DNA from: Amanita rubescens
Taxonomy: Eukaryota > Basidiomycota > Agaricomycetes > Agaricales > Amanitaceae
Direction: 5' to 3'
Assembly (NCBI GenBank): GCA_015039365.1
Contig: WION01000100.1
Location: forward strand, 99,480 to 163,479
Length of the DNA: 64,000 nt
Shown: positions 1 to 64,000 of the stretch, one piece after another
Numbering within the stretch: position 1 is the first letter of the stretch
Layout of the letters: each line of letters opens with the position of its first letter
Program-made: the position numbers and the translations under genes
Notes under the pieces: generated by a model
What the model was told of the DNA's origin: nothing
Databases searched by the model: none
The model's input: the letters and a program-made list of their open reading frames with translations, nothing else

Positions 1-2690
1 GCCAGTGAGAGTGTCTGGGTGGTCTGATCCAAACTCTGTTTTGAATGCATTCATCACATCCATCTGAAGCTTCTCTGCCTCATCCAACCTTCCCTGGTTC
101 CTGTATGTTGATGCCAGATTGGCCATGGTGGTGAGAGTGTATGGGTGGTCTGATCCAAACTTTGTTTTAAGTCCATCCATCACATCTATCTCAAGCTTCT
201 CTGCCTCATCCCACCTTCCCTGAATCTTGTATGTTGATGCCAAATTGGTCATGCTGCTAAGAGTGTCTGAATGGTTTGATCCAAGCTTTGTTTTTCTCAC
301 ATTCATCACCTCTAGCTGCAGCTTCTGTGCTTCATCCCACCTTTCCTGGTTGAAGTAAGTTAATGCCAAATCAGACATGCTGAGAAGAGTGTCTGGGTGG
401 TCTGATCCAAGCTTTGTTTTTCTTGTATTCATCACATTTGTCTCAAGCATCTCTGCCTCACTCAACCTTCCCTGATTCCAGTAAGTTGATGCCAGATTGG
501 CCATAGTGGTGAGAGTGTCTGGGTGGTCTGATCCAAACTCTGTTTTGAATACATTCATCACATCTGTCTCAAGCTTCTCTGCCTCATCCCACTTTTCCTG
601 ATTCCTATATGTTGATGCCAAAGTGGCCATACTACTGACTGTGTCTGGGTGGTCTGATCCAAACTTTGTTTTGAATTCATTCATCACATCTATCTCAAGC
701 TTTTCTGCCTCATCCCACCTTCCCTGATTCTTGTATGTTGATGCCAGATTGGACATGGTGGTAAGAGTGTCTAGGTGGTCTGATCCAAGCTTTGTTGTTT
801 TTGCATTCATCACCTCTATCTGCAGCTTTTGTGCTTCATCCCACCTTTCCTGGTTGAAGTATGTTAATGCCAAGTTGGACATGCTGACAAGAGTATCTGG
901 ATGGTCTGATCCAAGCTTTACTTTTCTTGCATTCATCACATCCACCTCAAGCTTCTCTGCCTTATCACAGCTTCCCTGATTCCAGTATGTTGATGCCAGA
1001 TTGGACATGGTGGTGAGAGTGTCTGGGTGGTCTGACCCAAACTTTGTTATGAACTCATTCAATGCATCTATCTGAAGCTTCTCTGCTTCATCCAACCTTC
1101 CCTGATTCCAGTATGTTGATGCCAAATTGACCATGCTGCTGAGAGTGGAAGGGTGGTCTGATCCAAGCTTTGTTTTGAATGCACTCATCACATCTATCTC
1201 AAGCTTTTCTGCCTCATCCCACCTTCCCTGACCCCTGTATGTTGATGCCAGACTTGACATGGCAGCAAGAGTGTCTTGGTGGTCTGATCCAAATTTTATT
1301 TTTCTTGCATCCATCACATCTGTCTGAAGCTTCTCTGCCTCATCCCACATTCCCTGATTCCAGTATATTAATGCCAAATTAGCCATGCTGCTGAGACTGG
1401 AAGGGTGGTCTGAGCCCAGCTTTATTTTTCTTGCATTCATCACATCCATCTGAAGTTTTTCTGCCTCATCCCACCTTCCCTGGTTCCTATATGTTGATGC
1501 CAAATTGGCTATGCTGGTGAGTGTATCTGGGTGGTCTAATCCAAGTTCTGTTTTGGATGTGTTCATCACATCTATCTCAAGCTTCTCTGCTTCATCCCAC
1601 CTTCCCTGATTCTGGTATGTTGATGCCAAATTGGCCATGCTGCCAAGAGTGGATGGATGATCTGGTCCAAGCTTTGTTTTAAATGCATTTGTCACTTCTA
1701 TCTGAAGCTTCTCTGCCTCATTCCACCTACCCTGATCCCTGTATGTTGATGCCAAATTGACCATGCTGCTGAGAGTGGAAGGGTGGTCTGATCCAAACTT
1801 TGTTTTGAACACATCCATCACATCTGTCTGAAGCTTCTCTGCCTCATCCCACTTTCCCTGGTTCTTGTATGTTAATGCCAAATTGGACATGCTGGTGAGA
1901 ATGGAAGGATGGACTGATTGAAACTTTGTTTTTCTTGCATTCATCACATCCACCTCAAGCTTCTCTGCCTCATCCCACCTTCCCTTATTCCTGTATGTTG
2001 ATGCCAAATTGTCCATGCTACTGAGAGTGTTTGGGTGGTCAGATCCAAACTTTGTTTTGAATGCATTCATCACATCCATCTCAAGCTTCTCTGCCTCATC
2101 CCACCTTCCCTGACTCCTATATGTTGATGCCAAATTGGCCATGCTTGTGAGTGTGGAAGGGTGGTTTGATCCAAGCTTTGTGTTGAATGCATTCATCACA
2201 TCCATCTCAAGCTTCTCTGCCTTGTCCCACTTTCCCTGATTCCTGTATGTTGATGCCAGATTGGCAATGCTGATGAGAGTGGATGGGTGGTCTGATCCAA
2301 GGTTTATTTTGAATCCATCTATTACATCCATCTGAAGCTTCTCTGCCTCATCCCACTTCCCTTGATTCCTATATATTGATGCCAAATTGGCCATGCTGGT
2401 GAATGTGTCCGTGTGATCTGATCCAAGCTTTGTTTTGAATGCATCAATCACACCTATTTGATGCTTCTCTGCCTCATCCCACCTTCCCTGATTTATGTAT
2501 GTTGATGTCAGATTGGACATGCTGGTGAGAGTACCTGGGTGGTCTGATCCAAAGTTTACTTTGAATGCATTCATTACATCAATCTGAAGCTTCTCTGCCT
2601 CATCCCACCTTCCCTGATTCCTGTATGCTGTTGCCAAATTTCCCATGCTAATAAGAGTGTCTGGGTGGTCCAATCCAAGTTTCATTTTTC
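1..2690 (-). repeat. Tandem 126-bp repeats encoding 42-residue TPRs
   Basis: About 21 full units plus a partial one at the window edge, all in frame within the NLR. Core residues are GSDHP.TL..M.NLAS.Y..QGRWDEAEKL and a DVMNA..TK linker. Unit length does not vary in the part I read. Changes cluster at a few positions (R/W/K/Q after TY; F or R before KTK), as expected when a repeat array is homogenised by recombination and surface positions diversify. Confidence 0.93.
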
Positions 2691-4320
2691 TTTGATGCAC
2701 TGCAACATGTAACAATTTTTCTTGTTCATCCCAGCTCCCAGCACGATCAAATGCAAGTGCAAATCTTGCATATTCATCATCATAGTACTTGTCATTCAAC
2801 TTTAATTCCAATCCATGCAAAAAGTTTGACCTGATGTGTGGTGTGAGTGATTGACAGAATTCATAATTATCAGTATTCCAGTCAAGGGCTATTGAACAGG
2901 ATAAAAGTGCTCTTGCTCTGTAATATTGATCAGTTACTTGTGTTTTTGGTATGCAGTTCCTACTCCAGGTATTTACTAGTAGGTGCATAGAATACAACTG
3001 ATTATGACTCCTGATTAAAGAGAAGGAGAGTAAAACCTGGATGCCATGCAGAAAATGTAATTTGTCCCAATCCCCGTCTTCCCCCAAGAACACAGTTTCA
3101 TCATCCAGTAAACTCAATGATGATGAAACATACACATGATCCTCAATATTTCTTTCCTTGTAATTCTCAGCAGCATTTTTGAATAATTCTTGTGGTATAT
3201 TAGCATGATCCAGGAAAGCAAAAATCCTCAAGAGCTTGATGGCACTTTGTGCTCCAACAGATTCCTGTGAACTATTTTTTGCAGCCATATCCTCCATCTT
3301 TTTTATGGAAATGTCCCATGTCCCATATGTAGATGTTCCATAATCTGAGGCACCCTCAAATCCAGGAGTGTCCCTCATTAATTTGTGCTTGTATCTTGTG
3401 TACAATGCCAAATAGTCATTAATGCTGCAACCACAGGAATGCATATATGCTCCTGCTTGGTCAATGGCAAGGGGTATTCCATCCAATTGTGACACAAACT
3501 TCTGTGCCAGATTATAGATATCATCATCTGTGTCATCAAGCATGGCTGACTTCAGAAGCAAAGAAATAGCATCCTCATCTTCCATCCCATGAATCTCCAT
3601 TGAGTTCTTGCTCAATGCAAACTTCTTCAACCCAATATTCCTACTTGTTATCATAACATTTCCTCCATTTCCTGGTGGAAGGAAATTCTCAACTACTGAG
3701 TAATGTTCATCTGCTCCATCATACACCATCAAAAAATTGTGCCTTTGAGAGATCCAATGAAGAGCAGATCTGGCTGAGGGTCTACCATCTGGTGAAGTAC
3801 AGTAGGTTGAGGATATTTGTGTGAGCATGAATTCAACACTTTTCTCTGAAGAAGCATTGATCCAGAATATGTCAGAGAACCTTGAAGAGGTTCATTATAA
3901 TGACAGTTACTTAAATTGCCATATTAATATTATAAGATACTCACAAATCAGTATTTTCTTCAATGAATTTAAGGCAAATCTGTGTCTTTCCAATCCCACC
4001 TAAACCATGCAATAGGAAAAAATTCCTTTGTCCTTGATCTTGGGAGGTAAAATGGTCCTTAAGCTTCTGCAAGTACTTATCTTGACCTGTAAAGAAAGTA
4101 CTAGAATGTTTAATAGCAGGTAAAGGAGGTAGATCAATGTCAGAAGGGTCTGAAAGATAGTAGTTCATCTATGTATGAGTCTTCATTATTGACAAAATCC
4201 TGGTGTAATAATGCTGAAATGCAATACCTCTATGAATTGGCCATCCATAACAATGACATTCTGGAATCCAGAAAAGATACCAGTATTCACTGCTACCTGA
4301 GGTGGGTCTGCTGACATCAT
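1..4320 (-). CDS. NB-ARC/TPR-type NLR (partial, C-terminus off the left edge)
   Basis: Intracellular STAND receptor-like protein: a nucleotide-binding switch followed by kinesin-light-chain-type TPRs for ligand or partner binding. Exons read by eye: 4320-4228, 4168-3945 and 3880 to beyond position 1, with introns 4227-4169 (59 nt) and 3944-3881 (64 nt). The frame is continuous across both junctions. Exon 1 encodes 31 residues including GIFSGFQNVIV, a short lead-in that I recall from Agaricomycete NLRs. Exon 2 holds the P-loop GLGGIGKT. Exon 3 opens with FSDIFWINASSE, then LMVYDGADE (Walker B-like), VMITSR and GIPLAIDQAGAYM (the GLPLA position), a helical linker, and the TPR array. No stop interrupts the roughly 3.9 kb of exon 3, so the gene looks intact here; its end is not visible. 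The ATG at 4320 was chosen because splicing then preserves the frame. Ligand and N-terminal effector are unknown. Confidence 0.9.
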
Positions 4321-5681
4321 GATGGTGACCACAGTCTATGAAAAAATCATATATGGAATTGAGAGTTATGCTTGGAATAAGCAAAAATGAGGCTACCTGG
4401 GTGTTGTGCAATGAATGATGTGCTATATGGTGGTCAAGAAGAAAGGAAGTGATGTCACATGTCACATGAAACTTCGTGGTAAAGGGCTCTCGAGTCTCGG
4501 CGCAGTCCGGCACATGGTGGAACTGATGAACAAACAATCGCATATATCTGACCATTTAGTGCAGGCTACGGCAGCTCCTCCCACCACGGACAATTTGATC
4601 ACCTGCACAAGCTTATCACCTCAATGCGTGGTTCACACCTCGCCCCGTCATTGATGTGATTTTGCTTTCCCCATTACTGAGTCACCTGCTGACAGATGAA
4701 TTTGACGTGGTGAGTTGTTTGGCCCGCCAACTTTATCTGACTGAACTAAACAGTCACCCCTTCAGTTCCTGCTCTACATGTGCCGACCTTTTTAGAATGC
4801 TATGCGCAAGTGGCGGGGCCGTATCTGTTGACACATCGTCATGATGTCCGTGATATCTGTCAATTCATCATCTGATAGATGATGGATGATCGACAAGATT
4901 AACATGAAAACAAGATCTATCAAATACATCGTCATCAGCTGCATTGGGTTCATTTGACTTTACGAGTAGAATAGAACTGATACAATCTGTACTTGACCAA
5001 GGAGCACATGATTTTTAACACCTGCACTTTGACAAACAAGGTCGAATACTACGAAAGCTGCGCATCTTGCAACGGCAACTATCGATACCGGCATCTTTTA
5101 GCCATCACCATAAGTACCCAAGCGCCCACTCACCTTGCCCCAAACTCCCCAACGAAACACGATAAACCGCCAAGGGATCCTCATCATCCCTTCTCGTATT
5201 CCTGCCTAACGACAAACCTCACAAACGTACTCCGAAGCTGCTCCTCCCGAACCAGGGTTGAACCCGTTATTGTTTACCGCATTTCGTCGACATGTCACCG
5301 GTCGAGTGTGCTCCCGCAGCTCCTTGTATCCTGGAGCGAAGAGAAGCGCAGCATATCTGGGAACGACCCATTCGCATATCTGATGAGGTTACTTTGTTAA
5401 ACGGTAACACGCTAAGAGTAACCTCAGTTACGGATATTCGTACTAGTATTGGGTTCATACCTAAGAGTAACCTACGTGATGTATGTTAGAAAGGGTTTTG
5501 TAAGAATTGTAAGGAACGTCTCACCTCAGTTACGGATATTCGTACTGAGGTGAGAGGGTAGAGAAGTATGCTATTTATATGTTTACCAAGAGGTCCGTAA
5601 AGCGTAGAGAGACATGTAACAAAGGGTAAGCGAATGAATGTATGAAAGAGGTGAAAGAGGTGGAGACGCGCTTTATACCTA
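4321..5681. other. No recognisable gene
   Basis: Short ORFs only, none with a recognisable domain. It contains the presumed 5' flank of the NLR and, near 5400-5560, a 24-nt direct repeat with a hairpin that is listed separately. The stretch 5400-5681 may be a remnant of an older mobile element. Confidence 0.5.
5522..5552. repeat. Hairpin within a repeated 24-nt motif
   Basis: CACCTCAGT and ACTGAGGTG form perfect 9-bp inverted arms around a 13-nt loop. Twenty-four bases of it (5523-5546) recur exactly at 5421-5444, where the right arm is not complete. Function unknown; it looks like part of a decayed element. Confidence 0.6.
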
Positions 5682-5686
5682 TAAAG

Positions 5687-5992
5687 TGTCACGAGCCTTA
5701 GACAGGCTACACAACACAAGACTCAATCACTCTATAGCTACTGCCGACCGTGTCAAGCAGCGAGGGCGAATACAAGAACCGTCAAGGTTCAGGGCAAAGA
5801 TTAAGAGGGTAGGCTCTGAGCTGTCCAAGGAAAGACTAGCTTGTTGCTTAGGGTATGTACTACAATATACGTTACTTATATACTACTTGGGGCATAGGGT
5901 ATGAGTCATACTATGTCATAGGGCGTAGGGTACATGAGTCAGTACATGCACGAAGCATGCGGCGTATCAGGGAGTAAAACAGGGGCTTGACA
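5687..5992 (-). repeat. 3' LTR of the Ty3/gypsy element
   Basis: 306 bp, identical to the other LTR except at two positions (near 5783 and 5970). It ends in TGTCA/TGACA inverted repeats and abuts TSD TAAAG at 5682-5686. The open frame inside it is a chance ORF present in both LTRs. Confidence 0.97.
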
Positions 5993-6346
5993 TAGCCTCT
6001 GTTTCAAGGTTCGGATTCCAGACGAACTGGAAGGGGATCCAAAAATTCGATGGTATGACAATTGGCACTCACGTTTTTCCTGATGCTCCTTCGTCTTTAC
6101 CCGTTACCAGACCTGCGTCCAATGCCGACGGGAGGTTACTATCGAGTGCTAAGGTTAGGCCTTTCGACTTTCCACATAGGGGTCCGTCTCCAGGGTTCAC
6201 CGAATACCCTATTGACATCTCGCGATTCCTCGTTCGAGGCGTCACCCATGATCTTGCCTAGGCGTGTCCTCTCCCGATTCCTCGTTGTTTCTTTCTTTTT
6301 CTCTCCCTGTTCGTATTGGATCTTGTTGCTACAGGCATCAGTTACT

Positions 6347-9300
6347 TTAAACTGGTGTGGGTCCTTGCGACGAATTCGCTTCTTCGCGTGCGCTCTTCCA
6401 GCGTTGCCAGTTCCCTTCGAGTTTTCGTCGATACTCTTCGTCGAAGGCCTTGTCATCCCACCCATAAAGGCGCGGATGTGGAACATAGAGGGGGAGGAGA
6501 TGCGGAGGTGTCGGCGTCGGCGGTCCAGAGGGGGTTGGAGACAGGGACGATGGGGGGAGGAGAGGGAGGGGTTTGTTTTGTCGTAACGCTGAAGGGTTTT
6601 TCTTATAGTATTCCTTTATTGCCTTCTTCGCGTTTTCCATGTGTTCCTCGGGTTCCCAGGTATTCTCTTCTTCGGGTAATCCTTTCCATTTCACTAGGAA
6701 ACGTTTCCCCTGCCTCGTTTTCCTTACCCCTTTCACGGCTTCTACTTCGTATTCTTCACGTCCATTAATAATTTCCGGTGGCGGCCGTGGTTCGTTTTCT
6801 TGCTGCGCCGGGAATTGCGGTTCATAGACTGGTTTAAGTTTCGACTCGTGGAAGACGTCGTGTATCCCCCATGTCGGTGGTAATTCCAGTTTATACGCTG
6901 ATTTCCCTACCTCGGAAATTACCTTGAAGGGTCCGTGGAACTTTGCGTCGAGTTTTTTCGATGTCCTTGTTGTTTTAATTTTGGACGCATCTAGATATAC
7001 TCGGTCTCCTGGTTGATATCGTCGGGATGGTTTGACGTGTTTATCGTGTTGTCTTTTCATCCTTTCCGCGGCTTGTTCCAAGTTTGCTTTCACCGTTTTC
7101 CATGTCTCTTTGAACCTTTCGATATATTCTGCAGCCGAGTGGTTTGTCGTTTCCGTTTTACCTTCCGTTCCTTTGAACGGATTTCTTCCCATTGTAATCA
7201 TGAAAGGGGAGAACCCTGTCGCCGAATGTCGTCGATCGTTATGGCAGAATTGAGCTATGGGGAGCCAATCTGTCCAATCGTCTTGTTTTTCGTTTACATA
7301 CATCCGTAGGTATTCTTCCAGTTCCTGATTTACTCGTTCCGTTTGTCCGTCCGTTTGTGGGTGGTACGCCGTCGAAGGGTTTGCTTCTATTCCTAGTGTT
7401 TGGTATAATCCTTTCATAAATCCGGATATGAATTGCGTCCCTCGGTCCGATATGACTTTTTTTGGTAGTCCTTGTTCCTTGAATATGTGTTCCCGATAAA
7501 GGTTTGCTACTCCTTGCGATGTTATCGTTGTATTGCATGGAATGAAGTAAGCCTTTTTCGAGAATCGATCGACGATTACCAGGATCATATCTTTTCCTTT
7601 TGACGGTACTAACGGTCCGATGAGGTCCACGCTGATTACTGCCCATGGTTCCGACGGGATTTCGTTTGGTTGTAATGGCGCCGCCCGTGGTTGTCTATCG
7701 GGTTTATTGATCTGGCATTGATGACATGCTTTGATGTACGTTTCAATGTCTCGTTTCATGTTTGGCCACCAGAATCCTCTTGTCGTTAATTCCAGTGTTT
7801 TTGCGACTCCTGGATGTCCTGCCGTTTTTACGTCATGGTTTGAGCTGATTACCCTTTCTCGGATTTCTGGTTTTGCTGGTACGTATATTCGTCCTTTCCA
7901 TTCCCAGCATTGATCGAGGGTATCGTATTTGAAATTCGGGTCTTTTTCTTTTATTCCTCTGGTTACTTGTTTATCGAAATATCGACGATGTGTGTTACGA
8001 ATTTCTTGTCGGATACTTAGCCATTCGTAACTTTCGTCATCTATTCTGATTTCGATTTTTCCGAATATATCTTCTTTTAGGAGAATGATTCCTTCGTTAT
8101 CGTTTTCTCCTTTCGGATGTCCGGCTCTTCTAGATAATATATCGGCTTTAGTATTCGTTTTCCCGGATCGATGTTTTATGACGAAGTTATACTCTTGTAG
8201 ATCCATGATCCATCGGGCTTGTCTCCTGTTCAGGTTTTGTGGTTTTCGGAAATATGTAAGATTTTGATGATCTGTCAATACTTCCGTTACCGTTTCTGTT
8301 CCTTTTAGGTAGTGAGCCCAATCGTAGAATCCTTGCATTACCGCTAGCATTTCTTTGTCATACACTTCGTAATTTCTTTCTGCGTCGTTTAATGCTTTCG
8401 ATATGAATGCTACGGGTTTCCAGATTCCGTCGTCGTCGAGTTGAGAAAGTATCGCCGCGATTGCAAAGTCCGATGCGTCTGTTTCCATTCGGAAGGGTCT
8501 TCCTGGTTTAGGGATGATGAGGACCCTTTCGGAGGCGATTTCCCTTTTTAGTCCTTCGAACGCTTCTTGTTGTAATTCCGTCCATAACCATTCAATTTTT
8601 CCCGTAAGTTTCGTTAATGCTTTCGCTATTTTCGCAAAGCCTTTAATGAACCTTCGATAGAAGTTGACAAATCCGAGGAATTGTTGAAGTTCCCTTTTCG
8701 TCGTTGGCGTTGGCCATTCGGCTATCGCTTTCACTTTATTAGGGTCCATTCGTATTCCTTTATTTGAAATGATTAATCCTAGGAATTCGATCTCTTCTTG
8801 TTCGAAGTAACATTTCTCCGCTTTTAAGGAAAGTTGGTGCTGTCGTAATTTTTCGAGGATTCTCTTGACTTGTCCTTGATGTTCTTTCTTGTCTTTTGAG
8901 AATACTAGGATATCATCCATATAGATTACGACCCATCCTTCGGCGATTTCTTCTCTAAAGATATCATTCATCATCGTTTGGAATGTTGCCGGTGAGTTGG
9001 TTAATCCGAAGAACATTACCAACGGTTCGAATAGTCCACGATTCGTTCGGAACGCGGCTTTCCATTCGTCTCCTTCTTTGATCCTGATGTTATTGTATCC
9101 CCATCTCACGTCCATTTTCGAGAAGTATTTCGCTTCGGATAACTTGTCGATTAATTCCGAGATTAACGGTAATGGATATCTGTTTTTGATAGTCATTTCA
9201 TTTAATTTTCGATAATCTTGGACTGGTCGTAGTTTTCCGTCTTTCTTTTTTACGAAGAAGAATGGTGATGCCATGGGTGATTTACTTGGTTTGATCCTTC

Positions 9301-10435
9301 CCGTTTCTAATTGTTCTTTTAGGAATTCGTCCAATTGTTTTTGTTCTTCTGGGTTTAATGGGTATATTTTGCAATCCACCATTTTTGCTCCTGGTGTTAA
9401 TTCAATCGCGTGGTCCCATGCCCTTCTCGGTGGTAATTGGTCGAATGTCTGTTTTTCGAATACTTCTTTGTAGTCGCGATAGACTTCCGGTACTATTTCC
9501 TTCCAGGTTCTCTCGATTTGGTTGGCTCCTGCAATATCAGTTGCAAAGTTTGATTTTGCTCGTACTTTTATCCAAGGGAGATCAACGTGTCGTATGAATT
9601 CGGGTCGATCAATATCAATAGCCAATATTTTATCTTCTTCCGGATTATATTGATCGATTTCATCTTCTGGTTCTCTGACCCATGATTCGTCGTAACATTC
9701 TCCTGGACATTTTGAGAACTTTATTTGGGCCTTTCTCCATTCGAGTTCTGGGTTATGATGTTCTAACCAATCATGTCCGAGGAATACGTCTTTCTTTCCA
9801 ATATTTACCACCGCCAGTTCTAGTGTTTCTTCATGGTCGTAAATTCTCATCTTGATTGTAACCATGTCCGTTATCTTTCCTCCGACGTTTAACGTTCCGT
9901 CGGCATTGGTAGCGGTTATTGCTCGTGGTAGTTTGGTTGTGTTGATTTTATGTTCCTCGACGAATTGTTTAGATATCGCAGACATCATGCATCCGCTATC
10001 GATTAATGCTATGGTGTCGAAGCTTTCTTCTGTATCCAGGGTGGTGAGGATGATTCGTATGTCCATTTCCCGGTGTCCTGATGCTCCGATCCATTGCGGT
10101 TCTCTGAGTTTTCGCAGGTACCAGATTGCTTCTTCTTCTTCGAGATCATTGATTTTATTGATTAATTCTTCATCAATTTGTTCTCTAAAGGTTTGGTGGG
10201 CAAATGTTCGTAATTGCGTAACTCCTTGTTCCGGGTATTTCCATAATTGTCTTATCATCCATGCGGACGATGAATTTCTAAGTTTGCTTGTTTTGTCCCT
10301 TATCGACGTATTCCGAATCTTTCCTTCCTTTTGTTTCACCTCGTATATTATTGATTCAAGGGATACATATTCGGAAGGTACTAGAGATTCATAAATACAT
10401 CGATCGGAGATCAACGAAGAGGGACTATCCTTCAT
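6347..10435 (-). CDS. pol: Pol polyprotein of the chromovirus (PR-RT-RNaseH-INT-chromodomain)
   Basis: 1362 codons, intact. Aspartic protease LIDSGCM near residues 144-150; reverse transcriptase with IYMDDILVF at about 504-512; RNase H with ETDASDFAIAAIL near 651; integrase zinc-binding H867/H874/C904/C907; catalytic core with DLIGP near 937, SDRGTQF near 996 and QTERVNQELEEYL near 1031; GPF module near 1167; chromodomain about 1228-1277 with FLVKWKGL and NTWEPEE. After the chromodomain comes a Pro-rich tail of about 85 residues. Family knowledge: PR matures the particle, RT/RNase H makes cDNA, INT inserts it, and the chromodomain steers integration to chromatin marks. Pol is in the -1 frame relative to gag and its ATG overlaps the gag stop (ATGA). 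Confidence 0.97.
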   Translation of the reverse strand: MKDSPSSLISDRCIYESLVPSEYVSLESIIYEVKQKEGKIRNTSIRDKTSKLRNSSSAWMIRQLWKYPEQGVTQLRTFAHQTFREQIDEELINKINDLEEEEAIWYLRKLREPQWIGASGHREMDIRIILTTLDTEESFDTIALIDSGCMMSAISKQFVEEHKINTTKLPRAITATNADGTLNVGGKITDMVTIKMRIYDHEETLELAVVNIGKKDVFLGHDWLEHHNPELEWRKAQIKFSKCPGECYDESWVREPEDEIDQYNPEEDKILAIDIDRPEFIRHVDLPWIKVRAKSNFATDIAGANQIERTWKEIVPEVYRDYKEVFEKQTFDQLPPRRAWDHAIELTPGAKMVDCKIYPLNPEEQKQLDEFLKEQLETGRIKPSKSPMASPFFFVKKKDGKLRPVQDYRKLNEMTIKNRYPLPLISELIDKLSEAKYFSKMDVRWGYNNIRIKEGDEWKAAFRTNRGLFEPLVMFFGLTNSPATFQTMMNDIFREEIAEGWVVIYMDDILVFSKDKKEHQGQVKRILEKLRQHQLSLKAEKCYFEQEEIEFLGLIISNKGIRMDPNKVKAIAEWPTPTTKRELQQFLGFVNFYRRFIKGFAKIAKALTKLTGKIEWLWTELQQEAFEGLKREIASERVLIIPKPGRPFRMETDASDFAIAAILSQLDDDGIWKPVAFISKALNDAERNYEVYDKEMLAVMQGFYDWAHYLKGTETVTEVLTDHQNLTYFRKPQNLNRRQARWIMDLQEYNFVIKHRSGKTNTKADILSRRAGHPKGENDNEGIILLKEDIFGKIEIRIDDESYEWLSIRQEIRNTHRRYFDKQVTRGIKEKDPNFKYDTLDQCWEWKGRIYVPAKPEIRERVISSNHDVKTAGHPGVAKTLELTTRGFWWPNMKRDIETYIKACHQCQINKPDRQPRAAPLQPNEIPSEPWAVISVDLIGPLVPSKGKDMILVIVDRFSKKAYFIPCNTTITSQGVANLYREHIFKEQGLPKKVISDRGTQFISGFMKGLYQTLGIEANPSTAYHPQTDGQTERVNQELEEYLRMYVNEKQDDWTDWLPIAQFCHNDRRHSATGFSPFMITMGRNPFKGTEGKTETTNHSAAEYIERFKETWKTVKANLEQAAERMKRQHDKHVKPSRRYQPGDRVYLDASKIKTTRTSKKLDAKFHGPFKVISEVGKSAYKLELPPTWGIHDVFHESKLKPVYEPQFPAQQENEPRPPPEIINGREEYEVEAVKGVRKTRQGKRFLVKWKGLPEEENTWEPEEHMENAKKAIKEYYKKNPSALRQNKPLPLLPPSSLSPTPSGPPTPTPPHLLPLYVPHPRLYGWDDKAFDEEYRRKLEGNWQRWKSAREEANSSQGPTPV

Positions 10436-10453
10436 TGATCTTTCACAAAACCC
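10432..10453 (-). promoter_or_regulatory. Gag-pol recoding region: GGGTTTT slippery heptamer and ATGA stop-start
   Basis: In gag frame the end reads G GGT TTT (10453-10447), a canonical X XXY YYZ -1 slippery site. Slipping at it enters the pol frame without a stop and reaches the pol ATG. That ATG (10435-10433) overlaps the gag TGA (10434-10432). Either -1 frameshifting or coupled termination-reinitiation could make Pol; the sequence permits both. Confidence 0.6.
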
Positions 10454-11769
10454 AACTTCTCTTTCATTTCCGTCTTTTCTTCTTCGGTCATTGATCCGAA
10501 GTAATCTCCTACAGCTTGCCTTCTAATCACGGTTTTTCCTTTGCAGTATTTTGCGATGTGACCGATTTTTCCACAGTTATAACATTTAGGTGGAGGACGG
10601 GTTGTTGGGGTCTGGTCAACATCCATTGCGTTTTCGTCTTTGACTTTAACCGTAATCGTTTCTTTTTTTGTTTGACTTGGCCCGGCTTGCGCATTTGTCC
10701 TTGTGACTTTGAATTCTCTTTTACCATAGTACCTTTCGGCTTCTCGGAACTGTTTTTCTATTTCCGTGGCCCTGGTGTACCATGCTTGGAGTTGTCCTGG
10801 TGCGCTACCGTCTCCCGGGTTTCCTAATTCGATTACCCTTCTGCCTACTCCGGTTTTAACACCTTTCTTGAACTGATCGATTAGTGCGATCTCGTCGAAT
10901 CCCGAGAGTTGAGCCCATCCTTTAAACTCGATAATGTATTCTTCGATGGTTTTGTCTCCTTGTTTTAATTCTCGCAATTTCTTTATTGCTTCGTCTCTGG
11001 TTTCCGTTGTGAGGAAGTATTGTCTTGCTTCCTCTGCGAATGTGTTCCAGTTTACAAAGGGTGGTTTGTGAATGAAGACATATTCTTCCCATGCCGGATG
11101 TTCTGGAGTCGCTTCTTCTGCTGGTACCGTTGTGCATGCTTGGTAATGGGTACAGGTTCGTCCCGGGTAGGTATTTGCGAACCTGATCCTTTCTTCGTCG
11201 TTCTGGGCAATTTCTCCTATTTTTCCATTTGCCCAGTTTGATGCCCGGTTTCCTTTTCCTTTCCTGATCCGTTGGATTGCATACGTGACCCGTGCGATGT
11301 CATCCGTTAACCTTACTTGGACGAAGTAATAATTCATCCTTCTGAGCCATGAGTCGATTTCCGCTGGTTCGCCTTCGTAATGTTCCGGTGGTTCTATCTT
11401 TAATTCCGGTGGTCGTGTCCTAAGTCTATCGGCGTCTCTATCGGCTCTTTCTGCGGCTCTTCTTTCTCGTCCGAGTTGTCTTTCAAACTCCTGTTGTTGT
11501 TCCTGTAACTGTCGTTGGAAATTTTCGTTTTGTTGCCGTAGTTGTCCTATTACGTTTGCAATATTCGCTCCCATTGCTGCGGCAGCGATGGTTGCATCTT
11601 CAGTTTCCGTTGCGATAGTTTCCATTGTAGGTACGGCCGTTGCTGACATTGCTCCAGTGATATTTCCGTGTTCGTCGAAGGTTGGTTGGACAATCTGTAT
11701 CCTATTTCGTCTCATGATATAAGTGAATCCTGCCAGCGCGATGGCGGTGAGCGCAGCTGGTAGGGCCAT
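10432..11769 (-). CDS. gag: Gag protein of the chromovirus
   Basis: 445 codons, intact. It starts with a hydrophobic stretch (residues about 2-18, followed by MRRNR), which is odd for a Gag and resembles a membrane anchor. A Q/E/R-rich coiled coil follows at about 70-120, then a retrotransposon-Gag capsid-like region beginning near EPPEHYEGEPAEIDSWL, and a CCHC zinc knuckle CYNCGKIGHIAKYC at about 396-409 for RNA packaging. The gag stop (10434-10432) overlaps the pol ATG. It is the first ORF downstream of the 5' LTR, as expected. Confidence 0.95.
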   Translation of the reverse strand: MALPAALTAIALAGFTYIMRRNRIQIVQPTFDEHGNITGAMSATAVPTMETIATETEDATIAAAAMGANIANVIGQLRQQNENFQRQLQEQQQEFERQLGRERRAAERADRDADRLRTRPPELKIEPPEHYEGEPAEIDSWLRRMNYYFVQVRLTDDIARVTYAIQRIRKGKGNRASNWANGKIGEIAQNDEERIRFANTYPGRTCTHYQACTTVPAEEATPEHPAWEEYVFIHKPPFVNWNTFAEEARQYFLTTETRDEAIKKLRELKQGDKTIEEYIIEFKGWAQLSGFDEIALIDQFKKGVKTGVGRRVIELGNPGDGSAPGQLQAWYTRATEIEKQFREAERYYGKREFKVTRTNAQAGPSQTKKETITVKVKDENAMDVDQTPTTRPPPKCYNCGKIGHIAKYCKGKTVIRRQAVGDYFGSMTEEEKTEMKEKLGFVKDQ

Positions 11770-11913
11770 GGTTTAGCGGGTGTTTGGGGTTGTGTATAGT
11801 TGTTGATGTACTTGTGCAATATAAACTGCTACAAGGTAAAGGTATGTGAGGTGTGCTATCAGGGCGATAGCAAGGAAGATTCGTAGGAAATTCGTGGTGA
11901 GTGGTGTGAAGAA

Positions 11914-11925
11914 AAGCAACAAGCT
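11914..11925 (-). promoter_or_regulatory. Self-priming primer-binding site
   Basis: Two bases inside the 5' LTR edge, element-strand AGCTTGTTGCTT (11925-11914) is a perfect 12-nt complement of AAGCAACAAGCT in the same LTR (12090-12079). No tRNA-type TGG follows the LTR. This is the arrangement used by Tf1/sushi elements, where the mRNA 5' end folds back and primes reverse transcription. Confidence 0.75.
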
Positions 11926-11927
11926 TA

Positions 11928-12233
11928 TGTCACGAGCCTTAGACAGGCTACACAACACAAGACTCAATCACTCTATAGCTACTGCCGACCGTGTCAAGCA
12001 GCGAGGGCGAATACAAGAACCGTCGAGGTTCAGGGCAAAGATTAAGAGGGTAGGCTCTGAGCTGTCCAAGGAAAGACTAGCTTGTTGCTTAGGGTATGTA
12101 CTACAATATACGTTACTTATATACTACTTGGGGCATAGGGTATGAGTCATACTATGTCATAGGGCGTAGGGTACATGAGTCAGTACATGCACGAAGCATG
12201 CGGCGTATCAAGGAGTAAAACAGGGGCTTGACA
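11928..12233 (-). repeat. 5' LTR of the Ty3/gypsy element
   Basis: 306 bp. It abuts TSD TAAAG at 12234-12238. In element orientation, U3 would be 12233-12091 and R/U5 would start at 12090, judged from a TATA box and the self-priming complement (separate entries). Confidence 0.97.
12079..12123 (-). promoter_or_regulatory. Predicted promoter and transcription start of the chromovirus
   Basis: TATATAA (12123-12117, element strand) lies 33 nt upstream of AAGCAACAAGCT (12090-12079), the segment complementary to the primer-binding site. Spacing and complementarity independently point to a start at about 12090. Confidence 0.65.
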
Positions 12234-12238
12234 TAAAG

Positions 12239-13210
12239 TGCGTCAATGCGAACAATGTTCGGCACTTAGCACGCCGAGATAGCGTTGTGATGTTCAACAT
12301 ACTTTGGGCGAGGTCCGAGCTCCTATGCTCGTTCAACCTGAACTTCAACTTCTGCCCCTTTTCAACCCGATTACCGTGTTCGCCCGAGGATAACATGTAT
12401 GCGCCAACAAATTTTGTTCGATAGGAGAATTGCGTAGAAATCAGGTTGGGTGATAGTATGGGTTTGAACGGGAGAGACTGGTAGAGTAGATGAGGTTTGA
12501 AAGCGAACCGTCGGACGTCCGGAAGATGGTTGAGACGAAGGTTTTGAAGGTATATTAGGTGTGAAAGGCTTGAGTATGTCGCGCGAGTTGCTTCCAAAAA
12601 CGCTGAGATTGACTGAGGCATCCGGTGAGCGTAGGGCTGCGGCCAAACTTTTGGGACAAAATCCACTTTTCTTAGCCCTAGGTCGGAAATGCGGAACGAC
12701 AACTCACCAGACTCCCAACGAAGTGCAATAAACCTCCGACGGATCATCATCACAATTCATCCCGTCCTTCGGTTGCATATCACAGATTGAATGGCTCACA
12801 AGCCCCAACTTGAATCCTATCGTCAACTCAGCAATCCTAATCTCCCTCTCCAGGCAACGTCGCGCTGATCCAAGGCACCTCCTTCAGCGCCCTGGGAACA
12901 TGATCAACCAATCTACGGATGCACCATCTCCTCCCTCAAATCCTTCGGCCTAAACAACTGCTGAGCCGAAATGACGCCCGGCCGCATCCCGGAGCAGACA
13001 AACTTGGGAACGTGTCCAAGATCGCCCGTTCGCGTTGAAATCCACTTTGTGCCCAGGCGAATGTATGCATTAGCAACTTGGTATGAGTGTAGATGAGGAG
13101 AAACTGGGCTAAGTGAAAGTTCAGGTTTAAATGGGAGACATGAGAGCGGGGGTGAAAGGGAGAATGAGAGTCGAGACGGAAGTTTGAGGAGTTCCGAGTA
13201 GTAAGCGAGC
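12239..13210. other. No intact gene recognised
   Basis: Short frames on the reverse strand without recognisable domains. It is probably decayed flanking sequence between the retrotransposon and the reductase pseudogene. Confidence 0.4.
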
Positions 13211-13705
13211 TACGCGTTCTTCATGGCGCTTTTGAGCATTCCAACGGCTCCATTCACGTCAGGCTCGATTAGTTCTTGATTATATGCATAAGTTATAGAA
13301 AAGGAGTGATGAGATTTGCGCACCCTTTGGATCGTCGACGTTGTAATGGAACGGAGAAGCCGCATGTTGGATGGCATCTATACCCTTTACAGCATCATCA
13401 AACGCTCCTTCCTATGATAACGTCAGGATATCGCGCCATAAATCATCTGCCAAACTCACTTTTGTGGTATCCTCAACGACAAGCTCAAAATTGTCCCACG
13501 TACGACTTGAACACATCTACTAGAAAAGCACTCTTTTCCCTTGACCGAACGGTACCATGAACAGAGCACCCTTGTTCAAGGAGGGTGCGATGAAGTCGTT
13601 CGCACCTGATACGAGTATTTTTGATCCTGGAGCTACGACGGGCATGATGAGCTTATGCTGAGAAGACGGGGACGGAAAGCTTGGCGAGCCGCTGGCCCGA
13701 ATCCG
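13211..13705 (-). pseudogene. Decayed copy of the NAD(P)-dependent reductase 5' half
   Basis: Closely similar to about 45655-46200, the exon 1-3 region and upstream flank of the intact reductase gene. Shared stretches include the start (MPVVAPGSK), the Rossmann SGAN motif and the start of exon 3. The copy carries internal deletions within exon 1, which break the glycine motif and frame (a short remnant ORF lies at 13520-13753), and the downstream exons are missing. It reads as a partial segmental duplication that has lost function. Confidence 0.85.
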
Positions 13706-14839
13706 TCCGATCATCACGTTGGTTGATACTATAGGGGACAGGAGGCGACGCATACAGAATGGAAATGCGCGAGCGGCACAGGAAGTGAAGGCTGTATGAC
13801 GAGGGTCTGGAAAGGCGAGGTCGGTAGCAGAGGAGATGTGGGTAGCGGAGGAGATGTGGGTAGCAGTATCTGCAAATGAAAGGCGAGATATGCGTTCATC
13901 GCCTCAGCTAGAGCGGCGTTCCGCAGACCTGTACCTTGACAGTGAATCTGAGCCATGTTGTGTGAGGGGGAAGTAAGGGGACGAATAGGGTTGAACAAAA
14001 AATTCCGAGTTGCGAGCGCTGGCGGCTATGTAGTGTCGGATGGAAGCTGCGAACATGATATGGTAAGTCGACCATCTCGGACCAGCCTTGGCGTCGTTTG
14101 ATCTTGTCCCAGATAGATGACGACGAGGAGAGGAAAAAGGAAGGGAGCGGCGGTTTTTACATGGGAAGAAGACGGTGTCCGCGGAGGTGGCAATAATGAC
14201 GGGACTGGCAGGGACGGGAGACATGAACAAGGGAGTTCTGGACTGGTAGAGATTGAGTTGGATTATTGAGAGGCAGAATCATTCCACAGCCGGCCGAGGT
14301 GAGTTGATCGTCTCCGGGCCTAGAGTGGGCGTACTACTGTGTTCGAGCAGGCGGCGGCCTGAGCGTGTCTTGCATGCGTATGGTGGACTAGTGCATGGCT
14401 GAGAAGTTGAGACTGACGGCACCATGGTCACGGTAGTATGTGCTCAGCTCAAGATCCGAAATGCGTTCCAGGTCTTTTTCCCAATGTAACAAAAACGATG
14501 AGTGGGTGGGGTACCCGAGTTGCCGAATGGAGAAGTTCGTTCTCACGCGCAGCCCCACGGTCACCCGACACACCGTTATCTCTTCGATCTTGAGCACACA
14601 CACTCTGAACCTCACCTACATCTAGTAAACTACATCATCTAACTCACCACTGTTCTCTGATTTCTTAATCCAGAAGCCAGACACATCATCCATTGCTCCT
14701 ATCAAGTCCAGGACACTTCAACTTGATAATTGATTCACACACTGGCTATCATTGCTTTTTTCCATCATCTCTGGTGTGCATTTCCTTTCCATCATACCCT
14801 CATCAGACAATGATCATAGGCTATAGCAGAACATCAGTC
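13706..14839. other. No gene recognised
   Basis: Contains only short frames. A small imperfect tandem repeat around 13825-13865 (units of GGAGATGTGGGTAGC) is visible. The right part (14.64-14.84 kb) is the presumed 5' flank of the GTPase gene. Confidence 0.4.
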
Positions 14840-17800
14840 ATGGCAGCTACAACTAGTGCACCTTCTTTGAGTAGGCTAATTTATATGTCTCAGCATTGTT
14901 AATCCCTGATTGACACATATCAGATGCAGATGATCATGAGACACATGTTCAAGTACTCAGGGAACGCTATCTATGCCCACACTTTCGCATCCTTGTCATT
15001 GGAAGGGCTAATGCAGGCAAGACAACCATCCTTGAGAAGGTTTGTGGTGTAGCAAAGGGGACAAAGACCAGCATATATGACAAGGATGGTATGTCAGTTG
15101 GACTTTGTGCTTCCTTTGACTGTCAAGTTTCTTGCAGGTAATCAGCTTGAACAGTCTGTGATTCATTTGGTGCCATCAATTGAGGTGAGCCAGATAATGA
15201 TGTATAGATGTATCCATTCACAATCAAGGATAACAGAGAGGCATGCATGATATTGAGCATCAAATTACATACCCTGGAAGTGACTTTATCTTCCATGACT
15301 CTATGGGTTTTGAATCTGGTTCAACTGATGAATTGGAGCTTGCTTGGAAGTTCATTGAAAAGAGGTCTGCAGAAACTGAGCTGAAGAATCAGTTGCATGC
15401 AATTTGGTATTTTGCATTTTCCCTTTACAGTACTGTCTGACCTGACTTCCTGTAGGTACTGTATACCCATGGACAGCCCTCGTCCCATTCTGCCCACAGA
15501 ACTTGAATTCTTCAATAAAGGGACAGGCAGTGGTAAGTCCTTATCTTGTTGTTATCTGCTTTCCATTGGCCAAATTTCCACAAAATTCACCACAGTGCAC
15601 TGACTAGTCCTTTACAGTTCCTTTGGTGGTTATATTCACTAAGTTTGATGGTCAAATAGCAAGTGAATTTGTCAACTTGACTGATTCAAAGGATGAAGAT
15701 AAGTGGGAGAGAGCCAGGGAAATTGCTGAAATCACTTTTCAGAAAGTTTATCTTCCTAAAGTTTTGGATGTCAAGTATCCTCCCAAGGCATATGTGCGAT
15801 TGGAAGGTGAGAATGATGAGGATTTCTTCCTGAAAAATGGCAGTAATGTCATTTCATAGACATGGATTTACCTGAGAAGAATTGTGCTGAATTAACTCAG
15901 CAAACTGCTGATGCAATAGACAATGAAAGCATACATCAGCTGTTTGTTTCAACACAGATGAATAATCTTGGTCTTTGTATTAAATCTGCACTTTGGTGAA
16001 TGTCATATTCAAAATGTCACTCACTAACATTGACATTGCTCAGACATGCTCTGGGATGTAAAGATTGGACATGGGATCATGGCTTTCTCATGGTTTTTTC
16101 AAAATTTCCACATTTCTGGGTATGTATTTTGTCAAACTACATATCACCATAGAAAGAATGCACAGAAATAGGTGGACAGGAAGGTAGGTGACCTTGGTCT
16201 GGAATGATAAATCTTTGCAACAAGTGCATCAGGAGGTAAGTAACACTCTGATACCTTCACATGAAAACAAGATTAGTCATTGTTCAGATGGCCAATGAAG
16301 CACAGGTTAGTTGTTGCCATATTCTTGGTGGCAGGATCTGATGATATTGATATCAGTGGGTAAGTGACATTGAACTAAGATAGATCTGATATATTGTCTC
16401 ATGACAACAGTTTGTGAGTAATGCTTTTTTTTGTGATCAGCAGGGTTGTCCCATAATCTACAGGAAGTGAGTGACATGACTCAATTTTGATTTGGGTAAA
16501 TGATCCCATGGTGCATCATATGACCAATAGGAAGTGAGTTAATCTATAATCATTGTAAGCAGACTTGTCAACCCAGTCTCTCATGGGCAGGGAGTGAGTG
16601 ATACAGTGTGACTGCCTCACACAACATTTGACCTGCTTAAAGAAAGTAAGCAACTTCATTGTGCAGCAGTTTATCAAACACAACCCAATGAACAATAGAA
16701 GGTTAGTGACATAATGTTATCTGAAAGATGGTCTCAACAAGCCTCATTGGATTAATAACAGAAAGTCAGTGAGATTTCCTTTCTGTCTGCTCATAAACAT
16801 TACATGAGTCCCAAAATAACAGACAGTAAATATGTCTCCTTTTCAAACATTCATCACAAGCAATTACAAAACAAACAGGATGTATGTAATATTTTTGTGA
16901 GATATGAGCTCATCATATGCAATACTTTAAAAGAGAGTCAGTGGGATTGTTTTCTTTCATTCAATTTTATTTGTTGAACTTATAATATACGATATACATA
17001 CGGTATATAGTAAATATAAGTGATATCATTAGTTTACACTAACTAATGTAATAACGCTCAGTTACTTACTCGTCTCTCAACCAATCATAATAGTGGATGA
17101 TTGAGTGTGAGATAATATATTGACATGAGAATATATTCGACATATTCTCATACTCATCTACCAATCATAATTGTGGATGATTGATGATGAGAACATATTC
17201 TGACATGAGAATATCCTAGCGATATTCTCATAAGATCATCCAATCATAATAGTGGAACTATTGATGATGTGAATATATGTTGACATAAGAATAGAAGACA
17301 TATATACGTTATGGTTATCGACCTATCACATTGAAGATTGATAATGTGATGAGTCAGTCAATATAATTGATGAGTCAAGTGCTGCGCAAAGCTATACATT
17401 GCTGTACAATAGCTGTGCATTGCTGTGGAATGACGCCTTATGAGTCAAATACCTTTGACTCACACTGATAAGACTCTTTGTACTTATTTGTAGTTTAGTA
17501 GTATATAAACTGTACTCTAGTAGCGTCAATCCCTATCCTATTATCCTCTCTACTGTCTACTGTTGAGCCCCAGCTCCAGTAAGCTCTTAACAACTCCACA
17601 CCACACTCAGTAAGTAGTACATTCTATGTACTAGACTGCGCTGCTCGCTAGGGACTTGTTACCCCTAGTTTCAACAGGTTATGGGCCCCGAAACCAGACG
17701 CCTTTGGCGCTATTGGTTGTGAAGCCAAGCGACGCACACTCTCAAGTCATTGACGGAGAGAAAAGGTAAAACAAAGGTAACTGGGCGAGGCGCCCAGTGT

Positions 17801-20800
17801 GGTTTTCATTTTCTTGTTAGATTAGTCACCGCACTTGGCTAACCCTTCTGGGAAGTGAGGGATAGACTCTGAGTCATCCGCTTACCTAGATTGTATACGC
17901 CCGGACCCAGGGCTAAGGGGACCCCGTTATTACTCAGCGGTCTAAATTACGAGTATCCCTGTACAAGGGACCGTCTTGGATGACGTTAAAAACCGGCTTA
18001 GATCGCCTTAAAAATCTCGCAGTGGACCATTACTGTGTCAATAGAAATTGGCTCACTTGTGAAGTGTTAACTTCACCGGTTATTACCTACCGTATAAAAA
18101 GGTAACGTCCCACACTGTATTCCGCTTGGGCAGTGTGATGTGATTGGACGTATTGAACCACGCTATACCATCATCAGGATTTTCGATCCTGTAAAATACC
18201 TAATATATGTACAAGTAATAATAAATTCTAGTATAAGGGGTGAGATGAGGTCACATTGTGGACCGTACACTCTGCCTATCGAGAATGCGCCCTTAGGGAC
18301 TTCTCTAGATTAGGAATACACTCAGCTGTAACCCAGCGGTGTCTAGATTAATTCTTAAAAACTTGTACATACACGTCTAGTGGGGGATTGAGACCCCATA
18401 GACCATCTAAGTGATGGACTTATCTCATGCGTTTGGGAATGCAGTCGTTATCGTCATGGTTATTCCAGAGATTAAACGGTTATCATTTGATCGTTTAAGA
18501 AGGGACAAGGGCCGATCCCCGAGTCTTTAATCTATTGTCAGACGCTTAGGTTGGCTATTCTTACCTACATTGGATCATATCCCACGCAAATATTATGCTG
18601 CGTTATTAGATGCTAAAAACATCGAAGTGGATACCAATGTGACATAGATCTTGGTTAATATAACACCTTTCATAACGATTAGTACCAAATTCAACATGCA
18701 TGACAAGAAGAAACAATGATGTGCGAAACTTGTGCCGAAACATCCAATTTGCGTACAAATTATCTGTTTTCTGGGATTAGTAAGGGCTGAAGGCTCTGAA
18801 CGCCCATTCCTTTCTTTTGATCTTATCCAAAGAACTATGTGATGATTAAACCTCCTGATTTCAGCAAAAATTTTAAAATCAATTTTTTCAATTTATATAA
18901 AAATGTCGTTTGTAAACTCTTTCTCGCCGTTGTCTTCTGCTGGCGGTGCCCTTGGCACTCCGATTTCTTCGAGGACAGTCCCCTCTCGGACTACCCCGAA
19001 CAATTTGCCCGGCTCTGGCGCCCGGCATCTCCAGGCCCCCGTTAGGGCCTTACCAAAGAATTCGCCGCCGCCTGCAAAGGCACAGGTACCAGAAATGGTA
19101 CCTTCATTACGTATTCCTGTTCCGACTTCTGCGCCTCAAGCTGTGAGGCTTAATAGGAACTATAAAAAGTATCCTGTTCCCATGGGCTCGCGCCCATATA
19201 TGCCTCATGCAGCAAAAGGCTGCCACTGTTCGCATCCCGATGCGATACATCATGTACACCGCTGTGTACAAAAAGTCGTCTTCGACTATAAAGGAGTCCC
19301 GACGGCTCCTAAATCAATGCGGAGCCCAACAGGTCAGTCTTCTAGAAATACTAGGTGTGCATCTTTATCTCATAAAGATAATCTAGTCTCTTACGCCAAG
19401 GCCGCGAAGGCTGTTGGGCCAGTCTCTCGTCCACAAGGACGACCTACTATCGTCAACGAAGGTTGGCGATATAACAAAGATCGTGGATCACCTTGGATCC
19501 ACAACACTAAACCGGAAGAGTGGTCCTATGGACCACCAAACAATGCCCATGTCCAATTCAGGCCAGTCACCAAAAACGACTGGCATAAGGGTAATCGTCA
19601 ATGGAAAAATAAGACGAATATCCCTAATGCTTTGGATTCGGATGCGTACCGCCAACATTTCCTTGGCATCGCATCTGACGAAAGGGGCAGAATTCCTCTT
19701 CCGGAGGAGATTACTCAAATATACAAAAAAGGAAAGGTAAATACACCTTTTAACGTATATAAGACCCAACTAAAACATAATACAGAACAAAAAGGATGGC
19801 GAAAGTCAACAACACCTACCTGGAGTAGATGCGCCCCCAACATTGCAAGTTGGGGATATATCGTATCTAAAACTCGAGCCCAAAGCAGAGCGGCTGGAGT
19901 GTTTCCTTCAAATCAAGAGGGAACCGAAGTGAAAAGGGTTGTTGACGAATATAGTAATGACATGGGAATATGGCAGGAAACTGGAAGGCTTCCCGGACGG
20001 TATAAAGACTTTCCTCACATAAAATTACCTAAAGAATCTATTTTCGACAAACTTGTCGATGATAGAGACAATAGGAGGGCTAGATTCGCATCTAACCCTG
20101 TGACGGAAATTCGATATTACATACCTGAAAGGACGTGTAAAAAAGATATTCCCTAGTTTACTTTCTAGTATTAACACTAGATAGTAAAAATACTATATTC
20201 TTGTCATTTTTGACATGAACGACATTAAGCTTAAGAAATCAGGACGGAAATTACATCATCACATATATTCTTATGCCTTATTATTATTTGAACCTTTTCT
20301 TACGTAAAATCTTCTTAGATTTTAAACAAACTTAACCAAAGTAAGAAAATGTCTTCTTCCAATTCGATAAACTCCATTGTTCCTGTTCTTACCGGATCAA
20401 ATTGGCTTGCATTCGAAAGACTTATGACTGCGTACTTAAACAGTCAAGGTCTTGGTGCACATATTGATCCTAAACTTGATTGGCCCAGAGATCTTGAACC
20501 ATCTGAAAAAGAGGCGATCAAGACATCTGATATAAAGCCAGATCAGTTAAAAACCCTTAAAGAAATTCGCAAAGAATACGTCGAATTTAAAGAGGACAAT
20601 ATGAAAGCCAAAGGTTACATTACCTTAAAACTAGCACCTAATCTAGTACACCTTGTTGACGATAAAAATGATAAAGCCGAAGTCCTTTGGAAATCTCTAA
20701 AGGATAAATTTGGTAAACAAGGTCTGGCTGCTACGTTTGGACTCTATAGACAAATTGTCGACTGGAAACTCAAAGAGAATTCCAATCCCAACACTCAAGT

Positions 20801-23800
20801 TCCGCATCTTATGGACTTGATTAATAGAGTGTCAAACCAAGGTGTAACCTTAACTGTCAAAATGCAAATTATGACGATCCTACATGCCTTACCTCCTTCA
20901 TGGGACAGCTTTGTCGCAAATCTGTTGGCACATTCCGCAGATGATGACACTGTAGATCAATTCCTTAATCTCATATCTGAGGAATGGTCCCGAAGGAAAG
21001 GTAACAGGAACAATGCCAATACTTCTGTTGTCACGAGAGGGAATAAACATTCTAACTCTCAAGTAGTTGCAAATATGGCACGCCAACAATTGCAACAAGG
21101 ACAACCTCGCACCCCTTGGAATTCCTATCGTGGGAAATCCTTTCGAGGCAGAGGTGGAAGAAAACCAATGGGAAATCGAAGAAACCCAACACAACATACT
21201 TCGACAGGTGGACCATCTAATGGACCAAAACATACACCTGGCCAATCTCAGACTCCTTTTAGACCCCAATGGGCTGGTCAAGTCCCTAATCAGTCTAAAG
21301 GACCAAATTGGGAACGCAATAAGGCAGCTAAAGCAAAGAATCGTGCGAATAAACTTGCTGCTCGCACAGCAGCTCAATCAACACTTGGTTCTGGGCATGC
21401 TATGGCATCTTCGACATCAGCATCTTTACCTCTGATTGCCAGAATTGGAGATCAGGTAATGACAGATTTTGATGAAGAATTTGTCCCCAAGATTTACAAG
21501 TACAAAGGTACTCGTGCGGTTCCCACGGACGACTTCATGGGGAGAATTGATGAGATATCCGAAGATTCGGGAGATTCTGTATCCAGAGATGTACAAAAAG
21601 TACGAACTGAATCAACGGACTACTCTGATATCTTTGATTCTGCAATATTTGCAGATACTAAGGATACTCAAAGTTTGGACGATCTTGCTAGTCCTATCTT
21701 TGCTTCCTCTAGTATATCCCATCATCAAACCGATAATGAAGGATATCAAACAGATAATGAATCACATCAATCTGAGGCCAATTCTTCAGGGTATGAAGGA
21801 CTTTATACCGATGAGGAGCCTGAAGGACCAATGCCTGGTTCCTTTGATGATGAACAAATAAGTTGGTGGTATGTACATACCAGACAATATTATGTGGATC
21901 AAGTTCGACGAGCTAATTTGGAAGCTCGAAGAATGAATACTAATGCACGCACTTTAGAACACTTACAAAATATGTTGAGAGGGATGGTAAATGACCATGA
22001 CACTGTATCCCTCCGACCAGAATCTGTAAGTTCATCAGATTTAAATTACTTTTACCAATCTGATCAAGATTCTGTTTACCATACGGCTCCAGAATCTATG
22101 GCATCATCTCAAATCCCAACAAGGCCTATTACGCCTTATGAAGATTTTTTTAATTTATACGATTATCCAACTAATCGTACTATTGATACTGTACCGGTAA
22201 TACCATCAAATGTACCGATAGTAAACCCTACACCAAGAAGATCTATTGATCTTCAGAATTTATATTATTTTGATGCCAATATGCGTGAGAATGAAAGATA
22301 TAGACAAAACATGTCTAATCTTCAAAATCTTCCAAATCATGGAACATTCTCTGAATTATATAATCAATATAACTTAGATGAATTCATAATAGAAGAAAAC
22401 AATCGAAGACGTGCTAATGTTATTAACATTGGACATCTTCAAGATCCATATAATCTACCTTGTAGTAAATCACCTTCTTGCAAATGTCCTGAATGTTATA
22501 AAAATAATAAAGGACTTACAATATGGATGTGTGACTCAGGTGCATCACATCATTTTACCGCACACTTAGAAGATTTTGTCAGCTATAAAAAATATGAAGT
22601 TCCTACTTCAGTATTTACAGCTGATAATCAAGCAGATATATTAGGTATAGGGACTGTGATTTTGGATCACACTCTTAAAAATGGTTCGGTTTCAAGATTG
22701 AAACTTTATCCGGTCCTACATATGCCAAGTGCCACACTACGACTAATAAGCAATGGAACATTGTGTAAACAAGGTTTTATTGCAAAACAAGATAATGATA
22801 GGATTTCTTTCTACAGAGAAGGCTCTGAAAACGCATCACTGGAAGGATTTCCAGGAGATGGTAACGAAACATTAATGTGGACAGAAGGTCAAATTATTAA
22901 ACCTTCAAATTATAAATTAATGATGACCACTATTAATGTTGTTGGATATGAAATTTGGCATCAACGGATGGGTCATCCTAGCCAACAAATATTGAAATTA
23001 GGCTCTAAAAACTTAGAGGGTTTCCCTCCCTTAACAATTCCTAAAGACTTAGAACCTTGTAACGGTTGTCTAAAAGGAAAAGCTGTTTCACAAAGCTTTC
23101 CTCTTTCAGAAAAACGTGCTACCCAACCCTTTGAACGTATACACTGTGACTTGATGACTTTTCCAATACAATCTTATCATAAACAAAAATATTTACTTGT
23201 AATATTTGATGATTGTACATCTCATGTATGGGTAAAACCATTACAGAAAAAGTCTAACGTCGCTGTAGTATTTGAAGGCTGGCACAAACAAATATACAAC
23301 CAATATGGATATAACATAAAAATAGTTCGTTCCGATCGAGGGGGCGAATTTATGTCCACCAATATACAAGATTACTTAACTGATGTAGGAATTATTCATG
23401 AAAAATCTACTCCATATATACATCAACAAAATGGAAAGGTTGAACGCATGAATAGAACACTTTGGGAGAAAAGTGAAGCATTGAGATTACATGCTTCATG
23501 CCCTCAATCTTGGTGGAACTTTGCGATCGAAACTGCCGTACATGTTTATAATCGTACTCCACTTAGACGAACCAAATGGAAGACCCCTGTTGAAAATCTT
23601 ACTGGAAAGAAACCTGATGTTTCTTACTTTAAGATATTCGGATCTAAAGCTTGGGTATTTATCCCACATGAATCGCGCGAAAATAAATTAACACCAAGGT
23701 CTGAAATAATGACCTTTATTGGATACGAACCGAATGCAAAAGCATACCGCTTCATGACAAATACAAATCAACTTCGAGTATCCACCCAAGCTGAATTTGA

Positions 23801-26800
23801 TGAAACCAAATTTCCAAGAGCCAAACCTCAAGATGAAAATTATACAAAAAACTTGGACCCTATCAGGCCTATTGAGCAGGATAATTCTGAAAACTCAGAT
23901 AAAAATATCTCTGATGGTAAACCAAATAATGAAGGAGATATTTCATCTGAACAGCAGCATTCAGATGATGATTTCTTTGATTTCAACTTTGAAAATCATT
24001 CAAGTTCTGATTCATCAGACAATGATGATGATGATACTAAATGGGATGATAAATTAGAATCTTTCTTTGAAAAGAAAGATACATCTTCAAAAGACAAAGG
24101 TGCTGAATTAGATCAACCTACAGGCGTTGAATTAGATCTACCTGTACAAAGTCTTAAAGATAAACCTACTAAAGGAAAAGGCAAAGGAACTGCTAAAAAA
24201 CCTGTAGAACCTACTCGAAGATCTGAAAGATCTAGAAAACCGGTTATACAGAAAGACAATGCTTATGGTAATAAAACACCATTAGAAATTGAAAAAGAAA
24301 TTACAGAAGAACAAGATGTTGTTCGAGAATTAATTCAAGATCTTAAAGAAAAAGATAAATCTGATCCAAGACTTGATGTTACAATCAGATATTCTCTTAG
24401 ATCTAAAATACGACAACATATTGATAAAGTTAAAGTACTTTATTCAACATTACACAATGCTCAAATTAATGAAATGTCATGTCTCATTAAAGAGCAAGGT
24501 AATGGTTTTCTGAATTACTTACTCGCACAAGCAATTCCTGCCATTGATATTTCAAGAGACAATATCAGAGAATATCAATACAAAGATATTCAAAAAGTCA
24601 AAATTGCTGATCCCAAATCTTATGAACAATGGGAGACAGCAATGAATGATGAAATGAAATCATTGAATGATAGAAAAATCTGGGAGCTTGCAGAATTACC
24701 TCATAATCGTACACCTATTAAATGTAGATGGGTATATGATATTAAATCTGACGGTCGAAAGAAGGCTCAACTTGTCGCTAAAGGATTTTCTCAAAGACCT
24801 GGACTTGACTATGATGAAACGTTTTCGCCTGTGGCAAGATATGAAACGATTCGCCTTTTGTTAGCAATATCTGTGCTAGAAAAATGGGATATTGAAGCAC
24901 TAGATGTTAAAACAGCCTTTTTGTACGGAGATCTCGAAGCGGATATCTATATGCAACAACCAGAAGGTTATGTAGTCAAAGGCCAAGAACAAAAAGTTTA
25001 CCAACTTAAAAAGGCAATATATGGACTTAAACAAGCCTCATATGCCTGGAATAAACAAGCTAATAAATCCTTAGAGGATTTAGGATTTATACGCTGTTTA
25101 TCTGATTCTGGCGTATACGTCAGAAGAGAAGACGACACTATAATAGTGTGTATAGTATATGTCGATGACATGCTTTTCATGGGTGACAGTACACCAGAAA
25201 TTCATAAAGTTAAAAATGCTTTTATGAAGAAATGGGAATGTCATGATCTTGGAAAAGTTAAAGAATACTTAGGTATGCAAATCAATTACAATAAGAACAT
25301 GGGTACTCTTATTATTGATCAACATGCATACGCTAAGAAGGTTGTAACAAGATTTGGTTTAGAAAATTGTAAACCAACTCGTACACCTTTACCAACAGGA
25401 TATATTCCAACTGCTGCTACAAAAGAATGTACAGCAGAAATGCGATCTTATTTTCAACAAATAATAGGATCGTTGTTATATCTTGCATTAGGAACAAGAC
25501 CTGATATTACTTATCAAGTAATATTAATGTCTCAGTTTTGTGCAAACCCAAATGAAGAACACATACAGAAAGCATTATACATAGTACGCTATGTTAATAC
25601 CACTGTACAAACTAAAATAGTTTATAATGGTTTAAACAAAGAAGGCTTTGTAGCCTTTACTGATGCTGACTGGGGTGCTGACAAGATTACAAGAAAATCT
25701 GTCACTGGATATATAGTAAAACTCGCAGGAGGTGCTATATCATGGGTTTCACGAAAACAAAAAGTAGTGGCACTGTCTTCAACTGAAGCAGAATACATGT
25801 CAATGTCTGATACATCAAGACAAATAGTTTGGATTGAGTCACTTATGAGTGAACTCGATTTTCCAATTAAAACTATTTTCTTATGTTGTGACAATCAAGG
25901 AGCAATGTTCTTGGCCAGTAACCCTGCACAAGAACATCGTTCAAAACATATTGACATAAGATTCCACTACATTAGACAATGTGTCGAAAGTGAGAAAATT
26001 AAACTCACATACATTCCTACCAATGAACAAGTTGCGGATATAATGACCAAAAATCTACCATATTCAAAATTTGTAATATTCCGAATGAAGATGGGATTAA
26101 TCCTAGATGATAGTCAAATATCATTAACTAATCATATTAGGGCATCACAAACTTTTGCTAATTATATTAAAAGTAAAACCCTTAATAAGTCCCCAGGACA
26201 ACATAGTAAAATATTTGAAAGAATTCAAGATCTTGAAGTGCGAGGATATCTTGAAGAAATCTTTAAATACTATGAAAGAGAAAATGATAAATTGACTACC
26301 CTTTTGAAAGCTAATAAATAACTTAGCGAAGGGGAGTGTTGAACTTATAATATACGATATACATACGGTATATAGTAAATATAAGTGATATCATTAGTTT
26401 ACACTAACTAATGTAATAACGCTCAGTTACTTACTCGTCTCTCAACCAATCATAATAGTGGATGATTGAGTGTGAGATAATATATTGACATGAGAATATA
26501 TTCGACATATTCTCATACTCATCTACCAATCATAATTGTGGATGATTGATGATGAGAACATATTCTGACATGAGAATATCCTAGCGATATTCTCATAAGA
26601 TCATCCAATCATAATAGTGGAACTATTGATGATGTGAATATATGTTGACATAAGAATAGAAGACATATATACGTTATGGTTATCGACCTATCACATTGAA
26701 GATTGATAATGTGATGAGTCAGTCAATATAATTGATGAGTCAAGTGCTGCGCAAAGCTATACATTGCTGTACAATAGCTGTGCATTGCTGTGGAATGACG

Positions 26801-29800
26801 CCTTATGAGTCAAATACCTTTGACTCACACTGATAAGACTCTTTGTACTTATTTGTAGTTTAGTAGTATATAAACTGTACTCTAGTAGCGTCAATCCCTA
26901 TCCTATTATCCTCTCTACTGTCTACTGTTGAGCCCCAGCTCCAGTAAGCTCTTAACAACTCCACACCACACTCGGTAAGTAGTACATTCTATGTACTAGA
27001 CTGCGCTGCTCGCTAGGGACTTGTTACCCCTAGTTTCAACATTATTATCCTAATTCTTTTAAAAGGAAGTAAGTGATGCAGGCCAATCTGCTACAAGACA
27101 ATCTGGACAATCCTTTTGCTCTACAGATTGTGAATGATACTGGCTGTTTTGTGAAAAGCACTGAATTTTTTTGTATAAACATAGGGGGTTAGCATCATGT
27201 CATACTGGTTTAATGATTCAAAAGATGACCATATGAAAAGTTTGCCTATAATGGCCAACAGTTCTATGTGAGTAACATTTCAAGTATTCCTGAAAGGCTG
27301 CTCTATGTGTCCTTTCCTATGACCAACAGCTTGTCAGTGACATTGCCCAATGTTTGAAAGGCTGTCTTATCACATTTTTCCTGTGACCAACAGAATGTGA
27401 ATGATACCACACATTGGTGAAAGCAGTCTCATCACATGTTTTCATATGGCCAACAGCAAGTGAGTGACACTGCACATTTTGTGAAAGGCAGTCTCACATC
27501 TGTCCCTATGACCAATAGCTTGTGAGTAACATTGCCCACTGTGTGAAATGCAATCTCATCACTTCTTTTCCTATGACCAACAGGTTGTGAGTGACATTGC
27601 ACATTTTGTGACATGAAGTCTCATCACTTCCTTTCATATGACCAACAGAAAGTGAGTGGCAAAAAAGGAGTCTCATCACATTTTTTCATATGATGAACAG
27701 CAAGTGAGTGACATTGCACATGTTGTAAAAGGCAGCTTAATCACATTTTTTCTTATGACCAATAGAAAGCAAGTGACACTACCCATTTGTGAAAGCAGTC
27801 TCATCACATCTTTCCCTATGTCCAACAGGTTGTGAGTGACATTACCCATTCGTAAGGCAATCTCATCACATCTTTTCCTATGACCAGCAGCAAGTGAGTG
27901 ACATATCAAGGCAGTCTCATCACATCTTTCCTATGACCAACAGAAAGTGAGTGACATTACAGAGTTTGTGAAAGGCAGTCTCATCACATGTTTCCTATGG
28001 CCAACAGAAAGTGAGTGACATTACAGAGTTTGTGAAAGGCAGTCTCATCACATCTTTTCATATGACCAACAGAAGGTGAGTGGCATTGCACATTTTGTGA
28101 AAGCCTATCTCATCACATTTTTTCCTATGAACAACAGAGAGTGAGTAATATTGAATATTTTGTGAAAGGCAGTCTCATCACATCTTTTCCCATGACCAAC
28201 AGCTTGTGAGTGGCATTGTACATTTTGTGAAAGGCAGTCCCATCAGATCATTTCCCACAATCAACAGGATGTGAGTGATATTGCACATTTTGTGAAAGGC
28301 AGTCTCATCACTTCTGTTTTGATGTCCAACAGATTGCAAGTGACATTGCTCATTTTGTGGAAGGCAATCTCATCAGATCATTTCCTATGACCAACAGCTT
28401 GTGAGTGACATTGCATGTTTTGTAAAAGTCACTCTCATCATATGACAAACAGCAAGTCAGTGACTATATATTTTATGATAGGCTGAATTACCACTTTTTT
28501 CCTATGACCAACAGCTTGTGAGTGACTTTGTACATTTTGAGAAAGGCAGTCTCATCACTGACCAACAGGAAGTGAGTGAAATTGCAAATGTTGTGAAAGG
28601 TTCTCATTACATTATTTCCATGACCAACAGAATGCAAGTAAAACCACACATTTGTGAATGCAGCCTCATTATATTTTGCCTTATGACCAACAGGTTGTGA
28701 GTAACATTGCCCATTTTGTGAAAGGCAATCTTATCACTTTTATTCCTATGACCAGTTCCAACAGCAAGTGAGTGACATTACACAATGTGTCAAGGCAGTG
28801 CCATTACATATTTTCCTATGGCCAACAGCAAGTGAGCCTTGACATTGTACATTTTGTGAAAGGCAGTCTAATCACATTTTTTCTTATGACCAACAGGAAG
28901 TAAGTGATATTGTACATTTTATGAATGGTAGTGTTATCACATCTTTTCCTATTACCAACAGAATGTGAGTAACATTGCACATGTTGTGAAAGGTGGTGAC
29001 ACTGAATCTGTTCCTTTGGCCAAAAGGAAGTGAGCAATGGTGCACATGTTGTGAAAGACAGTCTCAACACATGCTTTCCTATGACCAACAGCAAGTGAGT
29101 GATATTGCACAATGCTAGGAAGGCAGTCTTATCACATGTTGTCCAACAGAATGTGAGTGACGGCACATGTTTGTGAAAGGTAGTCTCATCACATCCTTTG
29201 ACCAACAGTTTGTAAGTAACATTGCACATTTTGCAAAGCAGTCTCATCACATGTTTTCATATGACCAACAGCAAGTGAGTGACAGTGCACATTTTGTGAA
29301 AGGCAGCTCCATCACATTTTTTTCCTATGACCAACAGAATGCAAGTACACCACATATTTGTGAAAAACAGTCTCATCACATCCTTTCTATGACCAACAGC
29401 TTGTGAGTGACATTGCACATTTTGTGAAAGCAGTCTCATTACATCTTTTCCTATGACCAACAGCAAGTAAGTGGCATTGCACATTTTGTGAAAGGCAGTC
29501 TCATGAGATTATTTCCTATGACCAACAGAAAGTGAGTGATATTGCACAAAATGTGCAAGGTAGTCTCATCAATTCATTTCTATGACCAACAGCGAGTGAG
29601 TGACAATACATATCTTGTGGAAGTTTCACCAGATCTTTTCCTATGACCAACAGGTTGTAAGTAACATGTTGTGACAGGCATCACCACATCTGTTCATATG
29701 ACCAACAGAATGTGAGTGACATTGCACAATTTGTGAAAGGCAGTCTCATCACATCTTTTCCTATGACTAACAGGAAGTGAGTTATATTGCACATTTTATG

Positions 29801-32800
29801 AATGGCAGTCTCATCTCATCATTTCATATGACCAACAGCAAGTGAGCAACATTGTACATTTTGTGAAAGGCAGCTTTGTCACATCTTTGTCTATGACAAA
29901 CAGGAAGTAAGTGACATTGCAAATTTGGTGAAAGACAGTCTCACTGCATCTTTTCCTATGACCAACAGGAAGTGAGTGACCTCCAATGCACGTTTTTTGA
30001 AAGGCAGTCTTAGTATCACATCTTTCCTATGACCAAAAGGAAGTGAGTACACTGGGACATGTCATGAAAGCCAGAATCACTGCATCTGTTCTTATAACCA
30101 ACAGAAAGTGAGTGATGTTGCACATGTTGTGAAATCACATCTTTTCCTATGACCAATAGTTTGTGAGTGGCATTGCCCATGTTGTGAAAGTCAGTCTCAT
30201 CACCTCCTTTCCTGTGACCAATAGTTTGTGAGTGATATAATTATTGAACATTTTGTGAAATGCAATCTGATCTTCTTTTCCTAGGGCCGACAGAAAGTGA
30301 GTGACACTGCACAATTGTGACAGGCAGTCTCATCATTTCTTTTCCTATGTCTAACAGAATGTGAGTGACATTGCACATTTTGTGAAAGGCAGTCTCATCA
30401 TATCTTTTCTACAACCAACAGTTTGTGAGTGACATTGCAGACTTTGTGAAAGTCAGCTCATCACAACTTTTCCTGTGATCAACAGTGGGTGAGTGACATT
30501 ATATGTACATTTTGTCACACATGGTCTCATTGTACTGTATGTTTTCCTATGACCAACAGTTTGTAAGAAACATTGCAGATTTTGTGAAAGGCAGTGTCAT
30601 AAGATCCTTTCCTATGACCAACAGAATGTGAGTGACACCACACATTTGTGAAATAGTCTCATCACATCTTCTCCTATGACCATGAATGGCAGCGTGTAGG
30701 TGGCATTGCACCTTTTGTGAAAGGCAGTCTCCTCAGGTCATTTCCTATCAGGGAGTGAGTGACATCACACATTTGTGAAAAAGTCATTTCCTATGACCAA
30801 CAGGGAGTGAGCAACATTGCACAGTTTATGAACAGTAGTCTCATCAAATCTTTTCATATGGCCAACAGAAAGTGAGTAACATTGCGTGACATACATATTT
30901 TGTGAGACACTGCCTCATTAAATATCTTCCTATAATCAACAGCCAGTAAGTGGCATTGCACATTTTGTGCACTCTCATCACATCTTCAATTCCTATGACC
31001 AATAGCTTGTGAGTCACTTACAGACTTCATGAAAGGAATTCTCATCATCAAATCTTGTCTTATGACCAACAGGATGTGAGTCACATTGCACATTTTGTGT
31101 AGGGCAATCTTGCAACATCTTTTCCTATGACCAATGGCAGTATGTGAATGACATTGCACATTTTGTGAAAGGCAGTCTCATCATATTACTGACAGCATGT
31201 GAGTGACATTCACACTTTATGGAAGGCAGCATCCTCACATGTTTTCCTATGACCACCAGGAAGTAAGTGACATTGCACATTTTGGGAAAAGCAATCTTAT
31301 CACATGACCAACAGCAAGTGGGTGACATTGCACATTTTGTAAAAAGCAGTCTCATCACATCTTTTGCTGTGACCAACAGAAAGTGAGTGACATTACACAT
31401 TTCTTGAAAGGTAGTCTCATCACTTCTTTTTATATGATTAAAGTATGTGAGTGATGTTGTGCATTTTGTGAAATGCTGTCTTGTCACTGTTCCTATGGTC
31501 AACAGCTTGTGAGTGACATTGCACATCTTGTGAAAAGCAGTCTCACCACATCTATTCATATGACTAATAGGATGTAAGTTACATTGCCTATTTTGTGAAA
31601 GGCAGTCTTTTCCTATGACCAACAGGAAGTGGGTGACATTGCACATGTTGTGAAATGCAGTTTCATTACATTTTTGCTCTGATCAACAGTGGGCAAGTGA
31701 CATTGCACATTTTGTGAAAGCAGTTTCATCACATCTTTCCCCATGTCCAACAGGTTGTGAGTAACATTTCCCATTTTGTGAAAAGCAATCTCATCATTTC
31801 TTTTCCTATGACCATCAGCAAGTGAGTGACATTGCACATTTTATGACCTGCCACAGTCTCATCAGATCATTTCCAATGACCAACAGAAAGTGAGTGGTGT
31901 TACAAGTGTTGTGAAATGCAGTCTCATCCCTTCTTTTTCCATGACCAACAGCAAGTGAGTCCGACATTTCACACTTTTTTGAAAGGCAATTCACCACATT
32001 TTCTCCTATGACTAATAGCAAGTGAGTGGGTTGCACATTTCATGAAAGGCAATGATCTCATTACATCTTTTGCTCTGACCAACAGGAAGTCAGTGCCATT
32101 GTACTTCTTGTAACAAGTAGTCTCATTACATCTTTCCCTATGACTGACAGGAGGTGAGTGACATTGCATGTTTTGTGAAAGGCAGTCTCATCATCCTTTC
32201 CCATGACCAACAGGTTGTGAGTGACTTTGCACATTTTGTGAAAGGCAGTCTCATCACATTTTTTCCGGACCAACAGAAAGTGTGTGACATTGCACATTTT
32301 GTGATAGGCAGTCTCATCACATCCTATCCTATGACCAACAGAAAGTGAGTGACCTTGCCCACTTTGTAGAAGGCATGGCATCATATTGTGACCAACAGAA
32401 AGTGTGTGACATTGAACATATTGTGAAAGGCAGCCTCATCACATCCTTTCCTATGGCCAACAGTTTGTGAGTGACATTGAATATTTTGTGAAAGGGAGTC
32501 TCATGACATTTTTTCCTTTGACCCACAGCAAGTGAGTGAGATTCCCAATTCTCTGACCTCATACTCTGATTCATGAATGTTTGATATATGATTATATCCT
32601 TTGTAAATCAGAAAGTGAGGATGTTGCCCATTTCCAAGCCTTTCATATTATTATCATCATAGATTGTAAGTTTTGATTTCAGGTCACCTACTTGCATCTC
32701 ATGTGACCATTCCCCTAACTTATATCACTTTCTTTGATTTCCAGGTGAGTGATGTTGGTTCATACAGTATTGACATTTTCATATCATTTTGCATGCTAGT

Positions 32801-33227
32801 GTGTAGGTCTGACCATTGATCTTACATTGGATTCTATCTCATGAATAGCTTGAACTTTTCTCCTTGTTTGGAGGCAAGCAAAAGAATTTTTCAGTCAAGG
32901 TATTTTTTTTTTGTGGGTAGCACACAACTGATGCCATTGTAATAAGCCTACCAATTGCCAGGTCCTCCTTTGTAAATAATTCCTTTTCATTTACTCCATT
33001 TATGCTTAAACCTTCAAGCAATTATCATCATTGCAAAGCTATCCTTTTGGATCAATAAACCATTCTTGCAATCAGTCACAGAAGCCATGCATCAATACAA
33101 GAAAAAAGGCTATGATCAGAAGCTCAAGACTGACATTACTCCTGACTTATTGCACTCTGGTCATCAAGATTTGGTCTCATTATTCTATGAGCAGGTGACT
33201 TGCATTGATGGTAGGTACTTTATCTAG
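14840..33227 (+). CDS. P-loop GTPase gene hosting the micro-exon-like array
   Basis: Exons read by eye: 14840-14870, 14924-15088, 15138-15184, 15237-15406, 15456-15532, 15618-15806, 15860-15995, 16044-16119, then the array, and a C-terminal exon 33019-33194. Visible motifs: P-loop GRANAGKTT, G3-like HDSMGFES, G4-like IFTKFDGQ, then a helical region ending FPHFW. The last exon encodes a hydrophobic helix (IIIIAKLSFW) and charged helices. This matches my recall of an Agaricomycete 'G domain-containing' family of unknown role, perhaps sensing or membrane remodelling. The reading frame holds through exon 7. As I splice it, the 15995/16044 junction forms TGA, so the gene may be broken or use another splice site. 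Sequence between 16119 and about 32650 is mostly array and the copia insertion. Coordinates of the last exons and the stop are uncertain. Confidence 0.6.
16190..16971 (+). repeat. Degenerate intron-like tandem units (left part of array 1)
   Basis: About 13 divergent units, each an AG acceptor, a short segment (GAG, TGG, TTT, GAA, GGA, AAA, AAG, ACA, GAT and others) and a GTAAGT/GTGAGT/GTTAGT-type donor. Intron bodies share little sequence, unlike the right part, so these are older or faster diverging. The copia element follows immediately. Confidence 0.7.
16972..17676 (+). repeat. 5' LTR of the copia element
   Basis: 705 bp. A TATATAAA box near 17502-17509 lies upstream of CTGTACTCTAG, the probable U3/R area. 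It carries three imperfect internal repeats (separate entry). Confidence 0.97.
17078..17297 (+). repeat. Three imperfect 65-80 bp repeats in the copia U3
   Basis: Each unit contains CCAATCATAATAGTGGA or a close variant, followed by TGATGATG and TTGACATGAGAATAT-type sequence with inverted TATTCTCAT. They also occur in the 3' LTR (about 26443-26662). Position upstream of the TATA box suggests enhancer-like repeats. Confidence 0.75.
17677..17689 (+). promoter_or_regulatory. Half-tRNA(iMet)-type primer-binding site
   Basis: GGTTATGGGCCCC directly follows the 5' LTR. It complements the anticodon stem-loop of eukaryotic initiator tRNA (around GGGCCCAUAACC), not the tRNA 3' end. Drosophila copia primes this way with a tRNA cleaved in the anticodon loop. 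Confidence 0.75.
18903..20156 (+). CDS. Uncharacterised 417-aa ORF in the copia leader
   Basis: Intact ORF of 417 codons between the 5' LTR and gag-pol. It is in the same frame as gag-pol but separated from it by a stop and 192 nt. The N-terminal 120 residues are Ser/Pro-rich. Near residues 107-121 a CHCSHPDAIHHVHRC cluster could bind a metal. The remainder is basic, rich in K/R/N/W, and looks nucleic-acid binding. I do not recognise a family. It is not the usual Gag (that lies in the next ORF) and no membrane segment suggests an envelope protein. Its preservation in a young element argues for a role in the element's life cycle, for example as RNA chaperone or accessory Gag; this is inference. 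Confidence 0.8.
   Translation: MSFVNSFSPLSSAGGALGTPISSRTVPSRTTPNNLPGSGARHLQAPVRALPKNSPPPAKAQVPEMVPSLRIPVPTSAPQAVRLNRNYKKYPVPMGSRPYMPHAAKGCHCSHPDAIHHVHRCVQKVVFDYKGVPTAPKSMRSPTGQSSRNTRCASLSHKDNLVSYAKAAKAVGPVSRPQGRPTIVNEGWRYNKDRGSPWIHNTKPEEWSYGPPNNAHVQFRPVTKNDWHKGNRQWKNKTNIPNALDSDAYRQHFLGIASDERGRIPLPEEITQIYKKGKVNTPFNVYKTQLKHNTEQKGWRKSTTPTWSRCAPNIASWGYIVSKTRAQSRAAGVFPSNQEGTEVKRVVDEYSNDMGIWQETGRLPGRYKDFPHIKLPKESIFDKLVDDRDNRRARFASNPVTEIRYYIPERTCKKDIP
20349..26321 (+). CDS. Gag-pol polyprotein of the copia element
   Basis: 1990 codons, intact. Gag-like helical domain at about residues 10-220 (contains [15 protein letters not shown] and [10 protein letters not shown]), then an RG-rich segment ([10 protein letters not shown]) where a CCHC knuckle is usually found. 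A long acidic, Ser-rich linker covers about 360-700. A cysteine cluster [12 protein letters not shown] lies directly before the protease CDSGASHHF (about 728-736). Integrase: H-H-C-C with HQRMGHPS near 870 and CNGC near 904, SDRGGEF near 995, [11 protein letters not shown] further on. RT: [23 protein letters not shown] and YVDDMLFMG (about 1603). RNase H: TDADWGAD (about 1770) and SSTEAEYMS. Length exceeds most copia polyproteins (often 1300-1500), mainly through the linker. Confidence 0.96.
   Translation: [1990 protein letters not shown]
26328..26336 (+). promoter_or_regulatory. Polypurine tract of the copia element
   Basis: GAAGGGGAG immediately precedes the 3' LTR, the expected position of the plus-strand primer. 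Confidence 0.85.
26337..27041 (+). repeat. 3' LTR of the copia element
   Basis: 705 bp, identical to the 5' LTR apart from one A/G difference (ACTCAGTAAG versus ACTCGGTAAG, near 26973). Followed by TSD TTATT. Confidence 0.97.
27047..32650 (+). repeat. Main intron-like tandem array with 3-nt 'micro-exons' (about 88 units)
   Basis: Head-to-tail units with a period of about 65 bp. Each begins GTGAGTGAC (variants GTAAGT, GTCAGT, GTGAAT, GTGGGT, GCAAGT), continues with ATTGCACATTTTGTGAAA and GGCAGTCTCATCACA-type sequence, then TTTTCCTATGACCAACAG. A 3-nt segment then separates AG from the next donor. Segments I read include CAA, AAA, GAA, CTT, GTT, AAT, TTT, GAT, GGA, TGG, TAT, CGA, ATT and AGA; one is 6 nt (TTCTAT, near 27265). 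None is TAA, TAG or TGA. Intron bodies vary (about 45-65 nt) with substitutions and indels, but the AG and GT/GC edges persist. All units face the direction of the GTPase gene. It is either a run of one-codon exons or an intron-derived satellite. Confidence 0.85.
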
Positions 33228-33230
33228 TAA

Positions 33231-33823
33231 TGCACTATTTATGAACACTTTATGGCAGGGTGAAACACCCAGGACAATATCAGGTGATTTATTGACTGCA
33301 TTACCTTTGGATTGGCTGCATATTTATTTGTACATAGATGACTTCTCGAGTACCTTCCTTTGGTTATTTCAAGGCAACAGATAGTCCTTGGTATAAGTTT
33401 GGGCAAAATTAATTTGGGGGAAGGGCAAGAATTGAGTCTGTCTGTGTATAAGTTCTTAAAATACATTGTATTGATTTTGCTTTACATATTTCCAAAAGGC
33501 TCTACTAGACTTTCATTGCACCAGTTCAAATCTGTCACAGCTCATGAGATACATATATGTACATGGTACAAATATTGTATTCTATGACAGGCCTGCAGCC
33601 TGTACATAAATTCACTTGGGGTGATGCTGATAACAATGCAGAAATATTTCGGTTGGACACTGACCAGCCTCTGCAATCAAAGTCTACCAACATATCCTTT
33701 GATATTTCCTCCATCATCTTGTACTTCAATCCAAATATCCTCTTCTCCTTACTCGTATCATAGTCAAGCATGTATGGCACCATTCTCCCAGCACCCAGAT
33801 TACCCACAGCAAGAGTCTTACAA
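33231..33823 (-). pseudogene. Segmental copy of the reductase 3' end (exon 8 and downstream flank)
   Basis: Matches about 43651-44850 around the last exon of the intact reductase gene, including GAGR.APYMLDYDTSKEKRIFGLKY and the C-terminal RGWSV. The stop codon of the source is mutated in the copy, upstream exons are absent, and the right breakpoint (after AGTCTTAC) runs straight into the intron-like array. It also holds the empty version of the solo-LTR site (single GGGTG at 33258-33262). Confidence 0.9.
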
Positions 33824-36190
33824 CAGGATGTGAGTGAGATTGCACATTCTGTTAAAGGCAGTCTTATCACATCTTTTCCTATGACCAATAGCCAGCAAGT
33901 GACATTGCACATTTTGTGAAAGGCATCCTCATCATGTCTTTTCCTATAACCAACAGCAAGTGAGTGACACTGCACATTTTGTGAATGGTGGTCTTTTCAC
34001 CTTTTTTCCTATGGCCAACAGCTTGTGAGTGGCATTGTCCATCTTGTGAAAGGCAGTCTCATCACATTGTTTCCTATGAACAGCAAGTGAGTGATATTGC
34101 ACATCTTGTGAAAGGCAGTCTCATCACATCTTCCTATGACCAATAGTATGTCAGTGACATTGCACAATTTGTGAATGATAGTCTTATTTCATGTTCTCAC
34201 ATGACCATCAGCCTGTGAGTGACATTGCACATTATGGAAAAGGCGGTCTCACTTTTCCTATGACCAACAGCAAGTGAGTGACATTGCAACTGTTGTGAAA
34301 GTCAGTCTCATCAATCTGACCAACAGCCAGTGAGCAACATTGTACAATTTGTGAAAGACAGTCTCATCACATCTTTTCCTATGACCAACAGCAAGTGAGT
34401 TACTGTACTTTAAACATTTTGCGAAAGCAGTCACACCACATCTTTTCCTATGACCATCAGCGAGTCAGTGACATTACACATTATGTGAAATGCAGTCTGA
34501 TTACATCTTTTCCTGCAACTACCAGTTTGTGAGTGACATTACACATTTTGTGAATGAGTCTTATCACATTTTTTCCTATGACCAATAGGATGTGAGTGCC
34601 ATTGCATGTTTTGTGAAAGGCAGTCTCATCACATCTGAGTCTTTTCCCATGTTCAACAGGGAGTGAGTAACAATTTATGAAAGGCAATCTTATCACATCT
34701 GTTCCTATGACCAACGGCTTGTGAGTGAAATTGCACATTTTATCAAAGGGAGTCTCATCACATCTTTTCCTATGATGAACAGCATGTGAGTGACATTGCA
34801 CATTTTGTGAAAGGCAGTCTCTTCACATCCTTTCATATGACCAACAGCTTGTGAGTGACATTGCACATTTTGTCAAAGGCGGTCTCATCACATTCTTTTT
34901 TGTAATCAACAGTATGTCAGTGACATTGCACATTTTGTGAAAGGCAGTCTAATCACATCTTTTCCTATGACCAACAGCGAGTGAGTGACACCACACATGA
35001 TGTGAAAGGCAGTCTCATTGCACCTTTTCCTCTGACCAACAGGGAGTGGGTGACATTGCACATTTTGTGAATTGCAGTCTCACTGTCTTATTGCATTTTT
35101 TTTGGTAACCAACAGTCAGTGAGTGACATTGCACACTTTATGAAAAATGGTCTTGTCAGATCTTTTTCTATGACCAACAGGGAGTGAGTGACACTGCACA
35201 TTTTGTGCAAGGCAGTCCCATCACATTTTTTCCTATGATATCCAACAGCCAGTGAGTGACATCATTGTGTGTTTTGTGATAGGCAGTCTCATCACATCCT
35301 TTCCTATGACCAACAGGATGTGAGTGACATTGCATGTTTTGTGAAAGGCAGTCTCATCACATCTTCCCCTGTGACCAACAGATTGTAAGTGACATTGCAC
35401 ATGTTGTAAATGGCAGTCTCCTTGCATCTCTTCCTATGACCTCCAGCAAGTGAGTAACACTGCACATCTTGTGAAAGGAAGTCCCATCATATCTCTTCCT
35501 ACTATGACCAACAGGAAGTGAGTGACATTGCATGTTTTGTGAATGGCAGTCTCACAATCTTTTTCTATACCAACAGCGAGTGAGTGACATTGCATATCTT
35601 GTGAAAAGCAGTCTCATCACATCTTTTCCTACAACCAACAGTTTGTGAGTCCCATTGCCTGATTTGTGAAAGGCAGTCTCATCACATCTTTTCCTACAAC
35701 TGACAGTCAGTGAGTGAAATTGCACATTTGGTGAAAGGCAGACTCATCACAATTTTTCTATGACAGCAAGTGGGTGACATTGCACATTTTGTGAAAGGCA
35801 GTCTCTTCACACCCTTTCCTATGGCCAACAGTTTGTGAGTGACATTGCACTTTCTTTTGAAAGGCAGTCTCTCCACATCTTTTCCTATGATCAACAGCTT
35901 GTGAGTGACATTGCACATTTTGTAGAGTCTCATCATATCTTTTCCTGTGACCAATAGCAAGTGAATAGCATTGCATATTTTGTGAAAGGACATCTCATCA
36001 GAACTTTTCCTATGAACCAATAGCCTGTGGGTGACATTGCATATTTTGTTAAAGATCTCTCATCAGATCTTTTGATATGACCAACAGCTTGTGAGTGACA
36101 TTGCATATGCTGTGAAAGGCAGTCTCATCACATATTTTTCCTTGGGCCAACAGCTTGTGAGTGACATCACAAGATTTGTGACCTGAATTC
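33824..36190 (+). repeat. Second stretch of the intron-like array (about 37 units)
   Basis: Same unit and orientation as the main array: acceptor CAACAG or CAATAG, a 3-nt segment (CAA, CTT, CCA, GAT, CGA, GGA, TTT, TAT, TCA, CAT and others), then GTGAGTGAC. One unit near 34713 has CAACGG instead of AG. It lies beyond the apparent end of the GTPase ORF, separated from the main array by GTPase C-terminal sequence and the reductase copy. Confidence 0.85.
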
Positions 36191-36400
36191 TTAGCATGTA
36201 GTGTTTACAGGTCAGGTCACAATAACTGGAAAATAACTGTAACCTGACCTAACCGCTACCAGTTATAACCTGACCATCGGTCACAGTTATACCGGTCAGT
36301 GATCAGTTACAGTTACAGTTATGGCAAATGGCCCAATTGGTATAACTGGTCTATAACTGGTCATGACCGGTCATGACCGGTTATGATGACCAACTTGAAA
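36191..36400. repeat. GACCGGTC/TAACTGGT palindrome-rich element end
   Basis: Dense short palindromes and alternations (CAGGTCAGGTCACA, CAGTTACAGTTACAGTTAT, TGACCGGTCATGACCGGT). It resembles the subterminal repeats of hAT-like DNA transposons. No transposase is associated and no TSD was identified. Confidence 0.5.
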
Positions 36401-36549
36401 TGGTTATTTGTTGTGAACTACACTGTCTATATTATCTTGAATTACCCTATGTCTTGAGCTCTAAAAGTGATACACCCATGAATTTAAAAAGAAATTTTGA
36501 AAAAGATGACTACATGACCACTATACCTCCCAATTCTCTACCTCACAAT

Positions 36550-36790
36550 CTTCAGAGAAATAGCAAAATACTCTGCCAATAATGACACTGCAATTGGCAG
36601 AGCATTTTCTATTTTTATTTTGCAGATTATCATATACATGCCACCACCAACCATCAGAAAAAATAGCAAAATACTCTGCCAATGACAACACTGCAATTAG
36701 TGGAGGATTTTCTATGTCTATTTGCAAATTATCCTATACATACATGCCACTAACCCTCAGAAAGAATAGCAAAATACTCCACTGGTGATG
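36550..36790. repeat. Tandem repeats of about 103 bp with internal inverted arms
   Basis: TCAGARARAATAGCAAAATACTC recurs near 36552, 36654 and 36758. Units contain inverted arms (CTCTGCCAAT with ATTGGCAGAG; CTCCACT with AGTGGAG), giving stem-loops. Probably the interior of a small non-autonomous element. Confidence 0.6.
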
Positions 36791-37084
36791 GGCAGACTCC
36801 TACCCAGTCCCAACGGTGCTGCGCTTGACGAGCTTAAGTAAGCATTAATGCACCGGAGGGACTGGCTTTTAACACATGTAAACAAAAGGTCGGCGATGCC
36901 GAGCGTCACATCTCGATCATGTACAGACTATTTTTTTGGCATGGAAAACATATAGATCGACATTTACATCGGAGTTTGATTCTAAGTTTAGTATATGCAT
37001 TGCGATTGCTATGAGCCGTATGTAAAACTAGATAACTTGCTCAGGGTGCCCTTCAATCATCTTCTGTGCTCGAGCTTGGCTATC

Positions 37085-39545
37085 ATGGATATTGACAACA
37101 ATGAGCCAGCTTCCAAAGATTTCGTGGCTGTCATCCGAGTCCTAGGGGATCAAAATATCACTGTTACGGAGCTCATCAATATGCTGTTTACTGAGAAGCA
37201 ATTCAAGAAGCATCCACTCACAAAAGATCTTGTGGAGAATGCGGAGATAATCTTTCCACATATACTTGGTCATTCTCGCCTGCCTGAAAGTGCTGGCAAC
37301 ATGATTTGTGTGCTTGTCGAGCCTATGTATGCACGTGAAGTCCAGGACTTGGCTGATTGTGGTGATTTGTGCTTCAATGCGCAGAAGATGAATCCTGATG
37401 ATATCGAGGATTTCAAAGTTGAAGAACTGTCGGATCTTTATGCTAAACGGGTGCCGAGACTCTGGTCACTTTTGGGTTCTGTCCTCAAGGCACGCAAACG
37501 AGGGATTTCCTTGCTGCTTCAGTCAGGTCCTATTGCTGCTAGTAGCTCAAATGACTCAATAGAGCATCCTGATAATGACGAGGCTTGGTTAGAAGGTGCT
37601 GGATGACAAAGGAGCATATCAAACTCATCTCAAGAGGAGAAGAGCGCTTCACTCTTACAAATTGTATGCACGCTCACCTCCTGTGCGCTGTTCAGTGATT
37701 TGACATGTCTAGAAAAAATCCGTCATTGTCAGTATTGTGTTGCAGAGTACGAATCAAAAGGCAAATACCTTTGCAAGTATTCTTGGCGTCTTTCTCCATT
37801 CTTGCCGCACGCTGCAGAGGGTCATTAATGCGTTAGCACGTATGGGTCTCACTGTTTCCCAGTCCTGCATTCATACGGCAATCAATTCGCTCTCCTCAAA
37901 TGCTTCTCTTACGCTACAAGAACTTGGTCAATCTCGTTGTATTGCATTGGCCTATGACAACTTCAACGTTGACTTGAAAGTATCAGTACCAGTTGTCGAA
38001 AAATCAACAGAAACATTGAAACACTTAACTTCTGGCCTCGTATTCTGCCTTCAACACGGTGTAACAAGCGATGATCTGCGTTATTCCGACTATCTTTGGC
38101 AGAGATCAGAAGTGAACTTGGACAATCTCGGGCCACTGGGGAACAGGAAGACTCACAAGGATCTGCTACAACTGTTTCGAGAGCCAGATGAGAAGCCTCT
38201 GGATAGCCATGCGGAATTTAACATCTGGGTATTCCTCCGGGATCTTGTAGAGAATGTCGAAGGGTTTGAATACATTCAAGGCAAGATTAAAGCCCCTGAA
38301 AGCATCGAACAACTCCCTGTCGTCAAGACTGAAATTTATCCTGCATATGCGATGGACGTTAATAACTCAACTGTAGCTGGGAACATTCAAGCTATTGAAT
38401 GTTTGATGGAGCAAGTTGGATATGGCGAGCCTAGTGGCGAAGATGCTGTTGACATCAGCAAACATGTTGTGCTGATTCACGGTGATCTTGGAACTGGTGA
38501 ACAGATCAATACAATTCTCAAGCGACGAGCATGTGAACGAAGGCCTTGGGAACGATTCCAATACGTGGAGTTCCTGCCAGGGTACTTCCATGTGAAGATG
38601 GCATGTGTTGATGCCCTCTGGCATATCATGATCAAGCCAGCACTTGGGCGACAGGATGAAACTTGCGTCATGAAGGATATTGGTGTCTTTTGCCCAAGGG
38701 AAACCGGCACAGTTATATCAAAATGCGAGTTTTGTTGAATGCACCAGCTCATCCGACATGTTGGCATTGCTTGGCACCTTGATTGTTGGCACATTGCTGT
38801 TCAAAAAAGGTATCCTCAGTATTCGTCACTTGAAGACTTTGCCAAATCAAATCCGAACCTTGACAATCTCCGGGCGCTGGCGGAGGATCTTGTTCATGAA
38901 TATGTTGACGATGGCAAGCAATTACTATCAATGCGCTTGAATTCTGTTAGCAAACGTGATCAACAATTTGAAAATGCAATGCTAATTCAGCAATACTTCC
39001 TGCTTTATGAAGAGTTGACGTACGCAATGAACTTTGGCGATATTGGACGGCTTGAGCGGACCTTGCTTCCTTGGATTCTTTTATTTAAAGCTACAGGAAA
39101 ACATAAATATGCGACAGCGATGGAGAAACGTTTAGTTCAGACTCACTTTGAACGTCCCGAACCACTCAAACATGCAATCCGGTACAATATGCTGGTTAAT
39201 CCAACTGGGAAGCCAGGAAAATTTCGGGCTGTTGACTGGGTTGTGGAAGGGAATAACTGCGAGATCAAGGTGAACCACAGTGGTCAGGGTGCAACGCGCA
39301 CGGTCGCGCGCATGATTACTGAGTCAGCGCTCATCGGTACTTTCAAGGAAATCAACGAGTCAATTGAAAATAACTTACACTTGCATGCGACATCCACTCA
39401 CGGGGAACCAGACATGAGACGAACATTTCAAGAGGCCCACAGAAGTCTTTCAGATAGCTCACCACATGTTTTTGTTCCGGTGAAACGTGTGAGAAGGGCG
39501 TGCGATGTACTTGTCCGCCCAAAGGGGTCTGAAGGAAAGGCTTAA
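37085..39545 (+). pseudogene. DUF6589-type protein gene with two in-frame TGA codons
   Basis: Two exons, 37085-37663 and 37746-39545 (82-nt intron, GTATGC...TTGCAG), keep one frame over 793 codons. That frame contains TGA at 37604-37606 and at 38736-38738. The segment LIHGDLGTGEQ...ERFQYVEFLPGYFHVKMACVDALWH and the motif LAYDNFNVD match my recall of the basidiomycete DUF6589 family. Its role is not established. Conserved acidic positions in YDNFN and HGDLGTGE are reminiscent of RNase H-fold transposases, and such genes are often multicopy in repeats (inference). Apart from the two stops there are no frameshifts, so loss is recent, or one stop is bypassed by an intron that I did not recognise. 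The second TGA sits where an Arg codon (CGA) would be plausible. Confidence 0.75.
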
Positions 39546-40622
39546 CAAATGGGATTGTACGGAGTACGGAGACGGAGGGTTCGATGGTGATGGAGTAAAC
39601 CTGCAATGCAAACGGACGCAAGTCCGACGAAGATGCGTCGCAGCGGAAGATTGTCGGACAAGTGTGAAGGCGTACGACGGTGACGGAGTGAACCCGCAAC
39701 GTAAAGGAACGTGAGTGCAATGAAGTTGCGACGGAGAGATATCAAACGGATGCAGAGGAGTGAAGGGCAGTATATTTGATGTCCATACAGTACAATGAAG
39801 CCGTATATAAACTAATATGCACAAGGCGCACTCACCGCAATCATCCTGAGCTCCTCCGATGGTCCGTGCGTGTATTGCGGATTGCCTTGCTGTATGAATA
39901 TGTTGAGTCGGCGGGTTGAGCCCTTGGCATCGTGTACGCGTGTCGAGGCATGAAGGTTTAAGTGCGTCGGAATGCTCCGATGGATATCTCCAATGTCGGA
40001 ATATCGGGCCGCGGATGCCTGCTGCACAACGTAACCAGAATCGGTACGTTACACCAGGACGAAAGAGTATGTATTGTTTACCAGATATGTTAAACAAAGG
40101 AGCGGAGCTACTTTGTAACAAGTCTGGTGGAGGAAATGGGGATGAGGAGAATGGCGATGAAGCGAACGAATACGAGACACGACCAACAGTGGATGACCTC
40201 GTTATAGAGCTTTTGTAATTTGGGTATTATAGTGATTTTGCAATTCTTGTAATTCTGTAGACCGTAATACGAGCTGTTCAGGTTCTTCATTTAATGAGTG
40301 GATCGATGGGGATTGTTCGAGTGGGTATTGCAACCGTGATGGACCTGGGTATGCGGCCGGTTCTACATTCTCTTTGCCTTGCCTCGCTTTACCCTGCCTC
40401 AGCTCACATTTAGCACTTCGCACTAGAGGTTTGGTTAGCGCAGCCTTACAGACTTCAATGATGATAGTAACAGCGTACTGGTATGACCTTTCTTATGGCA
40501 AGCACTGCATGTTGGATCTTGTCGGGGTGCCCTTGCGTGTGGGATTGTAGGTTGCAGAGGAGGTGCATATTGATCTAGGTGACCATCGGGTGGATGCAGA
40601 ACGAAGGCATTGGCAACAGGAG
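39546..40622. other. No gene recognised
   Basis: GC-richer sequence with several overlapping short ORFs on both strands and none with a recognisable domain. It ends at TSD GAACT of the solo LTR. Confidence 0.4.
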
Positions 40623-40627
40623 GAACT

Positions 40628-41153
40628 TGTTACAAACACGGTACGGACTCCTACATTATGATTACATGACACGTCGGACATGCTTACTTTTTCGTATATG
40701 CCTATCCCTTCGTCACATCCCCATTATGTTCATCAAACGGACTACCTCGTTCCCTTATCGATCCCCATTCTGTTTACCCTATGCCCAACCCCTTGTTCAT
40801 ACGTGTACCATCCCCTATACCTCCTGTTTTACCTATACTTGTTATCGCCTTTGTTCTACTTACGATACGGCTGTGTTTCTGTACATGTATATAAACCGAT
40901 GTACTGTAACGTCGAACCTTAAGTTCGACTTAACTGTCTAGTTTGTCTTTGTCAATATCACATCCCATCTCACCTAAAGAACGTCGTTTCTACTCCGTTC
41001 ATTATCGCTCTCAAGGATAAGACTTCTTCTAGTCGTCTTATCACTTAGCTTATTCGTTCACCTATTGTTTGACTTGTCCGTTGGACTTAGTCTACTTTGT
41101 CAAGCGCTCCTAGCGTGGACACATTGTAGGTGGAGATTGACGTGATCATAACA
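40628..41153. repeat. Solo LTR (family A)
   Basis: 526 bp, starting TGTTACAA and ending ATAACA, flanked by the perfect TSD GAACT (40623-40627, 41154-41158). It shares the TACGGACTCC start and AAGTTCGACTTA interior with the solo LTR at 43676-44127. No internal element sequence is adjacent. Confidence 0.9.
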
Positions 41154-41351
41154 GAACTTCTGGCTGAGATTGTGTGTGTGAGACAAAGGGATTGACAATT
41201 GGGGAAGTGTGAGAGCGCACATTGGCCATGTACGGAATAAATGTGACTGATTGCTGAGACATATTGGGGATAGATGGAATGTGCCAAGAGTGCATGTTGG
41301 GCAAAGGTGGAATACACATATTTGATCATTGTGGAAGTAGGGTATTGGTTG

Positions 41352-41985
41352 TGATGAAAATATATAAAACCATATATTATAATGATAATATATCGTAGAT
41401 ATTATCTTATCTTATCAGATTATCTTATCTTATCTGAAGATAAGATAGTATGATCTTATCTATCTCCATTAGTATAGATTAAGTAGATATAAATACGCTT
41501 GCGTCATAGTTACTAGATATGATTCCTTGTGAATCATATATCGTCATTCTACAGCAATCTGTCAAGAATGAACTCTATAATATCTGTCATACAGCAATAT
41601 GTCAGATATGACAGAACCCTATAATTTCTGTCAATCATTATGACTAGGAATAGATCATATGATACATTATGACTCACATATTGTCATATGATGAGTCAAT
41701 ATGACGATAGCTGTGTAATACAATACACACCTTATCATCCAATAGGATAAGGTCCGTAGATAGCATAGTTTACACTTATCTGTATCTCAGACAATATATA
41801 AGGAGGGACAATTCGTTGTTCCCTCCTAACTTCTTACTCTCATCTTCACATCTTATAGTTGAGCCTCAGCTCCTATAAAGTCCCTCAACAACTCACCTAC
41901 CTTCACAGTAAGTAGGTTCCTTACTCAGTCACATGCGCTGCGCTGCTGCGTTGGACTCCATGATGAGGAGAACCCAACATCGTCA
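41352..41985. repeat. Solo LTR related to copia-type LTRs
   Basis: 634 bp from TGATGAAAAT to CATCGTCA, flanked by TSD GGTTG (41347-41351, 41986-41990). Its right part (GTTGAGCCTCAGCTCC...CAACAACTC...CAGTAAGTAG) resembles the U5 of the full-length copia element, so it is probably a relative. It is rich in GATAAGATA inverted repeats near 41400-41470. Confidence 0.85.
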
Positions 41986-42753
41986 GGTTGAAGGATTAGA
42001 AATCGGATAGTGCTTTGTGATCGTAGCAAGGATCGTGTTCCCATATTCACTTGCACCATCCCACTTCATTTCTTTCTCAAGGTCGGCAATGGTACGGATT
42101 TTGGAGAAACGTGCACATTGAACTATGCGATCACAGACTGTTGTTCCCATCACGAAACCCGGACCGAAAGTTCGCAAGTGGTGTTTGCCATAAGTCTTCT
42201 CCATTTCGCTACAATGCCAGCTGTCGAGATCATGAGAAAATGCAATGTCGGTCTCGTTGGCTGTATGCTTGGGAATTGAGGAACATGGCAGTTTGCAAAT
42301 AGGTTTCATTACTGGGGACTGGATAAAACCAAATGCGTCGGGGTTGTGGAGGTCACAGCACAGCCCGCCTTGCTTCGGACCACAGCAGGTACACCCATTG
42401 GCAACCTCGGAATTGCATTCATGGTGGAGTGCAACTTCATCCCCATCAATAAAAGCACAATTCGGGCTGGAAACAACTCACCAGCTTCAATATTCTTGAA
42501 CGTGGTCATGATAGGAATCCTATGGCATGGATATCCTTGATCCTCGGCATTGATAACATCATCGACGACCAAATCAAGTATTTTCTTCAATTTCCCACTC
42601 GATTTCTTCACCCTTTCCTCCGCAACCTTTTGCTCATCACCGCTCGGTTCATCATTGACATTCTCTCGTTCCTCTACCTTCACCGCCGAGTGCTCAGTCC
42701 TTTGTTGCTTTGCACCCTTCTTCAGCGCAGTCTTTGCTCGCCTCTTTTCTGCC
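41983..42753 (-). CDS. Cys-rich uncharacterised protein, truncated at both ends
   Basis: Exons 42753-42482 and 42434-41983 with a 47-nt intron (GTGAGT...GAAG) that restores one frame. The N-terminal part is charged (ERENVNDEPSGDEQKVAEERVKKSS). After the intron comes a cysteine/histidine cluster, HHECNSEVANGCTCCGPKQ followed by GLCCDLHN, then a folded-looking domain (DSWHCSEMEKTYGKHHLRTFGPG). I do not recognise a named family; a zinc-binding domain is likely. The 5' end begins at a splice acceptor next to the CCGGT-rich element, so the first exon is missing. The stop codon is contributed by the inserted solo LTR. Probably a broken gene. Confidence 0.55.
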
Positions 42754-42757
42754 CTGT

Positions 42758-43655
42758 CAGTAGTGATTCAAGGTCCGGTCCGGTCCGGTTTTTTTTCCTT
42801 TTTTGGAAAGACCGAAACCGGACCGGTCTCAGGGTGTCCCTGATATCGAAAAGACCGGAACCGGACCGCTTAAGACCGCAAGACGGGTCTTAATTTAAAA
42901 AAAAGACCGGTTAAGACCGGTCCAGGACTGGTCCTGATCTGGACCGGTCTTGGACTGGTCTGGACTGGTCTTGGACTGGTCTGGACCAGTCCTTACATTA
43001 GTTTCTATGTCCCTATGTCTCCCATACAACAATTTAAAACTACAAAACTTCATAAATATCAATATGTTCCTAACCCTCACCCTCTCACACCCTCTCACAC
43101 CCAGCTGCACTCAGATGAGCCACATAAAACCATTTTTGATGATGCCAGGAGACTGCCAAACATTGCCAAAGAGATTGCCAAAGAGATCACCAAAGAGAGA
43201 ATGAAGCCCAGTGTTGCTGACCCTCACCCTCCCACTGTTCAACTATGTTCCATTGGATGTACTAGAGCATACCTAGATTAGTTAATTTCAGAATACCTTA
43301 CCTGGAGTGTTGCAACAACAGATGATTTCAAAATTCACATGTTATATATAACTTTTGACAAACTTTACTACTGTGAACTCAAATCTCAACCGTTTTTTAT
43401 GTTTCAATACTCAAAAAAAAGCTAAAATATAGGAGAACATGACTGTGTTGGTCACATGTGACAATTAGCGGTCTAGGACCGGTCTAGACCGGTCTTTTGC
43501 GGTTTTTTTGATTTTAAAAATTTAAAAAGACTGGAACCGGACTGCCCTTGGACCTCCTAAGACCTGAGACTGCAGTCCGGTCCAAATCGGTCCTGGTCCG
43601 GTCCAGTTCCGGTCTTTTTCGGTCCTGAGAGACTGGAAATAGAAACACTACTTAT
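42758..43655. mobile_element. CCGGT-rich element with inverted ends (non-autonomous DNA transposon candidate)
   Basis: Left end AGTAGTGATTC (42760 onward) and right end GAAACACTACT (to about 43652) are imperfect inverted repeats. Both are followed inward by long runs of GGTCCGGTCC/AAGACCGGAACCGGACCG-type palindromes. The interior (43.0-43.45 kb) has no recognised ORF. I could not find a convincing TSD, so the ends are approximate. Confidence 0.5.
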
Positions 43656-43675
43656 GAACAATTTATGACAGGGTG

Positions 43676-44127
43676 TGTTACAACACGGTACGGACTCCCG
43701 CATTATGCTTACATGATATGTCGGACATGTTTATTTTCTTTATGCATACCTTATCCGTCTCACCCCTTATGCTCGATTCGTACGGACAAGCTCGTTTACT
43801 TACTTATACCATTCCTTATTCCACATATGACGCCGTCCTTATACCTACATTCGTACTTACCTTTATTCATTAATTAGTACGTCTCTTTGTACTTGCCAGT
43901 ATAAGTACCTCATGTATTCTAGAGTCGAACCCTAAGTTCGACTTAGCTGTTTATTGTCGTCTGGCAATATAACCTTACTCTTAACTCATCTACCACAATC
44001 GTCCTCAGATCCTAAGTCAACGTCTTGACTTAGTATTGAACTTATAATCTTAACGTTTGACTTAAGACTTGTAATCGTGACTAAGGTTGCCGCTGCAACT
44101 TAGGTTGAGATTAACAAGTTCGTAACA
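43676..44127. repeat. Solo LTR (family A), polymorphic with an empty paralogous site
   Basis: 452 bp, TGTTACAACACGG...GTTCGTAACA, flanked by TSD GGGTG (43671-43675, 44128-44132). The segmental copy at 33.2 kb has the uninterrupted site with one GGGTG. This proves the insertion boundaries and dates it after the duplication. Confidence 0.95.
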
Positions 44128-44675
44128 GGGTGAAACACCCAGCATGGTATTTGGGTGATTTACTATTAGCTGCATTACCTTCTCATTGAGTTCATATTTG
44201 TTTGTACATAGATCACCTACCATATGCCTTCCTTTGGTTATTCATGCATCTGTCTCAAATTTCCTTGTAATGTGAATATATATATGTGTGTATAGTTTTT
44301 ATCTTTTTGTCTGCAACAAGTTATATGGCCTGAACATTTAAGTTCCAGGGAATGGCAGGGGTATACCCTCGACGATCCCTAAGTCCGCTAGGACTGACAT
44401 TAACTACCCTTATTTTTGTGGAACAACATAATTTCGAAGGCAATAGATAGTCCTTGGCAAAAGTTAAAAGCAATTTGGGGGAAGAGCAAGAATTGAGTCT
44501 GTCTGTATAACTACATTGTATTGATTTTGCTTTACATATTTCCTAAAGACTCTACTACATTTTCGTTGCTGTCACAGCTCAAGATATACTTGGTACAAAT
44601 ATTATATTCTATGACAGGCCTGCAGCCTGTACGCAAATTTACCTGGGGTGATGCTGAGAACAATGCGGAAATATT

Positions 44676-46111
44676 TCAGTTGAACACTGACCAGCCTCTG
44701 CGATCAAAGTCTACCAACATATCCTTTGATATTTCCTCCATTGTCTTGTACTTCAATCCAAATATCCTCTTCTCCTTACTTGTATCATAGTCGAGCATGT
44801 ATGGCGCCATTCTCCCAGCGCCTGGATTACCCACTGCAAGAGTCTTACCAGGAACGGCGGGAGGAGAAAGCGAGTTCGCAACGTCGACTTGTAAGAAGAG
44901 TGTTTCAGACGCTCCGTCAAATGATCATAAGTTGATTTACTTACTCCAATCCTGCCAGTGGAACGGGCCTACAGGTAAATATACTTGAGGATGAGTGTGC
45001 TCAAAACAATTTTTGGGACGTACCAGCACTGACGATAATGCGCTCTCCAGCAGCTTCGGCAACAGATAGAGATCTGACTAATGCGTCTGTGAGGTCTCTG
45101 ACGTCGATATAGCAACTGCCCGTGGTGGCTAATTGTTGGTTTGACTGTCCTGAACTGTTAGGAACCACAATAGCGTTGTACCAGGCCTTTGCTGAGGTGT
45201 TGAGTTCCGCAGGAGATGAACATGGGTGCAGGATAGGCTATTGAATACAGGTATCAGCATCTGCCTTAGCTACGAACAGTAGCTTACTTGCCCCAAAGAC
45301 CTGAGCGAACGTTGTAAATTGCTAGTGACTGAGACGAGAAATGCTTAAAACATACAAAGGGAGGGTTGATGACGACGAGATCCCACTTTACGTTCTTTTC
45401 ATTCTTGCGGTAGATGGTCCAAGCGGCTAAATGCTATTAGGTGGATATACCGTCAAAGATGTATTCTTACCTTTCTCAGCGAGCGTCTTGGAGGCTTGAT
45501 ATTTTTTCGGCGGCGGAGCGTTCCGCCCCAGCCTTTCGCATGCCTCGATTGATGGGTCATTCCAATCATTCTCATTGAGAACGAGTGGGTCAGTAACAGA
45601 GTCCCGCATGACAGCAACGCATGAGGAGAGAACAGTGATGCGCTTGACCGAATCATACGCGTTCTTCATGGCGCTTTTGAGTATGCCAACGGTTCCATTC
45701 ACGGCAGGCTCGATCAGCTCTTGATTATATGCGTAAGCTATCGAAAGGGAATCATGAAATTTTCGCACCCTTTGGATCGTCAACGTTGAAGTGGAACGGA
45801 GAAGCCGTATGTTGGATAGCATCTACACCCTTTACAGCTTCATCAAACGCTCCTTCCTATGATAACACGTCAGGATATCGTGCCGTAAATCCTCCGCCAA
45901 AACTCACCTTTGTGATATCCTCAACGACAACAAGCTCAAACTTGTCACCGTACGACTTGAACATATCTACGAGAAATGCGCTCTTTTCCTTTGATCGAAC
46001 GGTACCGCGAACAGAATATCCTTGTTCAAGGAGATTGCGGACCAGCCAAACGGCGATGAAGCCGTTCGCGCCTGATACGAGTACTTTTGATCCTGGAGCT
46101 ACGACGGGCAT
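44676..46111 (-). CDS. NAD(P)-dependent reductase, GRE2/dihydroflavonol-reductase-like (extended SDR)
   Basis: Eight exons read by eye: 46111-45908, 45856-45769, 45719-45471, 45426-45356, 45300-45292, 45237-45024, 44968-44945, 44887-44676. Together they give 356 codons plus stop with all phases matching. Rossmann motif SGANGFIA (residues 13-20), a TVRS turn suggesting NADP preference, SSCVAV, and catalytic YQASK (YxxxK). Then INPPFVFGP, SAGPFHWQDW and C-terminal GNPGAG and YDTSK. Family knowledge: cytosolic reduction of aldehydes and ketones, e.g. methylglyoxal. Exon 5 is 9 nt (Val-Phe-Gly) and the intron after it has a GC donor (GCAAGT). The start lies about 430 bp from the divergent methyltransferase gene, so they may share a promoter region. 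Partial copies occur at 13.2 and 33.2 kb. Confidence 0.9.
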
Positions 46112-46541
46112 GATGAGCGTTGATAGCAAAGTGCGATACTGAGTGAGACGGGAGGAGACGGGGTCGGAAAGTTACCTTGGGCCTTGGCCCTTGGCGAGCC
46201 GCTGAGCCCGGAATCTTGTTAGGAAGGTCTTTCGTGTGAAAAATGTTACCACTGCCAGTGCGGGGGCACTCTGAGGTTTCCTCTTGTTTACCAAGCCGGG
46301 CTTCAATTCTTCACAATCGCTCACCACGCCTACCGTTCCTAGCGACAGAATATGACGGAGATGAGTTGATGAGCACGATCCGGCAGGCCAAGGACATCGT
46401 CTACACACTGTGGGAAATAACACATGTAAATGATTAGACAATTATTCGTTTGATCGATCACGTTATGAAAATGAAAAAGGATTTTTTCATCGTCAAACGG
46501 ACAGGTAAGCATCCTCCCGGTTAAAACTCCATACTAAAGGC

Positions 46542-47666
46542 ATGGCACCGACGACAAAACTACCTCAAATACAGAGCATTCCGTCACAATCAACGAAAAA
46601 CCTTGCCGATGCTTTGGGATACTTGCAAAGTCTGTACCAACCACCTGTTAGGGGCAGTCGTCGACGTCGGTCCACTCCAAATAGAGAGCCGCGTGTTCAT
46701 TTGGACCCATTTGAGCGGAATTACACTCTTAGATGGCTCACAGCGCTGATCTCTCATCTCGAGACTCGAGACTACGGTGACTCGGACGACTCTGCAGACT
46801 CGGAAGTAGAATCACTCGTCCAACTCGCCGCGTCCATCCTCGCACTTTGTTCAGGGACCGCAGGAGCAGGGACGTTCCATCGAGATTTCGTGTTCACGTC
46901 TACCTGCGTTCCGTCGTGTTCAGTTACGGTCCGCGTCAAAGATATCCCGTTGGATAACCAAGATTACGCTAGTGTTGGAGCGCAGACTTGGGGAGGTGCA
47001 TGTGTGCTGGCCGAGTCGATCGTGGATGAGCCTTGGAAATTTGGACTTTGTCCTGCGCAGCAGGAATCTGCGTCCTTTCGTATTCTGGAACTAGGTGCAG
47101 GCACCGGCCTCGTTAGCCTTACTGTTGCCAAGCTTCTCCAGAATCTCTCCACGACTTCTCCTTCTCCATCATCAGCTATTGTCATCGCAACGGACTATTA
47201 CTCACCCGTACTGCACAACCTCGCATCCAACATCACTACCAACTTTCCCCAACCGTCCATCTCAATCACATCCCACCATCTTGATTGGTCTCACTTCTCA
47301 TCGACGTACGCGTCTGTGGGAGCTCCTCCACCCAAACCATTCGACGAACCTTTTGACATTATATTGGGCGCGGACATCATTTACGAACTCGACCACGCAA
47401 CATGGATAAAATCGTGTCTCTCCGTCCTCCTCCAAAAGCCAGGTTTGAAAAAAGACCCCAGTGGAACGTTCCACCTGGTCATTCCACTCCGTTCAACGCA
47501 CGTCAAGGAGTCGAGCACTGTCGAGTTGGTTTTCCCATTCGCAGAAGCGTCTAGTACGGGGTTGTGTATATTATCAAAAGAAGTCATTACTTGTGAGACT
47601 GAGGAGGAGGATGGTGGAGAAGGAGTAAATTACCTATACTACAAGATAGGCTGGCACGCGTACTAG
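46542..47666 (+). CDS. Lysine-methyltransferase-type (METTL21/Methyltransf_16) protein
   Basis: Single exon, 374 aa. Seven-beta-strand SAM-dependent methyltransferase: upstream TWGGACVLAESI (about residue 146), motif I LELGAGTGLVSLTVA (about 182), acidic end of strand 2 VIATDYY (about 208), and motif FDIILGADIIYE (about 269-280), which corresponds to the D/ExxY signature of this group. Family members methylate lysines of non-histone proteins such as translation factors or chaperones; the substrate here cannot be told. Context AAAGGCATGGCA around the start is good. It is divergent from the reductase gene and followed closely by the RING gene on the same strand. Confidence 0.9.
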   Translation: MAPTTKLPQIQSIPSQSTKNLADALGYLQSLYQPPVRGSRRRRSTPNREPRVHLDPFERNYTLRWLTALISHLETRDYGDSDDSADSEVESLVQLAASILALCSGTAGAGTFHRDFVFTSTCVPSCSVTVRVKDIPLDNQDYASVGAQTWGGACVLAESIVDEPWKFGLCPAQQESASFRILELGAGTGLVSLTVAKLLQNLSTTSPSPSSAIVIATDYYSPVLHNLASNITTNFPQPSISITSHHLDWSHFSSTYASVGAPPPKPFDEPFDIILGADIIYELDHATWIKSCLSVLLQKPGLKKDPSGTFHLVIPLRSTHVKESSTVELVFPFAEASSTGLCILSKEVITCETEEEDGGEGVNYLYYKIGWHAY

Positions 47667-47751
47667 TGTTCCGAATTCTGATCGTGTGACGTGACAGTTT
47701 CACGTCTTCTCCCATCCTCCGCACGGCCGCAAGGCCAACAACAATAATAAA

Positions 47752-49111
47752 ATGGACCACGCTATCGGGGCTAGTAGGATCCCACCCCCGGCCACGACGG
47801 CACCCGCCGCTGGCGTAGACAATAACACCAAGTCCGAGGTAAGTGGGTAACAATAACAATTAGCCCATATGATCCTGCCAACAATTAACAATAACGAATC
47901 CCAGGATCTACCCGAAACGCTAATACTAGGCCCGTCTTTGCGCAGACGAAGAAGGGATCCGCCGTCTCCATCACCCGCACCGCCAACAATAGTACTAATA
48001 CCCTCTAATGACACCACCACCGGATCAAGAATAGCCTCCATTCCAACCCCGTTTGAATACGCAGAGGGTGACGAAGATGACTTTCGCGGTTACTTTGATT
48101 TTGAAAAAGCTTGGGGTTCCCACCTCTCTTTGCCTTCACCTTCATCTTCTGGTAAATTCCCCCTCCTCTCTTCTACCGAATAAAGAAACATGAACTCACG
48201 TCGTCGTCCTCGCCGTTCTTCCTCTTGCTCATCCCACCATTATCGATTACAACCAACCTTTAACCCACTCAATTTATCTCATTCTCGTTCTGCAGCTTCG
48301 CTTAGGACGAGACTCCCCAGTCCGAGTGACGATCAAGAATATTGTGATGTTTTGTATAAACTCGATTTAGGCGTCGAGTCGCCGTATTTGGGGTCGGCGT
48401 ATGCTGATGAGGCGTTTACGAAGAGGATTTTGGAGGAGCCGCCCATGTTGGGTGATGTCGCCGCCAGTAGTACGAGCGCTGTTGAGAGTGTCGTCCGGGA
48501 AGATTATAATGGGGATTGTCGGATGTGGTACGTTTGTTTTTTTATGACTGGTATGGATGCTGACGACGATTTAGTTTAAGAAAGGCGGTGTCGCCTTGTC
48601 GGACGAGGTGTTGTGGTACGGTGTTTTGTTGGGAACATATTACTGAGGTGGGTTGGTTCGGGCCGCGTGTTTTGTGTTATTATCTAAGGGCGGGCGGCTA
48701 TAGTGGCTAAGCAAAGAAGAATCTGGAAATCTATGTCCATCATGCGATAAAGCGTGTATTCTCTTTCCTCCCCCCATTGAGACGTCACGGTCATCACCAC
48801 CTCGATCAAGAACGTCTAGTACTTCGTCATCATCGACACGGACGACGATAAGTTCTACTCTATCATGTCCAAACTCTGCAGGGACGATCGATGAGGATGA
48901 TGAAGAAGAAGATATGTGGGATGTCAAGACGGCGTGGAAGAAGAGCGATGGAGTGTCACTTGATGTGGTGGAGATGATACGGGATGTAATGGGAGAGTCA
49001 ATCAAGTTTGTTGGATTGAATGGTCCAAGATCAGTTGATGAAGTGAGCGTCAAGACGCGAGTTGCAAGTGTAGTTGGGTTGGTGTTAGTTCTAGTGGTTT
49101 TATTTCGTTAA
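47752..49111 (+). CDS. RING-variant zinc-finger protein with C-terminal membrane anchor
   Basis: Five exons: 47752-47838, 47905-48151, 48296-48527, 48575-48647, 48704-49111, giving 348 codons plus stop with matching phases. The zinc finger spans three exons: C-x2-C (CRMC), then CRTRCCGTVFCWEHITEWL and LCPSC. This is a RING-like C..C..CC..FC..HI..WL..CP.C pattern with Thr where a canonical His is expected. The last residues (ASVVGLVLVLVVLF) form a hydrophobic tail anchor. It was likely an E3 ligase-like membrane protein, but the altered ligand residue leaves E2 binding open. The N-terminal half is Pro/Ser/Arg-rich and disordered-looking. Confidence 0.8.
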
Positions 49112-49118
49112 TATTGGA

Positions 49119-50813
49119 ATGCAAACAAATACAAACAACTTGTTTCGTTCCGCTCAGACCATCACCGATTTCAAAACTGATCACTCTTCCGCCATCACGA
49201 CGCCTAATTCATCCGTTTCTTCTCCAACTAGCACACGGCACTTGCTTTTATCCAAAGTGCGCCAATTAGGTTTTGCTGCCTTTGGCCGTCGTGCAACCTC
49301 TGCTCAGCATGTCGCGGACCCCGGCTCTTCTTCTATTCCGAAACACACTAGATCCGCCACTTTTGGAGACCCTGACTTGGCCTCTCTCAGCTTGAGACGT
49401 ACTGGCTCAGGTTCCGTCTTCACCGTTCCCCATCAGCACGCCTCAGGTCTCTTTGCACCTCCTCCTCCTCCGCTCTTTGCCACTTCTTCTTCTCCTTCGC
49501 TAGGGTCTTCTCCTCTTAGAGGTCTAGGAACAAGACCCACCCTATCAATCACCCCAACTCCCACTCTAACCCCTACCCTCACACCTACGCCCACCCCAAC
49601 CACGAGGACAACTCCCAACCCGCTCTTCCGCACCGCGAGCCAAACCAGCCTCGTATCCAGTAAAGGACAAGGGAAGAAAGCCCTCCTCCTCGCGAACCGC
49701 CTGGGACTTGGTGGAAGTCGAGTGAAAAAGCACGCTTCGCAAGAGCGGAGGTTGGACAAGGCCGAGCAGAGCAAAAAGGCGTTTATTAAACAGTGGTTGA
49801 GGACTGTGTCTGCTGCGAATGCGAGTAGTGGGAGGAGCGATGATGATGATTGGGATGATGATGGGGTGGGGGAGGGAGATGACCTTCAGCTCCTCGCGCT
49901 CGCCGCGGAGGGTAGTGAGATAGACGTGGAGGTGGGTGATGTTGATGTTGATGTTTATGGTGATGATGGTGTGGAGGTGGTGGAGGATAGTGGGGATGAT
50001 GTGGTTGAGGTGGTTTTGGATAAGCCGCCATTACCGCCGCCGTTGTTGTTGCCTCAAGCGACGATACCTCCTCCAGCTTTACTACTTCCGACAATGACGA
50101 CGACAACACCGACGATGACAATGCCAATACCGATACCAACCACGCCGGCAAGAAACTCAAATCACAATTACAATTTCGCATATAACAATGATACGAATAC
50201 CACCACCAGCAAACGCAATACCAATAATAGAAGGTCCTCTTCGGGGTGCGTGAGGTACCTCAATTTACGTCAATCTGGGTATACACCCGAGGAGGAAAAG
50301 ATGTTTCTCGTTTCTTCGCTCGTGTTGAGGCCTAGTAAAGGGAGGGAACGGCGACGGTCGTCGGATACTAGTCCGCCTGCGGATGTCATCATGATCGGAT
50401 CGTCTGACGCGAGCGGGGGGGAAGAATCGGTTATAGAGAGGATGGACGACGAATCGGAGGGACCTGATGTAGAAGATGGGGAAGAGGAAGAGGTGCAGGT
50501 TGTCGAGACGTGGCCTTGGAGTGGGCCCGGTGTTAATGGCGCTGCTGCTGCTCCGCCGACAACGCCGACGACGACGGGGAGGAATCTCAAGCAACGGAAT
50601 AGCAGTCATGGGAGTTTGGGGAATCGGAGTAATACGACTGCGAGGAGACGTGCTTTGAAACGAGCTAGGCTGAAGAATCGGATCAAGATTTTAGGAGGGG
50701 CGCCCGTTGCTGCGCCCCCTCCTTCGTCTTCACCTTTACCTTCCGGAGGGGATTCACAAACACGGACCACGGGTGGTACGCCTCGGAGAGCCCTACGTCG
50801 TAATCGCAACTAA
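49119..50813 (+). CDS. Uncharacterised low-complexity ORF (564 aa)
   Basis: Uninterrupted 564-codon ORF beginning 7 nt after the RING gene stop. It has a Ser/Thr-rich N-terminus, an LTPTPTP/PTPTT repeat (about residues 145-165), a Lys/Arg segment, an acidic D/E/V segment, Pro- and Thr-rich runs, and a basic C-terminus (ARRRALKRARLKNRI). No family recognised. The stretch YTPEEEKMFLVSSLVLRPS is the most protein-like part. The long open frame in GC-rich DNA could be partly fortuitous, or the real start may be internal. The tiny gap to the upstream gene leaves no room for a separate promoter outside the RING coding region. A T-rich run after the stop (50820-50850) fits a 3' end. Confidence 0.55.
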   Translation: MQTNTNNLFRSAQTITDFKTDHSSAITTPNSSVSSPTSTRHLLLSKVRQLGFAAFGRRATSAQHVADPGSSSIPKHTRSATFGDPDLASLSLRRTGSGSVFTVPHQHASGLFAPPPPPLFATSSSPSLGSSPLRGLGTRPTLSITPTPTLTPTLTPTPTPTTRTTPNPLFRTASQTSLVSSKGQGKKALLLANRLGLGGSRVKKHASQERRLDKAEQSKKAFIKQWLRTVSAANASSGRSDDDDWDDDGVGEGDDLQLLALAAEGSEIDVEVGDVDVDVYGDDGVEVVEDSGDDVVEVVLDKPPLPPPLLLPQATIPPPALLLPTMTTTTPTMTMPIPIPTTPARNSNHNYNFAYNNDTNTTTSKRNTNNRRSSSGCVRYLNLRQSGYTPEEEKMFLVSSLVLRPSKGRERRRSSDTSPPADVIMIGSSDASGGEESVIERMDDESEGPDVEDGEEEEVQVVETWPWSGPGVNGAAAAPPTTPTTTGRNLKQRNSSHGSLGNRSNTTARRRALKRARLKNRIKILGGAPVAAPPPSSSPLPSGGDSQTRTTGGTPRRALRRNRN

Positions 50814-51133
50814 ACGACTTTTTTTTTTGGCTTTTTTTTTATTTTTTCGATGCTGTCTTTTCTGCTTTGGTCGAGTTGCTTTTTGTATTTTTGAAGTTGT
50901 CGAGTTGTTTGCTTTTTTGTGTGCGCTTAGCTAACGAACGAGATTTGTGTTGTATGTATTTGGGCTATAATGTATAACAGAATTTCTCTGCGTGGGGTAA
51001 AAAAGGGGCATCAACTGAGATGACCACGATCGATCGGTTGCGGTGGTGGCGGTGCAATCCTATTAGCGTGGCTCGGATCGAACTCTGACAGCAAGTAAAT
51101 TACCCTCCAAACCCGAAACTATATACACTACGC
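50814..51133. other. Convergent intergenic region
   Basis: Lies between the 3' ends of the low-complexity ORF (+) and the small conserved gene (-). Long T runs at 50818-50848 are the only notable feature. Confidence 0.6.
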
Positions 51134-51729
51134 TCAGCTCAGAATCTTACGAAGCAAATACCTCAACACGCCACTTTCCTTCGCGCTCTCTTTCGGATAA
51201 TACTTTTCATTCTTGCAAGTATACTTTCGAAGTTGTCCCTCCGTTTCAAAGATTTTGACAGGCCTGCCTGAAATACGAATATCGATAAAATCCACCAGAT
51301 TGACGTGAGTGGACTTGATGAGCTGTTACGTGTGCTCGTTTAGCACGGTGGTCACACAAACACGAGACGGGAAAACACACGCACGTCTCTACACTCTGCT
51401 ATCGTTTCAGGAACCGGATCCACCCCAAGAGCCTCGCAAAGAGCTTTCCACGCTTCAATATCATTCACGCTCGTTCCGTAAAACGACGCGAATTGTTTTC
51501 CCATCGCAGTCCCAAACGCAGATTTCGCCTTTTTCTCTTCTTGGGAACGTGGCATCCAGTCGAAATGGTCTTTCAGGCGCCGGTATTCTTGTGATACGGG
51601 TGCCGTCGAGTCGTACTCAAATTCGGGGTATTCGGAGAAGAACCCTTCGATGAATGTTGCGCTAGAGTTCTGAGGAATGAGTTAGGGGCGTGATGCGCGA
51701 CGAATTGAGAGGGGAACCTTCTTGGACAT
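51134..51729 (-). CDS. Small conserved Agaricomycete protein of unknown function
   Basis: Three exons (51729-51718, 51669-51385, 51322-51134) give 161 codons plus stop, all phase 0. The sequence contains FSEYPEFEYDS, a central KKAKSAFGTAMGKQFASFYGT, AWKALCEALGVDPVP, then KSTHVNLVDFIDIRISG, KYYPKESA and a C-terminal LRYLLRKIL. I recall this layout from a multicopy family in mushroom genomes with no known role. The STHVNLVDF segment is the most conserved part among the local copies. The first exon is only four codons and its donor (GTTCCC) is weak, so the start is uncertain. Confidence 0.7.
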
Positions 51730-51761
51730 CGTTTTGTGTTGTTGGTGGGTTGAGCAAACGG

Positions 51762-51976
51762 TCGTTCCGTAGTAAAACGACGCGAATTGTTTTCCCATCT
51801 CAGTCCCAGACGCAGATTTCGCCTTTTCCTCTACTTGGGAACATGGCGTCGAGTCGTACTCAAATTCAGGGTATTCGGAGAACAACCCCTTCGATGAATG
51901 TCGCGCTAGAGTTCTGAGGAATGAGTTAGAGGCGTGATACGCGACGAATTGAGAGGGGAACCTTCTTGGGCATGGT
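51762..51976 (-). pseudogene. Partial tandem copy of the small conserved gene
   Basis: Repeats the first exon, first intron and the YPEFEYDS...EKAKSASGTEMGKQFASFY region of the neighbour at high identity. Internal codons and everything after the GKQFASFY segment are missing. Confidence 0.8.
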
Positions 51977-52566
51977 TGTGTGGTTGGTAGGTTGAGCAGC
52001 CGTAATTATTAATATTATATTAGCGTGTTTTGACATGGTCAGGGTCCAGGGAACAGGGCGACATTCCCAATGCAGTTGACACGTAATTTGTGTACTGAGG
52101 CGGGAGAAAGGGGAAAGACTGTTAGGGTTAAGTTACGGGCAAGCACGGCCAGAATTCGCGTCCAAAAAGCGCGTTTGATTAAGCTTATAGTAGTAATGGC
52201 AGAAGAAGTTATCAAGGTCAAGCGGCAAACGGTGCCGAATCGGAGTTTGAACTTTGGACGTAACACCTCAGCGTCCCCGGAATTTGGACGTCACCGTCGC
52301 GGCGCCGCCCCTGGTTTATTTAATTATTCCTATACCTGCTGCCCGTCCTCTGATTGTTTTTGTGAAGACGACGGGTGTTCCAAGTTCGTGGACCCACCCC
52401 AACGCGAGCGCGAGTGTCCGAGTTTACTCCTATCGCATATAATCCTATTTCCAATACGATATGTAGGTTTTCAAGATGCTCGCACCGATACGCTTGTTTG
52501 CTCAATATCGCAATGCATGTATATTCACAAATCAGAACGAGAGTTCAATACATTGGAACTGCACAA

Positions 52567-53070
52567 TCAAGACACAATCCTCAGGCTCAAAATCTTGCGA
52601 AGTAAATGTTTCAACACCCGTTCTCTCTCCTTCACGCTTTCTTTCGGGTAATATTTTCCTTCCTCGATAGTATATCCTCGGAATTCTTCTTTCGTTCCGA
52701 AGATCTCGACTGGTTGGCCTGTGATGCGGGTATCAATAAAATCAACCAGGTTGACATGTGTCGAATCGATGACCTGTAGATGATTTTCGTGCGAACAAGT
52801 CGACCTTGAAAAATTGAATACGTACGTTTTTGCATTCTTCGGGATCGAGTTGACGCCAAGAGCAGCGCACAGAGCCCGCCACGCTCTGATGTCATGCACG
52901 TTTGATCCTCCTCATCGCTCTACCGATCGCCGGCTTGAAAGCTTTCTTTTCTTGCCGTTCCTGTCTCTGAGGTGGCGATACTCTCGGTTCACAGGTACCG
53001 TCGGGTCATAGTCAAACTTTGGGAATTGAGCAAAGAATCGGGCTATGAATGTCGCAGCTGATCTCTAATG
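52567..53070 (-). pseudogene. Third, frameshifted copy of the small conserved gene
   Basis: Segments align in order with the intact copy: ATFIARFFAQFPKFDYDPTVPVN, then an EKKAF-containing stretch in a second frame, then DIRAWRALCAALGVNSIP and STHVNLVDFIDTRITG in another frame. At least two frameshifts separate them. It is more diverged than the 51.7-kb fragment, so the duplication is older. Confidence 0.75.
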
Positions 53071-55605
53071 GAATAGTGAGCGACAGAATCACAAGCGAGT
53101 TGTAAGGAAGGCAGCGATCCCGAATGGGAGTTTGAAAACGTCAACTTTGGAGACGTGTCCACCATCGCTGCCGCAGGAGATAGCACGGTAAGTAAAAACC
53201 ATTCCTGGAACAATACGGCCTTTGATCCCCCTTGGTCCTTCAGCGGCGACTAACCGTGAAGTAGAACATGGGCGTTGCAACTTAGAAGGCGCATCTTGAA
53301 TTGAACGTGTGCGAGAACGTTTCTTTGCTTTCGGTGAATGTTCACGTCACTGACTCGACGAGAGCCCAAAGCTAATTTTTCCCGCGAACAATCGTTACAA
53401 CACTGCTACTTGACGCACTACGCATGCTCCACGGATTTTTGACATCCGCGCGTCCTTAACGTGCGTATTCAATGGTATATGCTCAGGACGTGCACACTAA
53501 TGTACTGGATCTTTCATATGCATATATGCTTACAAGTCCGGCGAAAGAGAACTCGATGTATAGGAACTGTACGATCATCTCCCATCGCAGGCTATCCTCC
53601 GGGTAGCAGTCATTGAATGACGCAATTTCACGAGCAAGACGTACCACAATGAAGCACCTCTATCGTACTTATAACACAGTAACTATCTTAGTTGTCATTC
53701 CCGTCACCGATATCAGAGCAATGTCATAGCTTAATGATTGGTCGTGGAGAAACCTACCGGCGCTGAATGAACGTAAAGCGGATGCCGTTGAATGTTCATG
53801 TCAAGGATGCTTCTTCGCGGCATCACTCCACACACGTGTCAGTTGTACTAAGATCAATCGATACACTTATCAAGTGAGTTAAATGAATGTAGTGCAGAAT
53901 TAAGAACGTCACCCCCCACCTGCTATTCCACGTTTTCATAAGTGCCTCAAGTTTGGCGTAGAATAAACCGAGTAGATTGTTGGAGAGGTTCTCAATGGAG
54001 AACAAGCCGATCGATTTCAGGCTACGTAGTCTGATCCATTGGACCTGCAAATTCCTTGACGCGGGATACGAGAGTCCTGAAATGCTATGCATAAGACATG
54101 AACCGATCGAGCGGAAATAGGAAGCTTACTCTTATCGTGGATTCTCAGTATATCCACCCGGGCTAAACCGTAGATGACCCTCGAGCAGGACGGCGGGAGT
54201 GGCTGTAATTGCATAGATGAATTACAACCGCCTTACGGGCAGCATCGACTCCCTGTTGACGAATGATTGGTGCCCTCGATGTGTCGAAGAGCTTGTCAAC
54301 GACCTCGGACAATAAGATCAGGTATCGATTAGGCCAGAAGTGGTATCTCCATGGGAAATTGCTTTGTCGCAGGGTATAGGACAGGGTAAGCATATATACG
54401 TGCGGATGAATGCCGATGTGTGCACGGGTGCTGCACCTGTGGGTGGAACGAATAATATGCGCGTCACGGTGCATGATGCAGCAGTAGCAAAGGCCGGTGG
54501 GTCGATTCTGCTGTGCTGGTGTCCCGTGAATGCTGGTGCATATCGGTGGGAAGGAAAGCGAGTCGATACTTACGTTTATAACCAATATCTCCCGTCCCTC
54601 AGCTCTGGAGAGGTAGGCTTGCATGGCATTCGTCATCATCACCATGATGACTGGCGCGCCCTGGCCCCAAGACGATCCGAATGATAATGTCGTAAGCCCT
54701 ACAAGTTCAGAAGATTTCTCCGTTCCTGTCGAATGTACGGATTAGAAGTTGAGGATTGAGAAGGAAAAAAACGCGGTTCTACTACCTAAGGATCAAGCAT
54801 ACGAGTCTCTAGGGCAGACTTAGCGAGCGAAATGGTTGACGCCGATGATCACGGTTGATCTTGATAGCGTTGAGGTGATAATACTGTTGCAGCAGGGTAA
54901 GCATGAACTAGCGGTCGAGATATAGAACAGAACTACTCACTGAGAGCCACGGGTACACCACCAAATGGTGCAAGGAATCGCGCATCGGATGGAACGCTGG
55001 CAGCAACTTCGGGCCGGAAGTCCGGAACCCATACAACATCACGCACGTGCACACTTTCAGCCTGTTCAGGGCCAACTCAGGGAACATGGTCGTCATGTTG
55101 ATGCTCCAGCTTTAAACTCACTAAATTAAAGTGCAACTTTACCATGTCTGGACACTTTTATGATGGTGTGCATGTGCAAAATGACATCGCCTTGTGGACT
55201 TACTTTGTACACGTTCACAGAAGTGGAAAACGGCGCACGTTGCAACAATGCAAGTAAATGCCCGCTTCCGCGTCTGGCTACATGCCTCTGCACCCGCTTT
55301 CCATGGGAACGAATAATTTCTACCTATAGACATACTGATCCGTCGTCCGGAGAAATACGATCATACTTATATGTGCACGTTCGTGATTTATATCGCGTGG
55401 AGCTTTTCAGGGATGAATCAAGGTCATGCGAAATCGAACGCGTAGATACACGCTGACACGCCAAGCATTTGGCGCAATATGCAACTTAGACAGTCGATTC
55501 GACCATTCCACAGATGCACTGCGTTCCTAGAACATTACCTCCCGTTAAATAGACGTCACGGTCAAGTTCCTTACTTCTGTCGGATCCGCTCAACCCGGTT
55601 TCGCC
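53071..55605. other. No confident gene; possible decayed reverse-strand gene
   Basis: Reverse-strand frames near 53823-54214, 54163-54645 and 54908-55096 are joined by plausible GT-AG sites and include stretches such as PPSCSRVIYGLARVDILRIH and LALNRLKVCTCVMLYGF. These look like F-box/leucine-rich-type sequence but cannot be assembled into one frame. The right end (55.1-55.6 kb) is the presumed promoter side of the phosphatase. Confidence 0.3.
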
Positions 55606-56910
55606 ATGCTTGTAGCCAACATGTTCAACCTCCCCGCCGTGGCCGCGATGAGTGCAATCACGTTCGCTATACTCGCTTCTGCCCAGGGCGTCCTTCCAGA
55701 CAGCCAGGTGCCCAACGTAGGCGGTGGTGTGTGGAAAGCTAATGACCCCCAGCTAGCCAACTACACTTTTAAATTCCTTCCACCGTTCGCAACCGATTAC
55801 CAAGGCTATTACAAGTGGGCTGCCAATAACAACACCGTAGCCCTCCAAAACGCCACCGCCGTTGTTTCACCTCTAGGTTTGACGATGATTGGCGGTGCGG
55901 ATGCCACCGACACCAAGTACGCTTTTTTCGAAGTTAGCGAAGGAAAGCCGAAGAAGATTTCTACAAACCCCAAATGTCATGGTCACTCCGAGTCGGGCTC
56001 GGATGACTCGGAGTCCAAAAACTGTGGTACATGGAAGTTTAAGAAGATCCTACATGTGATTTTCGAGAACGAGGTGTACAGCTGGACGATGAATGACATG
56101 TGGTGGAAGCTTTTGGCCACCCGTGGCAAGCTTTTGACCAACAGCCACGGTGTGACCCACCCCTCGTTCAGCAACTACGTCAGCTTGGTCGCTGGAGATT
56201 ACTTCGGTATCGAGAACCAAGACTGGTACAACATCAACGCTACGACCGTCTATGACCTTCTTGATGCCAAAGGTCTCAGCTATGCCACTTACGCTGAATG
56301 GTACACCCCCGCTGCTACCGCACGTGGTCCCCACGACTGCAACAACGAGTTGTTTATGGGCCCCCTCGACAACACAGACCCGCAATGGAACGGCCCCGTC
56401 TACCGCCGTGTGGACGTCCCACCGCTGTTGTTCTCCACATATACCAGCAGTTACACTCGCTGCAGCAAAATCTACAATGCCACTGCGCAGTTCGACAAGG
56501 ATGTGAAATCGCACAAACTCCCCACTTACTCTTTCTACGTCCCAGACATGCTTCACAATGGACACGACCCCACGCCCGACGAGGACTATGTTCACCAGGC
56601 TACTTCTGCTGGTATCTGGTTCAACGCCTTCCTCGACATGTACCTTCCCGCATTGACCGCTCAAGGTACCCTCGTAGTAGCGAGCTGGGACGAGGCCACC
56701 TGGCAAAATGACGACGACTCTGTCCCCAACAACAACAACTCCATTGCTACGCTACTGTTCGGTCACGGCATCACCCCCAACACCGTCGATCATACATATA
56801 TTACCCACTACGGGACCCTCCGCGGCGCTATTACCAACTTTGGCCTGGGATCCCTTGGCCGTAACGACACCAACACCACCAACGGCGATCTGTCTAAGCT
56901 AGTCAACTAG
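55606..56910 (+). CDS. Secreted acid phosphatase (phosphoesterase family, PF04185-like)
   Basis: Single exon, 434 aa. Signal peptide: hydrophobic FNLPAVAAMSAITFAILA followed by a likely cut after ASA near residue 26. An internal Met6 could be the actual start. Phosphoesterase features in order: IFENEVYSWTM (family position of the N-terminal E-N motif), THPSFSNYVSLVAGDYFG, PDMLHNGHDP, and VASWDEATW with the acidic metal-binding residues. Several N-x-S/T sites (NYT, NNT, NAT, NTT) suit a glycosylated secreted enzyme. Role: releases phosphate from organic monoesters outside the cell; such genes are commonly phosphate-repressed, though no site is evident here. The length fits fungal members. Confidence 0.85.
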   Translation: MLVANMFNLPAVAAMSAITFAILASAQGVLPDSQVPNVGGGVWKANDPQLANYTFKFLPPFATDYQGYYKWAANNNTVALQNATAVVSPLGLTMIGGADATDTKYAFFEVSEGKPKKISTNPKCHGHSESGSDDSESKNCGTWKFKKILHVIFENEVYSWTMNDMWWKLLATRGKLLTNSHGVTHPSFSNYVSLVAGDYFGIENQDWYNINATTVYDLLDAKGLSYATYAEWYTPAATARGPHDCNNELFMGPLDNTDPQWNGPVYRRVDVPPLLFSTYTSSYTRCSKIYNATAQFDKDVKSHKLPTYSFYVPDMLHNGHDPTPDEDYVHQATSAGIWFNAFLDMYLPALTAQGTLVVASWDEATWQNDDDSVPNNNNSIATLLFGHGITPNTVDHTYITHYGTLRGAITNFGLGSLGRNDTNTTNGDLSKLVN

Positions 56911-57980
56911 TTTTGGCGGGTCGATTGTAAGCGCAATTGTTAGGCTATCCGTACGAATTACTTATGGAACTTTTGTAGCTATGTCATGGACTCATACGCT
57001 CCTTTTTCTCATTTGTTTCAACGAAGAAGTCTTGCGTGTATATATACTCGAGTCAGATTTCGAACGGAAGCTTGTAGTTTGCTCATAGTTACTAGTCACC
57101 GACGTTTTTTAATCGAATCCATACCATTTTGGCAGGACGCAGTTCTCAATATTTATCCCCCTCATCCGGCGAAAGCGAGGGGAGGTGCAGAAGCAGAAAA
57201 GACTGAAGCGGAAACATGCCGACTCCTCCATATAAAACCTCGCAGAGAACGGTTACATTGCTATGTAGGAGGGTGACCCATACAGACCACTGCAGACATT
57301 GAGTGCGACAGCGGTGAGGACGGGGCGCGCCGATCTCTTACAAAGTCTCCCGAGAAGGGGAATTCGAATCAGTACTACTAAGCACCGGCCGATTTTTATC
57401 TGCGATTGAATGCTGTCGATGCCAGAAGTTTGCCTCGACTGGGACCTAGAGCTGGTGTTCAAGGTCTCCTATAATTTTGCGAGTGCATGGTAGGTATCTT
57501 GATATTATCCCGACCGCCCAAGCCGATTGGAGCTGGAGCTGAAACGTAAGCTCGGCTTGGCTCCGGATCAGCTCGGCTCCACCGGCTCTGACCTCCAAGC
57601 TTTCTCGCCGTCTACAGGTTTCAATGAGAATGCGACGCGACTCCAACGAACACACAAAATCGAGAAATGAGGCTTCAGCACCAACGACAAGAGAACGAAC
57701 AGTGTTGGAGTGAGGGGCAAAGGAGTTGAACTGGCCGACGCTTAAGCATAGGAGACCAGCGATTAGAGACGCCCAAGAGCGAGAACATGGATGACGGTGC
57801 ATCCCGGTCGACCGCAGATCGGAGCTGAGCGTATATGGGGCCGTGCTTTGGGTTTACGGATAGCGGGAGAGTGAGAGAGAGGTCAGTATCCACGGTGGAC
57901 GTCCAGAGGCGCGCAGTACATCTTTGGACCATATATCAGTCTTCTTACAGTACATGAACAGACAACTTTACCACAATATT
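56911..57980. other. Intergenic; no confident gene
   Basis: Lies between the phosphatase and the NLR 3' end. A reverse-strand frame at 57446-57802 (118 codons, starting with a signal-peptide-like SWASLIAGLLCLSVGQ) could be a small gene, but no homology is recognised. Confidence 0.35.
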
Positions 57981-60900
57981 TTAACAGTCAATATCATTTA
58001 CCTTATACCATTCGTCTCCAAGAGCCATGCGGCTAACGTCGACCTCCACCCCTCTCGGAATTACCATCCTGTTGCCAGGCAAAAAGAAGGCATGTCTAAG
58101 ATTTGGTGGAACCCAGAACAGAAGTTCGCCATCACGACCAGTAAACCATCCTTGCCCATTCATCTTCGTGTGCTGAAATATTCCAGCAGGATCGTGAAGA
58201 GCATGTTCTTTGCAAGACGAGAAAGTTGGTGAAGAAACCTAATGTATCAACGTTGACAGAATACTATTGTGAAAAGCCTGAAGACCATACCTTTGCGTCA
58301 AATTCATCCCATAACCGGATCGTGTTGTCATCCGACCCCGATGCTATGCACTTGCCGTCTGTCGATAATGCAACAGATATGACAAAACTCTGATAATGTT
58401 CCCCCAGGGGTGTGAGTCGGAGCAGTTCTCCCGTCTCAGCGTCCCACAATCCAATTGTGTTGTCGCCTGACCCCGATACAATGTGCTTGCCAGTTGGCAA
58501 GAATGCAACAGACATGACCATATCCTGATGTCCCTCCAACGGTGCCCGCAGTGGCTCTCCTGTGTTGGCATCCCACAAACAGATTGTCTTGTCATCTGAC
58601 CCTGATACGATGTGCTTGCCATCTGGCGAGAATGCGACAGACTTTACTGAACCATGATGTCCCTCCAGAGGTGCTCGCAGTGACTGTCCCGTCTCAGTGT
58701 CCCATAATCGGATTGTGTCATCCTCTGACCCCGACACGATGCACTTGCCATCTGGCGAGAATGCAACAGACATGACCGAACGCTGATGTCCCTCCAGAGG
58801 TGCTCGCAGCGGCTCTCCCGTCTTCGCATCCCACAATCGGATTGTGTTGTCAGATGACCCCGATGCAATGCATGTGCCATCTGGTGAGAAGGCAACAGAC
58901 ATGACCCAATCCTGATGTCCCTCCAGAGGTGCTCGCAGCACCTCTCCCGTCTCGGCATCCCACAATCGGATTGTGTTGTCATATGATCCCGACACGATGG
59001 ACTTGCTGTCTGGCGAGAATGCAACAGATGCAGTCCAATGCTGATGTCCCTCCAAAGGTGCTTGCAGCGGCTCTCCCACCTTGGCATCCCACAATCGAAT
59101 TGTATTGTCATTTGACGCTGACACGATGTGTTCGCCATCTGGCGAGAATGCAACTGATGTAACTGGACCCTGATGTCCCTCCCTGAGAGGCACTCGCGGC
59201 AGCTCTCCCATCCCAATGTCCCACAATCGGATTGTGTTGTCCTCTGACCCCGACACGATGCGCTTGCCATCTGGCGAGAATGCAACAGACCCAACCCGAC
59301 CCCGATGTCCCTCCAGAGGTACTCGCAGTGGCTCCCCCGTCTCTGCATCCCACAATCGGACTGTCTTGTCATATGACCCTGACACAACATGTTTGCTGTC
59401 TGGCGAGAATGCAACAGACATAACCCAATTCTGATGTCCCTCCAAAGGTGCTCGCAGCGGCTCTCCCGTCTCGGCGTCCCACAATCGGATTGTGCTGTCG
59501 TATGACCCTGACACGATGCGCTTGCTGTCTGGCGAGAATGCAACAGACGTGACCAAACCCTGATGTCCCTTCAGAGGCGCTCGCAGTGGCTCCCCCGTTT
59601 CTGCATCCCATAATTGAATTGTCTTGTCATATGATCCTGACACAATGTGTTTGCCATCTGGTGAGAATGCAACAGACATAACCCAATTCTTATGTCCCTC
59701 CAAAGGTGCTCGCAGCGGCTCTCCCGTCTCGGCGTCCCACAATCGGATTGTGTTGTCGTACGACCCGGACACGATGCGCTTGCCGTCTGGCGAGAATGCA
59801 ACAGACGCGACCCAACCCCGATGTCCCTTCAGAGGCGCTCGCAGTGGTTCCCCCGTCTCAGCATCCCATAATCGGATTGTGTTGTCATACGACCCCGATA
59901 CAATATGCTTGCCATCTGGTGAGAACGCAACAGACACGACCAAATTCCGATGTCCCTCCAGAGGCGCTCGCAGTAGCTCTCCCATCTCAGCATCCCACAA
60001 GCAAATTGTCTTGTCATACGACCCCGACACGATGCGCCCACCGTCTGGTGAGAATGCAACAGACTTTACAGAATCGGTATGGCCATATAGCTCTCCCTGC
60101 ACGACCGACCACGTTCCATTATGGTCAGAAATTATTTTTGCAGAACGATGGAACTTGTCCGCAAACGTCGTCGAAATACATGAATTCTTGGGCGAAAATG
60201 GCAGTGCAGATAGGTACAGATGAGGGGTGCTGAATGAAATAATGCCACTGAATAGACGAAGAAACCTTTGTGCATCCGCTACGTCATTCACGGTTCCTAT
60301 ATATTTTTCCTGGGGCTAGTACACATTAGAAAATATACGGTGCAGAGAACCAGTTGACATACCGTGATCCACTGAATGAGAGATGACAGCGACCCAGCGC
60401 ATGTATTGATGGACTTGAGGAGGCTGAGCGCTTCAAACCAGAACAACAATTCCTTGTCGCTGAACAATTTGCGAACGAGGTCTGCAACGGACACGTTGAA
60501 CGGCATGTTACAAACATGGACAGTCCAAAATCGACACGAATACGCCAGTTCAGGGGAGATACATTCTTTGACGGTACGATCATAGAGATCGGGGATTTTG
60601 GAATTAGGAAGGTAGGAAGTTGGAATTTGGCAAATGTTGAATCGCAGTCCGTTCTCCATCACCAGAAGGCAGGAGACGGCGAGACTTTCCTGAACAGGCG
60701 ATACGTCAATGAAGTACTCGCCACTCCGATCACGATCGATCAAGAAATCGGGAAAGGAAGCATGGAGGGCACGGATAGGGATCGAAGAATCAGTGGTTCC
60801 GCCGAGGAGTGCACCCATTGGGATCACAATGGAGCGGAGATCAATATCCGAACCGTTAACAAAATGGCGCCTCATTGCCGCTAATGAGGCAAGAGGAAGT

Positions 60901-63260
60901 GGCTCCACGGTTCCGAGGATTTGTGCCATCACAGATTTGAAGCGATCAATACAACGACGGCGCGCGGGTTCGTCTTTTGGAAACATTGCTTCCAGAGTGA
61001 GCCTATACATCCCGTCGAGCAGCGGAACGTCTTTACTGCGAGCCATGATGGCCGTGAAACGCCCTTCTGCAGTAAGTCCTGCGCCCGCGCTATTCTCCCC
61101 CTTCACAAACGCACAAGCCAACCGGGCCCACTCAAACAATCCACCAGATTCACGAGCAAGGGAAGCTGAAAATGTCGGAAGCGCGGGTCCCACCTCTATC
61201 TCTAACAGTTGATCGGTAACATAGCGAAGAACGTCAAGTTCCGTTGATGGAATGCTTTCCATGGACTTTTGTCGAACATGGATAACACTTTTGAATGCGT
61301 CAACGACATCTAGCAATGGTCGCGATGTAAGCAGGATCCGGAAGTGAGGGGGAAGGTTTGTGATGCTTCCTTTGGTCTTGGCATGCTTTCCAGCAAGAAT
61401 CCGAAGAATGTGCCGTCGCGAATTTGTATCACCACTCTCGTCCAACGCGTCAATGACAATGACAATAGGTCCTGCCATTGCATCCGACATTGCATTGGCA
61501 GGCTGAACAATCAGCTCCTCCCATTGCTGCAAAACATCAGGAGTGTTCCTGAGCGACGTTTTATGATGGATTGCAGCCGCCAACGCTTTTCGCAACTGGG
61601 GGTGACAGTCAGCGAGGTCCTGTGCGATGGTTGCAAAGATCTTTTCATGGCGCCGTTCTGCTGCCCGGTTCCGGTCAAAGCAAAAAAGAGATCCAAGGCG
61701 TCCCAAAGCTTTAAAGCGGTGAGCGATGGTGTGAGCAATCGCAGATTTTCCGGAACCGGCGGTGCCATGGAGACAGAATAATCGAGGCGCGCTATCGTCG
61801 ACGTCGTTAATCCAATCCGTGATTTCATCGAGAATTTCGCCACGGGTCCCCTCCAAACAAAGCTTTTGGGTATTGAGGCCCGCACCCGCAGCATACGGCA
61901 TACTATTGAGGTCCAAGTCTTCTGCTTTAACGTGCAAGTGTCAGAGAGCGCGGCCGGATTGATTAGAAAAAGGACTCACGCAATCCTTCAAAATGATCCC
62001 AAATCCGATGCACAACTACCAACGTATCTCCTATAGCGCCGTCGCGGAACTCTTGCATAAGTTTGTCGAAAACGCCGTTAAACTCTTTCACGCGGTCGTC
62101 CGTCCCAGACAACAAGTTCTTGATAAATCTCGTCCCTTGACAAACAGGTGAGTTCACCGCCGGTATTATTACAATGCAACCTCAACGTACGGAATTTCTC
62201 GTTTTTCGAGTACTCCCGAATGAAATAGGAACACTCCAGAGTTTGATGGGTGATACACTCGACGACACTCTTCATGGACTCAATGCGCTGTAATTCTTCC
62301 CCCGTAAGGAATGTATACACTTCATCCATCTTTAGAAGGAGGGATCTGATTGAGTCGTCACGGTTCACTTGATCGATAATCGTCTATTCAATATCAGCCC
62401 CACCAGTCGCAGGTAACGTATGAGACCCGAACCTTGGATGCAACAGAGAGTATGGTCCAAGCAGCGTATGCGTAAGGGTGGATCTAGGCATTAAATCAAT
62501 ACACAGGTACCATTGTACAGTATGGGTGGAATTTACCGTGGCTAACTTGTTAACAATGTCGTTGAACATGGAAAGCTTGTCGAGGAACAATGATTAGCGC
62601 TGTCGACTGTTGATACAACACCTCGGATAGGCGAGCCAAGGGTCTTCATATTAGAGAGGGCGGTACTCGCGGTCTCGCGGGCTTCCTCCGCAGTAGCGAG
62701 CGCCGAGACGGAAGTCATATCGACTGGGGTTTGGGTAGACTGAGATGGGGAAGGACGGGGATCCTCCTATCGACGTCAAAAATCTTCTCTATGGAACTGA
62801 TGAGGGGACACACCTTATGGTCAAAATAGACCTTGACGAGGGGATCGTGAGTTTGAACAATATACGGATCTAGTGAGATCAATCAGCATCGCTCAGGGTT
62901 AATGGAGTCGAGAAGAAAAACGGCTCACTTGTAAGATCGCGTTTAACTATTTCATGGAACGACAACGTCCATTCCTTCTCAAGTTTGAGTTTATTTTTAG
63001 GCCAGACACGGTGAGTTCTGAGGAGACGAAGGGTCGCTTCCGATTGCGCATCGATACTACAACAAGTTAACTTCCGGTTACTGACTCAAAAGTTTAAACG
63101 GAAGGGCGTACATCGCTTTATCCTCCAAGACCCCATCTCAAGGTAGTTTCCCCGCGTTTGAAATGCTTTTGCACCGTTGACGTCCCTGTCCCATTGTCCA
63201 ATTCTAATACTGGGGCTGCCTGCCAACCGATGGGCTTTGCAAGGATAAGTTCGACTTCTT
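57981..63260 (-). CDS. NACHT-WD40 NLR (HET-E/NWD class)
   Basis: STAND receptor: NACHT switch plus WD40 sensor. Exons I can chain: from about 62718 (MTSVSALATAEEARET) to 62537, then 62483-62433, 62383-62191, 62135-61980, 61921-60363, 60315-58291 and 58238-57981. The helical N-terminal domain spans LATIHPYAYAAWTILS to VVVHRIWDHFEGL. NACHT: Walker A LHGTAGSGKSA, Walker B IVIVIDALDESG, sensor ILLTSRP. Then a winged-helix-like region, 14 WD40 repeats, and a tail (GWFTGRDGELLFWVPPNLRHAFF) typical of Agaricomycete members. Further coding-like exons (DPYIVQTHDPLVKVYFDH; VKRDLT; NYLEMGSWRIK) lie at 62.8-63.25 kb, so the true start is probably upstream. One apparent frameshift near 62590 leaves intactness uncertain. 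Members of this class control heterokaryon incompatibility in ascomycetes; the role here is unknown. Confidence 0.8.
58308..60087 (-). repeat. Fourteen tandem WD40 repeats (129-bp units)
   Basis: Unit GH..V.SVAFSPDGK.IVSGS.DNTIRLWDAETGEPLRAPLE, 43 residues, repeated 14 times. That is enough for two seven-bladed propellers. Most units differ at only a handful of positions, concentrated just after GH (RNL, RGW, KNW, QGL, QNW, QDW, QRS, HGS). This is the high-identity class of WD repeats seen in fast-evolving NLRs. Confidence 0.95.
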
Positions 63261-64000
63261 CGCAAAGTGTGAGTGCGCGCGGTCTCAGATAGCGAAATTA
63301 TCTGTACCTTTTATCTGGACGGCATTGGTCTACATTCTCAATTCGGCCAGAAAGCAGTCAGAGTAACGAATAGCATACTCACAGCCCGACTGCCGCAGCC
63401 TGAGAACTCATTTGAAATGCACGAGCTGGGGAGAGCGAGTTGAGGTGAAGCAAGCGCTGAAGACCTGCCATTCTGGGTCGTCGACACGTGTATACGCCCT
63501 AGCAGTAGGCGCTGGCTTATTGATGGCAATTGCTTGCAAGGTTGAGCGCCAATGGCATGCCGGAGACAAGCCGTAAATAGATGTAAACATAACGTCATGC
63601 TCTTTGACTCACTACCCATCCGAGAATCCGGCCCAAAGGATGACCAATTCTACTTCCAATGACATTGACAAGATAAGCATCATGAGTGCAGTCCTGACGC
63701 GAGGAGATACAGAGAAATCATAAGTGAGTTATCAACGCTGCTCCTAGATGACGGCTTTACTCACCGTGTGACTCGAATAGGCAGGGAAGTTTTACATACC
63801 CATGACACCCTCTCGTTTGCATCGTTGGATCGCAAATCCGTCCGGTTCACGATGCCCCTAGCAGCCGTCCGTTGCATTGAACGGTTGAACGCCAGAACAA
63901 GCACATATGCGCTCACGTATCGTATCAACCTGTCCACAACTCGTACGTAGCCCCTCCATCTTGGAACTAAAATATGACTTGAACCGAACTTCAAGGTCGT
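63261..64000. other. No gene assigned
   Basis: Probably the 5' flank of the NLR. Short frames on both strands only, with possible reverse-strand exons near 63.4-63.6 kb that I cannot join to the NLR. Confidence 0.4.

Follow-up and report, generated by a model that had tools for sequence, protein, structure and literature searches.

A working rule in the available text of PMC7653826 assigns to the micro-exon genes those with 7 exons or more, of which at least half are shorter than 70 nt and divisible by 3, in runs of at least 4. The Schistosoma representatives comprise 10–20 short exons, mostly of 15 bp within a range given as 3–81 or 6–81 bp, and introns of 0.1–5 kb, according to the accessible part of PMC10526429. 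Secreted proteins and isoforms that arise by skipping of exons are further marks of the Schistosoma genes. The genes of Amanita rubescens described here resemble those of parasitic flatworms in that runs of tiny multiple-of-three exons build variable proteins, and with 30–94 predicted chained 3-nt exons each they would come under the rule given in the excerpted text of PMC7653826. They depart from the Schistosoma pattern, as their exons are nearly all 3 nt long and occur by the dozen per run, and as their introns measure about 60 nt and are copies of one sequence. In the window (the whole 64-kb stretch of DNA that was analyzed) and in loci L009–L019, 205 of 215 spacers delimited by the pattern AACAG..GTRAGTGAC were 3 nt long, and the modal intron had 62 nt. 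No common ancestry with flatworm micro-exon genes is claimed. Inclusion of such tiny exons by the spliceosome is possible, as illustrated by a 1-nt exon in Arabidopsis APC11 (PMC4674806) and a 3-bp exon in Drosophila homothorax (PMC7392893); these cases, in the portions of the papers available, concern one exon per gene and no runs of dozens. Introners have been reported from fungi of the pezizomycotina and from algae (PMC9860276, PMC4457414, partial texts). Like the Amanita array introns, they supply many near-identical introns per genome; CAACAGNNNGTGAGTGACATTG was matched with at most 2 mismatches at 3432 places genome-wide, versus 2 for the control. However, introners are scattered across many genes, whereas the Amanita introns stand in tandem, 3 nt apart, and in one family as far as inspected: out of the 3432 intron-matching places, all ten arrays that were aligned upstream belong to a GTPase family. 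In recursive (ratchet) splicing, acceptor and donor lie side by side, so that every splicing step generates the following donor. A comparable zero-length AG|GT site is present in 8 of 11 Amanita loci, but each Amanita step would leave one codon behind. TALE repeats are near-identical apart from a tiny variable spot, the variable di-residues, and evolve by recombination; their repeat body is protein, whereas that of Amanita is intron and would be removed. Runs of single-codon exons are not described among the literature matches listed, in a collection that does not extend to bioRxiv and in which subscription titles are sparse, and we know of no genes this finely split.

A sequence-only reading of the window had described a tandem array of some 135–140 intron-like units of about 65 bp, with exactly three bases between one acceptor and the next donor. 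The array is real. A PWM scan with a cut-off of 6, against a top score of 3.6 for a background of 105,904 positions from the flanks and the entire reverse strand, parsed 128 acceptor|NNN|donor junctions with exactly 3 nt between the sites, none of which held a stop codon. The motif AG-NNN-GTRAGT occurred 98 times on the + strand within 16100–36300 and was absent from the remainder of that strand of the 64 kb. Chained units numbered 94 upstream and 36 downstream of the terminal exons; together with five weaker units recognized by eye (16643, 16823, 16934, 32612 and 32663) they give 135, in agreement with the proposed count, and the unit length was likewise borne out, since a modal intron of 62 nt makes a unit of 65 bp. 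The 3-nt spacing holds for the great majority of units but is not exact: the remaining spacers of the set of 215 measured 2 nt (three), 4 nt (two), 6 nt (one), 9 nt (two) and 32 nt (two). One 6-nt unit, TTCTAT, was found by eye in the window at 27262, and locus L015 contains five exons of 4, 2, 4, 2 and 2 nt, the total of which is not divisible by 3. Neither one continuous head-to-tail run nor a single gene from end to end could be upheld, as the array is interrupted by a 10-kb LTR retrotransposon and its last part, at 33827–36156, lies behind the gene. Because the last exons of the gene are located at 32849–33227, this part is a separate, orphan block.

From the sequence, the array very probably represents the middle of a GTPase gene, in which the bodies of about 62 nt would be spliceosomal introns and the 3-nt spacers exons of one codon each, in phase 0. 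The earlier reading had left the choice between single-codon exons and a satellite; the former option is favored by the stop-free chains, a head peptide common to paralogs, a continuous frame and a match of 40 out of 48 residues to an independent open reading frame, all described below. Exon boundaries were set by hand in L012 and then transferred by alignment to the other loci. On the + strand of the window, this transfer placed GTPase exons 1–7, with AG/GT sites, at 14840–14870, 14924–15088, 15138–15184, 15237–15406, 15456–15532, 15618–15806 and 15860–15995; they include the P-loop GRANAGKTT. The encoded protein starts with a GTPase-like domain that scored 19.7 bits against Pfam MMR_HSR1, below the cut-off of 21.9, and PF01926 is assigned to some close relatives in the protein collection. 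Conventional exon 8 (16044–16119), correctly proposed before, ends with ..FSKFPHFW in phase 0. It is followed by a 12-nt exon VDRK (16172–16183; VDRE-like in relatives among ten aligned loci, with uneven conservation, e.g. KERV in L011), a single-codon exon GAG (16233–16235), an 18-nt exon MANEAQ (16288–16305) and a first single-codon run W-F-E-E-G-K-K-K-T-D-R (16357–16936; first K, T and R by eye), whose peptide is in large part common to the paralogs. One array intron then harbors the LTR retrotransposon (16972–27041; 5' LTR 16972–17676, 3' LTR 26337–27041), which is young; its 705-bp LTRs differ by 1 mismatch and its TSD is TTATT. The main run (E-I-..-L-N-Q-L-V-K-Q-K-V-..-F-Q) extends over 27066–32531 and forms, together with GAG and the first run, 94 chained junctions without a stop. 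The last single-codon exons, AAA (K) at 32612–32614 and ATT (I) at 32663–32665, have counterparts in paralogs. The zero-length AG|GTGAGT junction at 32739–32751, with its AG ending at 32744, is a possible ratchet site. Downstream on the same strand are a conventional 51-nt exon LELFSLFGGKQKNFSVK (32849–32899), a 25-nt exon PTNCQVLL (32947–32971, by eye) and the terminal exon (S)IIIIAKLSFWINKPFLQSV..YFI (33019–33227). The start of the latter had been placed correctly, but its proposed end at 33194 fell short of the TAG at 33225–33227. The terminal exon matched the genome in at least 150 places with E<=0.001, many being near-copies. The orphan block comprises 36 single-codon units on the + strand without stop triplets, and neither a GTPase part nor a terminal exon was found for it.

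The triplets were analyzed for their codon content. No stops occurred among 1083 chained triplets from 25 arrays; for the 870 chained triplets of 15 arrays, 56 were predicted from position-wise composition (about 7e-26). The other sets that make up the 1083 were equally free of stops (0/118 in eight loci, 0/48 and 0/47). In the 15 arrays, NAA triplets were represented by GAA (117), CAA (100) and AAA (57) but no TAA, and NGA triplets by GGA (77), CGA (60) and AGA (14) but no TGA, while TGG was found 18 times versus 1, 1 and 3 for AGG, CGG and GGG. Genome-wide, the 26 matches to ACAG-TRR-GTRAGTGAC consisted of 25 TGG and one TGA, with neither TAA nor TAG. A stop-like TGA appeared under a looser pattern, but it came from reading the unit at 32023 out of register; a TAG in L018 lay outside the array of that locus. 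Together with the G of the acceptor, TAA and TGA would generate a rival GTRAGT donor, and splicing could therefore account for some of the missing stops. Donor avoidance was rejected as the sole cause, since it leaves the peptide matches unexplained, and was kept as a partial one. In 15 of the 17 arrays, frame 1 of the joined triplets likewise contained no stops; L015 had none in any of the three frames. Stops alone do not fix the reading frame of the arrays; frame 0 is indicated by the phase set by the exons on either side and by the peptide matches, against which a frame-shifted reading was set aside.

The layout of the gene is shared by its paralogs. All ten aligned loci carry the GTPase exons ahead of a W-F-E-.. 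head (L011 has L for W), and the head peptide could be aligned codon by codon among them. The conventional part of L012 is open, with AG/GT sites, and joins the array in phase 0, and the downstream exons of L009 are in phase as well. By transfer, the GTPase frame was open in nine of 12 loci, L010 and L020 being not open; among the nine, four had one site that was not placed on AG/GT, and exon 3 of L018 was not placed. The 51/54-nt exon of L044 is one nucleotide out of frame; the terminal exon of this locus, read by eye, shifts the frame. Independent support was obtained from uninterrupted open reading frames. The 48 single-codon exons of L044 were identical to P0045 in 40 residues, with one gap in 49 columns and an alignment score of 221, compared with 63 for the best of 2000 shuffles. 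Versions of the peptide KERDKRQQF were spelled by eight further loci, and P0045 has KERDHRRDF; for three peptides of this type the score against P0045 was reached by 3, 0 and 0 of 2000 shuffles. P0002 and P0013 run uninterrupted through WFEKGKKESDREI and WFEHGKKDTDKQI. The JGI reading frames probably derive from transcripts, as their contigs are short (1486 bp for the 478 aa of P0045) and the frame is not interrupted. Protein searches with the tail only returned 2 proteins and 3 (one being the query), and P0002 and P0013 were not recovered. Eight A. rubescens gene models from the GTPase family were inspected: seven stop before or at most about 25 residues past the FPHFW exon, and one, P0084, skips to the C-terminal domain. 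Current annotation misses the single-codon arrays.

As for the window copy itself, we lean towards regarding it as a dying gene, left over from a system that would still be at work in its paralogs. Its exon 7–exon 8 join creates an in-frame TGA, which is absent in the nine open-frame relatives, a young retrotransposon sits in one of its introns, and its MANEAQ exon is 12–15 nt shorter than the counterpart of 30–33 nt (MANKQLSETQ-like) in the other loci compared. However, its chained triplets are free of stops, its terminal exon is open and the splice sites of the invaded intron were kept.

The introns raise the question of how the arrays originated. An introner origin, in which copies of one mobile intron were inserted at codon boundaries of ordinary coding sequence instead of codon and intron being duplicated together, is somewhat unlikely. 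Consistent with it, one 62-nt intron accounts, letter for letter, for 35 of 40 modal introns of L015 and for 41 of 69 of L024 while the codons differ freely, and the GTPase parts of these two loci are 94.6% identical; the majority intron consensus is the same in eight of 12 arrays, codon diversity does not track intron divergence, and conserved peptides (KERDxRxxF..) are likewise split at each codon. Insertion provides no reason for a 3-nt step, yet this spacing prevails; by eye, the consensus ends GTGAGTGAC..CCAACAG show no terminal inverted repeat, and target-site duplications, which like such repeats mark introner families of the DNA type, are not seen around the introns, as the flanking triplets mostly differ. 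The restriction to the GTPase family in the loci compared upstream also argues against it. The sequence-only reading had further stated that the triplets vary more than the intron bodies. In 29 modal units of the window, differences per site amounted to 0.74, 0.53 and 0.54 in the triplet and to a mean of 0.25 in the intron; because the most variable intron column reaches 0.53, only the first triplet base clearly stands out. The claim applies in the extreme to L024 (0.69/0.67/0.60 versus 0.037). Between L015 and L045, whose GTPase parts are 98.4% identical, 29 of 47 aligned codons differ and ten unit gaps occur, and the introns differ at 15 of 1758 nt. Two allele-like pairs differ by a single codon overall, a synonymous GAC/GAT; L024 and its near-copy L046 are separated by a whole unit, and 1 of 4794 intron nucleotides differs between them. 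Runs of identical neighboring codons were clearly in excess of shuffles for L022/L023 and L025 (p 0.001, 0.0005 and 0.0095) and weakly so for L010 and L015 (p 0.03 and 0.04), with no excess in the remaining 12 of the 17 arrays. Unit duplication can thus be seen in only a subset of the arrays.

It is unlikely that the single-codon exons, though real, are optional, so that random or regulated skipping produces a cloud of proteins differing by single residues. Exons of 3 nt are hard for splicing to include, and skipping any of them preserves the frame. Flatworm micro-exon genes are said to permit skipping (PMC7653826, available text); however, the residue-level agreement of L044 with P0045, with a single gap in the alignment, speaks for faithful inclusion in that gene. 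Finally, an intron-derived satellite with fossil splice sites, untranscribed or removed as one block and with meaningless triplets, is highly improbable: its tandem units with one consensus are satellite-like, an orphan block and a retrotransposon accompany it, stop triplets are perhaps avoided as competing donors and frame 1 is mostly open too, but the missing stops, the common head peptide and the independent match speak against chance or a satellite as the source of the triplets, TGG is retained while TGA, TAA and TAG are missing, and the gene frame is continuous on either side, from the GTPase exons through the array to the terminal exons.

If the arrays are runs of single-codon exons, splicing would proceed by intron definition, one intron after another, and each step would add one codon. 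As a 3-nt exon is too short to serve both adjacent introns at once, each splice would join one codon and set the next donor. With the strength of the donor residing inside the intron (GTGAGTGAC), the exon bases would be largely free to code. Recombination between near-identical introns may let arrays grow and shrink by whole codons with the frame kept, and recombination, mutation and selection together could turn over the codons, so that every paralog would carry a tail of its own attached to a conserved GTPase. The paralog-specific tail is perhaps a recognition surface. We tentatively propose that proteins may be rewritten codon by codon in this way, with recombination between interchangeable introns inserting, deleting or swapping codons in frame and dozens of paralogs rapidly gaining new, unrelated tails, possibly for self/non-self recognition. 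Dozens of single-codon exons per run, in which exon definition cannot operate, would set a new limit of gene fragmentation, with thousands of matching units in one genome. The arrays would provide natural material for testing sequential intron-definition splicing, the contribution of the exon to splicing, which here is apparently very little, and the origin of near-identical introns, and they would suggest a route for protein evolution by whole codons.

The genome searched was the 75.7-Mb A. rubescens assembly, and the window is part of its contig 3. A plus-strand search of the 64-kb window for AG-NNN-GTRAGT returned 98 matches within 16100-36300 and none elsewhere. With a position weight matrix spanning the 12 nt that precede the triplet and the 10 nt that follow it, 128 units were identified in this interval at a cut-off of 6, the top score among 105,904 background positions being 3.6. 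The modal intron length was 62 nt. These results confirm the tandem intron-like units with 3-nt spacers described by the sequence-only reading. Its statement that the spacers measure exactly three bases holds for most, the exceptions being 10 of 215 spacers under one strict pattern, chiefly five in the array of paralog L015. The high variability that it ascribed to triplets between conserved bodies is only partly borne out, as the window's triplets, taken by themselves, are just moderately more variable than its introns. The odd-length exons of L015, the most homogeneous array, measure 4, 2, 4, 2 and 2 nt (at 4545, 4612, 5196, 5652 and 5716; 14 nt in total); the first pair restores the frame and the last three fail to do so. 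A young LTR retrotransposon (16972-27041; 705-bp LTRs with one mismatch, intact 5-bp TSD TTATT) sits inside one array intron of the window, whose splice sites are retained. Behind the terminal exon, an orphan block of 36 single-codon units extends over 33827-36156 without a stop triplet; no GTPase part or terminal exon accompanying it was found. Tandem repeats with periods of 126 and 129 bp lie at 5-2679 and 58305-60064 and, judged by period, are presumably TPR-like and WD40-like.

Sequence composition indicates that the array triplets are codons. Units were chained blind to triplet content, and no stop occurs in 870 chained triplets of 15 arrays, where 56 would be expected from the base frequencies of the three positions taken independently (chance of zero approximately 7e-26). 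None was found either in 118 triplets from eight paralogs, 48 from L044 and 47 from L045, giving zero stops in 1083 triplets of 25 arrays. Reading the joined triplets in frame 1 likewise gives no stop in 15 of 17 arrays; therefore, the absence of stops alone is insufficient to fix the frame. Of the 870 triplets, 784 end in A or T directly before the donor, 81 in G and 5 in C, whereas the conventional exons of L012 carry G or C at 104 of 295 third positions. Among the G-ending triplets, 31 are TGG or ATG, for which no alternative base is possible, and 18 are GAG, which opens an array in 11 cases. CGG, AGG and GGG number five in total compared to 18 TGG, and all 26 genome-wide matches to ACAG-TRR-GTRAGTGAC are TGG except for one TGA. 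CpG loss or avoidance of NAG acceptors might be guessed to underlie the A/T bias.

The encoded peptides support the single-codon exons that had been proposed as one option. The first dozen triplets specify closely similar peptides in ten loci, with the consensus E-[MANKQLSETQ]-W-F-E-Q-G-K-K-E-T-D-R-E-I and exchanges such as E/K/Q/R and T/I; L011 has L in place of W. The L044 gene on contig 1 showed the top exon identities among the matches listed (86 and 90%) to P0045, a 478-aa ORF on a 1486-bp JGI contig. Its 48 single-codon exons spell WFESADNAAAKERQYYDDGVHAGYGYYGGEKISEKERDKRKDFVEREI, and P0045 contains WFESADDAAGKEREYYDDGIHSGGYGYYGGKKISEKERDHRRDFVEREI uninterrupted; 40 of 48 residues are identical with one gap, at an alignment score of 221 versus at most 63 in 2000 shuffles. 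Versions of KERDKRQQFVKR are encoded by single-codon exons in eight other paralogs, and the scores of three such short peptides against P0045 were matched by 3, 0 and 0 of 2000 shuffles. P0002 and P0013, ORFs on short JGI contigs, run continuously through WFEKGKKESDREIEYDG and WFEHGKKDTDKQIVYDG. Two tail-only searches of the protein collection found next to nothing, but the first full-length search did show reading-through ORFs. Because the JGI ORFs cross conventional intron sites on 1.4-1.9-kb contigs, they are most simply taken as metatranscriptome contigs. One of them, P0092, shares its initial 98 residues exactly with gene model P0114 of A. rubescens, as well as two blocks further on, of 19 and 57 residues; where the two diverge, P0092 continues without interruption.

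The same conventional upstream exons precede the array in all ten loci aligned from 1100 nt before it, including the window. A hand-built model of L012 comprises eleven exons with AG/GT at all internal sites and an open spliced frame; its product shows a GTPase-like domain (P-loop GRANAGKTT) followed by FSKFPHFW, VGRE, E and MARNKDLSETE, and the conventional part ends in phase 0 at the array start. Transferred to twelve other loci, the model left the frame open in nine, with one site each not placed on AG/GT in L009, L011, L016 and L024 and exon 3 not placed in L018; it met one stop in the window copy and failed in L010 and L020. Damaged copies exist, among them the window copy, with its retrotransposon and that one stop, a TGA lying in frame where exons 7 and 8 join. 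Behind the variable array follow single codons for K and I, then a zero-length AG|GT site, a 51-nt exon, a 25-nt exon and the terminal exon. In L009 the 51-nt exon reads DELFSMFGDKQRHFAIM, the 25-nt exon reads LADCQVLV and the terminal exon contains SIIIIVKISFWINKPFLPS; all these parts are in phase there, and some of them were recognized in the ten other loci tried. L044 is out of frame behind its array. The zero-length AG|GTGAGT (or GTAAGT) junction, possibly a ratchet splice site, was present in 8 of 11 loci, after the final single codon and ahead of the 51-nt exon (window 32744; L009 8441; L016 5776; L019 7004; L044 4802). The terminal part was matched at at least 150 genomic places, many of them near-copies, with 150 of 204 candidates scored. 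A divergent array, L017 (C26:113500-123499, minus strand), has longer introns and other codons including ATG and CTG, and is directly followed downstream by a match to the terminal exon of this family. The predicted product would be a GTPase in which the G domain and a conserved C-terminal domain are separated by a segment that is specific to each paralog and often charged or Q-rich. Because the family is diverse, a recognition role could be guessed.

Most arrays are made of one intron, GTGAGTGACATTGCACATTTTGTGAAAGGCAGTCTCATCACATCTTTTCCTATGACCAACAG. Twelve arrays have five or more modal introns each. It is the exact consensus in eight of these; two deviate from it by a single position, another by three positions and L017 by 18. 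Identical introns account for 35 of 40 modal introns in L015 and 41 of 69 in L024; the other ten arrays contain none, their members being 7-21% away (46% in L017). In L012 the modal unit is 56 nt, not 65, and a shortened intron form appears to have spread within this array. Triplet diversity is much alike in young and old arrays: of the eight tested, seven show 0.47-0.77 differences per site irrespective of intron divergence; L015 is lower (0.10/0.67/0.22), with introns differing at just 0.5%. In L024, introns differ by 3.7% compared to 60-69% of triplet sites. L015 and L045 are 98.4% identical in the GTPase part and differ at 15 of 1758 aligned intron nucleotides, and 29 of 47 aligned codons differ, with 10 unit gaps. 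At the shortest distance, L024 versus L046 (1 of 4794 intron nt), a whole-unit deletion leaves one codon fewer and no codon is exchanged. Between the halves of an 18-unit duplication inside L024, 7 of 22 codons differ, three at all three bases, and introns differ at 12 of 1367 nt. Whole-triplet replacement via recombination between identical introns would leave such a trace; alternatively, extreme selection or intron insertion could have produced it.

A length of about 60 nt is ordinary for fungal introns recognized by intron definition. Exon definition would be unworkable across 3 nt, and machinery at an acceptor and at the donor 3 nt onward would be expected to hinder each other. The simplest model would be ordered splicing, in which every step appends one codon to the upstream exon and the donor information lies mainly within the intron. 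Annotated relatives from Jaapia, Mycena, Lyophyllum and Amylocystis (P0099, P0104-P0108, P0112, P0117, P0118, P0120) stop slightly before or after the point matching the Amanita array start, and may conceal the same layout. Searches of an open-access library, bioRxiv excluded, yielded exons of 1 nt and 3 nt occurring singly, micro-exon genes of flatworms and introners, but, among the papers listed, no runs of single-codon exons. The flatworm genes contain 10-20 exons, for the most part 15 bp long (PMC10526429), and introners are described (PMC9860276, PMC4457414). By one working rule (PMC7653826), the Amanita array genes would count as micro-exon genes, their exons being predicted from genomic DNA. 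We regard them as a new category, since what repeats is an intron carrying one codon. A satellite-like array would here encode protein one codon at a time.
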